This document shows, one piece after another, positions 1 through 64,000 of a DNA stretch of 64,000 bases. The position numbers and the translations under genes were made by a program. How positions within the stretch are numbered: the first letter of the stretch is position 1; each line of letters starts with the position of its first letter. Under the pieces are notes generated by a model. That model saw only the letters and a list, made by a program, of their open reading frames with translations, was not told where the DNA came from and did no database searches. Source of the DNA: Chloranthus sessilifolius (Eukaryota; Streptophyta; Magnoliopsida; Chloranthales; Chloranthaceae); NCBI GenBank assembly GCA_021018995.1, contig CM037585.1, forward strand, positions 119,992,331 through 120,056,330, given 5' to 3'.

Positions 1-145
1 TTAATCGATTTTCAATTCGATTAATCGAAAACCAAAGTCGATTAATCGAAACCCAATTCGATTAATCGAAATCGGGATCCTCTGACTTTTCAACTTCTTG
101 GCCAATTTCGATTAATCGAAACCCAATTTCGATTAATCGAAATTG
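1..145. repeat. Palindrome array in E1 3' LTR (window edge)
   Basis: About six copies of TCGATTAATCGA or near variants are spaced about 20-21 bp apart, with one longer gap. This is the distal part of the array seen in full at 10318-10760 in the other LTR. Confidence 0.9.
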
Positions 146-436
146 CCAGATTTTGCCCCCTTCAGGCTGTTCTTCCAATTCTTTCTCCATTTATTTTCTT
201 TCTTTTTCTAAGCCTTTTTACCCTACATTTTACACCATTCTAACTACGATTAACCTCCCACATCTTATGCATTTAATTCACAAGAAATTTACCTCAATCA
301 AATCTCAATTTGATTAGATCTAGTGGTTGGAAGGGCTAGGGTTCCAGCTTTGGCACTAACGGATCCAAACCGTGTCAAATCCGGCTTTTATCGCTTGAAT
401 CCCCCTTCCAATCAGTTGTAATAACTCCTCTCTTTA

Positions 437-480
<44 letters not shown>

Positions 481-747
481 TTACTCTCCTTCAACAACCA
501 AGATACAGATTTTAGGGTTATTAAACCCTTTTTATCTATCCCCTTCCTTCTGTGTTGAGCACATACACCGCTGTAGGTGTATGCGACCTCACATTCACAT
601 CACACACCACACAATCTCTCAAACCATCACATCTCATCCGTTCATCACACTCTATATCAACCATTGAACTCCCAATTGGTCAAACCTGTGACCAATCGAG
701 CACGGATCCCGAGGTCACTGTTTAATGTAATTTTTTGGGATATTACA
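1..747 (-). repeat. E1 3' LTR, partial
   Basis: This matches 10607-11342 of the 5' LTR. In element sense it begins TGTAATATCC at position 747, directly after the polypurine tract. It contains the end of the TCGATTAATCGA array (1-145) and a CT microsatellite at 441-477 that is about twice as long as the one in the other LTR (about 11056-11072). The rest of the LTR lies beyond the window. Confidence 0.92.
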
Positions 748-760
748 TCCTCCCCACCTT
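748..760 (-). other. E1 polypurine tract
   Basis: The minus strand reads AAGGTGGGGAGGA directly before the LTR start TGTAATATCC. This is the position where plus-strand priming is expected in Ty3/gypsy elements. Confidence 0.85.
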
Positions 761-1090
761 GGAAATTTTCGTCCTCGAAAATAACCCAAAGTGCATCGGT
801 TTCGGTCTTTCCCCCCCCCACACTCGCAGGTGAGGTGGTTGAGTAGACTCAGATGCATTCAGATAGTTATAAATACCAACATAGAATTTAAATTTGACGA
901 ATTGGAACAATTTACACAAAAGTTTTAATTTGCATTTATAATTGAAAATTTTTACAATGCCAAATAAGTTGGCGTACAAGAAGAAATCTACAGGTATATA
1001 ATCAAAATGTAAAAATAAATACAAGACTCAGACAGTCCCCTCGCCAGGCTGGTCGGGTGCTACAGGGGCTGGTGGGTCTGCTGGAGCTGG
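761..1090. other. E1 3' untranslated stretch
   Basis: The stretch between the additional ORF and the polypurine tract is AT-rich at 850-1020. I see no gene in it. Short open frames here on either strand look like chance. Confidence 0.6.
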
Positions 1091-2604
1091 CTATGACGGC
1101 GGTGGTGGAGACCGTGCTGGCTGAGTAGGCGGAGGTAGCGGCGGCTGTGGCTGGAACGTCTCTGTCGGCGGAGCGGATGTAGATGTGGAAGGAGTCGCGT
1201 CAGTAGTGGCAGTGGTGGGATGGAAAATGGGACCTCTGTGGAAGGTGGTCTGTCCCGCAGTCCACTCCTCCTGAGCGAGATAGCGGTGGTAGTCTGTCGG
1301 GTAGATGTAGCGGAGGGTGTGGAACATCAAGAAGTCCATCCTCCGGTTCATCTGCTCGTTGTTGGCCTCCATGCGACCAACACGTCGTCGATGGTAGGAC
1401 CGGATGGAGCGGCGCGTCGGCGGTATGATGAGGTGGGTGTAGCAGGCACGGAGTGAGCGGGTGGTGTCGGAGAGGCCGTAGTATGAGAGGTGGCCCTCTC
1501 CACTGAAGGCTCGGCAGGGTGTGCCCCACCCACGATTGGGTCTTGCTGTGGTGGTGGGGGTGGTGGTGGTGCTACTACTGCTGCTGCTGCTGCTGGAGCG
1601 GGACCCGGAGCCGGTAGGGTCTGCTTCAGCAGGTTGTAGCTAAGGGTCCATGAAGACTTGGAGAACGTCTTCACGCAATCTGTAGCCCTCACCTCGTGAG
1701 GTGAGATAGTGTAGGAGGGATCGTTGGAGTAGCACTCCAACATGCTCGAGATGAGGCAAGCGTAGGGCATCTTCTCCTTGGGCCGGAGGTTGCCCTTCAT
1801 CAGTTTGCCCTTAATGTACCTCATCCCCTCAAGGATGATCATGGTGGCGTCGAACCACCGACCACAGAAGGCCTCGTAGAGTGCGTGTTGCACTCGGTCC
1901 ACGCGCTCAGTATCGTGGCACATAGGGTAGAGGTTGCACTTGATCACCGAATCAAGCATCCACATATAGTGCGGAAGGTCAACCCTCTTTATGGAGGATC
2001 CCGACCCCTTTTTGTCGTTGGTCATGCGGGTCATGACCTCCTCGAATCGAGGGTCCTCCTCAAAGGGTGGGAATAGGGTGGTCTCAGGGGTAAAGTCGAG
2101 GTAGCACTCAAGCACCTCGTGGACGTGGTGACGTGTGATTGTGTAATCTCGACCCTCGATGGTGGTCTTGATCACATCGTCCGTCGGGCCGTCCACAAGC
2201 CCCTAGTAAAACAATCTCACCAATCTAGGGTAATAGGAACTCCGGATTGGTTTGAGAAGGTTGCCGAGACCGGCATTGTTAAGGTAAGTTCGAGCCCATT
2301 GGGTCTCGCCCGGCATATCGGGATTGGTGAAAAGGGTAGGGTCAATGAGGTACTCGACCTCAAAGGTCTTTGCGGCCCACCATTCATTAGGTTGCACCAC
2401 GTTAGTGGGTGGTTGGGGCATGGGGGTGAACTCACGGGAAGACTCGCGCGAAGATGCGCTCGTCGAACCGGAGGTGGTCTCCGATGCCGACGGTGATGGA
2501 GTCCTCACCGGTGATGGGGTAGGTGGTGGTGGCGCGGCGTTCTTACACCGAACCGGTAGCTTAGAGGTTGCCTTCTTCGAAGACAATCGGGTTTTGGGCG
2601 ACAT
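1091..2604 (-). pseudogene. E1 additional ORF (aORF), plant-transposon-protein-like
   Basis: This GC-rich sense reading region lies between pol and the 3' LTR. It starts MSPKTR and has a Pro/Ser-rich N-terminus, then a WWAAKTF block, YYPRLVRLFY, a central LPHYMWMLDSVIKCNLYP block, and PYACLISSMLE. A Pro-rich stretch and a short conserved tail (NEQMNRRMDF) follow. The order and spacing recall the domain annotated as putative plant transposon protein (I believe Pfam PF20167); that assignment is from memory. It is clearly homologous to the aORFs of E2 (WWASKTF, RLWMLDTYIKCALNP, PYARLITKLVE). The copy is broken, with one or two interruptions. Function is unknown. Its place between two palindrome arrays suggests a DNA-binding or regulatory role, which is inference. 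Confidence 0.75.
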
Positions 2605-2844
2605 TTTTGGTGAAATATCAAAATTTAGGGTTTCTCTAACTCAAATTGAAAGGAAAAACACAAATTTAGGGTTTACCGTGGGTTTTGGATGCGATGGCAC
2701 TTGAATCCGATCCGAAAACCAACGGAAATGCAAACCCTAGAGTGCTCGGCTGGTTGGAGAAAGAGGAGAAGAAGAAACGCGCCCAAACGAAAACTCAAAT
2801 GATTTCGAATGGGGAGTGAAATCCCTAATTTTATATATATAAGC

Positions 2845-3625
2845 CCCGACTCGATTAATCAAAATCCGAAGTCGATTAATCGAGATTCAAAACTAGGTTA
2901 AGCCGCGCAAAATCGATTAATCGATTTCCCAAATCGATCAATCGAAAGTCAAAATCGATTAATCGAAAACATTTTGATTAATCGAAATCGCATCCGTTTA
3001 AAATTTTAAGTTTTAGAGCTCACTGGCGCGAGCCAGTCGATTAATCGAAATTTCAAAATTGATTAATCGAAATTCACTTCGATTAATCGAAATCGTGCAG
3101 TCCCTTCCAAAAATTTCAGGATTCTTTAAGTTATTCGATTAGTCGAACTATGGTTCGATTAATCGAAATTTCAAATCGATTAATCGAATCCTACTTCGAT
3201 TAATCGAAATCGTTTCTCTGACTTAGAATTTTCATAGTTCCTTTAAGTCATTCGATTAATCGAATTTCCAATTCGATTAATCGAAATTACAAATCGAGTA
3301 ATCAAAATCTGCTCGATTAATCAAAAATTTCAGTAATTTCCTCTAAATTCTTCTAACATTCCCAGTTTGTTCGATTAATCGAACATGTAGTTCGATTAAT
3401 CGAATTCCCAATTCGATTAATCGAATTTCCAAAATACATTAATCGATCCCAAATCAATTAATCGAAATTATAAATCGATCAATCGAAATTGCATCCTATG
3501 TCTGTCCTAACTTTTATCCAAATTTCCAGTCACCGGCACATGCCAGTCGACTAATCGAACAAAATCGATTAATCGAAATTCCAAATCGATTAATCGATTT
3601 GAAATTCGATTAATCGATTTTGCCT
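2845..3625. repeat. Palindrome array in E1 pol-aORF spacer
   Basis: About 27 copies, including one-base variants, of the self-complementary 12-mer TCGATTAATCGA occur here. Neighbouring copies are usually 20-21 bp apart, and longer gaps are often near multiples of that. Some clusters begin after a short inverted motif such as ACTGGC-gcga-GCCAGT (about 3020-3036). Similar leaders lie near 3530, 10310 and 10595. There is no coding potential. Confidence 0.93.
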
Positions 3626-3829
3626 AATTTCTGCAGATTTTCAATTTCTTTGGTTCTTTGATTACTTTTGGTAGTTTTGACATCAAGTGGCTCTTAGTTC
3701 CATAAAAACACATACACTTGGTCATGTGCATACAAAATCTGTTCGTTAAATCATACTTTGATCAAGACTTCCATTGATTTACAAGTGTTGTGAAAATCCA
3801 CGAACATGCTTGTGGTTTACATTGGATTC

Positions 3830-5569
3830 TCACGTCGTTGGAAACAAGGCTGGATATTGTTCTTTCACATCGGCTTCCCGTTCCCAAGTAGCCTCTTCCT
3901 TTGGATGATTGTTCCACCGAACAAGCACTAAGGGAATCACCTTAGTGCGCAGTACTTGTTCCTTTCGATCCAAGATTTCCACTGGCTCCTCTATCATGCT
4001 CATGTCCTCACACATCTCCATAGGTTGTTTCCCTAACACATGAGATGGATCGTTCACATACTTTCTGAGCATCGATATGTGGAAAACGTTATGTACCCAA
4101 TCAAATAGCGGTGGTAAGCCAATGCGATACGCAACTTCACCTACACGTCCCAAAATTTCAAATGGTCCAACATAACGTGGGCTTAACTTCCCTCTCTTGC
4201 CAAATCTCATTACGCCTTTCATAGGTGACACTTTCAGAAACACGTGCTCACCCACTTTATAGTTGACACTAGTCCACTTCATGTCGGCGTAACTTTTCTG
4301 TTTACTCTGTGCTGACTTCAGCTTTTCTCTGATTATTCGAACGACGGTGGTGTTGTCTTCAAGTAGTTTTGGCCCTAAAATAAATTTCTCACCTGTTTCT
4401 TCCCAATTGAGGGGTGATTTGCATCATCGTCCATACAGAGCTTCATACGGTGCCATGCCAATGCTCGTTTGGAAACTGTTGTTGTATGCGAATTTGAGCA
4501 ACGGTAGATACTCATCCCAGTATCCTTGAATATCTAGCATGCACACTCTGAGCATGTCTTCTATCACTTAGTTCACTCGCTCTGTCTGCCCATCAGTTTG
4601 AGGATGGAAAGTTGAACTAAAGTCTAGTCGTGTTCCCATTCCTTCTTGAAATTTCTTCCAAAACTTGGACGTATATAGTGGATCACGATCTGAAACTATG
4701 CTGCTTGGAATCCCATGTAACCTTACGATCTCCTTCATGTATAAGTCTGCCAGTCTTCCTGCCGTATACATAGTATTGTACGGCAAAAAGTGTGCTGATT
4801 TGGTCAATCGGTCTATGATGACCCAAATGGCATTTTGTCTCTTGGCAGTACGGGGCAATCCAACAATGAAATCCATCGAGATCGATTCCCATTTCCATTC
4901 TGGGATTGGTAAAGGCTGTAATAGTCCAACAGGATGTCTATGATCAATCTTCACTTGCTGACAAGTCAAACACCGTGACACGTATTCGGCCACGTCTTGC
5001 TTCAGACCTTTCCACCAGTAGTTCTTTTTCAAGTCTTGGTACATTTTGGTGCTACCAGGGTGGATAGCATAATTTGACTTATGGGCTTCATCAAGAATGG
5101 TTCGTCTTAGATCGGCATTGTTCGGAATACAGAGACGGCCCTTAAACAATAAAGAACCATCTTCTTTAACTGAGAAGTCCAACCTGATGCCTTCACTCAC
5201 ATCTTGATGAATCTTTGTTAATGCCGAATCTTTCATCTGTAGATCGTGGATATGCTCAAATATCACTGGCTTCACCGATATGTTAGCCAAAAAGGATCCG
5301 ATAGCTTTTAACTCAATGTTCGCATCGTAGAGTGCCAGGTCTTCCAATAATTTCCATCGGTGCATACCCAAAATCAAACAAGCTAACTGAGCTGAACCCT
5401 TCCGACTCAATGCATCGGCTACTACATTCACCTTGCCTGGATGGTATTGTACGGAGCAATCGTAATCCTTGAGAAACTCCATCCATCTGCGCTGTCTCAT
5501 GTTGAGCTCTTTCTGTGTAAACAGGTATCGGAGGCTCTTATGATCGGTGAAAATTTCAAGTCTCCACAT
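3830..5569 (-). pseudogene. E1 integrase with chromodomain-like tail
   Basis: This is the distal pol region of E1, which in the family inserts the cDNA into chromatin. Visible parts are the end of RNase H with DALSRKGS near 5400, the HHCC zinc-binding region ([11 protein letters not shown] ... CLTCQQVK), and the catalytic core around MDFIVGLP and [12 protein letters not shown] followed by [12 protein letters not shown]. The tail has MRFGKRGKLSPRYVGPFEI, and the chromodomain-like end is PLVLVRWNNHPKEEATWE. Chromoviruses use this end to target chromatin marks. The order fits Tekay/Del. The region is broken. Confidence 0.9.
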
Positions 5570-6946
5570 ACAAGTAATGTCTCCAGATCTTTAGTGCAAA
5601 GATAACTGCTGCTACTTCCAAGTCATGAGTCAGATAATTTTTCTCTTGTTCTTTCAGCTGTCTTGATCCGTAAGCTATCACCTTCTTATGTTGGTTGAGT
5701 ACACAACCTAGGCCATTGTATGACGCGTCGTTGTATACGGCGTATCCTCCACTGCCCGAAGGAATAGCTAGCACGGTGCTGAAGTGAGTCTTGTCTTGAG
5801 TTCTTGAAAACTCTTCTCGCATGCCTCACTCCACTCAAATCTTGAATCCTTTCGTGTCAGCTTTGTGAGAGGTCCCGATATCTTTGAAAACCCCTCGACG
5901 AAATGTCGATAATAGCCTGCTAAGCCCAGAAAACTTCGGACATCGGTCACTGTCTTTGGTTGCTCCCATTTAACCACTGCTTCTATCTTTGCTGGATCTA
6001 TAGTGACACCATGCTTTGAGACGACATATCCCAAAAAGCTAACCTCTTCCAACCAAAACTCACATTTGCTGAGTTTGGCATACAATTGATGTTCACGTAG
6101 CGTCTGTAGGGAAATCCTCAAGTGTTCTTCGTATTCCGTCTTGGATTTGGAGTATATCAATATATCGTCAACGAACACTACGACGCAGGAATCCAAGTGT
6201 GGTTTAAACACTCGGTTCATCAGATCCATAAACGAAGTCGGAGCATTTGTCAACCCAAATGGCATCACAAGGAATTCATAATGTCCATACCGTGTCCTGA
6301 AAGCTGTCTTCTGGATGTCCTCTGCCTTGACTCGCAACTGATGGTATCCAGATCTCAGATCGATCTTGGAAAAATACCTTGCTCCTTGCAGTTGATCGAA
6401 CAAATCGTCAATTCTAGGCAAAGGGTAGCGGTTCTTCACAGTGAGTTTATTTAATTGTCGATAGTCAATGCATAGCCGCATTGGCCCATCTTTCTTCTTG
6501 ACAAACAAGACCGGTGCTCCCCATGGAGACACACTCGGTCTGACAAACCCCTTGTCCATAAGCTCTTGCAGTTGTTCCTTCAACTCCTTTAACTCAGCAG
6601 GAGCCATTCGATATGGCGCTTTTGAAATAGGCTCCGTTCCTGGTGCTAAGTCGAGGGCGAATTCTACTTCTCTCTCTGGAGGTAATCCAGGCAATTCTTC
6701 TGGAAACACGTCGGCGAAGTCTCGCACAACTGCTATCTCAGAAATGACATTCTTTTCTTCCTTGTCCTCCTTTAAGAAAGCCAAGTATCCACTGCAACCC
6801 TTTCTGATCATTTTCTCGGTCCTTACTGCTGAGATCAGTGGCACAGATGACGACCTCACTCCTTGAAACCGAAATGCTCTTCTTGTGTTGGGTCTGAAAA
6901 TGACTACCTTATTCTTGCAATCAACGGTTGCATAGTGTTGCACCAA
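5556..6946 (-). pseudogene. E1 reverse transcriptase and RNase H
   Basis: RT signatures are present: [33 protein letters not shown], the palm motif [11 protein letters not shown], and [10 protein letters not shown] in the thumb and connection. RNase H follows, with [15 protein letters not shown], the TYD-like [13 protein letters not shown] block and ITDHKSL-type residues. The RT catalytic aspartates (VDD) are visible. In the family this copies element RNA to cDNA inside the virus-like particle. The region is broken, with a few interruptions. Confidence 0.92.
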
Positions 6947-7282
6947 CTAGTCCATGCCAAGGATCACATCAAACCCTTGCATGTCTAACAGTATCAACTT
7001 CGCTTCCAATTCATGCACCTCTAGGTCTCGAACTGCTACAATGATGGATTTGCAAGCTAACTCCGTGTCCACTAACTCTCCAGTTGGAATAGACACAGAT
7101 AGGACGAAGTCCAACGCCTCTGGGACAATCTTCATCTTCTTGGCGAAACGTAGAGTGACGAATGAGTGGATAGACCCTGGGTCTATCAACACTCTAGCGT
7201 CATATCCAACGAAGCATCCTTTTTCATATATAGTTAAAGTACCTATAGTATACATACATACATACAATAATTTACACATCAA
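6947..7282 (-). pseudogene. E1 aspartic protease region
   Basis: The stretch ARVLIDPGSIHSFVTLRFAK holds the retropepsin-like active-site region in the DPGS form common in this lineage, followed by QGFDVILGMD. In the family it processes Gag-Pol. It lies between the intron-like spacer and RT in the expected order. Confidence 0.85.
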
Positions 7283-7390
7283 TTTACACCCCTAATTCAC
7301 ATATAATTTTAGTATTGAGAAAAAGAATCTATACAATTCCTAATGCATGCACCTTCTCTATCTAAAATTTTAATGAAATAGGAATTTTCT
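7283..7390 (-). other. Intron-like AT-rich spacer at the E1 gag-protease junction
   Basis: This AT-rich stretch separates the end of gag from protease and, on the minus strand, has GT- and AG-type borders near its edges. E2 has a similar stretch at the same place. Spliced introns near this junction are known in Ogre elements of the Tat branch. Whether this lineage splices is not shown. Confidence 0.45.
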
Positions 7391-8783
7391 TTAATTTAAA
7401 AGAGTCTCACCTTGGATGACGTCATGCACGTTCCTCGCTGAGCGGATCGCAGCTCTCCCCTGAACGATCGGCTTCCTTGCTTGAATGGGTCGTGGTGCTG
7501 CAACTGAAACCGTCTTTCTTTTATCCGTCTCGGGGCAATCCTTGATCAAGTGGCCCACCTTGCCACACCGGAAACAACCCCTAGTCCCCGCTCTGCAATC
7601 CACTATTCTATGAGGCTTGCCACACTTTGCGCAAGTCTCCCGAGGTGCGGAAGGAACAGTACGAGAACCCTGTGTGATAGTGGCGCCAGTAGACATGGCA
7701 GGGCCCTCATATCGCAAAGGTCTCCCCGACACAAGTAATGGAAACCTCTGTTGGTGTTGTTACTGCGCCGGCCTTCCAAAACCTCCCTGAAATTGTGGTC
7801 TCTGATTTTGGGCCACGAACCTCGGCTTTTTGTTCACTGGTTCATAGGTCCCCGTCCTTCCTTGTTCATTTCCTCCTCTCTGCTGCTCCCTCTGTCTATA
7901 TCTATTCGTATTCTCTTCTTCTACAACCAACGCCTTACTCATGACCTCTTCATAGGTCCTTAACTGAAATGGAGCTACGCCTCCCCTAACCTCAGGCTTC
8001 AAACCTTGCTGAAACCTCTTGGATTTCATCACGTCGGTAGCGACGTAATCCGGAGCTAAATGGGCAAGTCGTAGAAAATCCACCCCATATTCTCTCACTG
8101 TCATTCTCCCTTGCACTAACTGTAGAAATTGTATCTCAAGCTGGTTCCTCACCACTTCCGAAAAATATTGTTTGTTGAACTCCTCAACAAACTCCTCCCA
8201 CGTCCAAGGCAACTCTGGGGTCTCCTGAGCCCTAGTCCGTATCACGGACTTCCACCAAGGCCCAGCCTCCCCATCCAACATATAAGCTGCCCATCTCACA
8301 CTCTCATCTTCTGTGTATGTTAGCACGTTAAAGACTTTCTCCATCTCCATAAGCCAGTTCTCAGCGGCCATGGTGTCTGCCTGCCTAGAAAATGAAGGAG
8401 GTCTCATCCTCCTAAACTCTGTAAAGGATGAGGGCACAGTGCAAGAGTCCCTGGTGTGGTGTAGGTTCTCTTGATGCATGAGCTGCAAAGGATGCAGCTT
8501 GTTGTGCCATGGCAGTTGCCATAGTCTCTATAGTGTGCATCATCCTTTGTCGCTCCTCTCTATCTTCCTGTCTTTCTCTCACCCTCTCCTGTTCTCTTAG
8601 ATCTTGATCTTGACGATCTCGATCCTCTTCATCATGCTGTCTACTACTACTGCCCCCTGGGGCCTCAGTACCTCCTAAAGGCACCCTATTAGTAGGAGAG
8701 ATGTAATCATCTCCACTACGTAGACTCCTCTGTTGGCCTCCCCTTGGTCGGCCTCTTCCTCTAGACGACATTTGCGACTGCAT
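7391..8783 (-). pseudogene. E1 gag with CCHC zinc knuckle
   Basis: The region starts MQSQMSSRGRGRPRGG and has an Arg/Glu-rich segment. The retrotransposon gag core follows, with RRMRPPSFSRQADTMAAENW, MLDGEAGPWWKSV and PWTWEEFVEEFNKQYF. A basic linker leads to paired Cys motifs CAKCGKPH and CFRCGKVGHLIKDC, the latter a CCHC knuckle that binds element RNA. In the family it forms the virus-like particle. The region is broken, with a couple of interruptions. Confidence 0.9.
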
Positions 8784-8860
8784 TTGAAACTAAAGTTTCG
8801 TTAGTAGAAGCCCCTATGTTCTGACCAAAAAGAACGATTGTCAGAATTTCTAAAAGAAAT

Positions 8861-8872
8861 GCTTTGATACCA
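8861..8872 (-). other. E1 primer binding site (initiator tRNA-Met type)
   Basis: The minus strand reads TGGTATCAAAGC two bases after the 5' LTR end GGCTATCACA. This closely resembles the 3' end complement of plant initiator tRNA-Met (TGGTATCAGAGC), the usual primer for this lineage. Confidence 0.88.
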
Positions 8873-9353
8873 ACTGTGATAGCCCGGATTTTGATACCTC
8901 GAAACCTGTGCCATCAGCACGATCATCTTGACCGTGCCCCTTAGCTAAGCAAGGAACATTGGCATATCAAGTACAAAATGAAATAGTAAATAAAACTGCG
9001 AAATTTGAATCTATATAAAAGCATTTCTCAAAAGACAGTTCTCCCCTCATGCCTCTACATGAATGGAGAACCGATCCGAACCATCGATGATAGCAAATCA
9101 TCACGGATGGTTCGCCCCAAAGGAATAATCCCAATTTATACATGTACATTGTTTAGCCAAAACAAGGCTTGACATACCAAACCGTACAAATCTCTATCCA
9201 AAAGCCCTCAAAGCGGCACAACGGAGTCCTCTAGAAGAAGTCCTCAGGAGGTGGCTCCAACTCTTCACCAGCCGCAAGGTCCGACTCACCGGGGTCAGCG
9301 TCTCCTGAAGCCTTGGCAGCTTCTAGTAGTGGACCTGCGACGTATAGTCTATA

Positions 9354-9380
9354 GGGTGAGCTACATCCTAGCTCAATAGG
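9354..9380 (-). promoter_or_regulatory. Conserved LTR stem-loop shared by E1 and E2
   Basis: In element sense the block contains GAGCTA-ggatg-TAGCTC, a 6-bp stem with a 5-nt loop. It is virtually identical in the LTRs of E1 and E2, which are otherwise largely different in sequence. A related AACTTAAG ... TATATAGCA block also occurs in both. Conservation suggests a role in LTR function such as RNA structure. The role itself is inference. Confidence 0.55.
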
Positions 9381-10317
9381 GAACAAAACACAGTTGAACA
9401 TATAAATTATTACTCACATATATTCCATGATATGCCATGCATGATGTGTCTATGCAGTTACTGATGAAAACAGTTAAAAAGCATCACATTTTACTGGTAG
9501 TTTACTCATGTCTTTTATTTGTTCATGAATGATGCTGAAAAGGCCTAAAGCAAAACTTAAACTTTCAACTTAAGTAATCCCCGAGCAATATAGCATCGAG
9601 CCCCGATGAGATACCCATCGTCGTCATCTATATAGACACTTTTAACGTATTCTCTGGGAATACAAATAGTACCCAAGCCCCTTTCCCCTGGGGTATGCTT
9701 ACTGTGTACGGATAAGCCTCCGCACTGGCCTACAGTTTCGCCACCGTAACGGTCACGGATATCCTGCCGTGTCAGTCGTGGATATCCCGCCACGTCGGTG
9801 GGGTACCCTATCAAACCTCAAATAACAAAAGTATCAGATGCTTTACATATAGTTATTCACCGTGTAAATGTGCTATCTTATATCAGTTAAGCCCTATCAA
9901 ATATGATTCAATCGTGGATGCATCCCTGGGATGTATCCATTCACTTGTATCACACCTGATGCTCTTATCTCTTTACTTCTTCATCCCCTGAGGATGGCTC
10001 ATTGTGATTACTTTTATTAATGTCACACACACACACTTTTCCCAACTCTTTAAGCAATAAAACATTTTGAATTTCAAATCCATATCACTACATACATACT
10101 CTTGTAAAATAAGGTACATGTTCAAGGAGTTCCCTACCTCAAGTCTTCGTTTGATCAATGCATCAAGGTCCCACGTGGCTCCTTGTGCACTTGCTCACAC
10201 GTACCACCTATGGTACCACATAACATGTGAAACACATCACTAAGGATGCAATAAAGGAGGTCCAAGACCCCCCAAGAATCTCAAAGTCAAACTCAGAAGT
10301 CAACATAAACTGGCCCA

Positions 10318-10760
10318 GTCGATTAATTGATTTCCAAAATCGATTAATCGAAAGTCAATATCGATTAATCGATTCTCAAATCGATTAATTGAGATTCCCA
10401 TTCGATTAATCGAAACCCAATTCGATTAATCGACATTCTCTGCTCTATTAAGTCGATTCTCAATTCGAGTAATCGAGTTTCTAAAATCGATTAATCAATC
10501 CCAAATCGATTAATCAAAATTACAAATCGATTAATCGAATTTTCATTTCTATTAGTCGATTTCATCAATCCCATTTCTCTTCTTCACTGGAGTCCACTGT
10601 AGGCTCCCAGTCGATTAATCGATTTTCAATTCGATTAATCGAAAACCAAAGTCGATTAATCGAAATCGGGGTCCTCTGACTTTTCAACTTCTTGGCCAAT
10701 TTCGATTAATCGAAACCCAATTTTGATTAATCGAAACCCAATTTCGATTAATCGAAATTG
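10318..10760. repeat. Palindrome array in E1 5' LTR
   Basis: About 17 copies of TCGATTAATCGA or close variants occur, mostly 20-21 bp apart, in clusters that follow short CAGTC leaders. This array is equivalent to the one at the window start. Confidence 0.92.
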
Positions 10761-11342
10761 CCAGATTTTGCCCCCTTCAGGCTGTTCTTCCAATTCTTTC
10801 TCCATTTATTTTCTTTCTTTTTCTAAGCCTTTTTACCCTACATTTTACAACATTCTAACTACAATTAACCTCCCACATCTTATGCATTTAATTCACAAGA
10901 AATTTACCTCAATCAAATCTCAATTTGATTAGATCTAGTGGTTGGAAGGGCTAGGGTTCCAGCTTTGGCTCTAACGGATCCAAACCGTGTCGAATCCGGC
11001 TTTTATCGCTTGAATCCGCCTTCTAATCAGTTGCAATAACTCCTCTCATTACTTTTCTCTCTCTCTCTCTCTTCTTTACTCTCCTTCAACAACCAAGATA
11101 CAGATTTTAGGGTTATTAAACCTTTTTTATCTATCCCCTTCCTTGTGTGTTGAGCACATACACCGCTGTAGGTGTATGCGACCTCACATTCACATCACAC
11201 ACCACACAATCTCTCAGGCCATCACATCTCATCCGTTCATCACAATCTATGTCAACCATTGAACTCCCAATTGGTCAAACCTGCGACCAATCGGGCACGG
11301 ATCCCGAGGTCACTGTTTAACGTGATTTTTCGGGATATTACA

Positions 11343-11565
11343 ATTTATATCATAGCTTCATAAATAATTTACCTAGTGAGCTTTTGGAACATATCATTTC
11401 TTTGAGAGAGACTGCTTTGTCTATAAATTCAAATTTTCCTTAACTTCTAAACTATTTTAATAGAAATCTCATTGCTGCAATTTGAATCCAATTCTTCGAT
11501 TGTGTTATGTGTCTTTCTTGAACCGTTTATTATAAGCATTAACACAATATAACATCACTACTAGT
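11343..11565. other. Unassigned sequence between E1 and the 694-bp array
   Basis: AT-rich sequence with no recognised gene or terminal repeat. It is the immediate right flank of E1 and should hold one copy of E1's target duplication, starting ATTTA. Confidence 0.5.
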
Positions 11566-14130
11566 AAGTTTGGAAATGAAAAGAGGCCATTTTTTTATAC
11601 GTTTGAGCCAAAAAGCCAAAATCTCTAACAATTTGCCTCTTGAACCCACATTAGAAGCTTGAAACAAAATTTCTTTGTACTAAATTTTATAAACCCTAAT
11701 CATATGTACATCCTAAAACTTTCGGTCTTTTACCCTTGTACTTCTGAGAATTTTGAACAAAGAGAAAAATAAGAGAGTGAAAGGAGTGCAACAATAGAAA
11801 AAGGGAAATGCTAAAAAATTGTACTTCTGATAAATAAATAAAATATGAATGTGAAAAATATGGGAGAAAATAAAGAAATAAAAGAGAAGAAAAAAGGCTT
11901 CCAAGCTGAAAATGAGAGAAATCGAGAGAGTGATTGAAGAGAAAAAGGGATTTATTTGAAAAATAAAATAAAATGGGAAGAAGTGATCCAACTTTTTGGA
12001 TCCTTACTGAAGATGAAAAAGAAAAAAAATGAAGAACAGGTGAGAGCTGGACTGAATTGTCAGAACTTTGAATCCTTTTACGTTTCTTTGGAACCTTTTA
12101 ACCCAAAGCCCCATCACAAGTCAAACCAAGACCTCTTTGATTTGAGATTTACAAGGTAAGAGCCTAGTAGAGATGCCTCTAATAAGCACTATGAAAATCT
12201 GATAGCATAAGAGTATAATATATTATCGTTTTCATGAGATTTATCTTTTTAGATATCCTAAGTTTGGAAATGAAAAGAGGCCATTTTTTTATACGTTTGA
12301 GCCAAAAAGCCAAAATCTCTAACAATTTGCCTCTTGAACCCACATTAGAAGCTTGAAACAAAATTTCTTTGTACTAAATTTTATAAACCCTAACCATATG
12401 TACATCCTAAAACTTTCGGTCTTTTACCCCTGAACTTTTGAGAATTTTGAACAAAGAGAAAAATAAGAGAGTGAAAGGAGTGCAACAATAGAAAAAGGGA
12501 AATGCTAAAAAATTGTACTTCTGATAAATAAATAAAATATGAATGTGAAAAATATGGGAGAAAATAAAGAAATAAACGAGAAGAAAAAAGGCTTCCAAGC
12601 TGAAAATGAGAGAAATCGAGAGAGTGATTGAAGAGAAAAAGGGATTTATTTGAAAAATAAAATCAAATGGGAAGAAGTGATCCAACTTTTTGGATCCTTA
12701 CTGAAGATGAAAAAGAAAAAAAATGAAGAACAGGTGAGAGCTGGACTGAATTGTCAGAACTTTGAATCCTTTTACGTTTCTTTGGAACCTTTTAACCCAA
12801 AGCCCCATCACAAGTCAAACCAAGACCTCTTTGATTTGAGATTTACAAGGTAAGAGCCTAGTAGAGATGCCTCTAATAAGCACTATGAAAATCTGATAGC
12901 ATAAGAGTATAATATATTATCGTTTTCATGAGATTTATCTTTTTAGATATCCTAAGTTTGGAAATGAAAAGAGGCCATTTTTTTATACGTTTGAGCCAAA
13001 AAGCCAAAATCTCTAACAATTTGCCTCTTGAACCCACATTAGAAGCTTGAAACAAAATTTCTTTGTACTAAATTTTATAAACCCTAACCATATGTACATC
13101 CTAAAACTTTCGGTCTTTTACCCTTGTACTTCTGAGAATTTTGAACAAAGAGAAAAATAAGAGAGTGAAAGGAGTGCAACAATAGAAAAAGGGAAATGCT
13201 AAAAAATTGTACTTCTGATAAATAAATAAAATATGAATGTGAAAAATATGGGAGAAAATAAAGAAATAAAAGAGAAGAAAAAAGGCTTCCAAGCTGAAAA
13301 TGAGAGAAATCGAGAGAGTGATTGAAGAGAAAAAGGGATTTATTTGAAAAATAAAATAAAATGGGAAGAAGTGATCCAACTTTTTGGATCCTTACTGAAG
13401 ATGAAAAAGAAAAAAAATGAAGAACAGGTGAGAGCTGGACTGAATTGTCAGAACTTTGAATCCTTTTACGTTTCTTTGGAACCTTTTAACCCAAAGCCCC
13501 ATCACAAGTCAAACCAAGACCTCTTTGATTTGAGATTTACAAGGTAAGAGCCTAGTAGAGATGCCTCTAATAAGCACTATGAAAATCTGATAGCATAAGA
13601 GTATAATATATTATCGTTTTCATGAGATTTATCTTTTTAGATATCCTAAGTTTGGAAATGAAAAGAGGCCATTTTTTTATACGTTTGAGCCAAAAGCCAA
13701 AATCTCTAACAATTTGCCTCTTGAACCCACATTAGAAGCTTGAAACAAAATTTCTTTGTACTAAATTTTATAAACCCTAACCATATGTACATCCTAAAAC
13801 TTTCGGTCTTTTACCCTTGTACTTCTGAGAATTTTGAACAAAGAGAAAAATAAGAGAGTGAAAGGAGTGCAACAATAGAAAAAGGGAAATGCTAAAAAAT
13901 TGTACTTCTGATAAATAAATAAAATATGAATGTGAAAAATATGGGAGAAAATAAAGAAATAAACGAGAAGAAAAAAGGCTTCCAAGCTGAAAATGAGAGA
14001 AATCGAGAGAGTGATTGAAGAGAAAAAGGGATTTATTTGAAAAATAAAATCAAATGGGAAGAAGTGATCCAACTTTTGGATCATCAAGATGAAAAGAAAA
14101 AAATGAAGAACGGTGAGAGTGATTTGAATT
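11566..14130. repeat. 694-bp tandem repeat array, left part (3.7 units)
   Basis: Units begin AAGTTTGGAAATG at 11566, 12260, 12954 and 13648, exactly 694 bp apart, and are almost identical. The fourth is cut at 14130 by element E2 and resumes at 36608. I recognise no gene in the unit. The 92-codon minus-strand frame in each copy is a by-product of an A-rich plus strand (very Phe/Ile-rich) and is not credible as protein. Near identity means recent amplification or strong homogenisation. Confidence 0.95.
14126..14130. repeat. E2 target site duplication, left copy
   Basis: GAATT directly before the LTR start TGTAGATGAC. It matches GAATT at 36603-36607. The uninterrupted 694-bp units read CTGAATTGTCAG at this place, so the pre-insertion site is known. 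Confidence 0.9.
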
Positions 14131-14674
14131 TGTAGATGACCGGATTTCTGCACCCAAAAATCCGTGCCATCAGGATCATACTCTGGATGATCCCCGGGAC
14201 AAATCATATGTGCCTGCTTGTAAAGCGGAAGCCAAGCAGACACCACCCAGCAGTAGTAGATCGAGCCAGTCACTTATCAACGCATTTAATAATAAAGAAC
14301 AACAATATTAAGACAATTAATTCTATATTAAACAACGAAAATGCATTCTCCAAAAAGGAACCAAGAAGAACCATTGGTGATGGACATCCATCACCCAAAC
14401 AATGGTTCCCAATAGTGGTTCCGAATAGAATGCGTAACTATACAATAAGTAATCCTAATGAAATGTACACAAAAGTGGCCACCGGGCACACCATAATCCA
14501 AAAGAACCAAAATACAGTATAACAGACACTAGTACCCAGGCTACGGATAGAACTCGTCCGCCTGAACGTCGGTCTCCTCGTCTTCGGCCTCAGCCTCTGG
14601 ATCAGGCTGGTAGTCTGGATCACTCTCAGTACCCGGAACTACGGCCTCAGAACCTAAATTTAATTTAGAACACA

Positions 14675-14701
14675 GGGTGAGCTACATCCTAGCTCAATAG
14701 G
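14675..14701 (-). promoter_or_regulatory. Conserved LTR stem-loop in E2 LTR1
   Basis: This is the same GAGCTA-ggatg-TAGCTC hairpin as in the E1 LTR. Further copies lie at 24636-24662 (LTR2) and 34496-34522 (LTR3). Confidence 0.55.
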
Positions 14702-15423
14702 AGAATTTCCAACAAAACGAATTGAATATGCAGATCATGCTATCTCATAACAAAAATCAAATCAGAAATGTACAATCGTGATAATCAAATCAAATCGATC
14801 TTTTAGACAAGAAATCGATGTCATGCAAGTATATTATCGGAGAGCTTAAATTGTGTATATTTAACTTAAGAAACTCCCTGACTATATAGCAGATGTGCAG
14901 GAATGTCCGATAGGAAACCCCAACCAATCGTCGTTCACATGAACAATTGTGAAAGTGCAACAATGCCTCATCTATGGAGTGCAATTGTGCAGGATTACAA
15001 GCGGTGCACAAGTGTGCGGGCATCGGATATCACCGGTCGGTGGGGATCATCTGGTTTAAATCATCAAATCACATACGTATACACCTCATAGATCGGATAA
15101 TGTAATCGAAGCAAGTTTTCGAATGCGAATCGAAGCAATCAAAATAGCGAGGAATCAAGATATGCATACATGTTTGGTAAAAGGTAAATCGGGGCATAGA
15201 TATAAGATAAACATGGAATCATACTCAAAAAGCAGTTTAGGTTGGTTTTCCCTACCTCGGGTCAATCTATCTTCTAAGCAAATCCAAAGCCTTTTCACGG
15301 TGTCAGGGTTTGATTCCTAGACCATAAACATAGTACTTTAAATGTTAGGGTGTCAGTAAGCTAACCGGCACAATGTCCGATGGTGTTTAATCCACAAAAC
15401 CAAAACAGAACCAAAACAGGGTT

Positions 15424-16060
15424 ATTGATCGATCACTACTCACGTTGATCGGTCAATGCTCCTTGTTGATCGATCAATACCTCTCATTGATCGATCACCA
15501 CTCTTTTAGTCTCCACTCTACAACAACCCAATTGATCGATCAATACACCTTATTGATCGATCACCTATCATCATTGATCGATCAATACACTCATTGATCG
15601 ATCAATAACCTGTCATCTACTCATTTTTTAACATATCTTAAATTGATCGATCACCACTTGGGTTGATCGATCAATGCCTCTGATGATCGATCAATACCTC
15701 TCATTGATCGATCACCAACCCTTTTCAAAATTCACCTTTCTGTTCACATTCTCTTTTTATACAGATTGATCGATCACTGACCTCATTGATCGATCAACAC
15801 CCTACAGTGATCGATCAATACTTCTGTTGATCGATCACCAACTGTCATTGATCGATCACTCTCCTGTTGATCGATCAATGCCCTCATTGATCGATCAATG
15901 CCTAAATTGATCGATCAATGCCCTTCGGGCATTGAACTTCTAACATTTTGGGTCTCTGTTCCCCTATTCTGTCCTATATAGATTGATCGATCAACAGGCT
16001 TCATTGATCGATCACCACTGCTATTGATCGATCACCACTTGTGTTGATCAATCAATAATG
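15424..16060. repeat. Palindrome array in E2 LTR1
   Basis: About two dozen copies of TTGATCGATCAA or TTGATCGATCAC occur in runs with 19-22 bp spacing. The 10-bp linkers fall into two recurring types, after AAT(A/G)CC or after CACC/CACT. The run ends near 15915 with a perfect 8-bp hairpin, CAATGCCC-ttc-GGGCATTG. Confidence 0.94.
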
Positions 16061-16793
16061 ACAGAAACTCTGTCATTAATGGAGTTCATCTCCAACCCTA
16101 TTTTTCATTAATGGTTCTCAACTACCATTATCATGACATCAATGCCCACACCTGGGCATCTCATTTGCCCCTATTAAAACACATAATCTTACCTTTGTTA
16201 GGGCCCTCACGGGGTTTCGGCAAATCGATTCGAATGAGGGCTTCGGATCTAGTTTCCGGAGTTTGTCGTCGCTACGGCTTGGATAAGTCGATGCCCAGTT
16301 TCCTTTCAACCCTCTAGACCATACACACTCTTAAGCTAGTGTGGAGTGTCCTAGCTCATCTCTCAATCCTCTATCTCGGATAATGTGGGATCCCCGGGTA
16401 CCGCTAACTCCGTTTCTCAAGGAACACCCTCACAGACCAACCTAGATACAGACTTCTCAGCTTCTAAAGCAAGGGAAAGAGGGAGAAGAAGAAGAAGAAC
16501 TCCCTCTAGGTCTCCCTTCCTTCTCTTATAAGCTAAGAAAACAGATATTTCTGTTTTCCCCTTATTTTTGTTCCGGTGTGGAGCACTAACACGGTCGCTA
16601 CGACGCGAAGTGCTACGCTAACCCTTTACCCAACTCAGACTTAAACAAAAATTCAAATGTGAACTAATCTAACCGTGGTATAACCTTATCTCAACTAATA
16701 TTACTTCTTAATTTTTAAATCGGTCTCAATTTCCGTGCCGGGCACGTAGATCGAAACAGTTAGTTTCATGTTCTAGATTTTAGGGTTGTTACA

Positions 16794-16806
16794 TTATCCC
16801 CCCCTT
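16794..16806 (-). other. E2a polypurine tract
   Basis: The minus strand reads AAGGGGGGGATAA immediately before the LTR start TGTAACAACC. Confidence 0.82.
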
Positions 16807-16930
16807 AGAAATTTTCGTCCTCGAAAATGTCGAAGGGGGTGCTTTTAAGGAACAGAGAGTGTCTAAGACTAACAAAACTAAATAATATGGAAAGTGCAGT
16901 CTAGGTAGGATGCAGAGAAAGTTAATCATG

Positions 16931-18487
16931 CTAAACAGAATATATATAATGTGTAGAGTAATGTAAGTGCGGATATATACGTATTATAAAGTAGTATAGA
17001 TATACCTGTAGGAGCGTCGGATGGACCGGCCTCGTCAGGTGTAGGTATGCAGAGCGGTGGTGGTGGAGCCGTGGTCGCGGGTCCACCACGCGTCTTGTGG
17101 CGTGGGCGATCATCGGTGTGGACGTAGTGGCATATAGGTGCTGCATGACGAGCTCATGCATCCCCTCGTGGTAATCCAGACGACGATGCATCTGTCGCTG
17201 GAATGCCTCCATGCCATCCAGCCTCTCGTGTATACGGCGGTTGCCCTCCACCAGCTCCCGAAGCATCGCGGCAACGTCGTCTGAGGAAGATGGTGGGGGA
17301 TGGGCCGTGGGCTGACGAATCGGTCGATGGGGTGTAGTGGGGGCCGGTCGGGTAGACACCTCAGATGGAGGTGGTAGATCACGTGGGGCCTCCCCCTCTC
17401 CTGATGCAGGGTCGGCAGGAACCGAACCCTCAACGACGGTAGGTGGAACGGGCTCGACTGCGCCCTCATCCTCCTCTGGAAGCCGTCTCACAAGTAGGTT
17501 GTAGCTCTTGGTCCAGTCTTTCAATTGAAAGACCTTGGTGTTGTCAACCAAGCGTGGCTCGTGGGGAGCCAAAGTGTAGGCTTCTCGTAGAGCGGCATAC
17601 TGCTCTACGAGTTTGGTGATAAGGCGGGCATAGGGGATCTGTTTCTTAACCCCGGATTTGACCTTCTCAGACATGAGGTCATTGGCGTTGATGATGCCCT
17701 CAATGACCAAATCTGCCATAGAGAACCAACGGTTCTCATAGGCCGAGAATAGTGCTTGTTGCACTACTCCAGTCTGCGAGGACTTGTGCAGAAAGGGGTT
17801 TAGTGCACACTTGATATACGTATCAAGCATCCACAGTCGGTCGGGTAGTTGGGCCCTGGATATGGATTGGCCCCTCCCGTGTTGGCCTTGGGTCATCTTA
17901 GTGACCACATCGGCGTAAGAGACCTCCTTGATGTACGGGACATCAAGGCCACAGGTCTCGATATAGGCGGACGGGCATTGAAGTGCCGCCGCGACATGGA
18001 AATGGTTGAATTTGTACTCAAAACCATCGATGGTCGTGACAAGTCGATGGCGACTATCACCCCATCGTAGGTTTTGGAAGAAAAGCCTCACGATGCGTGG
18101 GCAATAATGGTCGTGGAAGGGTTCGAGCAAGGGTTTTAACCCGAGCTTTTGGATGTAACCCTTGGCCCAAGCCATTTCGGGTCGGTCCTCGTAGAGCGAG
18201 GAAGCAAAGACGTATTCGGGTAGGAAGGTTTTTGAAGCCCACCACGGTTTGGGAACTTCACGCTCAATGGGGAGCGGGCAGCGCGAATCGGGACGATGGT
18301 GGAAACCGGTGCCATGGGTGCTTGCAGTCGGCAAGGGGCGGAAGCGGTGGGCGATGCAGTGCGAGCCGGGCGTGGGTACCTTCTGTGGCGTTCTTCGTGC
18401 GAGGTCCCATGATCTAATCTCGGCTAAAAATTTGAAAAGAGAGATCAAAATTAATGAAACGAGAGATTTACCGAATGAATGGAGCAA
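16931..18487 (-). CDS. E2a additional ORF (aORF), plant-transposon-protein-like
   Basis: A long sense frame between pol and LTR1, far more GC-rich than its surroundings. Key blocks are PKPWWASKTFLPEYVF, HYCPRIVRLFFQNL, FEYKFNHFHVAAALQCP, LPDRLWMLDTYIKCALNP, ENRWFSMADLVIEGI and IPYARLITKLVEQY. A Pro/Ser-rich hinge follows, then a short heptad-like tail (RIHERLDGMEAFQRQMHRRL) that could be a coiled coil. It is homologous to the E1 aORF and nearly identical to that of E2b. The domain resembles the putative plant transposon protein family. A start near 18411, MGPRT, resembles MSPKT of E1 and may be the natural one; the frame as listed begins further upstream. No catalytic motif is recognised. Function is unknown. 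Confidence 0.7.
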   Translation of the reverse strand: MLHSFGKSLVSLILISLFKFLAEIRSWDLARRTPQKVPTPGSHCIAHRFRPLPTASTHGTGFHHRPDSRCPLPIEREVPKPWWASKTFLPEYVFASSLYEDRPEMAWAKGYIQKLGLKPLLEPFHDHYCPRIVRLFFQNLRWGDSRHRLVTTIDGFEYKFNHFHVAAALQCPSAYIETCGLDVPYIKEVSYADVVTKMTQGQHGRGQSISRAQLPDRLWMLDTYIKCALNPFLHKSSQTGVVQQALFSAYENRWFSMADLVIEGIINANDLMSEKVKSGVKKQIPYARLITKLVEQYAALREAYTLAPHEPRLVDNTKVFQLKDWTKSYNLLVRRLPEEDEGAVEPVPPTVVEGSVPADPASGEGEAPRDLPPPSEVSTRPAPTTPHRPIRQPTAHPPPSSSDDVAAMLRELVEGNRRIHERLDGMEAFQRQMHRRLDYHEGMHELVMQHLYATTSTPMIAHATRRVVDPRPRLHHHRSAYLHLTRPVHPTLLQVYLYYFIIRIYPHLHYSTHYIYSV

Positions 18488-18570
18488 GGTCCACTCGAAT
18501 CAAGCCGGAGAACGAACGGAAATGGCCGGAGAAGAGTTGGGGAGGAGATTGGACGGTCGGAGTGCAAGCC

Positions 18571-18988
18571 TTTGATCGATCACAGTGAACGCTTCGTGCA
18601 AATGACCGTTCGACATCCCCTATTTTTAACTTAAACCCCAGCATTGATCGATCACGGATTTTGTTGATCGATCAATGAAGCATCTTTAAGCCCTAAATCG
18701 ATGCATTGATCGATCACCAACCTCTGTTGATCGATCACTGATGCCCTTATTGATCGATCACTACTAATGTTGATCGATCACTACTTTCCTTCCAATGCAA
18801 AATTGATCGATCACTGACCTATGTTGATCGATCACTTGAAGCTCTATTGATCGATCAATACTGCTATTGATCGATCACCTACCTTACTTCTGGGTAAAAT
18901 CCTTCACTATCATTGATCGATCACCTCCTTCTGTTGATCGATCACTCATGAGATTGATCGATCACTAACCTCTATTGATCGATCAATG
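18571..18988. repeat. Palindrome array in E2a pol-aORF spacer
   Basis: About 15 copies of the TTGATCGATCA(A/C) palindrome lie between the aORF and the integrase end, again mostly about 20-22 bp apart or at larger intervals. This is the counterpart of 2845-3625 in E1. Confidence 0.93.
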
Positions 18989-19182
18989 ACCTTCGTGAGA
19001 CTTCATTGTAACAGTCAACTTCTTTCAACAGTGAGCCGTCCGAATTTCGAAACTAAGGATACGTGCACATCACACAGAGTACCCCTATACGAAGATTCAT
19101 CTAGTAATTGATGCATGCCTACGCACCATGACTTAATAATGTGATGAACCTTTAAGCGAAAATGATTAAGAATTTACCTCTC

Positions 19183-19593
19183 TCAATGGGTAAACAAATG
19201 TGGGTACTGTTCGCGGATTTCGGTTGCGCGTTCCCAAGTAGCTTCAGTGTCCGAATGATTTCTCCACTTGACTAGTACCAGTGGAATTAACTTAGTCCGC
19301 AGAACTTGATCACGACGATCTAAAATCGCAATTGGTTCTTCTATCACCGTCATATCCTTCAGAAGTTCTATTGGTTGGTAATCCAAGACGTGAGTCGGAT
19401 CGTGTACGTAACGGCGTAGCATGGACACGTGAAAGACGTTGTGCATGCTTGCCAACTGTGGTGGCAAGGCAATCCGATAAGCGACTTCTCCAACCCTTCC
19501 GAGTACTTCAAATGGTCCGATGTATCGAGGACTCAACATTCCGCGTTTTCCAAAGCGCATGACGCCCTTGGTTGGCGAAATCTTCACAAACAC
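19183..19593 (-). pseudogene. E2a integrase C-terminal part with chromodomain-like tail
   Basis: MRFGKRGMLSPRYIGPFEVL, MLRRYVHDPTHVLDYQP and the chromodomain-like end PLVLVKWRNHSDTEATWE. It is equivalent to 3830-4282 in E1 and typical of Tekay/Del. It is part of a broken pol. Confidence 0.88.
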
Positions 19594-19676
19594 CTTGTCT
19601 CCAACCTGAAAACCAGTGTTAACTCTCTATTGATTTAATTTTAACCATGGGCATACGTATCGTCTGACGTATTTGG
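19594..19676 (-). other. Intron-like spacer in distal integrase of E2a
   Basis: This short AT-rich stretch has GT- and AG-type borders in element sense. It is present in both E2a and E2b and absent from E1 at the corresponding place. Confidence 0.4.
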
Positions 19677-20830
19677 TTATACCTGAAACTCCACTTGCGT
19701 CCGATGAAGATCCGCATAGCTCTTTTGACGGCTTTGGGCCATCCTCAATCTTTCGCGAATCACTCTAACCGTCTCAGTAGTATTGTCCACGATCGCTGGT
19801 CCTAAGACGAGCTTTTCGCCGACTTCTTCCCAATTCAGTGGAGATCTGCATCGACGTCCATATAACGCTTCATAAGGCGCCATCCCAATACTTGACTGAT
19901 AACTGTTATTGTAAGCGAATTCGATCAGAGGTAAGTGTTGATCCCATAAACCATGAAAGTCCAACATACACGCACGCAACATATCCTCTATAATCTGGTT
20001 CACTCTCTCGGTTTGCCCATCTGTCTGAGGATGAAATGCTGAGCTGAATTCCAATTTAGTGCCCATGCCTTCCTGGAATCGTCGCCAAAACTGTGATGTA
20101 TATAGCGGATCTCTATCACACACGATGCTGACCGGTATGCCATGTAGTCGAACTATTTCCTTCATGTATAGCTCGGCTAGTTTATTTGCTGTAAATGTAG
20201 TCCGATACGGTAGAAAATGTGCTGATTTCGTCAGTCTGTCTACAATAACCCAAATGGCATTATTCTTTCTCAATGTGCTCGGCAATCCTAGTATAAAGTC
20301 TATAGAAATGGCCTCCCATTTCCACTCTGGCACTGGTAATGGTTGTAACAAACCCGCTGGATTTCGATGATCTACTTTCACTTGCTGGCAGACCAAACAC
20401 CTAGAAATGAAATCTGCCACATCCTTCTTTAATCCTCTCCACCAAAAACTTCTCTTGAGATCTTGGTACATCTTGGTACTCCCAGGATGTATAGCATATG
20501 TAGACTTATGCGCTTCCTCCAAAATTGTGTCTTTTAGGTCCTTTGTATCCGGTATGCATACCCGATCTCGAAATAGCAATGTGCCATCATCCTTGATGGT
20601 AAAATCAGGTCTGATCCCGTTGATCACATCTCTTCTAATTGCCATAAGCTCATTGTCAATCATCTGGAGCTTATGTACATTGTCAAACAATGTAGGGCGT
20701 ATCACGATGGTAGCCATTAGTGTCCCTGAACCTCTAACATCAATCAGCGTATCACATAAGGCCAGGTCCTCAAGTAGGTGCCACCTTTGTACTCGGGTGA
20801 TAAGATGTGCCAACTGGCTGACGACTTTCT
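19677..20830 (-). pseudogene. E2a integrase
   Basis: The zinc-binding region is [17 protein letters not shown] with CLVCQQVK. The catalytic core contains [36 protein letters not shown] and [19 protein letters not shown], then YNNSYQSSIGMAPYEALYGR. The D,D-35-E layout of retroviral-type integrases is visible. Broken copy. Confidence 0.9.
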
Positions 20831-22640
20831 GCTCAAAGCATCTGCCACAACATTGGCCTTCCCAGGGTGATACTGGATGGAACAATCGTAGTCTTTCAAG
20901 AACTCCATCCATCTGCGTTGTCTCATATTCAAATCCTTTTGAGTAAACAAATATTTAAGGCTTTTGTGGTCGGTAAAGATATCAAACGTCTCACCGTACA
21001 AGTAGTGCCTCCAAATCTTCAAGGCAAAGATTACCGCAGCCAACTCTAAGTCATGAGTCGGATAATTCTTTTCATGCTCCTTCAGCTGTCTAGAGCCATA
21101 AGCGTTAACCATCTTGTGCTGGTTGAGGACACATCCCAAACCACCATATGATGTGTCATCAGAGATAGCAAAACCTCCTCCGCAAGGTATTGCCAACATC
21201 AGTCAGAGTCGAGCGTCTTCAATTCACAGCTCTTCTCACACCGGTCCAATCAAATCTAGCATTCTTCTTAGTGTGAGTGAGTGGACCGGATAGTTTAGAG
21301 AACCCCTCCACGAACCGTCTAGTATCCGCCAAACCAAGAAAACTACGGACCTCTATCGTCCTCGGTCCCACGATTCTACGGCTTCAATCTTAGCCGGATC
21401 CTGTAATACCCTTTGCGAGACGATATGACCCAAGAAACTAACTTGGTCAAGCGGAACTCACACTTCTTGAGCTTGCGATAAAGTTTGTGATCTCGAGGTC
21501 GCAAAGTAACACGTAGATGCCCTTCATGTTCCTCCCTTGTCTTGGAATAGACAAGGATGTCATCTACAAATACCACCACTGATGTGTCCAAGTGTGGTTT
21601 AAACACTCGGTTCATCAAGTCCATGAAAGACGCAGGTGCGTTCGTCAATCCAAATGGCATAACAAGGAATTCATAGTGCCCATATCTGGTTACGAGCGTC
21701 TTCTCAATGTCTTCAGCTCTGACTCGTAGTTGATGATAACCCGACCGCAAGTCGATCTTCGTAAAGAACCTCGCTCCTTGCAATTGATCAAACAGATCAT
21801 CGATTCTAGGAAGCGGGTAACGATTCTTAATCGTCAACTTGTTTAACTGTCGATAGTCGATGCACAAGCGCATTGAACCATCCTTCTTTCTGACAAACAA
21901 TACTGGTGCTCCCCAAGGAGACACACTAGGTCGCACAAAACCCTTGTCAAGTAGTTCTTGCAATTGCTCCTTTAGCTCTTGTAATTCTGCTGGAGCCATC
22001 CGATAGGGAGCCTTTGATACTGGCTCAGTGCCTGGGATTAGATTGATTACAAACTCCACCTCCCGATCTGGTGGTAGTCCCGGTAAATCCTCAGGAAATA
22101 CATCGGAATACTCGCATGCAATGGGAATATCGGATATCACATTTGTCTTCTCCCGTTGCTCTTGTAGGAAGGCTATATATCCACTGCATCCACTCTCCAT
22201 CATCCTCTCTGCCCGAATAGCGGATATCAAAGGAGCTACCTTAGACTTCACTCCGAAGAATCTAAAGGATCGCTCCTTTGGAGGGCGGAAAACTACCATC
22301 TTCCGAAGACAATCCACACTTGCGTGGTAAGCAGATAGCCAGTCCATTCCCAAGATGATGTCAAAACCTTTCATATCTAACAGAATCAAATCTGCCCGCG
22401 TCTCATGATCATCTACTGCCACTATCACTGATTTACACACGGTGAGTGCATTCCTTTGCACTACACAGGGGATTGACCTTGTCGAGGATAAAATCTAGTT
22501 GTTGCAGGTGGCACTCAATCTCTTTGTAAATTGAGGCCGTACGAAAGAATGTGTAGAGCCTGGGTCTATCAGGGCTCGTGCTCTATGGAAGCAAATATCG
22601 CAACTCCTATACAGTTTCAGCTCACCTACATACCAATATC
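20830..22640 (-). pseudogene. E2a protease, reverse transcriptase and RNase H
   Basis: The order is the protease end ([20 protein letters not shown]), RT ([48 protein letters not shown]) and RNase H ([43 protein letters not shown], ending DALSRKSS). E2b has the same block. Broken, with several interruptions. Confidence 0.9.
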
Positions 22641-22785
22641 AACATTACTGTAACGTTCTAGATGTGTAGGTTTATGCGTGCTATTATAATCAAAATAAAT
22701 AAATTAATTTATATATTTCTAATTTTCCAGTTTATTATATCAAACAACACCATATCTCTTGAATTCTAATCATACCTTGAATGAC
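22641..22785 (-). other. Intron-like spacer at the E2a gag-protease junction
   Basis: AT-rich, at the same position as 7283-7390 in E1, with GT-type and AG-type borders in element sense. Sequence is unlike that of E1 although position is shared. Confidence 0.45.
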
Positions 22786-22789
22786 GTCA

Positions 22790-24041
22790 TTTGATGTCAG
22801 AGCATCGGTGGCGGTGACGGCATAAGCTCGACCGTGAACCACTGGTCGGGCTGATCTTTGTGTAGATACCGATCCCACCGCTCTTTGCTCTCCTCGTGGC
22901 AATTCCTAACCAAGTGACCCATCTTGCCACACTCAAGCATGCCCTGTCTCTCTCCTCAGCCTCCTGTCTTGTGTGGTTTCACACTTTGCACATATCGCCG
23001 GAGTGAAGGACTCAGACTCTTGAAGGTCCCCTGAGTCCGAGGCCCCACTACCAAAAGATCCAAATTGGTCGAAATGATCTCGAAGATGTAGGCGCTTCTC
23101 TAATATGAACTCGGTCCTGAAGAAATCGCCGGTCGAGAGTGCGTAGGGTATCTCGGAGGTCTGGAAAATCTAGCCCTCTTGTTTTGCTCTGTATCCTGAG
23201 ATTGCCCTTGGAAAGGTCTCTCTCTCGCCAGCTTATCCCTCCAAGAGAATTGTTTCTGGTTCTCTTCCTCGGCTATGAGAGCCTTGGCCATGACTCCCTC
23301 ATAAGTCTCCATTTCCCACATGGCGACGTCTTTCTGTAAATTTTGCCTCAGGCCGAGTTGGAATTTCCTTGCTCTCATCAACTCCGTGGCTACATGTTGA
23401 GGTGCAAACCTAGCCAACCTATCAAACTCTGCTCCATAATCTCTCACTGACATGGCGCCTTGCCTCAACTCTATGAATTTCACCTCCCATTGATGCCTCA
23501 CAATTTTCGGGAAGTATTTGTGATAAAACACCTCCGTAAACTCCTCCCATGTCCAAGGAGTGTGAGGAAACTCTCTCTGCCTATTTTGTGACACCGACTT
23601 CCACCAAGGTCCGGCGTCACCATCCAATTTGAAAGTGGCCCAACGCACTTTCTCTACGTCACTGCATTGCAATACTTCAAAGAGCTTTTCCATCTCTTCT
23701 ATCCACCCTTCTGCCTCAATGGGATCCGTTTGACCTGAGAAGTTAGGAGGTCTCATTCTCCTAAACTCTGCAAATCCACCAGGCTGATGGGGTGGTCTAG
23801 CTGCCTGTTGAGCTAAAGCAGCTGTCTGCTGAGCGACGTTGGTAGCTAATGCTTCCAACACCTGCTCCATCCTCTCTTCGTTTCTCCTTCTACCTCCTCT
23901 GGGTCCCAATGGAACCGCATTTGCTTGTGATAGGAACTCCAAGCCCCTCGACGAGCCTATAACTTCGGGCACATCCCTCAGAGGAATCTCTCTCTGACCT
24001 GTTCTACCTCTGTCGTGCCCTCCTCTGAACTTAGGGCCCAT
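22790..24041 (-). pseudogene. E2a gag
   Basis: Starts MGPKFRGGHDRGRTG. The Gag core has RRMRPPNFSGQTDPIEAEGW, KLDGDAGPWWKSVSQN, PWTWEEFTEVFYHKYF and ELRQGAMSVRDYGAEFDRLA, followed by a basic linker and a degenerate zinc-knuckle region. Nearly identical to E2b gag. Broken. Confidence 0.9.
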
Positions 24042-24149
24042 ACTGGTCTGTCATTGTGAAAACAACAACATCGATCAGTACCTAGATTGTGAAAACAATC
24101 CAACCTGAACCCGTAGTTCAACCTAACGTCTAGGCTCGACATTACCATC

Positions 24150-26738
24150 AGGCCGATTTCGCACCAATCCGTGCCATCGAGATCATACTACTGGATGATC
24201 CCCGGGACAATCATATAATATGCGCTTGTAAGCAAGCGACACCAGATAGTAGATCGAGCCAGTCACTTATCAACGCATTTAATAATAAAGAACAACAATA
24301 TTAAGACAATTAATTCTATATTAAACAACGAAAATGCATTCTCCAAAAAGGAACCAAGAAGAACCATTGGTGATGGACATCCATCACCCAAACAATGGTT
24401 CCCAATAGTGGTTCCGAATAGAATGCGTAACTATACAATAAGTAATCCTAATGAAATGTACACAAAAGTGGCCACCGGGCACACCATAATCCAAAAGAAC
24501 CAAAATACAGTATAACAGACACTAGTACCCAGGCTACGGATAGAACTCGTCCGCCTGAACGTCGGTCTCCTCGTCTTGACCTCGGCCTGCAGATCAGGTG
24601 GTAGTCCGGATCACTCGATGTTAATTTAGAACACAGGGTGAGCTACATCCTAGCTCAATAGGAGAATTTCCAACAAAACGAATTGAATATGCAGATCATG
24701 CTATCTCATAACAAAAATCAAATCAGAAATGTACAATCGTGACGAATCAAATCAAATACTGATCTTTTAGACAAGAAATCAGATGTCATGCAAGTATATT
24801 ATCAGAGAGCTTAAATTGTGTATATTTAACTTAAGAAACTCCCGTGACTATATAGCACGGAGTAAACAGGAATGTCCGATAGGAAACCCCAACCAATCGT
24901 CGTTCACATGAACAATTGTGAAAGTGCAACAATGCCTCATCTATGGAGTGCAATTGTGCCGAGGATTACAAGCAGGTGCACAAGTGTGCCAGGCATCGGA
25001 TATACCGCCGGGTCGGTGGGGATCATCTGGTTTAAATCATCAAATCACATACGTATACACCTCATAGATCAGATAACAGAATCAGAAGCAAGTTTTCAGA
25101 ATGCGAATCAGGAAACAGAAATCAAAATAGCAGGAATCAAGATATGCATACATGTTTGGTAAAAGCAGAAATCAGGGCATAGATATAAGATAAACATGGA
25201 ATCATACTCAAAAACAGTTTAGGTTGGTTTTCCCCTACCTCAGGTCAATCTATCTTCTAAGCAAATCCAAAGCCTTTTCACGGTGTCAGGGTTTGATTCC
25301 TAGACCATAAACATAGTACTTTAAATGTTAGGGGTGTCAGCAAGCTAACCGGCACAATGTCCGATGGTGTTTAATCCACAAAACCAAAATAGAACCAAAA
25401 CAGGGGTTATTGATCGATCACTACTCCTGTTGATCGGTCAATGCTCCTTGTTGATCGATCAATACCTCTCATTGATCGATCACCACTCTTTTAGTCTCCA
25501 CTCTACAACAACCCAATTGATCGATCAATACACCTTATTGATCGATCACCTACCATCATTGATCGATCAATACACTCATTGATCGATCAACCTCTCTCTT
25601 CTCATTTTTAACATAGTTAAATTGATCGATCACCACTTGGGTTGATCGATCAATGCCTCTGATCGATCAATACCTCTCATTGATCGATCACCAACCCTTT
25701 TTCAAAAATTCACCTTTCTGTTCACATTCTCTTTTTATACAGATTGATCGATCACTGACCTCATTGATCGATCAACACCCTACAGTGATCGATCAATACT
25801 TCTGTTGATCGATCACCAACTGTCATTGATCGATCACTCTCCTGTTGATCGATCAATGCCCTCATTGATCGATCAATGCCTAAATTGATCGATCAATGCC
25901 CTTCGGGCATTGAACTTCTAACATTTTGGGTCTCTGTTCCCCTATTCTGTCCTATATAGATTGATCGATCAACGGGCTTCATTGATCGATCACCACTGCT
26001 ATTGATCGATCACCACTTGTGTTGATCGATCAATAATGACAGAAACTCTGTCATTAATGGAGTTCATCTCCAACCCTATTTTTCATTAATGGTTCTCAAC
26101 TACCATTATCATGAAATCAATGCCCACACCTGGGCATCTCATTTGCCCCTATTAAAACACATAATCTTACCTTTGTTAGGGCCCTCACGGGGTTTCGGCA
26201 AATCGATTCGAATGAGGGCTTCGGATCTAGTTTCCGGAGTTTGTCGTCGCTTCTGGCTTGGATAAGTCGATGCTTCCTTTCAACCCTCTAGACCATACAC
26301 ACTCTTAAGCTAGTGTGGAGTGTCCTAGCTCATCTCTCAATCCTCTATCTCGGATAATGTGGGATCCCCGGGTACCGCTAACTCCGTTTCTCAAGGAACA
26401 CCCTCACAGACCAACCTAGATACAGACTTCTCTCGCAAGGAAAGAGGAGAAGAAGAAGAACTCCCTCTAGGTCTCCCTTCCTTCTCTTATAAGCTAAGAA
26501 AACAGATATTTCTGTTTTTCCCTTATTTTTGTTCCGGTGTGGAGCACTAACACGATCGCTACGACGCGAAGTGCTACGCTAACCCTTTACCCAACTCAGA
26601 CTTAAACAAAAATTCAAATGTGAACTAATCTAACCGTGGTATAACCTTATCTCAACTAATATCACTTCTTAATTTTTTAAATGGGTCTCAATTTCTCGAG
26701 ACACGTAGTTTCATGTTCTAGATTTTAGGGTTGTTACA
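24150..26738 (-). repeat. E2 LTR2 (shared middle LTR)
   Basis: About 2.59 kb. It starts (element sense) TGTAACAACC at 26738 next to the E2b polypurine tract. Its left border near 24150 is approximate, because the LTR end and adjoining primer-site region have diverged from LTR3. No target duplication flanks it. Contains a stem-loop at 24636-24662 and an array at 25408-26035. Confidence 0.88.
25408..26035. repeat. Palindrome array in E2 LTR2
   Basis: About two dozen TTGATCGATCA(A/C) units with the same order and linkers as in LTR1 and LTR3. Confidence 0.93.
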
Positions 26739-26750
26739 TTATCCCCCTTA
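26739..26750 (-). other. E2b polypurine tract
   Basis: The minus strand reads TAAGGGGGATAA directly before the LTR2 start. Slightly shorter G run than in E2a. Confidence 0.78.
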
Positions 26751-26924
26751 GAAATTTTAGGTCCCTAAAATGTCAAGGGGTGCTTTTAAGGAAATGAGAG
26801 TGTCTAAGACTAACAAAACTAAATAATATGGAAAGTGCAGTCTAGGTAGGATGCAGAGAAAGTTAATCATGCTAAACAGAATATATATAATGTGTAGAGT
26901 AATGTAAGTGCGGATATATACGTA

Positions 26925-28265
26925 TTATAAAGTAGTATAGATATACCTGTAGGAGCGTCGGATGGACCGGCCTCGTGTAGGTGTGGGGACTGTGGGGCAG
27001 GCGGTGGTGAGCGGGTCCACCACCCGCGTCTTGGCGTGGCGATCGCGGTGTGGGCGAGTGGCATATAGGTGCTGCATGACGAGCTCATGCATCCCCTCGT
27101 GGTAATCCAGACGACGATGCATCTGTCGCTGGAATGCCTCCATGCCATCCAGCCTCTCGTGTATACGGCGGTTGCCCTCCACCAGCTCCCGAAGCATCGC
27201 GGCAACGTCGTCTGAGGAAGATGGTGGGGGATGGGCCGTGGGCTGACGAATCGGTCGATGGGGTGTAGTGGGGGCCGGTCGGGTAGACACCTCAGATGGA
27301 GGTGGTAGATCACGTGGGGCCTCCCCCTCTCCTGATGCAGGGTCGGCAGGAACCGAACCCTCAACGACGGTAGGTGGAACGGGCTCGGCTGCGCCCTCAT
27401 CCTCCTCTGGAAGCCGTCTCACAAGTAGGTTGTAGCTCTTGGTCCAGTCTTTCAATTGAAAGACCTTGGTGTTGTCAACCAAGCGTGGCTCGTGGGGAGC
27501 CAAAGTGTAGGCTTCTCGTAGAGCGGCATACTGCTCTACGAGTTTGGTGATAAGGCGGGCATAGGGGATCTGTTTCTTAACCCCGGATTTGACCTTCTCA
27601 GACATGAGGTCATTGGCGTTGATGATGCCCTCAATGACCAAATCTGCCATAGAGAACCAACGGTTCTCATAGGCCGAGAATAGTGCTTGTTGCACTACTC
27701 CGGTCGAGGACTTGTGCGAAGGGTTTAGTGCACACTTGATATACGTATCAAGCATCCACAGTCGGTCGGGTAGTTGGGCCCTGGATATGGATTGGCCCCT
27801 CCCGTGTTGGCCTTGGGTCATCTTAGTGACCACATCGGCGTAAGAGACCTCCTTGATGTACGGGACATCAAGGCCACAGGTCTCGATATAGGCGGACGGG
27901 CATTGAAGTGCCGCCGCGACATGGAAATGGTTGAATTTGTACTCAAAACCATCGATGGTCGTGACAAGTCGATGGCGACTATCACCCCATCGTAGGTTTT
28001 GGAAGAAAAGCCTCACGATGCGTGGGCAATAATGGTCGTGGAAGGGTTCGAGCAAGGGTTTTAACCCGAGCTTTTGGATGTAACCCTTGGCCCAAGCCAT
28101 TTCGGGTCGGTCCTCGTAGAGCGAGGAAGCAAAGACGTATTCGGGTAGGAAGGTTTTTGAAGCCCACCACGGTTTGGGAACTTCACGCTCAATGGGGAGC
28201 GGAACGGGCGCGGGTACGGTCGGGACAGTGGTCGAAACCGGTGCCATGGGTGGCACGGTTGGCAA
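26925..28265 (-). CDS. E2b additional ORF (aORF)
   Basis: Same protein as the E2a aORF over the conserved domain (PKPWWASKTFLPEYVF through IPYARLITKLVEQY and the RIHERLDGMEAFQRQM tail). It differs mainly at the N-terminus and at the extreme C-terminus. The frame is open over the whole domain. The surrounding gag-pol is broken, so an open aORF may simply reflect young age. Confidence 0.7.
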   Translation of the reverse strand: MPTVPPMAPVSTTVPTVPAPVPLPIEREVPKPWWASKTFLPEYVFASSLYEDRPEMAWAKGYIQKLGLKPLLEPFHDHYCPRIVRLFFQNLRWGDSRHRLVTTIDGFEYKFNHFHVAAALQCPSAYIETCGLDVPYIKEVSYADVVTKMTQGQHGRGQSISRAQLPDRLWMLDTYIKCALNPSHKSSTGVVQQALFSAYENRWFSMADLVIEGIINANDLMSEKVKSGVKKQIPYARLITKLVEQYAALREAYTLAPHEPRLVDNTKVFQLKDWTKSYNLLVRRLPEEDEGAAEPVPPTVVEGSVPADPASGEGEAPRDLPPPSEVSTRPAPTTPHRPIRQPTAHPPPSSSDDVAAMLRELVEGNRRIHERLDGMEAFQRQMHRRLDYHEGMHELVMQHLYATRPHRDRHAKTRVVDPLTTACPTVPTPTRGRSIRRSYRYIYTTL

Positions 28266-28494
28266 GGGAACGGAAACGGTGGGGATGCAGAGTCTGAGAC
28301 GGGTACCTTCGCTAAGCGTTCTTCGTGCGAGGTCCCATGATCTAATCTCGGCTAAAAATTTGAAAAGAGATCAAAATTAATGAAACGAGATTTACCGAAT
28401 GAATGGAGCAAGGTCCACTCGAATCAAGCCGGAGAACGAACGGAAATGGCCGGAGAAGAGTTGGGGAGGAGATTGGACGGTCGGAGTGCAAGCC

Positions 28495-28900
28495 TTTGAT
28501 CGATCACAGTGAACGCTTCGTGCAAATGACCGTTCGACATCCCCTATTTTTAACTTAAACCCGGCATTGATCGATCACGGATTTTGTTGATCGATCAATG
28601 AAGCATCTTTAAGCCCTAAATCGATGCATTGATCGATCACCAACCTCTCATTGATCGATCATCGATGCCTTATTGATCGATCACTACTAATGTTGATCGA
28701 TCACTACTTTCCTTCCAATGCAAAATTGATCGATCACTGACCTATGTTGATCGATCACTTGAAGCTCTATTGATCGATCAATACTGCTATTGATCGATCA
28801 CCTACCTTACTTCGGTTCACTATCATTGATCGATCACCCCCTTCTGTTGATCCATCACTCACGAGATTGATCGATCACTAACCTCTATTGATCGATCAAT
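28495..28900. repeat. Palindrome array in E2b pol-aORF spacer
   Basis: About 15 TTGATCGATCA(A/C) units, collinear with 18571-18988. Confidence 0.92.
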
Positions 28901-29080
28901 GCCCTTCGTGAGCCTTCACTGTAACAGTCAACTTCTTTCAACAAAGGAGTCGTCCGAATTTGAAACTAAGGATACGTGCACATCACACAGAGTATTCATC
29001 TAGTAATTGATGCATGCCTCGCACAATGACTTAATAATGTGATGAACCTTTAAGCGAAAATGATTAAGAATTTACCTCTC

Positions 29081-29491
29081 TCAATGGGTAAACAAATGTG
29101 GGTACTGTTCGCGGATTTCGGTTGCGCGTTCCCAAGTAGCTTCAGTGTCCGAATGATTTCTCCACTTGACTAGTACCAGTGGAATTAACTTAGTCCGCAG
29201 AACTTGATCACGACGATCTAAAATCGCAATTGGTTCTTCTATCACCGTCATATCCTTCAGAAGTTCTATTGGTTGGTAATCCAAGACGTGAGTCGGATCG
29301 TGTACGTAACGGCGTAGCATGGACACGTGAAAGACGTTGTGCATGCTTGCCAACTGTGGTGGCAAGGCAATCCGATAAGCGACTTCTCCAACCCTTCCGA
29401 GTACTTCAAATGGTCCGATGTATCGAGGACTCAACATTCCGCGTTTTCCAAAGCGCATGACGCCCTTGGTTGGCGAAATCTTCACAAACAC
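29081..29491 (-). pseudogene. E2b integrase C-terminal part with chromodomain-like tail
   Basis: Identical in its translated product to 19183-19593 (SPRYIGPFEVL, PLVLVKWRNHSDTEATWE). A short intron-like spacer follows at 29492-29580, as in E2a. Confidence 0.88.
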
Positions 29492-29591
29492 CTTGTCTCC
29501 AACCTGAAAACAAGTGTTAACTCTCTATTGATTTAATTTTAACCATGGGCATACGTATCGTCTGACGTATTTGGTTATACCTGAAACTCCA

Positions 29592-30700
29592 CTTGCGTCC
29601 GATGAAGATCCATAGCTCTTTTGACGTGACTTTGGGCCATCCTCAATCTTCGCGAATCACTCTAACCGTCTCAGTAGTATTGTCCACGATCGCTGGTCCT
29701 AAGACGAGCTTTTCGCCGACTTCTTCCCAATTCAGTGGAGATCTGCATCGACGTCCATATAACGCTTCATAAGGCGCCATCCCAATACTTGACTGATAAC
29801 TGTTATTGTAAGTGAATTCGATCAGAGGTAAGTGTTGATCCCATAAACCATGAAAGTCCAACATACACGCACGCAACATATCCTCTATAATCTGGTTCAC
29901 TCTCTCGGTTTGCCCATCATGCGAGGATGAAATCGTGAATTCCAATTTAGTGCCCATGCCTTCCGGAATAAATCGCCAAAAGCATGATGTATATAGCGGA
30001 TCTCTATCACACACGATCTTTGACGGTATGCCATGTAGTCGAACTATTTCCTTCATGTATAGCTCGGCTAGTTTATTTCTTGTAAATGTAGTCCGACTGA
30101 GAAAATGTCGATTTTTCGATCATCTACAATAACCCAAATGGCATTATTCTTTCTCAATGTGCTCGGCAATCCTAGTATAAAGTCTATAGAAATGGCCTCC
30201 CATTTCCACTCTGGCACTGGTAATGGTTGTAACAAACCCGCTGGATTTCGATGATCTACTTTCACTTGCTGGCAGACCAAACACCTAGAAATGAAATCTG
30301 CCACATCCTTCTTTAATCCTCTCCACCAAAAACTTCTCTTGAGATCTTGGTACATCTTGGTACTCCCAGGATGTATAGCATATGTAGACTTATGCGCTTC
30401 CTCCAAAATTGTGTCTTTTAGGTCCTTTGTATCCGGTATGCATACCCGATCTCGAAATAGCAATGTGCCATCATCCTTGATGGTAAAATCAGGTCTGATC
30501 CCGTTGATCACATCTCTTCTAATTGCCATAAGCTCATTGTCAATCATCTGGAGCTTACGTACATTGTCAAACAATGTAGGGCGTATCACGATGGTAGCCA
30601 TTAGTGTCCCTGAACCTCTAACATCAATCAGCGTATCACATAAGGCCAGGTCCTCAAGTAGGTGCCACCTTTGTACTCGGGTGATAAGATGTGCCAACTG
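29592..30700 (-). pseudogene. E2b integrase
   Basis: [61 protein letters not shown] and APYEALYGRRCRSPLNW are visible in family order. Broken, more so than E2a. Confidence 0.88.
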
Positions 30701-32470
30701 GGCTGACGACTTTCTGCTCAAAGCATCTGCCACAACATTGGCCTTCCCAGGGTGATACTGGATGGAACAATCGTAGTCTTTCAAGAACTCCATCCATCTG
30801 CGTTGTCTCATATTCAAATCCTTTTGAGTAAACAAATATTTAAGGCTTTTGTGGTCGGTAAAGATATCAAACGTCTCACCGTACAAGTAGTGCCTCCAAA
30901 TCTTCAAGGCAAAGATTACCGCAGCCAACTCTAAGTCATGAGTCGGATAATTCTTTTCATGCTCCTTCAGCTGTCTAGAGCCATAAGCGATAACCTTCTT
31001 GTGCTGGTTGAGGACACAACCCAAACCACCATATGATGTGTCACTGTAGATAGCAAAACCTCCTCTGCCAGAAGGTATTGCCAACACTGGTGCTGTAGTC
31101 AGACGCGTCTTCAATTCCTGAAAGCTCTTCTCACACTGATCAGTCCAATCAAATCTAGCATTCTTCTTAGTGAGCTGAGTGAGTGGACCGGATAGTTTAG
31201 AGAACCCCTCCACGAACCGTCTGTAGTATCCGGCCAAACCAAGAAAACTACGGACCTCTGTTACTGTCCTCGGCTGTTCCCAGTTCACAACGGCTTCAAT
31301 CTTAGCCGGATCCGTAATACCCTTTCTTGAGACGATATGACCCAAGAAACTAACTTGGTCAGCCGAACTCACACTTACCGAGCTTTGCATAAAGTTTGTG
31401 ATCTCTCGAGGGTCTCAAAGTAACACGATGCCCTTCATGTTCCTCCTTGTCTTGGAATAGACAAGGATGTCATCTAAATACCACCAGCGATGTGTCCAAG
31501 TGTGGTTTAAACACTCGGTTCATCAAGTCCATGAAAGCGAGTGCGTTCGTCAATCCAAATGGCATAACAAGGAATTCATAGTGCCCATATCCGGTTACGA
31601 ATGCCGTCTTCTCAATGTCTTCTTGACTCGTAGTTGATGATAAACCGCAAGTCGATCTTCGTAAAGAACCTCGCTCCTTGCAATTGATCAAACGGATCAT
31701 CGATTCTAGGAAGCGGGTAGCGATTCTTAATCGTCAACTTTAATTTAGCGTCGATAGTCGATGCCCATCCTTCTTTCTGACAAACAATACTGGTGCTCCC
31801 CATGGAGACACACTAGGTCGCACAAAACCTTTGTCAAGTAGTTCTTGCAATTGCTCTTTAGCTCTTGTAATTCGGAGCCATCCGATAGGAGCCTTTGATC
31901 TTGGCTCGATCACGATTAGATTGATTACAAACTCCACCTCCCGATCTGGTGGTAGTCCCGGTAAATCCTCAGGAAATACATCGGAATACTCGCATGCAAT
32001 GGGAATATCGGATATCACATTTGTCTTCTCCCGTTGCTCTTGTAGGAAGGCTATATATCCACTGCATCCACTCTCCATCATTCTCTCTGCCCGAATAGCG
32101 GATATCAAAGGAGCTACCTTAGACTTCACTCCGAAGAATCTAAAGGATCGCTCCTTTGGAGGGCGGAAAACTACCATCTTCCGAAGACAATCCACACTTG
32201 CGTGGTAAGCAGATAGCCAGTCCATTCCCAAGATGATGTCAAAACCTTTCATATCTAACAGAATCAAATCGCCTGTCTCATGATCATCATCGCCACTATC
32301 ATCGATTTATTTACACGGTGAGTGCATTCACCGCACTACCGTGGGGATTGACACCGTCGAGGATAAAATCTAGTTACGGGTGGCACTCAATTCCTTTGTA
32401 AATTGAGGCGACGAAGAATGTGTAGAGCACAGGTCTATCAGGGGCTCGTGCTCTATGGAAGCAAATATCG
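30700..32470 (-). pseudogene. E2b protease, reverse transcriptase and RNase H
   Basis: The protease end ([20 protein letters not shown]), RT blocks ([25 protein letters not shown]), and the connection [10 protein letters not shown]. RNase H has [24 protein letters not shown] and [12 protein letters not shown], ending DALSRKSS. Broken, with several interruptions concentrated in RT. Confidence 0.88.
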
Positions 32471-32632
32471 CAACTCCTATACGCATACCAATATCAACAT
32501 TACTGTAACGTTCTAGATGTGTAGGTTTATGCGTGCTATTATAATCAAAATAAATAAATTAATTTATATATTTCTAATTTTCCAGTTTATTATATCAAAC
32601 AACACCATATCTCTTGAATTCTAATCATACCT
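32471..32632 (-). other. Intron-like spacer at the E2b gag-protease junction
   Basis: AT-rich, nearly identical to 22641-22785, between the end of gag and protease. Confidence 0.45.
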
Positions 32633-33837
32633 TGAATGACGTCATTTGATGTCAGAGCATCGGTGGCGGTGACGGCATAAGCTCGACCGTGAACCACTGG
32701 TCGGGCTGATCTTTGTGTAGATACCGATCCTGACCGCTCTTTGCTCTCCTCAGGGCAATTCCTAACCAAGTGACCCATCTTGCCACACCTGAAGCATGCC
32801 CCTGTCTCTCTCCTGCAGTCCTCTTTGTGTGGTTTCCCACACTTTGCACATATCGCGGCCGGAGTGAAGGACGAGACTCTTGAAGGTCCCTGAGTCACTG
32901 AGGCCCCGCTACCAGAAGATCCAGCTGGTCGAAATGATCTGGAAGATGTAGGCGCTGCTGCTCTCTGATATGAACTCGGTCCTGAAGAAATCGCCGGTCG
33001 AGAGTGCGTAGGGTATCTCGGAGGTCTGGAAAATCTAGCCCTCTTGTTTTGCTCTGTATCCTGAGATTGCCCTTGGAATGGTCTCTCTCTCGCCTGCTTA
33101 TCCCTCCAAGAGAATTGTTTCTGGTTCTCTTCCTCAGCTATGAGAGCCTTGGCCATGACTCCCTCATAAGTCTCCATTTCCCACATGGCGACGTCTTTCT
33201 GTAAATTTTGCCTCAGGCCGAGTTGGAATTTCCTTGCTCTCATCAACTCCGTGGCTACATGTTGAGGTGCAAACCTAGCCAACCTATCAAACTCTGCTCC
33301 ATAATCTCTCACTGACATGGCGCCTTGCCTCAACTCTATGAATTTCACCTCCCATTGATGCCTCACAATTTTCGGGAAGTATTTGTGATAAAACACCTCC
33401 GTAAACTCCTCCCATGTCCAAGGAGTGTGAAGAAACTCTCTCTGTCTATTTTGTGACACCGACTTCCACCAAGGTCCGGCGTCACCATCCAATTTGAAAG
33501 TGGCCCAACGCACTTTCTCTACGTCACTGCATTGCAATACTTCAAAGAGCTTTTCCATCTCTTCTATCCACCCTTCTGCCTCAATGGGATCCGTTTGACC
33601 TGAGAAGTTAGGAGGTCTCATTCTCCTAAACTCTGCAAATCCACCAGGCTGATGGGGTGGTCTAGCTGCCTGTTGAGCTAAAGCAGCTGTCTGCTGAGCG
33701 ACGTTGGTAGCTAATGCTTCCAACACCTGCTCCATCCTCTCTTCGTTTCTCCTTCTACCTCCTGGGTCCCAATGGAACCGCATTTGCTTGTGATAGGAAC
33801 TCCAAGCCCCTCGGCGAAGCCTATAACCCGGGCACAT
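32633..33837 (-). pseudogene. E2b gag with CCHC zinc knuckle
   Basis: Gag core blocks as in E2a, then paired Cys motifs CAKCGKPHKEDC and CFRCGKMGHLVRNC, and RPVVHGRAYAVTATDA at the end. Largely open after the N-terminus. In the family it forms the particle and binds element RNA. Confidence 0.9.
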
Positions 33838-33995
33838 CCCTCAGAGGAATCTCTCTCTGACCTGTTCTACCTCTGTCGTGCCCTCCTCTGAACTTAGGGC
33901 CCATACTGGTCTGTCATTGTGAAAACAACAACATCGATCAGTACCTAGATTGTGAAAACAATCCAACCTGAACCCGTAGTTCAACCTAACGTCTA

Positions 33996-34008
33996 GGCTC
34001 GATACCAA
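33996..34008 (-). other. E2b primer binding site (initiator tRNA-Met type)
   Basis: The minus strand reads TTGGTATCGAGCC two bases inside the end of LTR3 (GGTCCCACA). It is close to the initiator tRNA-Met complement. Confidence 0.85.
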
Positions 34009-34010
34009 GC

Positions 34011-36602
34011 TGTGGGACCCGGTTACGCGCAATCCGTGCCATCAGGATCATACTCTGGATGATCCCCGGGACAAATCATATGTGCCTGCTTGTAAAGCGG
34101 AAATAGCGAGACCACCACGCATTTAATAATAAAGAACAACAATATTAAGACAATTAATTCTATATTAAACAACGAATATGCATTCTCCAAAAAGAAACCA
34201 AGAAGAACCATTGGTGATGGGCATCCATCACCCAAACAATGGTTCCCAATAGAGGTTCCAATAGAATGCGAATATACAATAAGTAATCCTAATGAAATGT
34301 ACACAAAAGTGGCCACCGGGCACACCATAATCAAAAGAACCAAAATACGATTATAACATGTAGTACCCGAATCTGGATAGAACTCGTCAGCACGTCGGTC
34401 TCCTCGTCTTGACCTCGGCCTCTGGATCGGTGGTAGTCCGGATCACTCTCGATTCCGGAACTACTACTCGGAACCTAAATTTAATTTAGAACACAGGGTG
34501 AGCTACATCCTAGCTCAATAGGAGAATTTCCAACAAAACGAATTGAATATGCAGATCATGCTATCTCATAACAAAAATCAAATCAGAAATGTACAATCGT
34601 GATTTAATCAAATCAAATCTCGATCTTTAGACAAGAAATCGATGTCATGCAAGTATATTATCGAGAGCTTAAATTGTGTATATTTAACTTAAGAAACTCC
34701 GTGACTATATAGCAGAGTAAGCGAGGAATGTCCGATAGGAAACCCCAACCAATCGTCGTTCACATGAACAATTGTGAAAGTGCAACAATGCCTCATCTAT
34801 GGAGTGCAATTGTGCCGAGGATTACAAGGCGGTGCACAAGTGTGGCGATATCTGGATCTGGTTTAAATCATCAAATCACATACGTATACACCTCATAGAT
34901 CGATAATGTAATCAAGCAAGTTTTCAGAATGCGAATCAGGAAACAGAAATCAAAATAGCAGGAATCAAGATATGCATACATGTTTGGTAAAAGCAGAAAT
35001 CAGGGCATAGATATAAGATAAACATGGAATCATACTCAAAAACAGTTTAGGTTGGTTTTCCCCTACCTCAGGTCAATCTATCTTCTAAGCAAATCCAAAG
35101 CCTTTTCACGGTGTCAGGGTTTGATTCCTAGACCATAAACATAGTACTTTAAATGTTAAGGGTGTCGAAGCTAGCAAGCACAATGTCCGATGGTGTTTAA
35201 TCCACAAAACCAAAGCAGAACCAAAGCAGGGTTATTGATCGATCACTACTCCTGTTGATCGATCAATGCTCCTTGTTGATCGATCAATACCTCTCATTGA
35301 TCGATCACCACTCTTTTAGTCTCCACTCTACAACAACCCAATTGATCGATCAATACACCTTATTGATCGATCACCTACCATCATTGATCGATCAATACAC
35401 TCATTGATCGATCAATAACCTCTCTTCTACTCATTTTTAACATAGCTTAAATTGATCGATCACCACTTGGGTTGATCGATCAATGCCTCCTGTTGATCGA
35501 TCAATACCTCTCATTGATCGATCACCAACCCTTTTTCAAAAATTCACCTTTCTGTTCACATTCTCTTTTTATACAGATTGATCGATCACTGACCTCATTG
35601 ATCGATCAACACCCTACAGTGATCGATCAATACTTCTGTTGATCGATCACCAACTGTCATTGATCGATCACTCTCCTGTTGATCGATCAATGCCCTCATT
35701 GATCGATCAATGCCTAAATTGATCGATCAATGCCCTTCGGGCATTGAACTTCTAACATTTTGGGTCTCTGTTCCCCTATTCTGTCCTATATAGATTGATC
35801 GATCAATGGGCTTCATTGATCGATCACCACTGCTATTGATCGATCACCACTTGTGTTGATCGATCAATAATGACAGAAACTCTGTCATTAATGGAGTTCA
35901 TCTCCAACCCTATTTTTCATTAATGGTTCTCAACTACCATTATCATGACATCAATGCCCACACCTGGGCATCTCATTTGCCCCTATTAAAACACATAATC
36001 TTACCTTTGTTAGGGCCCTCACGGGGTTTCGGCAAATCGATTCGAATGAGGGCTTCGGATCTAGTTTCCGGAGTTTGTCGTCACTACGGCTTGGATAAGT
36101 CGATGCCCAGTTTCCTTTCAACCCTCTAGACCATACACACTCTTAAGCTAGTGTGGAGTGTCCTAGCTCATCTCTCAATCCTCTATCTCGGATAATGTGG
36201 GATCCCTGCACGCTAACTCCGTTTCTCAAGGAACACCCTCACAGACCAACCTAGATACAGACTTCTCAGCTTCTAAAGCTAGGAAAAGAGGGAGAAGAAG
36301 AAGAAGAACTCCCTCTAGGTCTCCCTTCCTTCTCTTATAAGCTAAGAAAACAGATATTTCTGTTTTCCCCTTATTTTTGTTCCGGTGTGGAGCACTAACA
36401 CGGTCGCTACGACGCGAAGTGCTACGCTAACCCTTTACCCAACTCAGACTTAAACAAAAATTCAAATGTGAACTAATCTAACCGTGGTATAACCTTATCT
36501 CAACTAATATTACTTCTTAATTTTTAAATCGGTCTCGATTTCCGTGCCGGGCACGTAGATCGAAATAGTTAGTTTCATGTTCTAGATTTTAGGGTTGCTA
36601 CA
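34011..36602 (-). repeat. E2 LTR3 (outer 5' LTR)
   Basis: About 2.59 kb. In element sense it runs from TGTAGCAACC at 36602 to GGTCCCACA at 34011. It is followed outside by GAATT (36603-36607). It carries the stem-loop at 34496-34522 and an array at 35233-35868. Confidence 0.92.
35233..35868. repeat. Palindrome array in E2 LTR3
   Basis: About two dozen TTGATCGATCA(A/C) units, collinear with those of LTR1 and LTR2. Several units that are imperfect in LTR1 are perfect here. Confidence 0.93.
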
Positions 36603-36607
36603 GAATT
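36603..36607. repeat. E2 target site duplication, right copy
   Basis: GAATT directly after the LTR3 terminus CTACA and before TGTCAGAAC of the interrupted 694-bp unit. Confidence 0.9.
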
Positions 36608-37501
36608 GTCAGAACTTTGAATCCTTTTACGTTTCTTTGGAACCTTTTAACCCAAAGCCCCATCACAAGTCAAACCAAGACCTCTTTGATTTGAGATTTA
36701 CAAGGTAAGAGCCTAGTAGAGATGCCTCTAATAAGCACTATGAAAATCTGATAGCATAAGAGTATAATATATTATCGTTTTCATGAGATTTATCTTTTTA
36801 GATATCCTAAGTTTGGAAATGAAAAGAGGCCATTTTTTTATACGTTTGAGCCAAAAAGCCAAAATCTCTAACAATTTGCCTCTTGAACCCACATTAGAAG
36901 CTTGAAACAAAATTTCTTTGTACTAAATTTTATAAACCCTAACCATATGTACATCCTAAAACTTTCGGTCTTTTACCCTTGTACTTCTGAGAATTTTGAA
37001 CAAAGAGAAAAATAAGAGAGTGAAAGGAGTGCAACAATAGAAAAAGGGAAATGCTAAAAAATTGTACTTCTGATAAATAAATAAAATATGAATGTGAAAA
37101 ATATGGGAGAAAATAAAGAAATAAAAGAGAAGAAAAAAGGCTTCCAAGCTGAAAATGAGAGAAATCGAGGGAGTGATTGAAGAGAAAAAGGGATTTATTT
37201 GAAAAATAAAATAAAATGGGAAGAAGTGATCCAACTTTTTGGATCCTTACTGAAGATGAAAAAGAAAAAAAATGAAGAACAGGTGAGAGCTGGACTGAAT
37301 TGTCAGAACTTTGAATCCTTTTACGTTTCTTTGGAACCTTTTAACCCAAAGCCCCATCACAAGTCAAACCAAGACCTCTTTGATTTGAGATTTACAAGGT
37401 AAGAGCCTAGTAGAGATGCCTCTAATAAGCACTATGAAAATCTGATAGCATAAGAGTATAATATATTATCGTTTTCATGAGATTTATCTTTTTAGATATC
37501 C
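36608..37501. repeat. 694-bp tandem repeat array, right part
   Basis: The remainder of unit four (36608-36808) and complete unit five (36809-37501). The array then stops and sequence unlike the unit begins at 37502. Confidence 0.95.
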
Positions 37502-38042
37502 TTGAATTATTCATCATATATATCATTTTGAGGGACCCAACAATTTCATAATCCTTTAAGAGTGTATGCCACAGTGACAGTTGGATGAAAGTATTTTCTA
37601 AATCTATAGTTTAGAAAGTCTATAATGAATGAATTCTGTCATTGGTACGCACACACTCCACACTTTATATGAATTGAAACTTTTGAGTATCTGACCAAGG
37701 ATAACTGTTAGGATGGGAAGTAATTGATGGATGAAATCATATTTCTAAAAATAAATTGCAACCATGTGATGATTAGTTGGTGTACTAATAGTAGATTAAT
37801 GTTTTTACAAGTTTGTTTTGAATTTTTTTTTGAAAAATCTAAAAATATTTTGAAGTTTGTAGGTACCTTTACTGGAAACCTTCAGGAGACACAACTCCTC
37901 CACTAGGGATCACCTCGGGGTTTAAAAGTTTGTTGCATCTGCTAAATGCAATCGTGCTCCCTACGAAAGTGATATTTAATTTTTAGTAGGATTACATATC
38001 TTTCCTTATTTGCTAGGGACTAGCAAAACTTAAGTTTGGGGG
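37502..38042 (+). other. Probable 3' untranslated end of another LTR element
   Basis: No gene is visible. The end (GGACTAGCAAAACTTAAG followed by TTTGGGGGTG) looks like the stretch before the polypurine tract and LTR of many plant Ty3/gypsy elements of the Tat/Athila kind. Assignment is by resemblance only. Confidence 0.4.
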
Positions 38043-39337
38043 TGTGATCAGTCACATATTTTATTAGTTTTATACCCCAACTAAGTGTTGTTAGTTTATA
38101 GTTTGCTAGTAATGATGTTTTGAATGTAGATATTTAGAACAACATGCAGAAGAACAAAGTGTAAATCTTTGCCAAAATGAACTCTCAAAGCAGTAGATAG
38201 AAGATCGCAAAAAAGAAGAGTCAAATCATAGTTGAAACACTAGTTCTTGAGCTAACGAATAGAAATCGTGAAGCCTACAAGCTAGTCGAAGTGAAGAAAG
38301 GCAAAATCGAGAGCTAAAACCAGAGAAAGAAGGGAATCATAACCTTATGATTCTGCTGAAGTGAAGACTAGGAGAGAACGAGGTGAGGTACGAGTGATCG
38401 AGCAAAAATTGCATAAAGAAACAGAGAGAATACACAAAATCATACCTTCGATTTTGTACTATAAAGTACATCCATTACTACTGAAGGCTCACGTGAGAAG
38501 TGCACAATCATGCAAAGAATCGTAAAATCTAAAAGAGGAATCCATGCATTCCACGGGTCAAGGAGGTTGGCGAGAATCACTTCTGCTGAAGATTAGGAAG
38601 AAGAAATCCTACACGTCTCTAGTAGCTGAAGCAAGAAAGATATACATTAGGAAGAGTAGTTTTAGGAAAATTTGTTGAGGTAATTTGCTTTTATAGTTCT
38701 AAATTATTGTAATAGGCCTCTTATGAATCTATAAATAAGAGGGCTTGCGTCTATGAATAAGCATCCTAGAAATCTTGATCATAGCTGACAACTAAGATTG
38801 GGAGGACGAAAGATCAAACTTAGAGTAGATTTTATTTTCAGTCTTTTATTTTCTTCAAAATAGAATAATTTTAATTTCTGTCTGTATTACATCCAAAAAA
38901 TTTTAATCTTAATTGACAACTAAGAGAGAATTTCTGGCAGATCATCGTAGTATAGCTTTACTTTTCTTCACGTTATTTTTCTGCAATTTACTTTTCCAGC
39001 AATTTATTTTCCAATACGTAAATATCCAAAGACTGACAAATTTTAATTGGTGACTAGAATCTGGCAGGCTGAGGATTAGATTTAATTTTCTACAATTTTA
39101 TTTCAGTACTTAGGATATCGAAGGTATTTCAGATTTTAATTGACGCCTAAGATCTTAAAGACTTGAGATCTAATGTAACGATTTTCAATTAAGTAGAATA
39201 GATTTATTTTCTGCACTATAGTTTAAACAAAAACCACCATTTTTTATTCTTTAAAGGCAAATAAAAGTTTTCGAAATAACAGTCTTCCCTGTGGGATTGA
39301 TCTTGTACTCATGCTATATTAGTGTTGTGCGTTTGCA
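38043..39337 (+). mobile_element. Probable LTR fragment of a different Ty3/gypsy lineage
   Basis: Begins TGTGATCAGTCACA right after a G-rich polypurine-like tract and ends near CTTCCCTGTGGGATTGA ... GTTTGCA, a phrase common at LTR ends. It is about 1.3 kb with no coding sequence. No second LTR lies in the window, so it is a remnant. Borders are tentative. Confidence 0.45.
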
Positions 39338-39522
39338 ATAGGTTAAGACAAGGATTAGTTATAGAGCTACCAGTATCGCCCGATACCTCTATTTATTTTT
39401 ATTTATTTATTTATTTTTAAATAGACCGATACGTATTGGCCAATTCGTATCGGTCCTCCATGGACCAATACCCGATATTAAAACCGAGTTTGACACCTTG
39501 CTTTCAATGGTGTACAAGCCTC

Positions 39523-39595
<73 letters not shown>

Positions 39596-40138
39596 TAAAT
39601 GTAAGATAAATATATTCTATATTGCATCTTGGGGCGAGCAAACTTCATTCTTGTCTCGCTAACCCTCAAGACACGGGATGTCTCGTCTCGGACGAGATTT
39701 CAAACCATCATCCGAACTCACTCAACAAAAGATTCTTTTTAATTATATATTTAACAAAAACCAAAAAAAAGAATAAATGCACATGAAACATAGTGACCAA
39801 GTCTAGGTATCAGAATAAAACAAGTCGAGAAATATAGGAAAAAAGGCAAATCTTGGTAATTTTGGGAAAAAAATGAAATTTTTTTTAATCTCTTTAAAAA
39901 TATTAGTAATTATAAAAAATAATATATGAGCTTTTAACCAAAAGGGTGTTTATTTTGAGAAAAGAGCGAGTTTACAACTTATTTTTGTTTCAAACGCATT
40001 ATTTTTCGAAAAAAAAAAATACAATACGGGTTTTCTTTTTTTTCAAAAAATACGATTTTTTTTTCCTAAAAAAAAAACATGTTTTCTATTTTTTTTTTTA
40101 TATGAAACCATAGTACATAACGGGGGGATAGATATTTT
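39338..40138. other. AT-rich stretch with TA microsatellite, no gene seen
   Basis: Holds a pure TA tract at 39527-39592, preceded by a fragment with the inverted motif ACCGATACGTATTGG ... CGTATCGGTC (about 39423-39454). The rest is A- and T-homopolymer-rich. Confidence 0.6.
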
Positions 40139-40288
40139 GATGGACAGTGTCATACAGTAGATAATTTTGCAAGCAACTTATGTGGTGTGACGTGACTAGC
40201 TGCACGTATAGTGGGGCCTTGGCAATGCAGCCAGTCAGGTTGCGCCACATAAGCTGGCTGCAAAATTGTCTACCAAAAATTATCCATC
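40139..40288. mobile_element. Fold-back miniature element
   Basis: Arms of about 65 bp (40139-40204 and 40226-40288) are imperfect reverse complements around a ~20-bp loop. Both arms contain GATAATTTT(T)...GCA and CTTATGTGG. No target duplication is clear. Family is unknown. Confidence 0.6.
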
Positions 40289-40312
40289 ATTTATAATTTT
40301 CTTATTTTGATA

Positions 40313-40402
40313 CTCACGATTATAGGGAGGGCCATAGAAGATAGCGGTTCCAGGGATAGCCAAAGCAACTGAGGCAAGCCCGAACTCTCTTGCTCCGCCC
40401 AT
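40313..40402 (-). other. Possible small first exon (unrecognised)
   Basis: The minus strand opens ATG at 40402 and reads MGGAREFGLASVALAIPG and then TAIFYGPPYN, followed by a GTGAGT donor-like site. The 30-residue piece is hydrophobic in the middle and could be a membrane segment. I do not recognise the protein and found no second exon. It may be a relic or chance. Confidence 0.25.
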
Positions 40403-40438
40403 TTTTTCTCTCTAATAAAATTAACATTTTATTTCTAA

Positions 40439-41096
40439 GGGCCTGTTTGGATAGGGGGAAAGGAAAATAAATCATAGGAAATGAAAGGAAATGTAATGCT
40501 TTCCTATGTTTGACAATAAAATTGTGTCATTAGAAATCATAGGAAAATTCAAAATTTTCTTTTCCATTGGAAACTAACAAATCTCTCAAAAATAGGAGGA
40601 TTTCATCGGAAAACTTTTGTCATTCTCGATTTCTCTCTTTCTCTCTCCTCTATCTCTCACTCTTTTTTTTAATAAATAAATTGAAACAAAATCAACTATT
40701 GAAAAAATTACAAAAATTAAAATAAAATAATAAAAATAAGAATAAGAATAAAATAAAATAATAAAAAGTAAAAAAATAAAGATAAAAAAAAGAATAAAAA
40801 TAAAAAATAAAAAAAGACTTTAAAAATAATAATAAAATAAAAATTTTAAAAATAAAATAAAAATAATTAAATTAAAACATTAAAAATTAAAAAAATTAAA
40901 AAATTAAAATTAATAAAATTAAAAATAATAAAATAATACAAAAATACAAAATAAAAAATATTTTTTTAATCAAAATAAAAATAAAAATACAAAAATTTAA
41001 AAAAATAAAATTTACATGTAAAAATTTTAAACATATTAAAAATACAAAAATTAAAAAATAAAAATTTTAAATTTTAAAATTAAAATTAAAAATTAT

Positions 41097-41184
<88 letters not shown>

Positions 41185-42300
41185 TAATAAAATAAAAATG
41201 AATAAAAATAAATAATAATAATAATACAAAATTTAAAAAGATTTAAAAAACTTTAAAAAAAAATTTAAAAATAAAATAAAAATAGAAAATTAAAAATTAA
41301 AAATTAAAAATTTTAAAAATTAAAATAAAATAAAAATAAAAAATAATTTTTTTTTAATAAAATAAATTAAAAATAAATTAAAATAAAAAATATAAATACC
41401 AGATTTTAAAAAATTAAAAAATTTTAAAAAATAAAATAAAAATATAAAAATAGAATAAAATATAAAAATAATAAATAAATAATAAATAATAAATAATAAA
41501 TAAAAATGTAAAAATAAAATTAAAAATTTATTTAAAATATAAAATAGTCAAATAATAAAATAAAATAAATAAATAATAATAATAAATCAAATAATAAAAT
41601 AAAATAATATAAATAAAAGAAGTTTTTTTTATTTAATTATTTAATTATTTATTATTATTATTATTTTTAATTTTTTTAATTTTTTTTTTATAATTTTTTT
41701 AAAATTATTTTATTAAAAGAAAGAGAGAGAGAGAGAGAGAGAGTGAGTGATTTTATTTTTTATTTTTTTGCTTTTTATTTCATTTTTATTTATTTATTTT
41801 AAAAATAAAGTAAAAAAATAATAATAATAAAATTAAATATAAAAAATTTCAAAAATTAAAAAATTTTAAAAAAAGAAAAAAAAAATAATAATAATAATAA
41901 ATAAATAAAAATTAAATCTCTCTCTCTCTCTCTTTCTTAGCTCTTTATTATCATTCTTCTTTTTAGATGTGTCTCTCTCATAAATTTTCTCTCTCTACAT
42001 ACTTCTTTTAATTTCTCTCTTAATTTTTTTCTCTCCTCAAATTTCTTTCTCTTAAATTCACTTTTTCTCTTTCCTAATTTTTCTTTCTCTCACGAAATTT
42101 CTTTTATAATAAAAAATTAAATTTATTAGGTGTGTGAGATATACTATCGATAATGGTTATTTTCTATTTAATTTCTATATGCCAATTATACAATCCAAAC
42201 ACCGTAAAACAGTGAATTCCTATGAATTCCTAAAGAGCTAGAATCCATTGGATTTATAAAATCTTTTCCTATGTTTTCCGAAAAATTGCCAAACAAACCG
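40439..42300. mobile_element. PIF/Harbinger-like non-autonomous element with AT-only core
   Basis: Terminal inverted repeats GGGCCTGTTTGG (left) and CGGTTTGTTTGG (right, reverse complement), flanked by TAA at 40436-40438 and 42301-42303. This is the 3-bp duplication of Tourist-type elements. The ends share a subterminal CATAGGAAA-type motif. No transposase is present. The interior (about 40660-42120) is almost pure A/T with a TA tract at 41100-41181 and short GA/CT tracts. Length is 1862 bp. Confidence 0.65.
40660..42120. repeat. Low-complexity A/T core
   Basis: About 1.4 kb built of AAAAT/AAAATAAT-type units and a pure TA run (41100-41181), with small GAGAGA (about 41722) and CTCTCT (about 41914) tracts. 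No gene. Confidence 0.9.
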
Positions 42301-42736
42301 TAAGTGTATGGCCCCCTTTTATAAGATATGATCTCCGTATTTTTAGAATATCGCAAAAATTTATGATTATTTTTTGAATAATTCGCTAATTTTTATTTAA
42401 TTAGTACCTTTCAAATATTTTCAAAATTTTAATAATTTTATCTTATTTTATATATTTTTATTTTTTTCCCAAACTAATCAAAACAGAAAATATGTGCGGG
42501 TGTTGCACATACCCGGAGACTTAATCGGGTTCTCTAAGAGGCTCGGGTATCCCGTCATCGAAAAAAAACATCAAAGATGATGGACTTCATCGTCTATACC
42601 AAGAATTGGCATTCGTGCACGTTGAACAATAGTATTAAATTGATAAATTACGTCTTTTACCCGCCTATTGATTAAACAAAGGAAAAGGGGTTGGCCATCA
42701 CATTATTGCCTGCAGCTAATTTTTTTTTAAAATATT

Positions 42737-42901
42737 CTACAATGGCTGTCCAATCATCATGAGTGGACATTGCAGCCCATATTTCGTTGGGGCTGAGTGA
42801 CTTGCATGGATTTCCTTACATTGGAAGTCCATGCAAGTCACTCAGTTACAAGGACATGTAGATTGTGATGTCCACTTATGATGAGTGGACACCCATTGTA
42901 G
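42737..42901. mobile_element. Fold-back miniature element, 165 bp
   Basis: Outer arms start CTACAATGGCTGTCCA and end as its near reverse complement (...CCATTGTAG). The inner arms CTGAGTGACTTGCATGGA pair almost perfectly across a small loop, so the element can fold along its length. Target duplication is not obvious. Confidence 0.7.
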
Positions 42902-43289
42902 ACTTGTTCCTTTTTAAAATCCCTATAGTGAGTAGTCACGAAGTTAGGTAAATCCTAGATGAGAAATAGTGTTGAGTAAAGAAACATGCCCATAAGTGAA
43001 TGTGAACCATTCGATTGATAATCTTTAATTTCAGCCATTAAAATTGAAAATAATGGTTGATATTAAAATTCACAGATTAGATGGTTTAAATCTCCCTAAA
43101 ACTCCATTTTTGGGTGTGTTGCACTTTACTGTATGATCTACCACTTCGATGGTACGGATCACCGTCATCTTTTAACCATTGATGGTGTATGATCATTTAA
43201 ACACCATTTTGGTGGTGTTTAAATGACGGTCACGAGAGTCTACATATAACAAAAGGAAAAATTATAAACGTAGGATAGATTTGTTGAGG
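42902..43289. other. Intergenic stretch, no gene seen
   Basis: Contains small inverted motifs such as CATTTAAACACCA-ttttgg-TGGTGTTTAAATG (about 43194-43226), probably another degenerate fold-back element. No open frame of note. Confidence 0.5.
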
Positions 43290-43430
43290 AAAAAGTGCAA
43301 GGGGCTGATGTGGCGCGAAGCAACTGGCTATACCAATCTGCATTAATTGAACCCCACCGCACTTACTATCAATTGCGTGGTGTCATATCAGTCAATTGCA
43401 TGGTGCCATATCAACCGCCTGCACTTTTTT
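43290..43430. mobile_element. Degenerate fold-back element
   Basis: The ends AAAAGTGCAAGGGGCTGATGT and ...TATCAACCGCCTGCACTTTT are imperfect reverse complements. Interior has further partly repeated CAATTGC(A/G)TGGTG motifs. Family is unknown. Confidence 0.45.
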
Positions 43431-44935
<1,505 letters not shown>

Positions 44936-44956
44936 AACTAATGTGGTTCTTGGATC
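44936..44956. repeat. LINE target site duplication, left copy
   Basis: A 21-bp sequence beginning AACTAATGTGG and ending TTGGATC is repeated exactly at 50479-50499 after the LINE poly(A). Confidence 0.93.
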
Positions 44957-45092
44957 TCCTGTGATCAATGAAAATTTACGATTGAATCTCCTGTGATCAA
45001 TGAAGGTAGGGGGGGTGATGGCGATGCCGAAGCTCCCTCTACTTGGAATTGCTTAGAAATTTTTCATTGTTCTGCAATTTATTTTTGCTTCT

Positions 45093-46490
45093 ATGGCAAT
45101 AGAGGGTTTAGGATTTGGTGATAAAGGGAAGTGGGCTTCGTTGTTTCATTCGAATCAAAGTGCGACGTCTACTGTCACTCAGTTTGGTAGATTGGATTTT
45201 ATTGAAGATTGTAATCAGTCCGACACGATTATTTGTCTTGAGGATGACATCCTTGATGAAATCAAACGATGGAGACACACTCTGGTTGGGTATGTGCTAG
45301 GTTCTAGACCATACTACCAGGGCTTAAAGATTGCGGTTGAACGGATGTGGAAGCTCTGGGGATTGGTGCAAGTTATTTCCCTGGAAGATGGTTTCTTCCT
45401 ATTTAAATTTCATTTAGAGGAAGATTATTTGAAGGTTCAAAACAATGGTGTTTGGACTATTGGTGGACGTCCTCTTATTCTTCGGAAATGGAGTCCTGAT
45501 ATCAAGCCTTAGAGGGAACTGTTATCGTCTATACCAATATGGATTCGCTTCCCCAAATTGCCTTTATTTTTCTGGTCCAAATTTTTTTTGAGTCGGATTG
45601 GAAGTGAACTGGGCATTCCCATTCACGCTAATGGGTTTACAACTAACCGATCTAAACTATCTTATGCGCAGATATGTGTTGAGATTGATGGTGGTTTCAA
45701 GTTCCCAAATAGTATAAAGCTTTAGAAAGAGGATGGACAGACACTCAATTAGCTCATTCATTATGATTGGAAACAAAAGAACTGTGTTGGGTGCTCAGTG
45801 TTCGATCACGATGATAGTACGTGTCCGAATAAGCTAGTTAGAACTGTTAATCTGGCACAGAGATGGGCACTGATAAAGAGAACCATTGAAGAGGGAGAAC
45901 CAACAAGAGAAAGAGATCTAGATACCAATAGAGATGCTAACCCAGAAGATGGAGAACCAATCTTCAATGCATTTCAGTTAGTGGATGATCAAGCTGGTAA
46001 AAAATTATCTGGAGGCGTTGAAGTTCGGGAGGATGAAGATGATGGGGAACCAATCAATATCGCAAACCGGGTGTTGGACGATCTGGACGATGTGCAGTCT
46101 TCTGGGTGTTTAGGAAATCGTGAAGATGGGACATCATTGACTTCTGGGGATGAGGAAGAAGATGCACAGATGTCTTCTTCGGCAAGAGTTTCGGAATCCA
46201 GCAGAGTTTTAGAGACGCAGGGCATTTCTAATGGCGTACAAAGTGGAGTAAAAGTTGGAGTAAATATCTCAAACTCCTTTTAGCAATTAGACTTATTTCC
46301 TAAATTAAGCGTTGACTTAGATTATGAGAATAATAGGCTATTCTTATCTGGTAATAAAAGAGGAAATAAGGGAAAAGAGAATAATAAGCAAAAAAAAATC
46401 ATTATCCAATCCCTAACATTTCAAACCGGGCAATCTGCCGAGAAAAGTAAGGAGAGAAGATCCAATAGGAATCCTAACAATCATAAATGA
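45093..46490 (+). pseudogene. LINE ORF1 (DUF4283 and CCHC zinc knuckle)
   Basis: Reads MAIEGLGFGDKGKW, then the DUF4283 region (FHLEEDYLKVQNNGVWTIGG) and a zinc knuckle NCVGCSVFDHDDSTCP (C-x2-C-x4-H-x4-C), then an acidic linker. It is the RNA-binding ORF of plant L1 elements. One frame runs from 45093 to TGA at 46488-46490, interrupted only by in-frame stops at 45510, 45723, 45750 and 46281; there is no frameshift. The first of these probably replaced a Trp codon (SPDIKP-stop-REL). The stop overlaps the ORF2 start as ATGA. Confidence 0.85.
46487..46490 (+). promoter_or_regulatory. ATGA stop-start overlap of LINE ORF1 and ORF2
   Basis: The ORF1 stop TGA (46488-46490) overlaps the ORF2 start ATG (46487-46489). 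A second ATG follows directly. Such overlaps are used for termination-reinitiation in some non-LTR elements; use here is inferred. Confidence 0.5.
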
Positions 46491-49400
46491 TGTCTATTGC
46501 TAGTTGGAATATACGGGGGATGAATCATTCTTCTAAGAGGGAGGAAATTAAAAAATTAATTATGCCCAATAATATTGGTCTTTTGGGAATTATGGAAACT
46601 AAAATTTTAGAAAAGAGAAGTGATAGGATACGTAGGAAAATCTATCGTGACTGGCATGCTATCTTCAACTATGAGGATCACCACTATGGGAGAATATGGA
46701 TCATCTGGAATCCATGAATTTTTGAGGCGCATAAGATGTCCATAAGATGTCATCATCTGCGCAACATGTGCACACTAAGATTGTCAGGCTGGATGATAAC
46801 TTCAAATTTGAATATACAACAATTTATGGTTCAAACTTAGCGGTGGAGAGAAGTGAAATGTGGGTTTCAGTTCAAAATCAGTCACAATCCATCATTGATC
46901 CATTGGTTGTAATGGGAGATTTTAATTGTATCAGATATCATTTTGAAAAAATTGGAGGTAGAATGGTATCGGACCGGATTCTTCACGAATTTAATTGCAG
47001 TTTGGAGGCATCGAGTCTCTCAGAATTAAGGGTAACTGGCAATACATGGTCTTGGAGTAATCATAAAATTGGGCTACGAAGAATCCTTTTTCGTTTAGAT
47101 TGAGCACTTGTCAATCCACAGTGGAAAATTTTGTATCCGAATGGGGATGTGAAATATCTCCCGGTTAGCATCTCTGATCACTCCCCTATATTAATTGAAT
47201 TTTCAAATCCTCCTACTAGACCTAAACCGTTTAAGTATCATAGTGCCTGGAATAACGAACTTGGGTTTAAAGAAATAATCAAGGAAGCATGGTCTATTAA
47301 TGCTCGAGGAAATCTGACATTCATTGTGACTCAGAAGTTGAAAGAAGTCAAACGCGTGGTTCGATATTGGAATATCAACAAATTTGGTAGAATCCAAAAC
47401 TGAGTGAAAGAAGCGAGAACTGAACTTAAGGTAGTACAAGCAAATATTCAACGAGATCCTTTGGATGATACTCTTGCTAATCAGGAGAGAAGGTTGGCTT
47501 TAAACCTTCAAAAAGAGCTCAATGTTGAAGAAAGATTTTATCAGCAAAAAACAAAAGAACATTGGATCTTAGAAGGCGACAGGAATGCTCATTTTTTCCA
47601 TGCGTCCATCGCGACCAAAATTTCTAGGAATACTATCTCTAAAATAAAATTACCCAATGGTACTAGATTGGTGGACCCTGAACTAATTGGGGCAGCTACG
47701 GAAGATTTTTTCAAAGGAATTTTTACACCTAGCTCAAACAGCCCAATCCCGATAATTCCTTTCAAAAGCAAAATAAATGACGAGAAGGAGGCTACAATGT
47801 TGTCTGCCGAAATTACTTATGACGAATATGGAAGGTTATAGATGAAGCGGCTCCAAACAAAGCTCCGGAGCCTGATGGTTTGCCGACTGAATTCTTCAGA
47901 GATCACTGGAATATTGTCGGCATGGATGTCTCTAAAGCTATAAGGAACTTCTTCTTAAAAAGGCGTCTGGTAAAATCTCTGAACTCCACTCTTATTACTC
48001 TAATTCCAAAAGAAAAAAATGCGATTATGCTGGATAATTTTAGACCAATCTCTCTATGCAACTTTTTGTATAAAGTGATTGCTAAAATCTTGGCTAATAG
48101 ATTGGCCCTAGTTCTCCCTAAAATTATTAGCCCAAATCAATCTGCTTTTGTGAAGGGAAGAAATATTTTTGAAAACATCCTACTCGCTCATGAGATGATT
48201 AGAAATTTTCATTTGAAGAGTGGCCCCAAAAGGTTTTGTGTCAAGATTGATATTCAGAAAGCCTATGACCGTGTTAGATGGGACTTCATACTTCAGATCT
48301 TACACCAACTTGGGTTTGATGAAACTTAGAATGACTAGATTAAAGAGTGCATTACTACGCCCAGATTTTCAATCAATATAAATGGGACCCCAAAGGGTTA
48401 TTTTGATAGCCAATGTGGATTAAGACAAGGAGATCCACTATCTCCCCTCTTATTCACATTGGTTATGGAGGCGTTTACCTGCTTCCTGGAAAAAAACATT
48501 AATGAGGGGATTATAAAGATATCCTCCGATAGAAATTGTCCGATTGTTTCCCACCTAATATTTGCGGATGATTTGCTCATTTTCTCAAATGATGAGGTTG
48601 GCTCGGCCGAAGGCATTAAAATTTCTCTAACTCTTGTATGCGGGGAGGGTGGAGTTGATCAACTCGGTATTAAACAACTTCCAAGTATTTTGGTTTGGAG
48701 CATTCCACCTTCCTAGAAAGGTGTTGGATAAAATTCAAAATATGTTATGTAATTTCTTATGGGGTGGCCCGGAATTAATCCACAGATTACATCCTATCAG
48801 TTGGGATATGGTTTGTCATCCAAAAGAAGAAGGGGGTTTGGGGATCCGTACTCCACATAACTGGAATGAGGCTGGTATGGTCAAGCTCTTTTGGAATATC
48901 ATAAATAATCTGAAGTCCTTATGGTTGCAATGGGTGAAGGCTAAATACATTGGCAACCAAGATGTATGGACGTGTGACCTTCCTAATGATTACTCATGGG
49001 CGTGGCAAGGAATCATGAGGGCTAGAGACACCATTAAAGAAAATGTTTCCATCATTTTCGGTGATGGGAGAAATACTAATGTGTGGAAGGATCTTTGGCT
49101 TGGTAACTATTCCGTAAATGATAAATATGGCAGAAGAGTCAAAATGCAAGCTGGCCTCGACAATACAATCAATGTGTGTGATCTGATTCTTAATGGGGAA
49201 TGGAATCTTTCGGAACCCACCACTTTACACATGAAAATGGCTTGGAACGAGATCAGAAATCAACTTATCCCAATTGAGGGATATGATGATAAGGTTATCT
49301 GGATGGCGACTAATAGTGGGGAGTTCTCGTTGAAATCAGCTTGGGAGCAAATTCGGACATCCACCAGTAAAGTTGATTGGCACAAATTTATTTGCCACCC

Positions 49401-50425
49401 TAAATTTATTCCAAGACATTCGATGTGTGCTTGGCTTGCAATTCACCAGAGGCTTTCAACGATTGAAAATTTGATGCAGCGCGGTTTCTACATACCATCT
49501 AGGTGTGTATTGTGTTGGAGTGATTGTGAAACTAACAACCATATTTTTTACCAATGTGGTTATAGTAAATGGGTATGAAAGTCTTTGATGGACAGGTTAC
49601 ACATTAGAAGACATAATATTGGAACCACTCAGGATGAATTGGATTACTGCATGGAGATCACCAAAAGAAAATCTATCACAAAAGATATGGTCAAATTGGG
49701 GTTTGCAGCATTTATTTTGCATACTTGGGCTGAAAGAAATAATCGAATCTTTGAGAATGAGCAGGCGCACAAGAAAGAGGTCCTTAAAACAATTGTGGAG
49801 GACCTTACAATCAAGATTGAGAACTCTAATATGGAGGGCATCACCATTGAAGATCAAGCAATCCTCTCTCAATGGAACATTGCCTATGAACTTAAAACAA
49901 AAGAAATTAATCGATGTCGATGGACCACGCTTGATGTCGGATACATCAAGTTCAACACGGATGGGTCGCTCTCCGATATTGCGGCTGGGTATGGAGGTTT
50001 TCTTAGAGATAGTCAAGGAAATATTGCGGTATACTATGCCGGACCATATGAAGGCATTGATATTCTAGAAATTGAAATTCATTCTATTCTTTATGGAATA
50101 CAGTTTGCAAGAAATCTAGGCATTGATAAGCTACTTGTGGAATCTGATAATCAAATTGTTGTGCAATGTATTCAAGGAAGGTGCAAGGTGCAAGGTGCCT
50201 TGGAGGTTAACGACAAAAGTCAGAAAGATTAGGAGCATACAAGGTCAGTTTGATGATTGCAAAATCAATCATGTGTGGAGAGAGGTCAATAGATGTGCTG
50301 ATTGGTTGGCAAAGTGGGGGGCGGAGATGGATAATATACAACAATGGGTTGATTCCATTAATTTGCCGATTACTCTTTGTAATCTCTCTAGAGAAGATCT
50401 ATGTAAAATCTATAATCGACTGTAA
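46487..50425 (+). pseudogene. LINE ORF2 (endonuclease, reverse transcriptase, RNase H)
   Basis: Domains in order. Endonuclease from 46487: ASWNIRGMN, IMETK, MGDFNCI, SDHSPILIEF. RT from about 47840: APEPDGLPTEFF, LITLIPKEKN, DNFRPISLCNFLYKVIAK, QSAFVKGRNI, KIDIQKAYDRV, GLRQGDPLSPLLF, IFADDLLIF. Zinc-finger-like region near 49380-49570 (HSMCAWLAIHQRL, RCVLCWSDCETNNHIFYQC). RNase H from about 49950: FNTDGSLSD, EIEIHSILYGI, VESDNQIVVQ, REVNRCADWLAKWG. Damage: stops at 46715, 47101, 47401, 48327, 48333 and 49576; an 11-bp tandem duplication at 46730-46751; a one-base shift near 47825; a deletion of part of RT near 48620; and an extra 7-bp unit at 50178-50198. Several stops fit CGA to TGA or TGG to TAG/TGA changes. 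Confidence 0.9.
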
Positions 50426-50478
50426 TCTACTCTTTTTTCTTTAATAAAGGGTGGGGACCGCAGAACTACTAAAAAAAA

Positions 50479-50499
50479 AACTAATGTGGTTCTTGGATC
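50479..50499. repeat. LINE target site duplication, right copy
   Basis: Exact copy of 44936-44956, starting within the A run and ending GGATC. Confidence 0.93.
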
Positions 50500-50650
50500 A
50501 TTTTTTTTTCCAAATCTTCTACTCAATTAGATGTTGCATGCATCTCGAAAAGTGATTCGAGAACTAGATTTGTTGTACGCCCATGATCATGTATGCCACG
50601 TCGAATGAACATGTGACTGTAATGGTAGGCCCATTTTCTCAAGATCCATT

Positions 50651-50833
50651 CACTACAAAAAATAAGACTATTAGCGGCAGTTTTTTTTAATAAAAAACTG
50701 CCGCTATTAGACCTGTCGCTACAAAAAACTGCCGATACAAAAATAATAGGAGCAATTTTTTGTAGTGACAGGACTAATAGCGGCAGTTTTTTATTAAAAA
50801 AAACGGCCGCTAATAGTCTTATTTTTTGTAGTG
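50651..50833. mobile_element. CACTA-type miniature element
   Basis: Begins CACTACAAAAAATAAGAC and ends with the reverse complement (...GTCTTATTTTTTGTAGTG). It is flanked by ATT at 50648-50650 and 50834-50836, the 3-bp duplication of the CACTA superfamily. At 183 bp it has no coding capacity. Interior repeats the unit (T)AGCGGCAGTTTTT in both orientations, so the whole element can fold. Confidence 0.88.
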
Positions 50834-51621
50834 ATTGCGTGGAGGATTGGGCAAAAAATAATCTTCATCGTTTGATTCAAAGCAGTCAACGGTTTTAAAA
50901 TATAAAATCCAAGTTGAAAAGAAAGAATACCGGGTTGCAAATAAGGTAGCCTAAAGCAAAATGTAAGTACATTTGTGCTCTACTTGACCATTTTAAATGG
51001 TTTTTTCAATTAGTCAACAATTTCCAATGGTAGGTTGATGGTCTAAGGTTACACGTATAACAGCCATTGTACACTTCATTTTCACCTCTAAGTAAACCTT
51101 ACTGAACCTTAGGCATGCATCTAGAAAAAGTGACTATTGTGTCACCTCTCTACATTTAATTATGGATTTATGATACCAAATTACAATTTTATTTTTTAAA
51201 ATTTTTGTGCGGGCCACTGAGACCTTCTCATTAATCTATGGACGTATGCAAACCCTGTTTACGTGGTTGGGTAAGTAAAAGGGTAAAATTCTCAAATGTG
51301 GCCTCGAAGTGGGTGATTCAAACTCAAGTCCCCTGCTTCTTGAGTTAGAGTGTTTGACCATCATGCAAACCCTTTAGGATTAATTACGAAATATGTTGGT
51401 GATCTTCGAATCATTTTGCTATAGTTTTACTCATAAGCGAAATGATCTCCAAACTCTAGTCATGGGACATATAATCTCATGACTCAAGTGACAAAATCTA
51501 AGGGCTTATACTTGTGAAATCAGTTGCATGTGCTTTTTTCAAAGGGTAATATAGAATCTTTAGAGTTGTTTATGCAAAATAATAAAATAGTATGCATAAC
51601 TAACTTAAAAGTAAATGGTGC
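50834..51621. other. Intergenic stretch, no gene seen
   Basis: No recognisable gene or element ends. Lies between two CACTA-type miniature elements, downstream of the broken golgin fragment. Confidence 0.5.
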
Positions 51622-51857
51622 CACTACAAAAAATGCAACTATTAGCGGCAGCCAAAGACTGCCGCTATTAACCAAAACACTGCCGCTAATACCCATAGCA
51701 GCAGTTGTAAAAACTGCCGCTACTAGTGCTGTCGCTACTTAGTTTTAGCGGCAGTTTTTACAACTGCCGCTAAGGGTATTAGCGACAGTTTTTACAATTG
51801 TTGCCGCTAAATTGTCAATAGTAGTGGCAACCACTAAAAAACTGCCGCTATCATGTT
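51622..51857. mobile_element. Second CACTA-type miniature element, diverged
   Basis: Begins CACTACAAAAAATGCAAC and carries at least six GCGGCAG or CTGCCGC motifs. A CACTA-like end GTAGTG occurs at 51821-51826, but related AACTGCCGCTA sequence continues to about 51857. No clean 3-bp duplication was found, so the right end is uncertain. Confidence 0.6.
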
Positions 51858-51989
51858 TATACCGACATTACAATCTGTGTTGATGTAGAGGTTCTAATAA
51901 AAGTAAAATAAGGAAACTAATTAGGAAACTTATTGGAAAAATGTAGGACTCAATTGAATTAAAAGTAAGAATTAAAATAGTACAAAAAG

Positions 51990-54161
51990 AAAAATATATG
52001 TCTGCTATAATTCGAACATCGACACCGTCTTTTTCAACCTGCTTATTGGGAAAATATATGCATTGCTTCTCTAGGAACAACCTCAACCGTATGATGTAAT
52101 CTCTATCTATCTCTCCTTCCTTTTGATCCAACTCTGCCGGCACTATGGCGACCTTGCTCTTTGGATGGCTGAAAACCTCCACAATGCTTTCTCTGATATC
52201 TGCTTCCAGCCTTTTGAGACAATTAACAAACTCTGCATCAAAAACTGACGCTAGAATTGGATGCCCATCTTCATTAACGATTCCATCATTCTGAGCAAAA
52301 TCTTCAACCTGTTCTATACTAACTATATTAGATCTTGTCAGTGGCTTACGGTGTGGAGCAGATGTTGCAAAGATAAAAGTAATGTTTTTCTGCATCTAAT
52401 CAAACTGCAAAAAATATGAGGTAAGCCTAATCTTCTGGCTAATGGCATCAGCCACAGTAAAAGCATCTCTACCGTTACTGCCAGTTTTGTTGTTATAGAG
52501 AACACATTCCCCCAAAATAACAGCAGTCAACCCACGTATGCATACACTCCCATATGGGCTTAAGACCAGCTCTAGAAGATAAGTTACGTGTGCCAACGAG
52601 TCGAGAAAGGAGCAAACAACATTCGAGCAATTTTCCAGCCATGTGATAAGAAGTCGCAGAAAAATTGGTTGGATATGATCTCCAATTGAGGTAAGAGCCA
52701 GGTACTTCACTATATGGTGCATGAGTGGGTCCGGGGAACCTAAGGATGGTACTGGAGCATCAAGTTCAACTTGTAAAACCTGTGATAAGCATATATCTCA
52801 GCACACTTGTTATGAGAAAATTAAAAGAGGTCAAACCGGCACTGGTGCATGATACCTGAGTTGGGCAAATGAATAAATCAAACACCATCCATTTTTTATT
52901 GGAAGAGAAAGAAGTGGGGAATAGCCTGTCCAACCGATAACATCCGCTGATGAGACAGGCTATTCAGCAAGTATAAGACCATACCATTAATAAATGGACG
53001 TGCTCAATGATACATAGCTTATACATTTGTATTTCATATGAAAATCTCACATAAAAATAAAATCTAGTCCATTATGCATCTAATGATTTGAAAAAAAGAT
53101 GAATAGATTATAGTGCACAAAACACAGTAAATTACTGACGAAAATAAATAGATAAATCATAGCACAGTAAACACAGTAAATTGGCCTCTCTGCTTTTTAT
53201 CACCAAGAATACCTGCATTTACCGTGCTCTACAAACTCTGAAAGAATGGACAAAATACCCAACACTTTTCATTGTGTACAAGAAGGAGCCGATGAAACCA
53301 CAATAAAATTTGACCAATGCCCTGAAGGTAATTTTGGTCACTCTTGAGCACTGAGGGGATTTAGAAGCACATCATTTAGTTTGCTTATTATCAATGATCT
53401 CTACTTTCCACATTTTCATCCTCTACCAGAAAAGGGAAAATAAAACTTAACAAGGAGAAGATGGTGTTACATACATACCCGTTCCTTGCACTGGATATTG
53501 TCCTTTAGGATATAAGTAAGAACACTAGCAGCTCGGCAACAAGTCTGCATTCAGAGACAACCAAATGGTTCTAACTGTTAAAAAGGCTGTCACCAAATGA
53601 AGTGATAGTAAATTTTCTGTGCTTCTACACAAATTGAAATAACCAATCCGAAAGTTCATTTCTGTTTTAAAATTCGGGCTAGCTCCTGGGCTTACTGAGT
53701 TGGTGATAACAGAAATGCCAGGGTTTTTTTGGGGGGGGAGTAGATGGGGTATCCCCAACCAGACTAGATTGATATCCAATTCAAGACTACTTAATTAGTC
53801 CTTCCTTACATATTATTCCAATGCCTCCAATATTTATGGATGGAGACTGAATGCTTCATGTTACCTCAAGATCTCCATCAGTCTTAGTCATAATAAGTCC
53901 ACGTATTAGCAGGCTGTCATTTTGAAAAACAATTAAAAAAAATGAAATAAAATCAGGAAGAATATTTAGTAGTAAAGAGAATATGTGTAGTTTTACACTA
54001 GATGACTACAGAGAAATTAGAAAAACTGATACAACAACTAAATGTGTATAAAAGGACCTTCCAAACGGCAAGTTTATATCATCCTCTAGAGTAGCATGAG
54101 ACAGTGTCTGGGGTTGAGGAGTCATGGTTGATGCTAATATGGCTTGGCCATCCGTATTTTT
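51990..54161 (-). pseudogene. GC6: Golgin candidate 6 / p115-Uso1-like fragment (4 exons)
   Basis: Exons on the minus strand are 54161-54058 (KNTDGQAILASTMTPQPQ), 53913-53865 (LLIRGLIMTKTDGDLE), 53544-53479 (TCCRAASVLTYILKDNIQ) and 52780 to about 52050 (VLQVELDAPVPSLGSPDP ... ITWLENCSNVV ... IRGLTAVILGECVLYNN ... VAIVPAELDQKEGE). All splice sites are GT-AG and phases agree. The match is to the armadillo-like head-to-neck part of Arabidopsis golgin candidate 6, a tether for ER-to-Golgi vesicles. The N-terminal exons and coiled-coil C-terminus are missing. A TAG at 52396-52398 interrupts the last exon in QFD-stop-MQK, where relatives have Glu. I call it a pseudogene fragment. Confidence 0.8.
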
Positions 54162-56967
54162 CTGCTTCAATTGAAAGTGAGCATTCAGCAAACCATAAGA
54201 CATAGTCAAAATGAGAGAGAGAGAGAGAGAGAAATCATAAATCATGCATGTAAAATGTCAATAAGGTCCAATTGAAGCAAACACATAACAAAGATGATGG
54301 AAGAACTAAGAATTCCTCCAGAAATATGTCAAACAACGACTAAATCAAATATAACAGCAAAATGCTTAAAATATGATATCATTTGTAATATTAAGCAGAG
54401 TTAGGCACACTGGAAGAGCACTATGACAGGCAAATTCTTCACCCATCTATAATACGAAGGTACTAATTAACCTAAAATTATGAAATGGCTTTCAACTAGA
54501 ATGACCACATGAAACAGTAACTCAACTGAATCAGTCAAAAAGTAGTAGACTACAAATGTAAGGTTGCAGTCAGAATTTTTACTCGCAAGATGCAAAATTA
54601 TGCCAGCTGATCACAACATACAAAGTTGTGCAGAGCAGATTGGCAATTCTTCTTTGCAGACTCCTAAAATGCAATTCTATTATTACTTCACGGAAAAAAT
54701 GTGCAATTCTATTACTTGTAAGAGAAAAATTCTCAGTTCTTTCATCACGAAAACCCCCAACTAAGGTGTGTAGATCAGAGCTTCCACCAATTCAACTAAG
54801 ACCAATTGGCATTAGGGTGGGATTCAACTTTTGTGGTTAAACTTGTGTTCGTGGTGTCCACTATCCGTGGTTAGTCCGCCATACTAGGGTGGATTGCTTG
54901 GCCCCATACCCTAACAAGGTGCATTTTGATAGTTTTCAATTCAAAATGCAATTCTGCTTAGAAATTTGTCAACAATTTAAAATCATCTTTACAGGCTCTA
55001 GTAGCTTTAATCCATATGCTCTCCCAATGGCAAATTCTCCACATGCAATCTCTCCAAAAATCTCAATACCTCTGAGTACCTTTGAGCCTCTTCGGCTGTA
55101 AAAGCCCCTTGAAGTGGCTCACACTAATCATCAAACTACTTTCCCAACAAGTCTTTCACAAAAAGATCACCAATATCACTTGATTTTCAACAATCAAAGG
55201 ATGGTAAGATTAAGATTTAAAACTCGGTCAAGTTGAATTGAGTTGACCTGACTTCGATCTAGCTCGAGTAACTAATAAAAGTGGATATTTTAAGTCCTTA
55301 AATTAGATAGACTACACAAAAAACATTATTGAACACTAAATATCAAAGGCAAGATCTGATACTAGACCCAGTTCAGTAATACAATAACAATCCCTCAGAA
55401 CTAGAGTCCGCTCTACCCATCCAACCATTAGTTGATTACTGACACTTGATATAAATAACGTAGCCCCTTAGTACCTTCTCATCTTTCCAACTTTCTACCA
55501 TAGTAGCAAATTTCATGTTCGATAATATTTCGATGGGAGGCCGCTCTGGTTCATTTCTTATAAAATCAGGAAAGATTTGGGAAAATTTTGAGGATTATTA
55601 AAAAAATATAACTATAATATGAAATTATAAATGATTTTTTCAGTGGGTAATTTAAAAGGAATTTTTTAAATTTTAATATAAATGGAAAACCCCCCAAAAT
55701 CATAAAAAAATAAAGGAAATTTTGTTGAAATTTCCAAAACTTCGGCCAAATTAACGGAATGGCTGAAAATTAGGAAAAATTTTTGGCTAACCCCTTGTTT
55801 GCCAATTTCGCTGAATTTCAGTGAAATTTTTACTATGCTTTACACAACCAAGAAGTGACATGCTATTAGTGCGTCACTTTTAAATACCGCCAAATTCCTT
55901 TGTTTGCTCACATTCTTCTACTTTTCAAGTTGTTACTTGTTCTTTTCCCTATCACCCAACCCATTTCATTCATTAGTATCCCATAGGTTTCTTTCTTTTT
56001 TGTCGGTAGTATTCCATAGGTTCATATATTCTGAATTGAGAGGCCCAGGACTTCGATCAATATGGAGGCAGAGAAGCCTCTCAATAGTGGATAAGGCTGG
56101 CAACCGTGTTCTCTTCATAATCTCAAAACAATGCTGCAGGCATAAGACTCCAACGAACTATCCCTTTTTAGATGGCCCTAGACCCCAACAGGGCATAGGA
56201 CTTTTGTAGTTATCAAGCAATGTGATGCTTACACCAAATTAACTCAGGCTAAAATTCCAAATGCATTTTGCAAAGGGGCAGTGAAAAAAAGGTGCTATGT
56301 GCTTTGTTGGTCCTGTTGAATACAAAATACTAGGAACAGTCTTCCCACATCTAATAGGATTATCCACAGTCGGTATTTTTTCACATGCCACACACCAAGA
56401 GAAATATCTATTTTCCTTGAGATCAAAGAGATGGACGACGAAAAAAAAGAGAGCAGATTTTACGGAGAAGTGACCCCTTTTACAGAGAACTCTTACATTT
56501 TTTTTCAGTATCTTTGATCACTGAGCTCGAAAGCCAACACATCAACATCACATATATTTTTGTTCTCGAAAAGTGGCTTTTATGAGAGTAGTTCTTCCTC
56601 ATGTGGGTGGTAACTGATTATTTCAAAAGGCAACTCTTTGTTCCATTCTTTCAATAACTGAATCCCTAACACATGTAGGTGGTGAGGCGATTTACCAATA
56701 CATAAAGGAATTTCCAAATTCAAATTTGAATGTCACACCTTGCATCCTAAGATGAGGGTCAAGCCATCTACATTACACCACCGAAAAAGATCTAAGCAAT
56801 CCTTTCATCTGTCTAAGCTTAATGCATTGACACGTCACAAAAATGATGGTGTGCCGTTGGATAGTAGAGGTGAAATTTGTTCATGTCTCTCTCCAATAAT
56901 AATAAACTAGAAGGCAACAATGGGTCTCCTTGTCGAGTTCTTGTCAAGGATCAAAGTTTCGGCCGAA
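54162..56967. other. Intergenic stretch, no supported gene
   Basis: A GA microsatellite lies near 54210-54231. I looked for upstream golgin exons on the minus strand and found none. Plus-strand frames at 54564, 54889 and 55904 have no features of known proteins and look like chance. Confidence 0.5.
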
Positions 56968-57042
56968 ATGACCGAAATTTCGGTCCAAATTATCGGTTTC
57001 GGTCCTCACCGAAACGATAATTTGGACCGAAATTTCGGTCAT
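56968..57042. repeat. Near-perfect 75-bp hairpin
   Basis: Arms of about 35 bp built of ATGACCGAAATTTCGGTCC and its reverse complement meet at a short loop around TCCTCA; one base is missing from the right arm. The arm itself contains the palindrome CCGAAATTTCGG. Likely a fold-back element or its core. Confidence 0.75.
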
Positions 57043-58610
57043 ATTTTGTATGGGACTCAAATTATCGGCCGAAATTACAGCCATTAAATCTATTTTCTCA
57101 CAAAAGCCATTTGCTTCAAAAGTTATTCTTCTAAGGTCAACATGTTCATACGTTATCTTGAAGTTGAGTTTCAACATCACCCTTGGTTTGCCTTCTCCCA
57201 TACTTGAGCTGACACATTTTGAACCTACACCCCATATAGTATTTGTCTTCTTTAGACAAACACGTTTTGAGATGGAGCTATACCATGCTTATGGCTCTTC
57301 TTATTCCTCTAGCAAGGACTTCCACAATAATTTCGTAAACATGGTCTCTAAACGCAATGGTTGGAAGTCCTTCAACTTCTCAGCGCCGCCCAACTGTGGA
57401 ATTAAGAATAACAGATGTTGGGTTTAGGTCCTTATTTAATTTGTTGCTGTCGTACTTGTGGACTCTGGTGAAAATCGTAATTTTTTTTTTTCAACTTATG
57501 GCCAAAACATAATGGATGAAAGACATCGGATATCTATGCGAGCCAAGGGCCTATCACCTTTCAATTCAACTCATTTTTGAGTGAGTGGTACTTGGTCAAC
57601 AACCAGCACACAAATGCTACAACGTAGATACCATCAATGGGTAATCATTCTGATAGGGGAACTTGAAACTGACTTGAAGAGACACCAATTTTTTAATACA
57701 TAACAGGGACCACAACACCTTGCTACATACTACACTAATCCATCTAAAGATTCAATTTGTAGTGGAAGAACTGGATCGACACCTATGTATCTTAAGAGCA
57801 TCCACATGTTGAAATTCTTAAATGTTCAAGAATCAAAGAAAGTTACGTCTTCTGTCAAACTGATCAATTTTTTTTCTTCTTTGTATCATGCCAGTGAATT
57901 TCTGTTTCATGAAGATTTTCATAAACTCTTCTGCTACGAAGTAATGATTTGCCTAAAAATCTGATCACAGCTGCAACTACAACTACAGTAACTCAAAATC
58001 TACACAAGACATCACATAAACCCTATGAAGATCTTTATTATTTTCTCAAGAAAACGACTAGAAGGATGTTAATAAATTTGAATGGCTGCAATCATTCGAT
58101 TGTGCCTAGATCAACCCAACGCCAACAATGTCATAGCCCAAAAACCTGCATAGTAGAGTATAACCAAAGCCATTATATTTCTATTGCAAGCTTCCTCTGG
58201 AATGAATTTCCATGCATCTGTAACCAGTACCACAAACATTTGTCAAAACTCTCAAGGTTCAGAAATTCCATAAATAAAACTGAGAGTTTTAGCAGGGCAT
58301 GCAAATGAAAAACAGAGTATACTATGTCAGCCATAATTCATTTCCAGCTACATGTGAGTACATCATTTCCAGCTACATTTTTTAATTCATTTGAGTACAT
58401 CATTTTCAGCTACATTTTTTAATTATTTTACAGCTATAGCTCTATCATTTCCACCTATAACTTAAGAAAATAACTGATTTGAATGAAAAAAGCAATGCAA
58501 AAATAAATCTATTATACCTCTATCTTATCGTTGCACCTTGAGCATGTCCAAGTAACTAGTACCGTTAGATCTTACAAGTATACCTACAACATGCAGAAAC
58601 AAACCTCCAG
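57043..58610. other. Intergenic stretch, no supported gene
   Basis: Frames at 57050-57427 (+) and 57949-58308 (+) are unlike known proteins. A TTTCCAGCTACAT motif is repeated near 58345, 58368 and 58402. No NPR1-like downstream exons were found on the minus strand. Confidence 0.5.
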
Positions 58611-59198
58611 TTATCCTTTTGCCCTTGTCATCCTCCTACATATCATAACAGCATTTTGACCATCAGAAGTCGCCTCTGACGCATTTGCACCCTTTGTCAG
58701 CAGAGCCACAATTACTGATGGCTCCCTACGCATAGCAGCCACATGGAGAACTGTATATCCTCTTGCATTCTTTAGATTAATGTTAGCCAATCCCATTTCC
58801 AAAACCTCAGCCACAATCTTAGGGTCACAATATGAAGCAGCATAGTGAAGAGCATTGGCCTCATCCAAGGTAATCTTAGATTTAGACAGCAGCAATTTTA
58901 CAGGTTGAACATCATCTGAATCTAGTGCCTTGTGGATTCTCCTGATTCTTCTTTCACGGAGGAGGTCAATGGATGGTATTTCAGGCTCATCCAATCGAGA
59001 TGTAAGGTGGAGTGATTTGATCTCATCAGCGAGTAAGATTGGGAGCTCCTTCTCTAGAGATATGTTGTCAAGATCTGACTGTGCTAGTCTTTGAACACAG
59101 TTGGAGATTAATTGACTAAGTTGGCAATAAAAGGAAACTTGAAGGATTGGTATCACGTCTTCCACAAGGGCCTTCTCAACAAAGTTAAGAAGTCGGCG
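58605..59198 (-). pseudogene. NPR1-like ankyrin exon fragment
   Basis: Starts after a TGCAG acceptor and reads RRLLNFVEKALVEDVIPILQ, SDLDNISLEKELPILLADEI, RRIRRIHKALDSDDVQPVKL and LHYAASYCDPKIVAEVLEMG. It continues with ankyrin repeats (GYTVLHVAAMRREPSVIVAL) to ICRRMTRAKG. This is exon 2 of the NPR1/NPR3/NPR4 salicylate-receptor family: the region after the BTB domain and most of the ankyrin repeats. Frame ends at TAA (58611-58613), where the family usually continues KDY...KTEQG. The BTB exon and the transactivation C-terminus are absent nearby. The exon itself is well preserved, so the fragment is young or copied recently. Confidence 0.8.
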
Positions 59199-61025
59199 CT
59201 GCATGATATTTAGTCATAATTGACTGGTTAGAATCAGAGTCACCAATATCATCACGGTATCAGACTAGGAACTTTTCTCTAAACAACATTTAGGTGTGAA
59301 GAATCTCAGTCATAAGGAATTAGTGTGAAGAAAATTATTACATTTCAAGAAATACAAATTCCTGTTTTGGTGATTGTAATACTTCATGTCGTGTGTGTGT
59401 GTGTATTGGGTGGGGGGAGAGGGTAGAGTTTATTCACTTGTACATACATGCAAGTAAAGCAACAATAAGGTCCTAATAAAATGAGCTATCAGTCAAATGA
59501 GAGCATACTACAAAAAGTTATAGATAGAAAACAAAGTTATCGGAGTATCTGCATACTTGAAGTTGGAAAAAGTAGATAGTGCTCATCAGAAATTGTTAAG
59601 GTCAAAGGTTATCCAAAACTAAAACATCAAATAAACTGATTCTTGACTGGCAAAAAATACCCAACTTCGCTACCAAAAATAAACGGAATACAGCATGTAC
59701 AAGACATCTTGAAATTTTAATGATCTGTTACTGTTGGTTCCTTTGTCTAAGACTTTCAAGTAACAGTATCTTTGGATACAGGGAAAACAGAGGAATCCTA
59801 AGGGTTGGATTTTGAAATTTGAGCTAATTCACTGGATACAATTTAAGGCACTGAAAGTCGAGTCCAAAAATCCTTCATTTTCTAAGAGAAAAATACAAGG
59901 GGTACCCACGGATTTTCATTTTCCAAGCTCTCAGAGAATCAACTATAGCGGTGTGAAGTTTATTAAACCAATCTATTTTATTTTTTTATTAAAGCGACTT
60001 GTCTTCTCCATTGTCTTTTGGATTCCTGCAGCAACCCCATGTAGCAAAAAGCAGAAAACAGAGAAATTCTACGGATTCCTGCAAGCTCAAAGTCCATGGA
60101 TTTATAAACCCAAATCTGCATAAGCAATTCTCAGAAACCTTCAGAGAGCTCTCCCTCATCAAAGGTTACCCACGTATCCAGCATCAAAAGTTCTTTGGAT
60201 GATTCACTACCAAATTATTAGTTACAATTTCCAGGTCAATACAGTATAATAATCTTGTTTGAGGTAAAAGAAAGTGGAATTTATAGATAAAACTCTTTTT
60301 CTCTAACATGGAAAACCAGATATTTCCCCCTTGGTGAAACACTGGGGAACAAAAACTGAAATTTTGCTTGCACACTCACCAAATCACTGGGGAAAAACAA
60401 CTGAACTTTTTTTCTTCTTTAAACTCTACCTAGCATTGAGAAATCCCCTATAGAACTTCAAAATTCCCAATTGTTTTCAGTTCCTTTCCTTAATTTGCCT
60501 CTCCTCCGATCAAATAACCCCAACTTTAAGTCATTTTCTTGTTGAGGCAACTGAAGGACAAGTTTGGAGAAAGGTGGAAACGATTACCTTTGGTTTTTAT
60601 CGATCTAAAGAAGGTTCAGGTGGACGCTAAGGAGGAAATAAATTCCAAATGAATATATTGAGATAATCCGAGACATGTATGTATGAATGGTAGGAATCGG
60701 ATGCAACAATTATGTGGGGAGAGACAACTAAGTGCCCTATCAAAGTTGGGACTGCAAATGATGATTATGCATTTATATTTTTCATCTTTGGAAAGTTTTT
60801 GTGATTGTAGTATTTATTAAAAAACCAAATAGCAAAAGAAATTAAAATTAATTATCTACAACATAAAGCAATGATGAAACTCTCCCCCCTATACATATAG
60901 ATTCTCTGAAGTTCCTTCCGTAGCTAATGAGTTAGCGATGCCCATTTGTTTCTCTCCTAGCATGGTTTAACAATATGTTAATCCCAACAATCACAAATTT
61001 CAGCTAACCAAACAATAACAGCTTT
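59199..61025. other. Intergenic stretch, no supported gene
   Basis: Contains a GT microsatellite near 59389-59404. No BTB exon for the NPR1-like fragment was found. Short frames at 59812-60202 and 60184-60375 are not recognisable. Confidence 0.5.
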
Positions 61026-61890
61026 TTAATATTTTTTTTTAGTTTTAATATTATTAGGACAACCACAAATCCCCAGAATTCTAAGCGATGTGAGGTTTCC
61101 CAGCGATTTTGGTAAAGATTCCAATTCAGGAAAGTTCACAATGCATAGACTTTGTAGGGAAGCCAAGTGTGGAATGCCATCGGGAAAGGACTTCATATTA
61201 GGACAACCCATAATGGACAATTCCTTAAGAGATGTCAACCCACAATGCTCCTTCCACGTTGAACACCAACTATTTACCAATGCCTCACACTCCCATAAAC
61301 GTAAATCTTCAACATATTTGAGGTTCGGGATGGGCATCAGCTCAGTACATTTGTTAATACGTACTGCTTTTAAATTTGTCGAATTTTCTAGATGTTTTGG
61401 CAGATGAATAAGACGGGGGCAGTAGTAAACTTTTAGAGTGTGAAGATTGGATAGAAACCCTATATCTAGACATGTCAAATCTGGAAAGTAACCAATTTTG
61501 AGGGAAAGTGATTTGAAGTTGGCAACCGACTGCAGAGCACTGCTATAACTCCCAATCAACTTTAACACTTTGAGCGAAGGACAGCTTGGTAGAGTCATCA
61601 TATTTGGGCAGATTATGAGGGACATTTTGGCAAGGCGAGGGAGCACAAGTTCTGCTCCCTCCTCTCCCCACCATTTCTCTAAATTAGGCAACATTTCAAA
61701 GGTGACTTCTTCAACAGAGGGACAGCTTGGCAGAGTCGTCATCTTAGGGCATCTCTCAATGGTCAGTTTAGCAACGCAGGGGAGCACAAATTGTGCTCCA
61801 TCATCATTTCCCACCATTTCTCTATATCAGGCAAATCTTGAATGGCGACTACTTTCAACAACTGAAACGGTAATTCTCTCACAACATTCA
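61026..61890 (-). pseudogene. CNL-type disease-resistance LRR fragment
   Basis: Leucine-rich repeats on the minus strand: LPCVAKLTIERCPKMTTLPS, LEKWWGEEGAELVLPRLAKM, LTSLKELSIMGCPNMKSFPD, LASLQSLCIVNFPELESLPK and LGNLTSLRILGICGCPN. These are the C-terminal LRRs of coiled-coil NBS-LRR immune receptors. NB-ARC and coiled-coil domains are missing. More LRR coding (LLKVVAIQDLPDIEKWW) lies upstream in another frame to about 61890, so there is a frameshift near 61815. The C-terminus is also degenerate. Confidence 0.82.
61081..61134 (-). repeat. Inverted duplication of LRR segment, left arm
   Basis: A 54-bp segment coding FPELESLPKSLGNLTSLR within the LRR fragment. It is the reverse complement of 61924-61977 with two mismatches. 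Confidence 0.9.
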
Positions 61891-61923
61891 TTTGAAGCGG
61901 TAATTGCCTCAATGGTTTAACAG

Positions 61924-61977
61924 CTTTCCTGAATTGGAATCTTTACCAGAATCGCTGGGAAACCTCACATCCCTTAG
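61924..61977 (+). repeat. Inverted duplication of LRR segment, right arm
   Basis: Plus-strand copy coding FPELESLPESLGNLTSLR. It lies just outside the minus-strand LRR fragment, so the pair encloses about 790 bp of LRR sequence and could fold as a hairpin if transcribed. Confidence 0.9.
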
Positions 61978-62221
61978 ACCTGCTCTCCCCCACAACTTTA
62001 ATATCCACTTCTACACTCTCCAAATCATTGTTAACAATCACATCTTGAGCTTTTGTATCTCCCCTCCACAGACCTTGAGTAACATGTGTTGGGTGTTTGA
62101 AAGGGATAGGACTCGGTGCCATAGAAATATCATTTTTCCCAATTTTAGTTTTATCGTTTCCAGAACTAACATCCACAGAAGGTAGATCAGACAAGTTCAT
62201 ACAAGCAGTATCAACTCTCCG
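61978..62221 (-). other. Unrecognised open stretch next to thiolase fragment
   Basis: The minus strand is open from 62239 to 61943, with LPSVDVSSGNDKTKIGKNDI and APSPIPFKHPTHVTQGLW. Composition looks protein-like rather than random. I do not recognise the family. It may be another captured gene piece. Confidence 0.35.
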
Positions 62222-63024
62222 GTCGACTGAATAATACAAGCAGGGATTGCAAATGCAGGATCAATACCCATGACAGCTGGCTTAACTCCGTCAGCAGAAA
62301 AACATCTCTGAAAATTCCAACTATTGGAAAAATTATATATATCATAAGATACCAGAGAAAGTAAATCAAAATGTTTGTAATAAGTACCTGAAAATTTCGA
62401 GTATTAGAAAGCATTTCTGAAGTGCGACTTCCTTTCTCATAAGCATTATAGCTGCAGCAACATCACTAACTTGACTCGAATTGCCTGAATTAAAAGTATA
62501 TCAATTGGGTATTGAGTATGGAAAAATTATAACACCACCAATCCAGTCCAAGCCCGGATGACAAAGGAGGAGGGTCGGCGTCTTGTTGATAGTTGGCTCT
62601 AAAAGCCTGTCAAATCCCAATGATCAGTTTTATTACATGAAGAAATAAGACACGCAAAGCCGACCTCAAATTGATGCTTTACATTTTGCTACTAAACCAT
62701 GGAAATCTTAATGAAAGAAATTGTACCTGCAGTGCTAGTTCCACCAACTTTGAATGAAGGTTTGACCTTAGCTAAAACAGAAAGTGAAGTATTGGGCCGA
62801 ATTCCTTCATCAGCCAAAACCATGATTGATCTTTCATTTCCATTTTGTTTATCAATGACCTGCAAGAGTCTCAAAATTTTCATTTCGTTCTGAAACTTTA
62901 GATTAATATTTGATTAAATGTGATAAGCAAGCTATTGCTTCCAAACCTTTGTATGTACAGGGATAATCTCATCATTGAGTTTTCCTGCTGCTGCTGCTTT
63001 GGCAGCATTTCTTTGAGATAAAAC
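62222..63024 (-). pseudogene. Peroxisomal 3-ketoacyl-CoA thiolase fragment (4 exons)
   Basis: Exons on the minus strand are 63024-62947 (LSQRNAAKAAAAGKLNDEII), 62859-62727 (SIMVLADEGIRPNTSLSVLA and KPSFKVGGTSTAG), 62484-62388 (NSSQVSDVAAAIMLMRKEVA) and about 62316-62222 (FSADGVKPAVMGIDPAFAIP). Three introns with GT-AG borders are kept and phases agree, except at the start of the last exon, which has two extra bases or an unusual acceptor. The match is to the central part of plant KAT/PED1-type thiolase, the last enzyme of beta-oxidation. Both catalytic ends (the N-terminal Cys region and the C-terminal GHPLG and Cys region) are missing. Confidence 0.8.
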
Positions 63025-63397
63025 CTTTAAAAAAAGGAACATAGATTTTTGTATATGAGTCGTGAAGAAAGCTAACAAACTCAGAAAAACAAAATATCAT
63101 GAACATAACAAGGAAGGGAAAACTTAAGAACTTCCTAGCTGATAAATAATCACATAAATAATTTAACAGTGAGGCATCCTGTCTATGAAGAAGCAAGGTC
63201 CAATGTGCAGTTCGGACTGGAGGCATCCTGTATTATTTTAACAGTGAGGCATTTAACAAAAACAAACTATTAATGGAAAAAAGGAAAGTTACTTAAGTGC
63301 CACTGCTTTCGCAAGAGCTTATCTAGACAACCTAAATTCCAGAAACTGCATATATAGTAAAAAATAATTAAATTTCTGTTACTAGATATGTACTCAC

Positions 63398-63532
63398 CAC
63401 CCCATGGTCAAGAGGAATGATGCGGAAACCAGAAGGTAGCAGTGCAGCATCATCAGCGAAAGATGCATCAATTGGTGCAAAGACGAGTTCAGCACTGGTA
63501 CCAACAGCATTCTCATCCACTCCACTTCAGAG
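63398..63532 (-). pseudogene. HD-ZIP III transcription factor exon fragment
   Basis: Reads SGVDENAVGTSAELVFAPID and DASFADDAALLPSGFRIIPL on the minus strand, with an AG acceptor at its start and a GTGAGT donor at its end. It matches the exon after the START domain in the ATHB8/ATHB15 (CORONA) branch of HD-ZIP III proteins. A TGA stands at the codon where relatives have the Cys of the LCSGVDE motif. No homeodomain, leucine zipper or neighbouring exon is seen. Confidence 0.8.
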
Positions 63533-64000
63533 CTACAGAAGCATCGATCATGAGGGAAATAATACATTTGAATAAGATTCAATACAGTTGAATAGGAACC
63601 ATAGTTGCATGTTAATTTTTTATCAGTTACACACATGGTAGTTGATACTTCTTCAAAGACGCAAATCTATATTAATTCAATGATTAATTTACTCCCAATA
63701 ATGAAACTTTTTAGTTACTTGTCAGGATTTCGACATGCTTTTTTATTAGTTTTACATTTATCTCTATCTTGTTTCAATCTCTTATCAATTTTTTTCTGAA
63801 TTAACAATAATTTATATAAAATTTCAAGGCTCACACCACAAGGACACCTTCCTTCACAAGATTCACAAGACCTGACTGCCTTAATTCTGCATTTCAGCTG
63901 TTAAGCCCTTCGGTACACCCTGCTGGACCAGGTAACATAGAGTATAAATAGCATGTAGCTATTTCCTCTTTTATTCTCAGAACCATATATTATGAGTGTC
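63533..64000. other. Right edge, no supported gene
   Basis: No recognised exon between the HD-ZIP III fragment and the window end. The structure that holds the gene fragments may continue past 64000. Confidence 0.5.

Follow-up and report, generated by a model that had tools for sequence, protein, structure and literature searches.

Organization of the window

The window analyzed here is the whole stretch of 64,000 nucleotides at C2:119992331-120056330 of the 2.17-Gb genome of Chloranthus sessilifolius. On the minus strand, three LTRs of a retrotransposon family termed B flank two internal regions (E1 and E2). An element of a further family, A, is located at the left end of the window. The features are listed below in window positions.

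18..139, no strand: array of the family A 3' LTR, 5 sites; the LTR is cut by the window start
1348..2604, minus strand: family A aORF, with an in-frame stop near 2207; ORF piece 1348-2196
2830..2842, minus strand: TATA box between the family A spacer array and the family A aORF, read from the sequence
2873..3616, no strand: family A spacer array, 16 exact CGATTAATCG
10341..10754, no strand: array of the family A 5' LTR, 10 exact sites
14140..16793, minus strand: LTR1, the 3' LTR of E1 (family B), left end approximate
15426..16034, no strand: palindrome array of LTR1, 22 TGATCGATCA
16931..18487, minus strand: aORF of E1 (family B), from the ORF listing; conserved domain 17462-18274; PF20167 at E=0.005, under the cut-off
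18573..18985, no strand: E1 spacer palindrome array, upstream of the E1 aORF, 15 TGATCGATCA
19400..24041, minus strand: broken gag-pol of E1, left end approximate; gag piece assigned by Pfam, pol pieces by inspection
19677-20912, 20744-21199, 21376-22461 and 23100-24041, minus strand: ORF pieces of the E1 gag-pol, from the ORF listing
24145..26738, minus strand: LTR2, common to E1 and E2, with an array at 25411-26032 (23 sites); left end approximate
26925..28265, minus strand: aORF of E2, 446 aa open; PF20167 at E=0.00077, under the cut-off
28497..28898, no strand: E2 spacer palindrome array, 14 TGATCGATCA
34035..36600, minus strand: LTR3, the 5' LTR of E2, with an array at 35236-35866 (24 sites); both ends approximate

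Positions 14140-36600 form a tandem of three LTRs and two internal regions, as unequal LTR recombination would leave. The aligned pieces of the family B LTRs in the window differ by about 5-7%.

The palindrome TGATCGATCA has 98 copies in the window, compared with a Markov-1 expectation of 0.07. All of them lie inside the two family B elements in five clusters, three in LTRs (22, 23 and 24 copies) and two in spacers (15 and 14). The family A element contains 31 copies of CGATTAATCG (5 and 10 in the LTRs, 16 in the spacer; expectation 0.011). When one mismatch is allowed, the wider stretch of the family A spacer (2801-3700) contains 25 TCGATTAATCGA, and that of the 5' LTR (10251-10850) contains 16 sites. 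An earlier note on this DNA had described an aORF flanked by a spacer array and an LTR array in both families, and this arrangement is seen in A and in B. The note had also described the aORFs as homologous yet diverged and the palindromes as different; the proteins are 36-37% identical (33% over 403 columns by hhalign), and the palindromes are CGATTAATCG in A and TGATCGATCA in B.

Recurrence in other families of the genome

The genome was searched with PF20167 and without use of the palindromes; 150 of 13855 candidates were scored and the best 30 retrieved. CGGACGTCCG was present in 29 of these best 30 loci, with at least 3 copies in 28 of the 29. The 30 loci count as a single independent case because all are copies of one family, C. 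The locus lacking CGGACGTCCG, L039, was left out of the family C counts: here the aORF lies directly next to the copia RT of family C itself, so that the array-bearing stretch is missing. Eight more PF20167 loci were picked for differing profile bounds. L072 and L076 are C-like, L069 and L071 carry CTCGCGAG (family D), L070 is a decayed relative, L075 carries GTCGATnnATCGAC (family E), L073 has an array with 22-bp spacing, and L074 is a nested insertion. The apparent combination of a C aORF with a B palindrome in L074 was rejected, as a B LTR is inserted within the C aORF.

Ty1/copia integrase and RT frames lie upstream of the family C aORF (L077, one copy, by inspection), and 2-3 AGGGGGAG tracts follow the aORF and precede the 3' LTR in all six loci examined (of 31). 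These two features identify family C as a Sirevirus. The family D aORF is preceded by Athila-like pol (one copy, by inspection). Near-matches to the D palindrome number 5-8 in 6 of 7 loci and 2 in L070 (shuffle means 0.08-0.26), and just one of six D loci contains at least 3 exact 10-mers. L070 and L087 are old D copies whose CTCGCGAG sites, by inspection, seem altered at CpGs, as methylated sites decay. The family E palindrome was found in all four retrieved copies, one of which (L080) is the same locus as L075, with 13-20 sites at up to 2 mismatches (shuffle maximum 4). A gag-like CCHC frame lies upstream of the E aORF, with no pol between them in the stretches read by inspection. Family E (L080-L083, L079) looks abundant, and its aORF is kept though pol is absent from the stretches read. 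Family A has a chromodomain (PF00385) at 26.2 bits, with the cut-off at 25.1; the name 'Tekay' for A and B is the label of the earlier note.

The single locus L073 is the weakest case of the pairing. Its five (G/A)TGGTTRACCAC sites at 22-bp steps were spotted by eye and then scored (shuffle maximum 1), and an exhaustive word search of the same stretch failed to single them out, the best word having 9 sites at a shuffle maximum of 9. The array of the L073 locus (locus at C2:145362100-145364300) lies within what looks like an LTR, and the PF20167 frame of L073 is possibly a 5'-end aORF. This frame soon follows TGGTATCAGAGC, which we take to be primer-site-like sequence. The aORF-palindrome pairing proposed for A and B was thus found more broadly than proposed, in five families and one single locus, and in both LTR superfamilies.

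Exclusivity was scored as at least 3 exact 10-mers per locus; L001, L004 and L009 are the window copies, L039, L073 and L074 stand outside the groups, and the controls were the pol stretches L077-L079 together with the remainder of the window. The A motif was present in 30/30 A loci and also in 4/4 E loci, and in none of B, C or D. The B motif was present in 8/8 B loci and none of A, C, D or E; the C motif was present in 29/31 C loci and in no other family. The control L079 has four family E palindrome sites, probably in its LTR. The palindromes are family-exclusive, save for a core common to A and E. The proposal that protein and motif vary together agrees with the exclusivity of the palindromes but less well with family E, where the palindrome resembles that of A and the protein is closest to that of D (hhalign).

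Features of the aORF proteins

The proteins of C, D and E score 65.9, 53.3 and 52.9 bits against PF20167, above the curated cut-off of 45 bits; those of A (17.9) and B (17.2 and 19.8) score below it. By hhalign, the aORFs of A, B, D and E are joined to one another at 97.5-100% (A/B to D/E at 97.5-99.2%). The family C aORF reaches just 0.8-22% with A, B, D and E, and its membership comes via PF20167. This was the sole relevant family in a Pfam scan of the A-E aORFs to E=10, in which DUF1985 and DUF287 had no match. The E2 aORF had no match to E=10 by sequence against the PDB, and its patterns had none against viral contigs.

The earlier note had stated that the aORF stays open in E2 while gag-pol is broken. 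Over the domain and toward the C-terminus (446 aa) this is correct; it does not hold for the N-terminus, where about 25 residues in E2, and about 50 in E1, are off-frame relative to the copies L002 and L005. The E2 aORF is not special, because that of E1 is likewise open over the domain; the pol genes of both E1 and E2 are split into several frames. Among the best-scoring family A copies, 105 of 138 show no stop (counted by eye) in the matched 282-aa piece, which begins after the stop of the window copy. The median dN/dS of the aORF is 0.24 in family A (26 sequences, 325 pairs), 0.21 in family C (23 sequences, 245 pairs at dS > 0.02) and, for family E, 0.62 (4 sequences including frame-shifted tails, 6 pairs). 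The aORFs of A and C evolve under purifying selection.

By hydropathy, the proteins of A-D do not have the transmembrane segment of an envelope-like protein: no strong membrane segment was found (best 19-residue value 0.95-1.23, one or two copies per family). The best value in family E is 1.72, a borderline membrane segment. A basic stretch is located close to the N-terminus of the A, B, C and D proteins (by inspection). Only family C shows significant coiled-coil periodicity close to the C-terminus; the values for A, B and E are 0.26, 0.08 and 0.21. Two AlphaFold2 models covering three window proteins were unusable, with pLDDT of 36 and 35.

Promoters, spacing and conservation of the arrays

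In 27 of the 29 array-bearing loci of family A, the last pre-aORF site is followed by a TATA box at a distance of 9 bp, and in 29/29 the box comes within 30 bp (shuffles 0.11). It lies at 9-11 bp in 11/31 loci of C (shuffles 0.10), at 13-35 bp in 3/5 of D (shuffles 0.01) and at 22-41 bp in 4/4 of E (shuffles 0.01). None was found within 200 bp after the last site in 8/8 loci of B and 20/31 of C. By this TATA pattern, a link to a promoter stands out in A and E and is modest in C, and B does not show one.

Across families A, B, C and E, 76 out of 109 spacings between consecutive sites, counted up to 110 bp, fall at 18-23 bp. Among the genome-wide pairs listed, which are the first places on contig C1 rather than a random sample and include many copies of one another, 62/67 in A (with E), 48/50 in B and 38/50 in C are 19-23 bp apart; 8-11 would be expected if distances were uniform between 10 and 40 bp. 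Of the 12 remaining pairs listed for C, 11 are 40 bp apart. In E, steps of 20-23 bp occur among longer ones, and in L073 the step is 22 bp. Family D is spaced differently, with 4/50 listed pairs at 19-23 bp and 40/50 at 27-38 bp, in a search that extended to 38 bp. Past the first step no helical phasing is seen, as the 33 longer spacings do not follow a period of 10.5 bp (p ~0.11). Genome-wide, 121886 pairs were counted for A (including E), 57496 for B and 2378 for C, compared with 0, 1 and 0 for reversed control palindromes; D has 1302 pairs versus 3 for its controls. First-look aORF candidates number 44664 in A and 32655 in E, as loose counts that may mix families. In B, 57496 pairs over 1617 such candidates work out at about 36 per candidate, close to the 43 counted for a complete element, and therefore most B arrays seem, as a rough estimate, to reside in aORF-bearing elements.

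Spacers inside arrays are more alike than shuffled ones in A, B and E, though not in C; growth of the arrays by duplication of units of about 21 bp is therefore possible in these three families. Divergence was counted where the reference copy carries the majority base, with motif-adjacent stretches left out. The motif diverges less than the spacer in B (0.3% versus 2.5%), in C (5.2% versus 19.7%) and, outside CpG, in A (2.8% versus 6.4%; 5.5% versus 6.4% at all positions). At CpG positions of family A the motif diverges by 9.5% and the spacer by 7.8%. Selection also acts to keep the motif in A, B and C.

Relation to known systems

The aORF-palindrome pairing is real and recurrent, and it is partly known, because family C is a Sirevirus and, for Sireviruses, palindromes located within the LTR and ahead of ENV, termed the repeated motif (RM), were published by Bousios et al. 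in 2010 (PMC2829016). According to the available text of that report, the RM is specific to Sireviruses and, one element excepted, has a CGG-CCG core, and all nine ENV-bearing RM Sireviruses have pre-ENV copies. The coupling is not strict, because four of the 13 palindrome-bearing Sireviruses (OPIE-2, PREM-2, Osr8 and Tnd-1) are without ENV, and six ENV-containing ones are without RM boxes. No element protein is named as RM binder in that text. The families described here share with the RM/ENV Sireviruses the placement of palindromes, both within the LTR and ahead of a sense aORF. They differ in that the pairing also occurs, with other palindromes, in chromodomain gypsy, Athila-like and gag-only families, and the spacing of about 21 bp and the protein homology are added to the RM report (PMC2829016). 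In the open-licence literature searched, we found no report that ties such aORFs to palindromes outside Sireviruses, of the pairing in gypsy families or of the common protein family. The novelty proposed in the earlier note is qualified by the Sirevirus part, in print since 2010.

VANC proteins of VANDAL transposons resemble the present case in that an element-encoded protein is accompanied by a short motif that forms clusters in noncoding DNA of the same family, and in that protein and motif differ between families, here apart from the core common to A and E; for VANC, binding and methylation loss were demonstrated (PMC5735166, PMC10398659). These accounts also mark the differences. VANDALs are DNA transposons and the families here are LTR retrotransposons. 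VANDAL motifs are non-palindromic, in a single orientation and spread by tandem repeats, whereas the motifs here are palindromes and so without orientation. VANC proteins carry DUF1985 and DUF287, neither of which was detected in the A-E aORFs to E=10, and the description of the system as a counterpart of VANC stays conjectural. VANC-DNA structures are mentioned as unpublished in a 2026 meeting report (PMC12859917), and the possibility that LTR elements encode methylation-shaping factors was raised in PMC12844716.

With the aORFs of PF20167 (Transposase_32, Athila ORF-1; PMC11728184, PMC6317226) the likeness is one of sequence, as C, D and E match the profile and the aORFs of A and B have homologs in D and E. 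The stem 'palindrom' does not occur in the available text of the aORF paper PMC11728184. Retand with TRP28 likewise has an aORF predicted to bind DNA, and tandem repeats between pol and the 3' LTR (PMC11963269); its aORF is antisense with a different domain, whereas those here are sense. The function of plant retrotransposon aORFs or 'env' genes was called unknown, controversial or open to question (PMC7264820, PMC11728184, PMC6317226), and whether such ORFs have any function was asked in PMC6317226.

Interpretation

The explanation that we favor, and that we hold on balance to be just on the probable side, is that the aORF protein recognizes the palindrome of its own family and keeps or makes the promoters of the element active. 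The aORF would encode a nuclear, probably dimeric, sequence-specific DNA-binding protein, specific to its family's palindrome, with binding sites arrayed both within the LTR and ahead of the internal promoter of the aORF itself. A spacing of roughly two helical turns in A, B, C and E would place neighboring dimers on one face of the DNA. The bound protein would keep or make both promoters active, either through activating them directly or through removal of silencing in the manner of VANC, and each family would switch on its own copies only. We infer DNA binding, dimerization, nuclear location and activation or anti-silencing alike. Binding of the cognate palindrome, taken by itself, is considered reasonably probable; anti-silencing specifically of the VANC type is rather doubtful. 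Counted in favor of the explanation are the palindrome-blind recovery of family C, the exclusivity of the palindromes, the spacing in A, B and C, the TATA positions, the lower divergence of the motifs, the dN/dS of A and C, the basic N-termini and lack of a strong membrane segment in A-D, and the presence of aORF and palindrome in family E with no pol seen. Counted against it are the limitation of significant coiled-coil periodicity to C, the spacing in D, the missing TATA boxes in B and most of C, the CpG divergence in A, the core common to A and E, the dN/dS of E and the Sireviruses that have either palindromes or ENV alone. It is proposed, tentatively and at somewhat less than an even chance, that the aORFs of the PF20167 superfamily in plants, both 'envelope-like' ones and their relatives, form a family of self-recognizing DNA-binding proteins encoded by retrotransposons.

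The arrays might instead be enhancers for host transcription factors, different in each family, with an aORF protein that has another role and adjoins the array as it needs its own promoter. Such enhancers would suit the abutment of arrays on TATA boxes in A and in some of the C, D and E loci, and the available text on Sireviruses, where the palindromes matched mainly stress-factor sites and no single common binding factor was identified (PMC2829016), as well as the elements cited above that have either palindromes or ENV alone. The same spacing rule, however, applies in four families with different palindromes and related aORFs (by hhalign in A, B and E, by PF20167 in C), for which one protein family is the simpler account, and the gag-only family E retains aORF and array with no pol in the stretch read. 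We regard host-factor enhancers as unlikely.

Somewhat less likely still is a protein that binds the palindromes for negative autoregulation, or for guiding integration or localization, rather than for activation or desilencing. Sites beside the aORF promoter and in the LTR suit repression as well as activation, but the families look abundant by loose counts, which a repressor would not obviously favor; this is an impression rather than a test. Palindromes acting as nucleic-acid structures or small-RNA targets, alongside an envelope-like, movement or RNA-silencing protein, are judged quite improbable. The LTR palindromes of maize Sireviruses are described as small-RNA mapping hotspots (PMC5311732), the text available compares non-canonical Tekay proteins from maize and sorghum with a dsRNA-binding protein (PMC11728184), and family E has its borderline membrane segment. 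Structure alone, on the other hand, does not need a single motif at 19-23 bp, conserved above its spacers, and the hydropathy of A-D argues against an envelope.

If recognition of its own palindrome by the aORF protein is true, sequence-specific anti-silencing or self-activation would extend to abundant plant retrotransposons, a natural series of related proteins with differing DNA specificities would be available, and the long-open question of plant retrotransposon aORF or 'env' function would be answered by palindrome binding.

Other features of the window

A 694-bp tandem repeat flanks the family B complex on both sides (11565-13945 and 36600-37593), with copies 78-100% alike, as if one repeat array had received the B elements. 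Repetitive stretches at 39467-44045 read as mutual inverted arms, and palindromic words of the TATATATA type are frequent in the window. Frames at 48634-50232 resemble, by inspection, the end of a LINE reverse transcriptase and RNase H.
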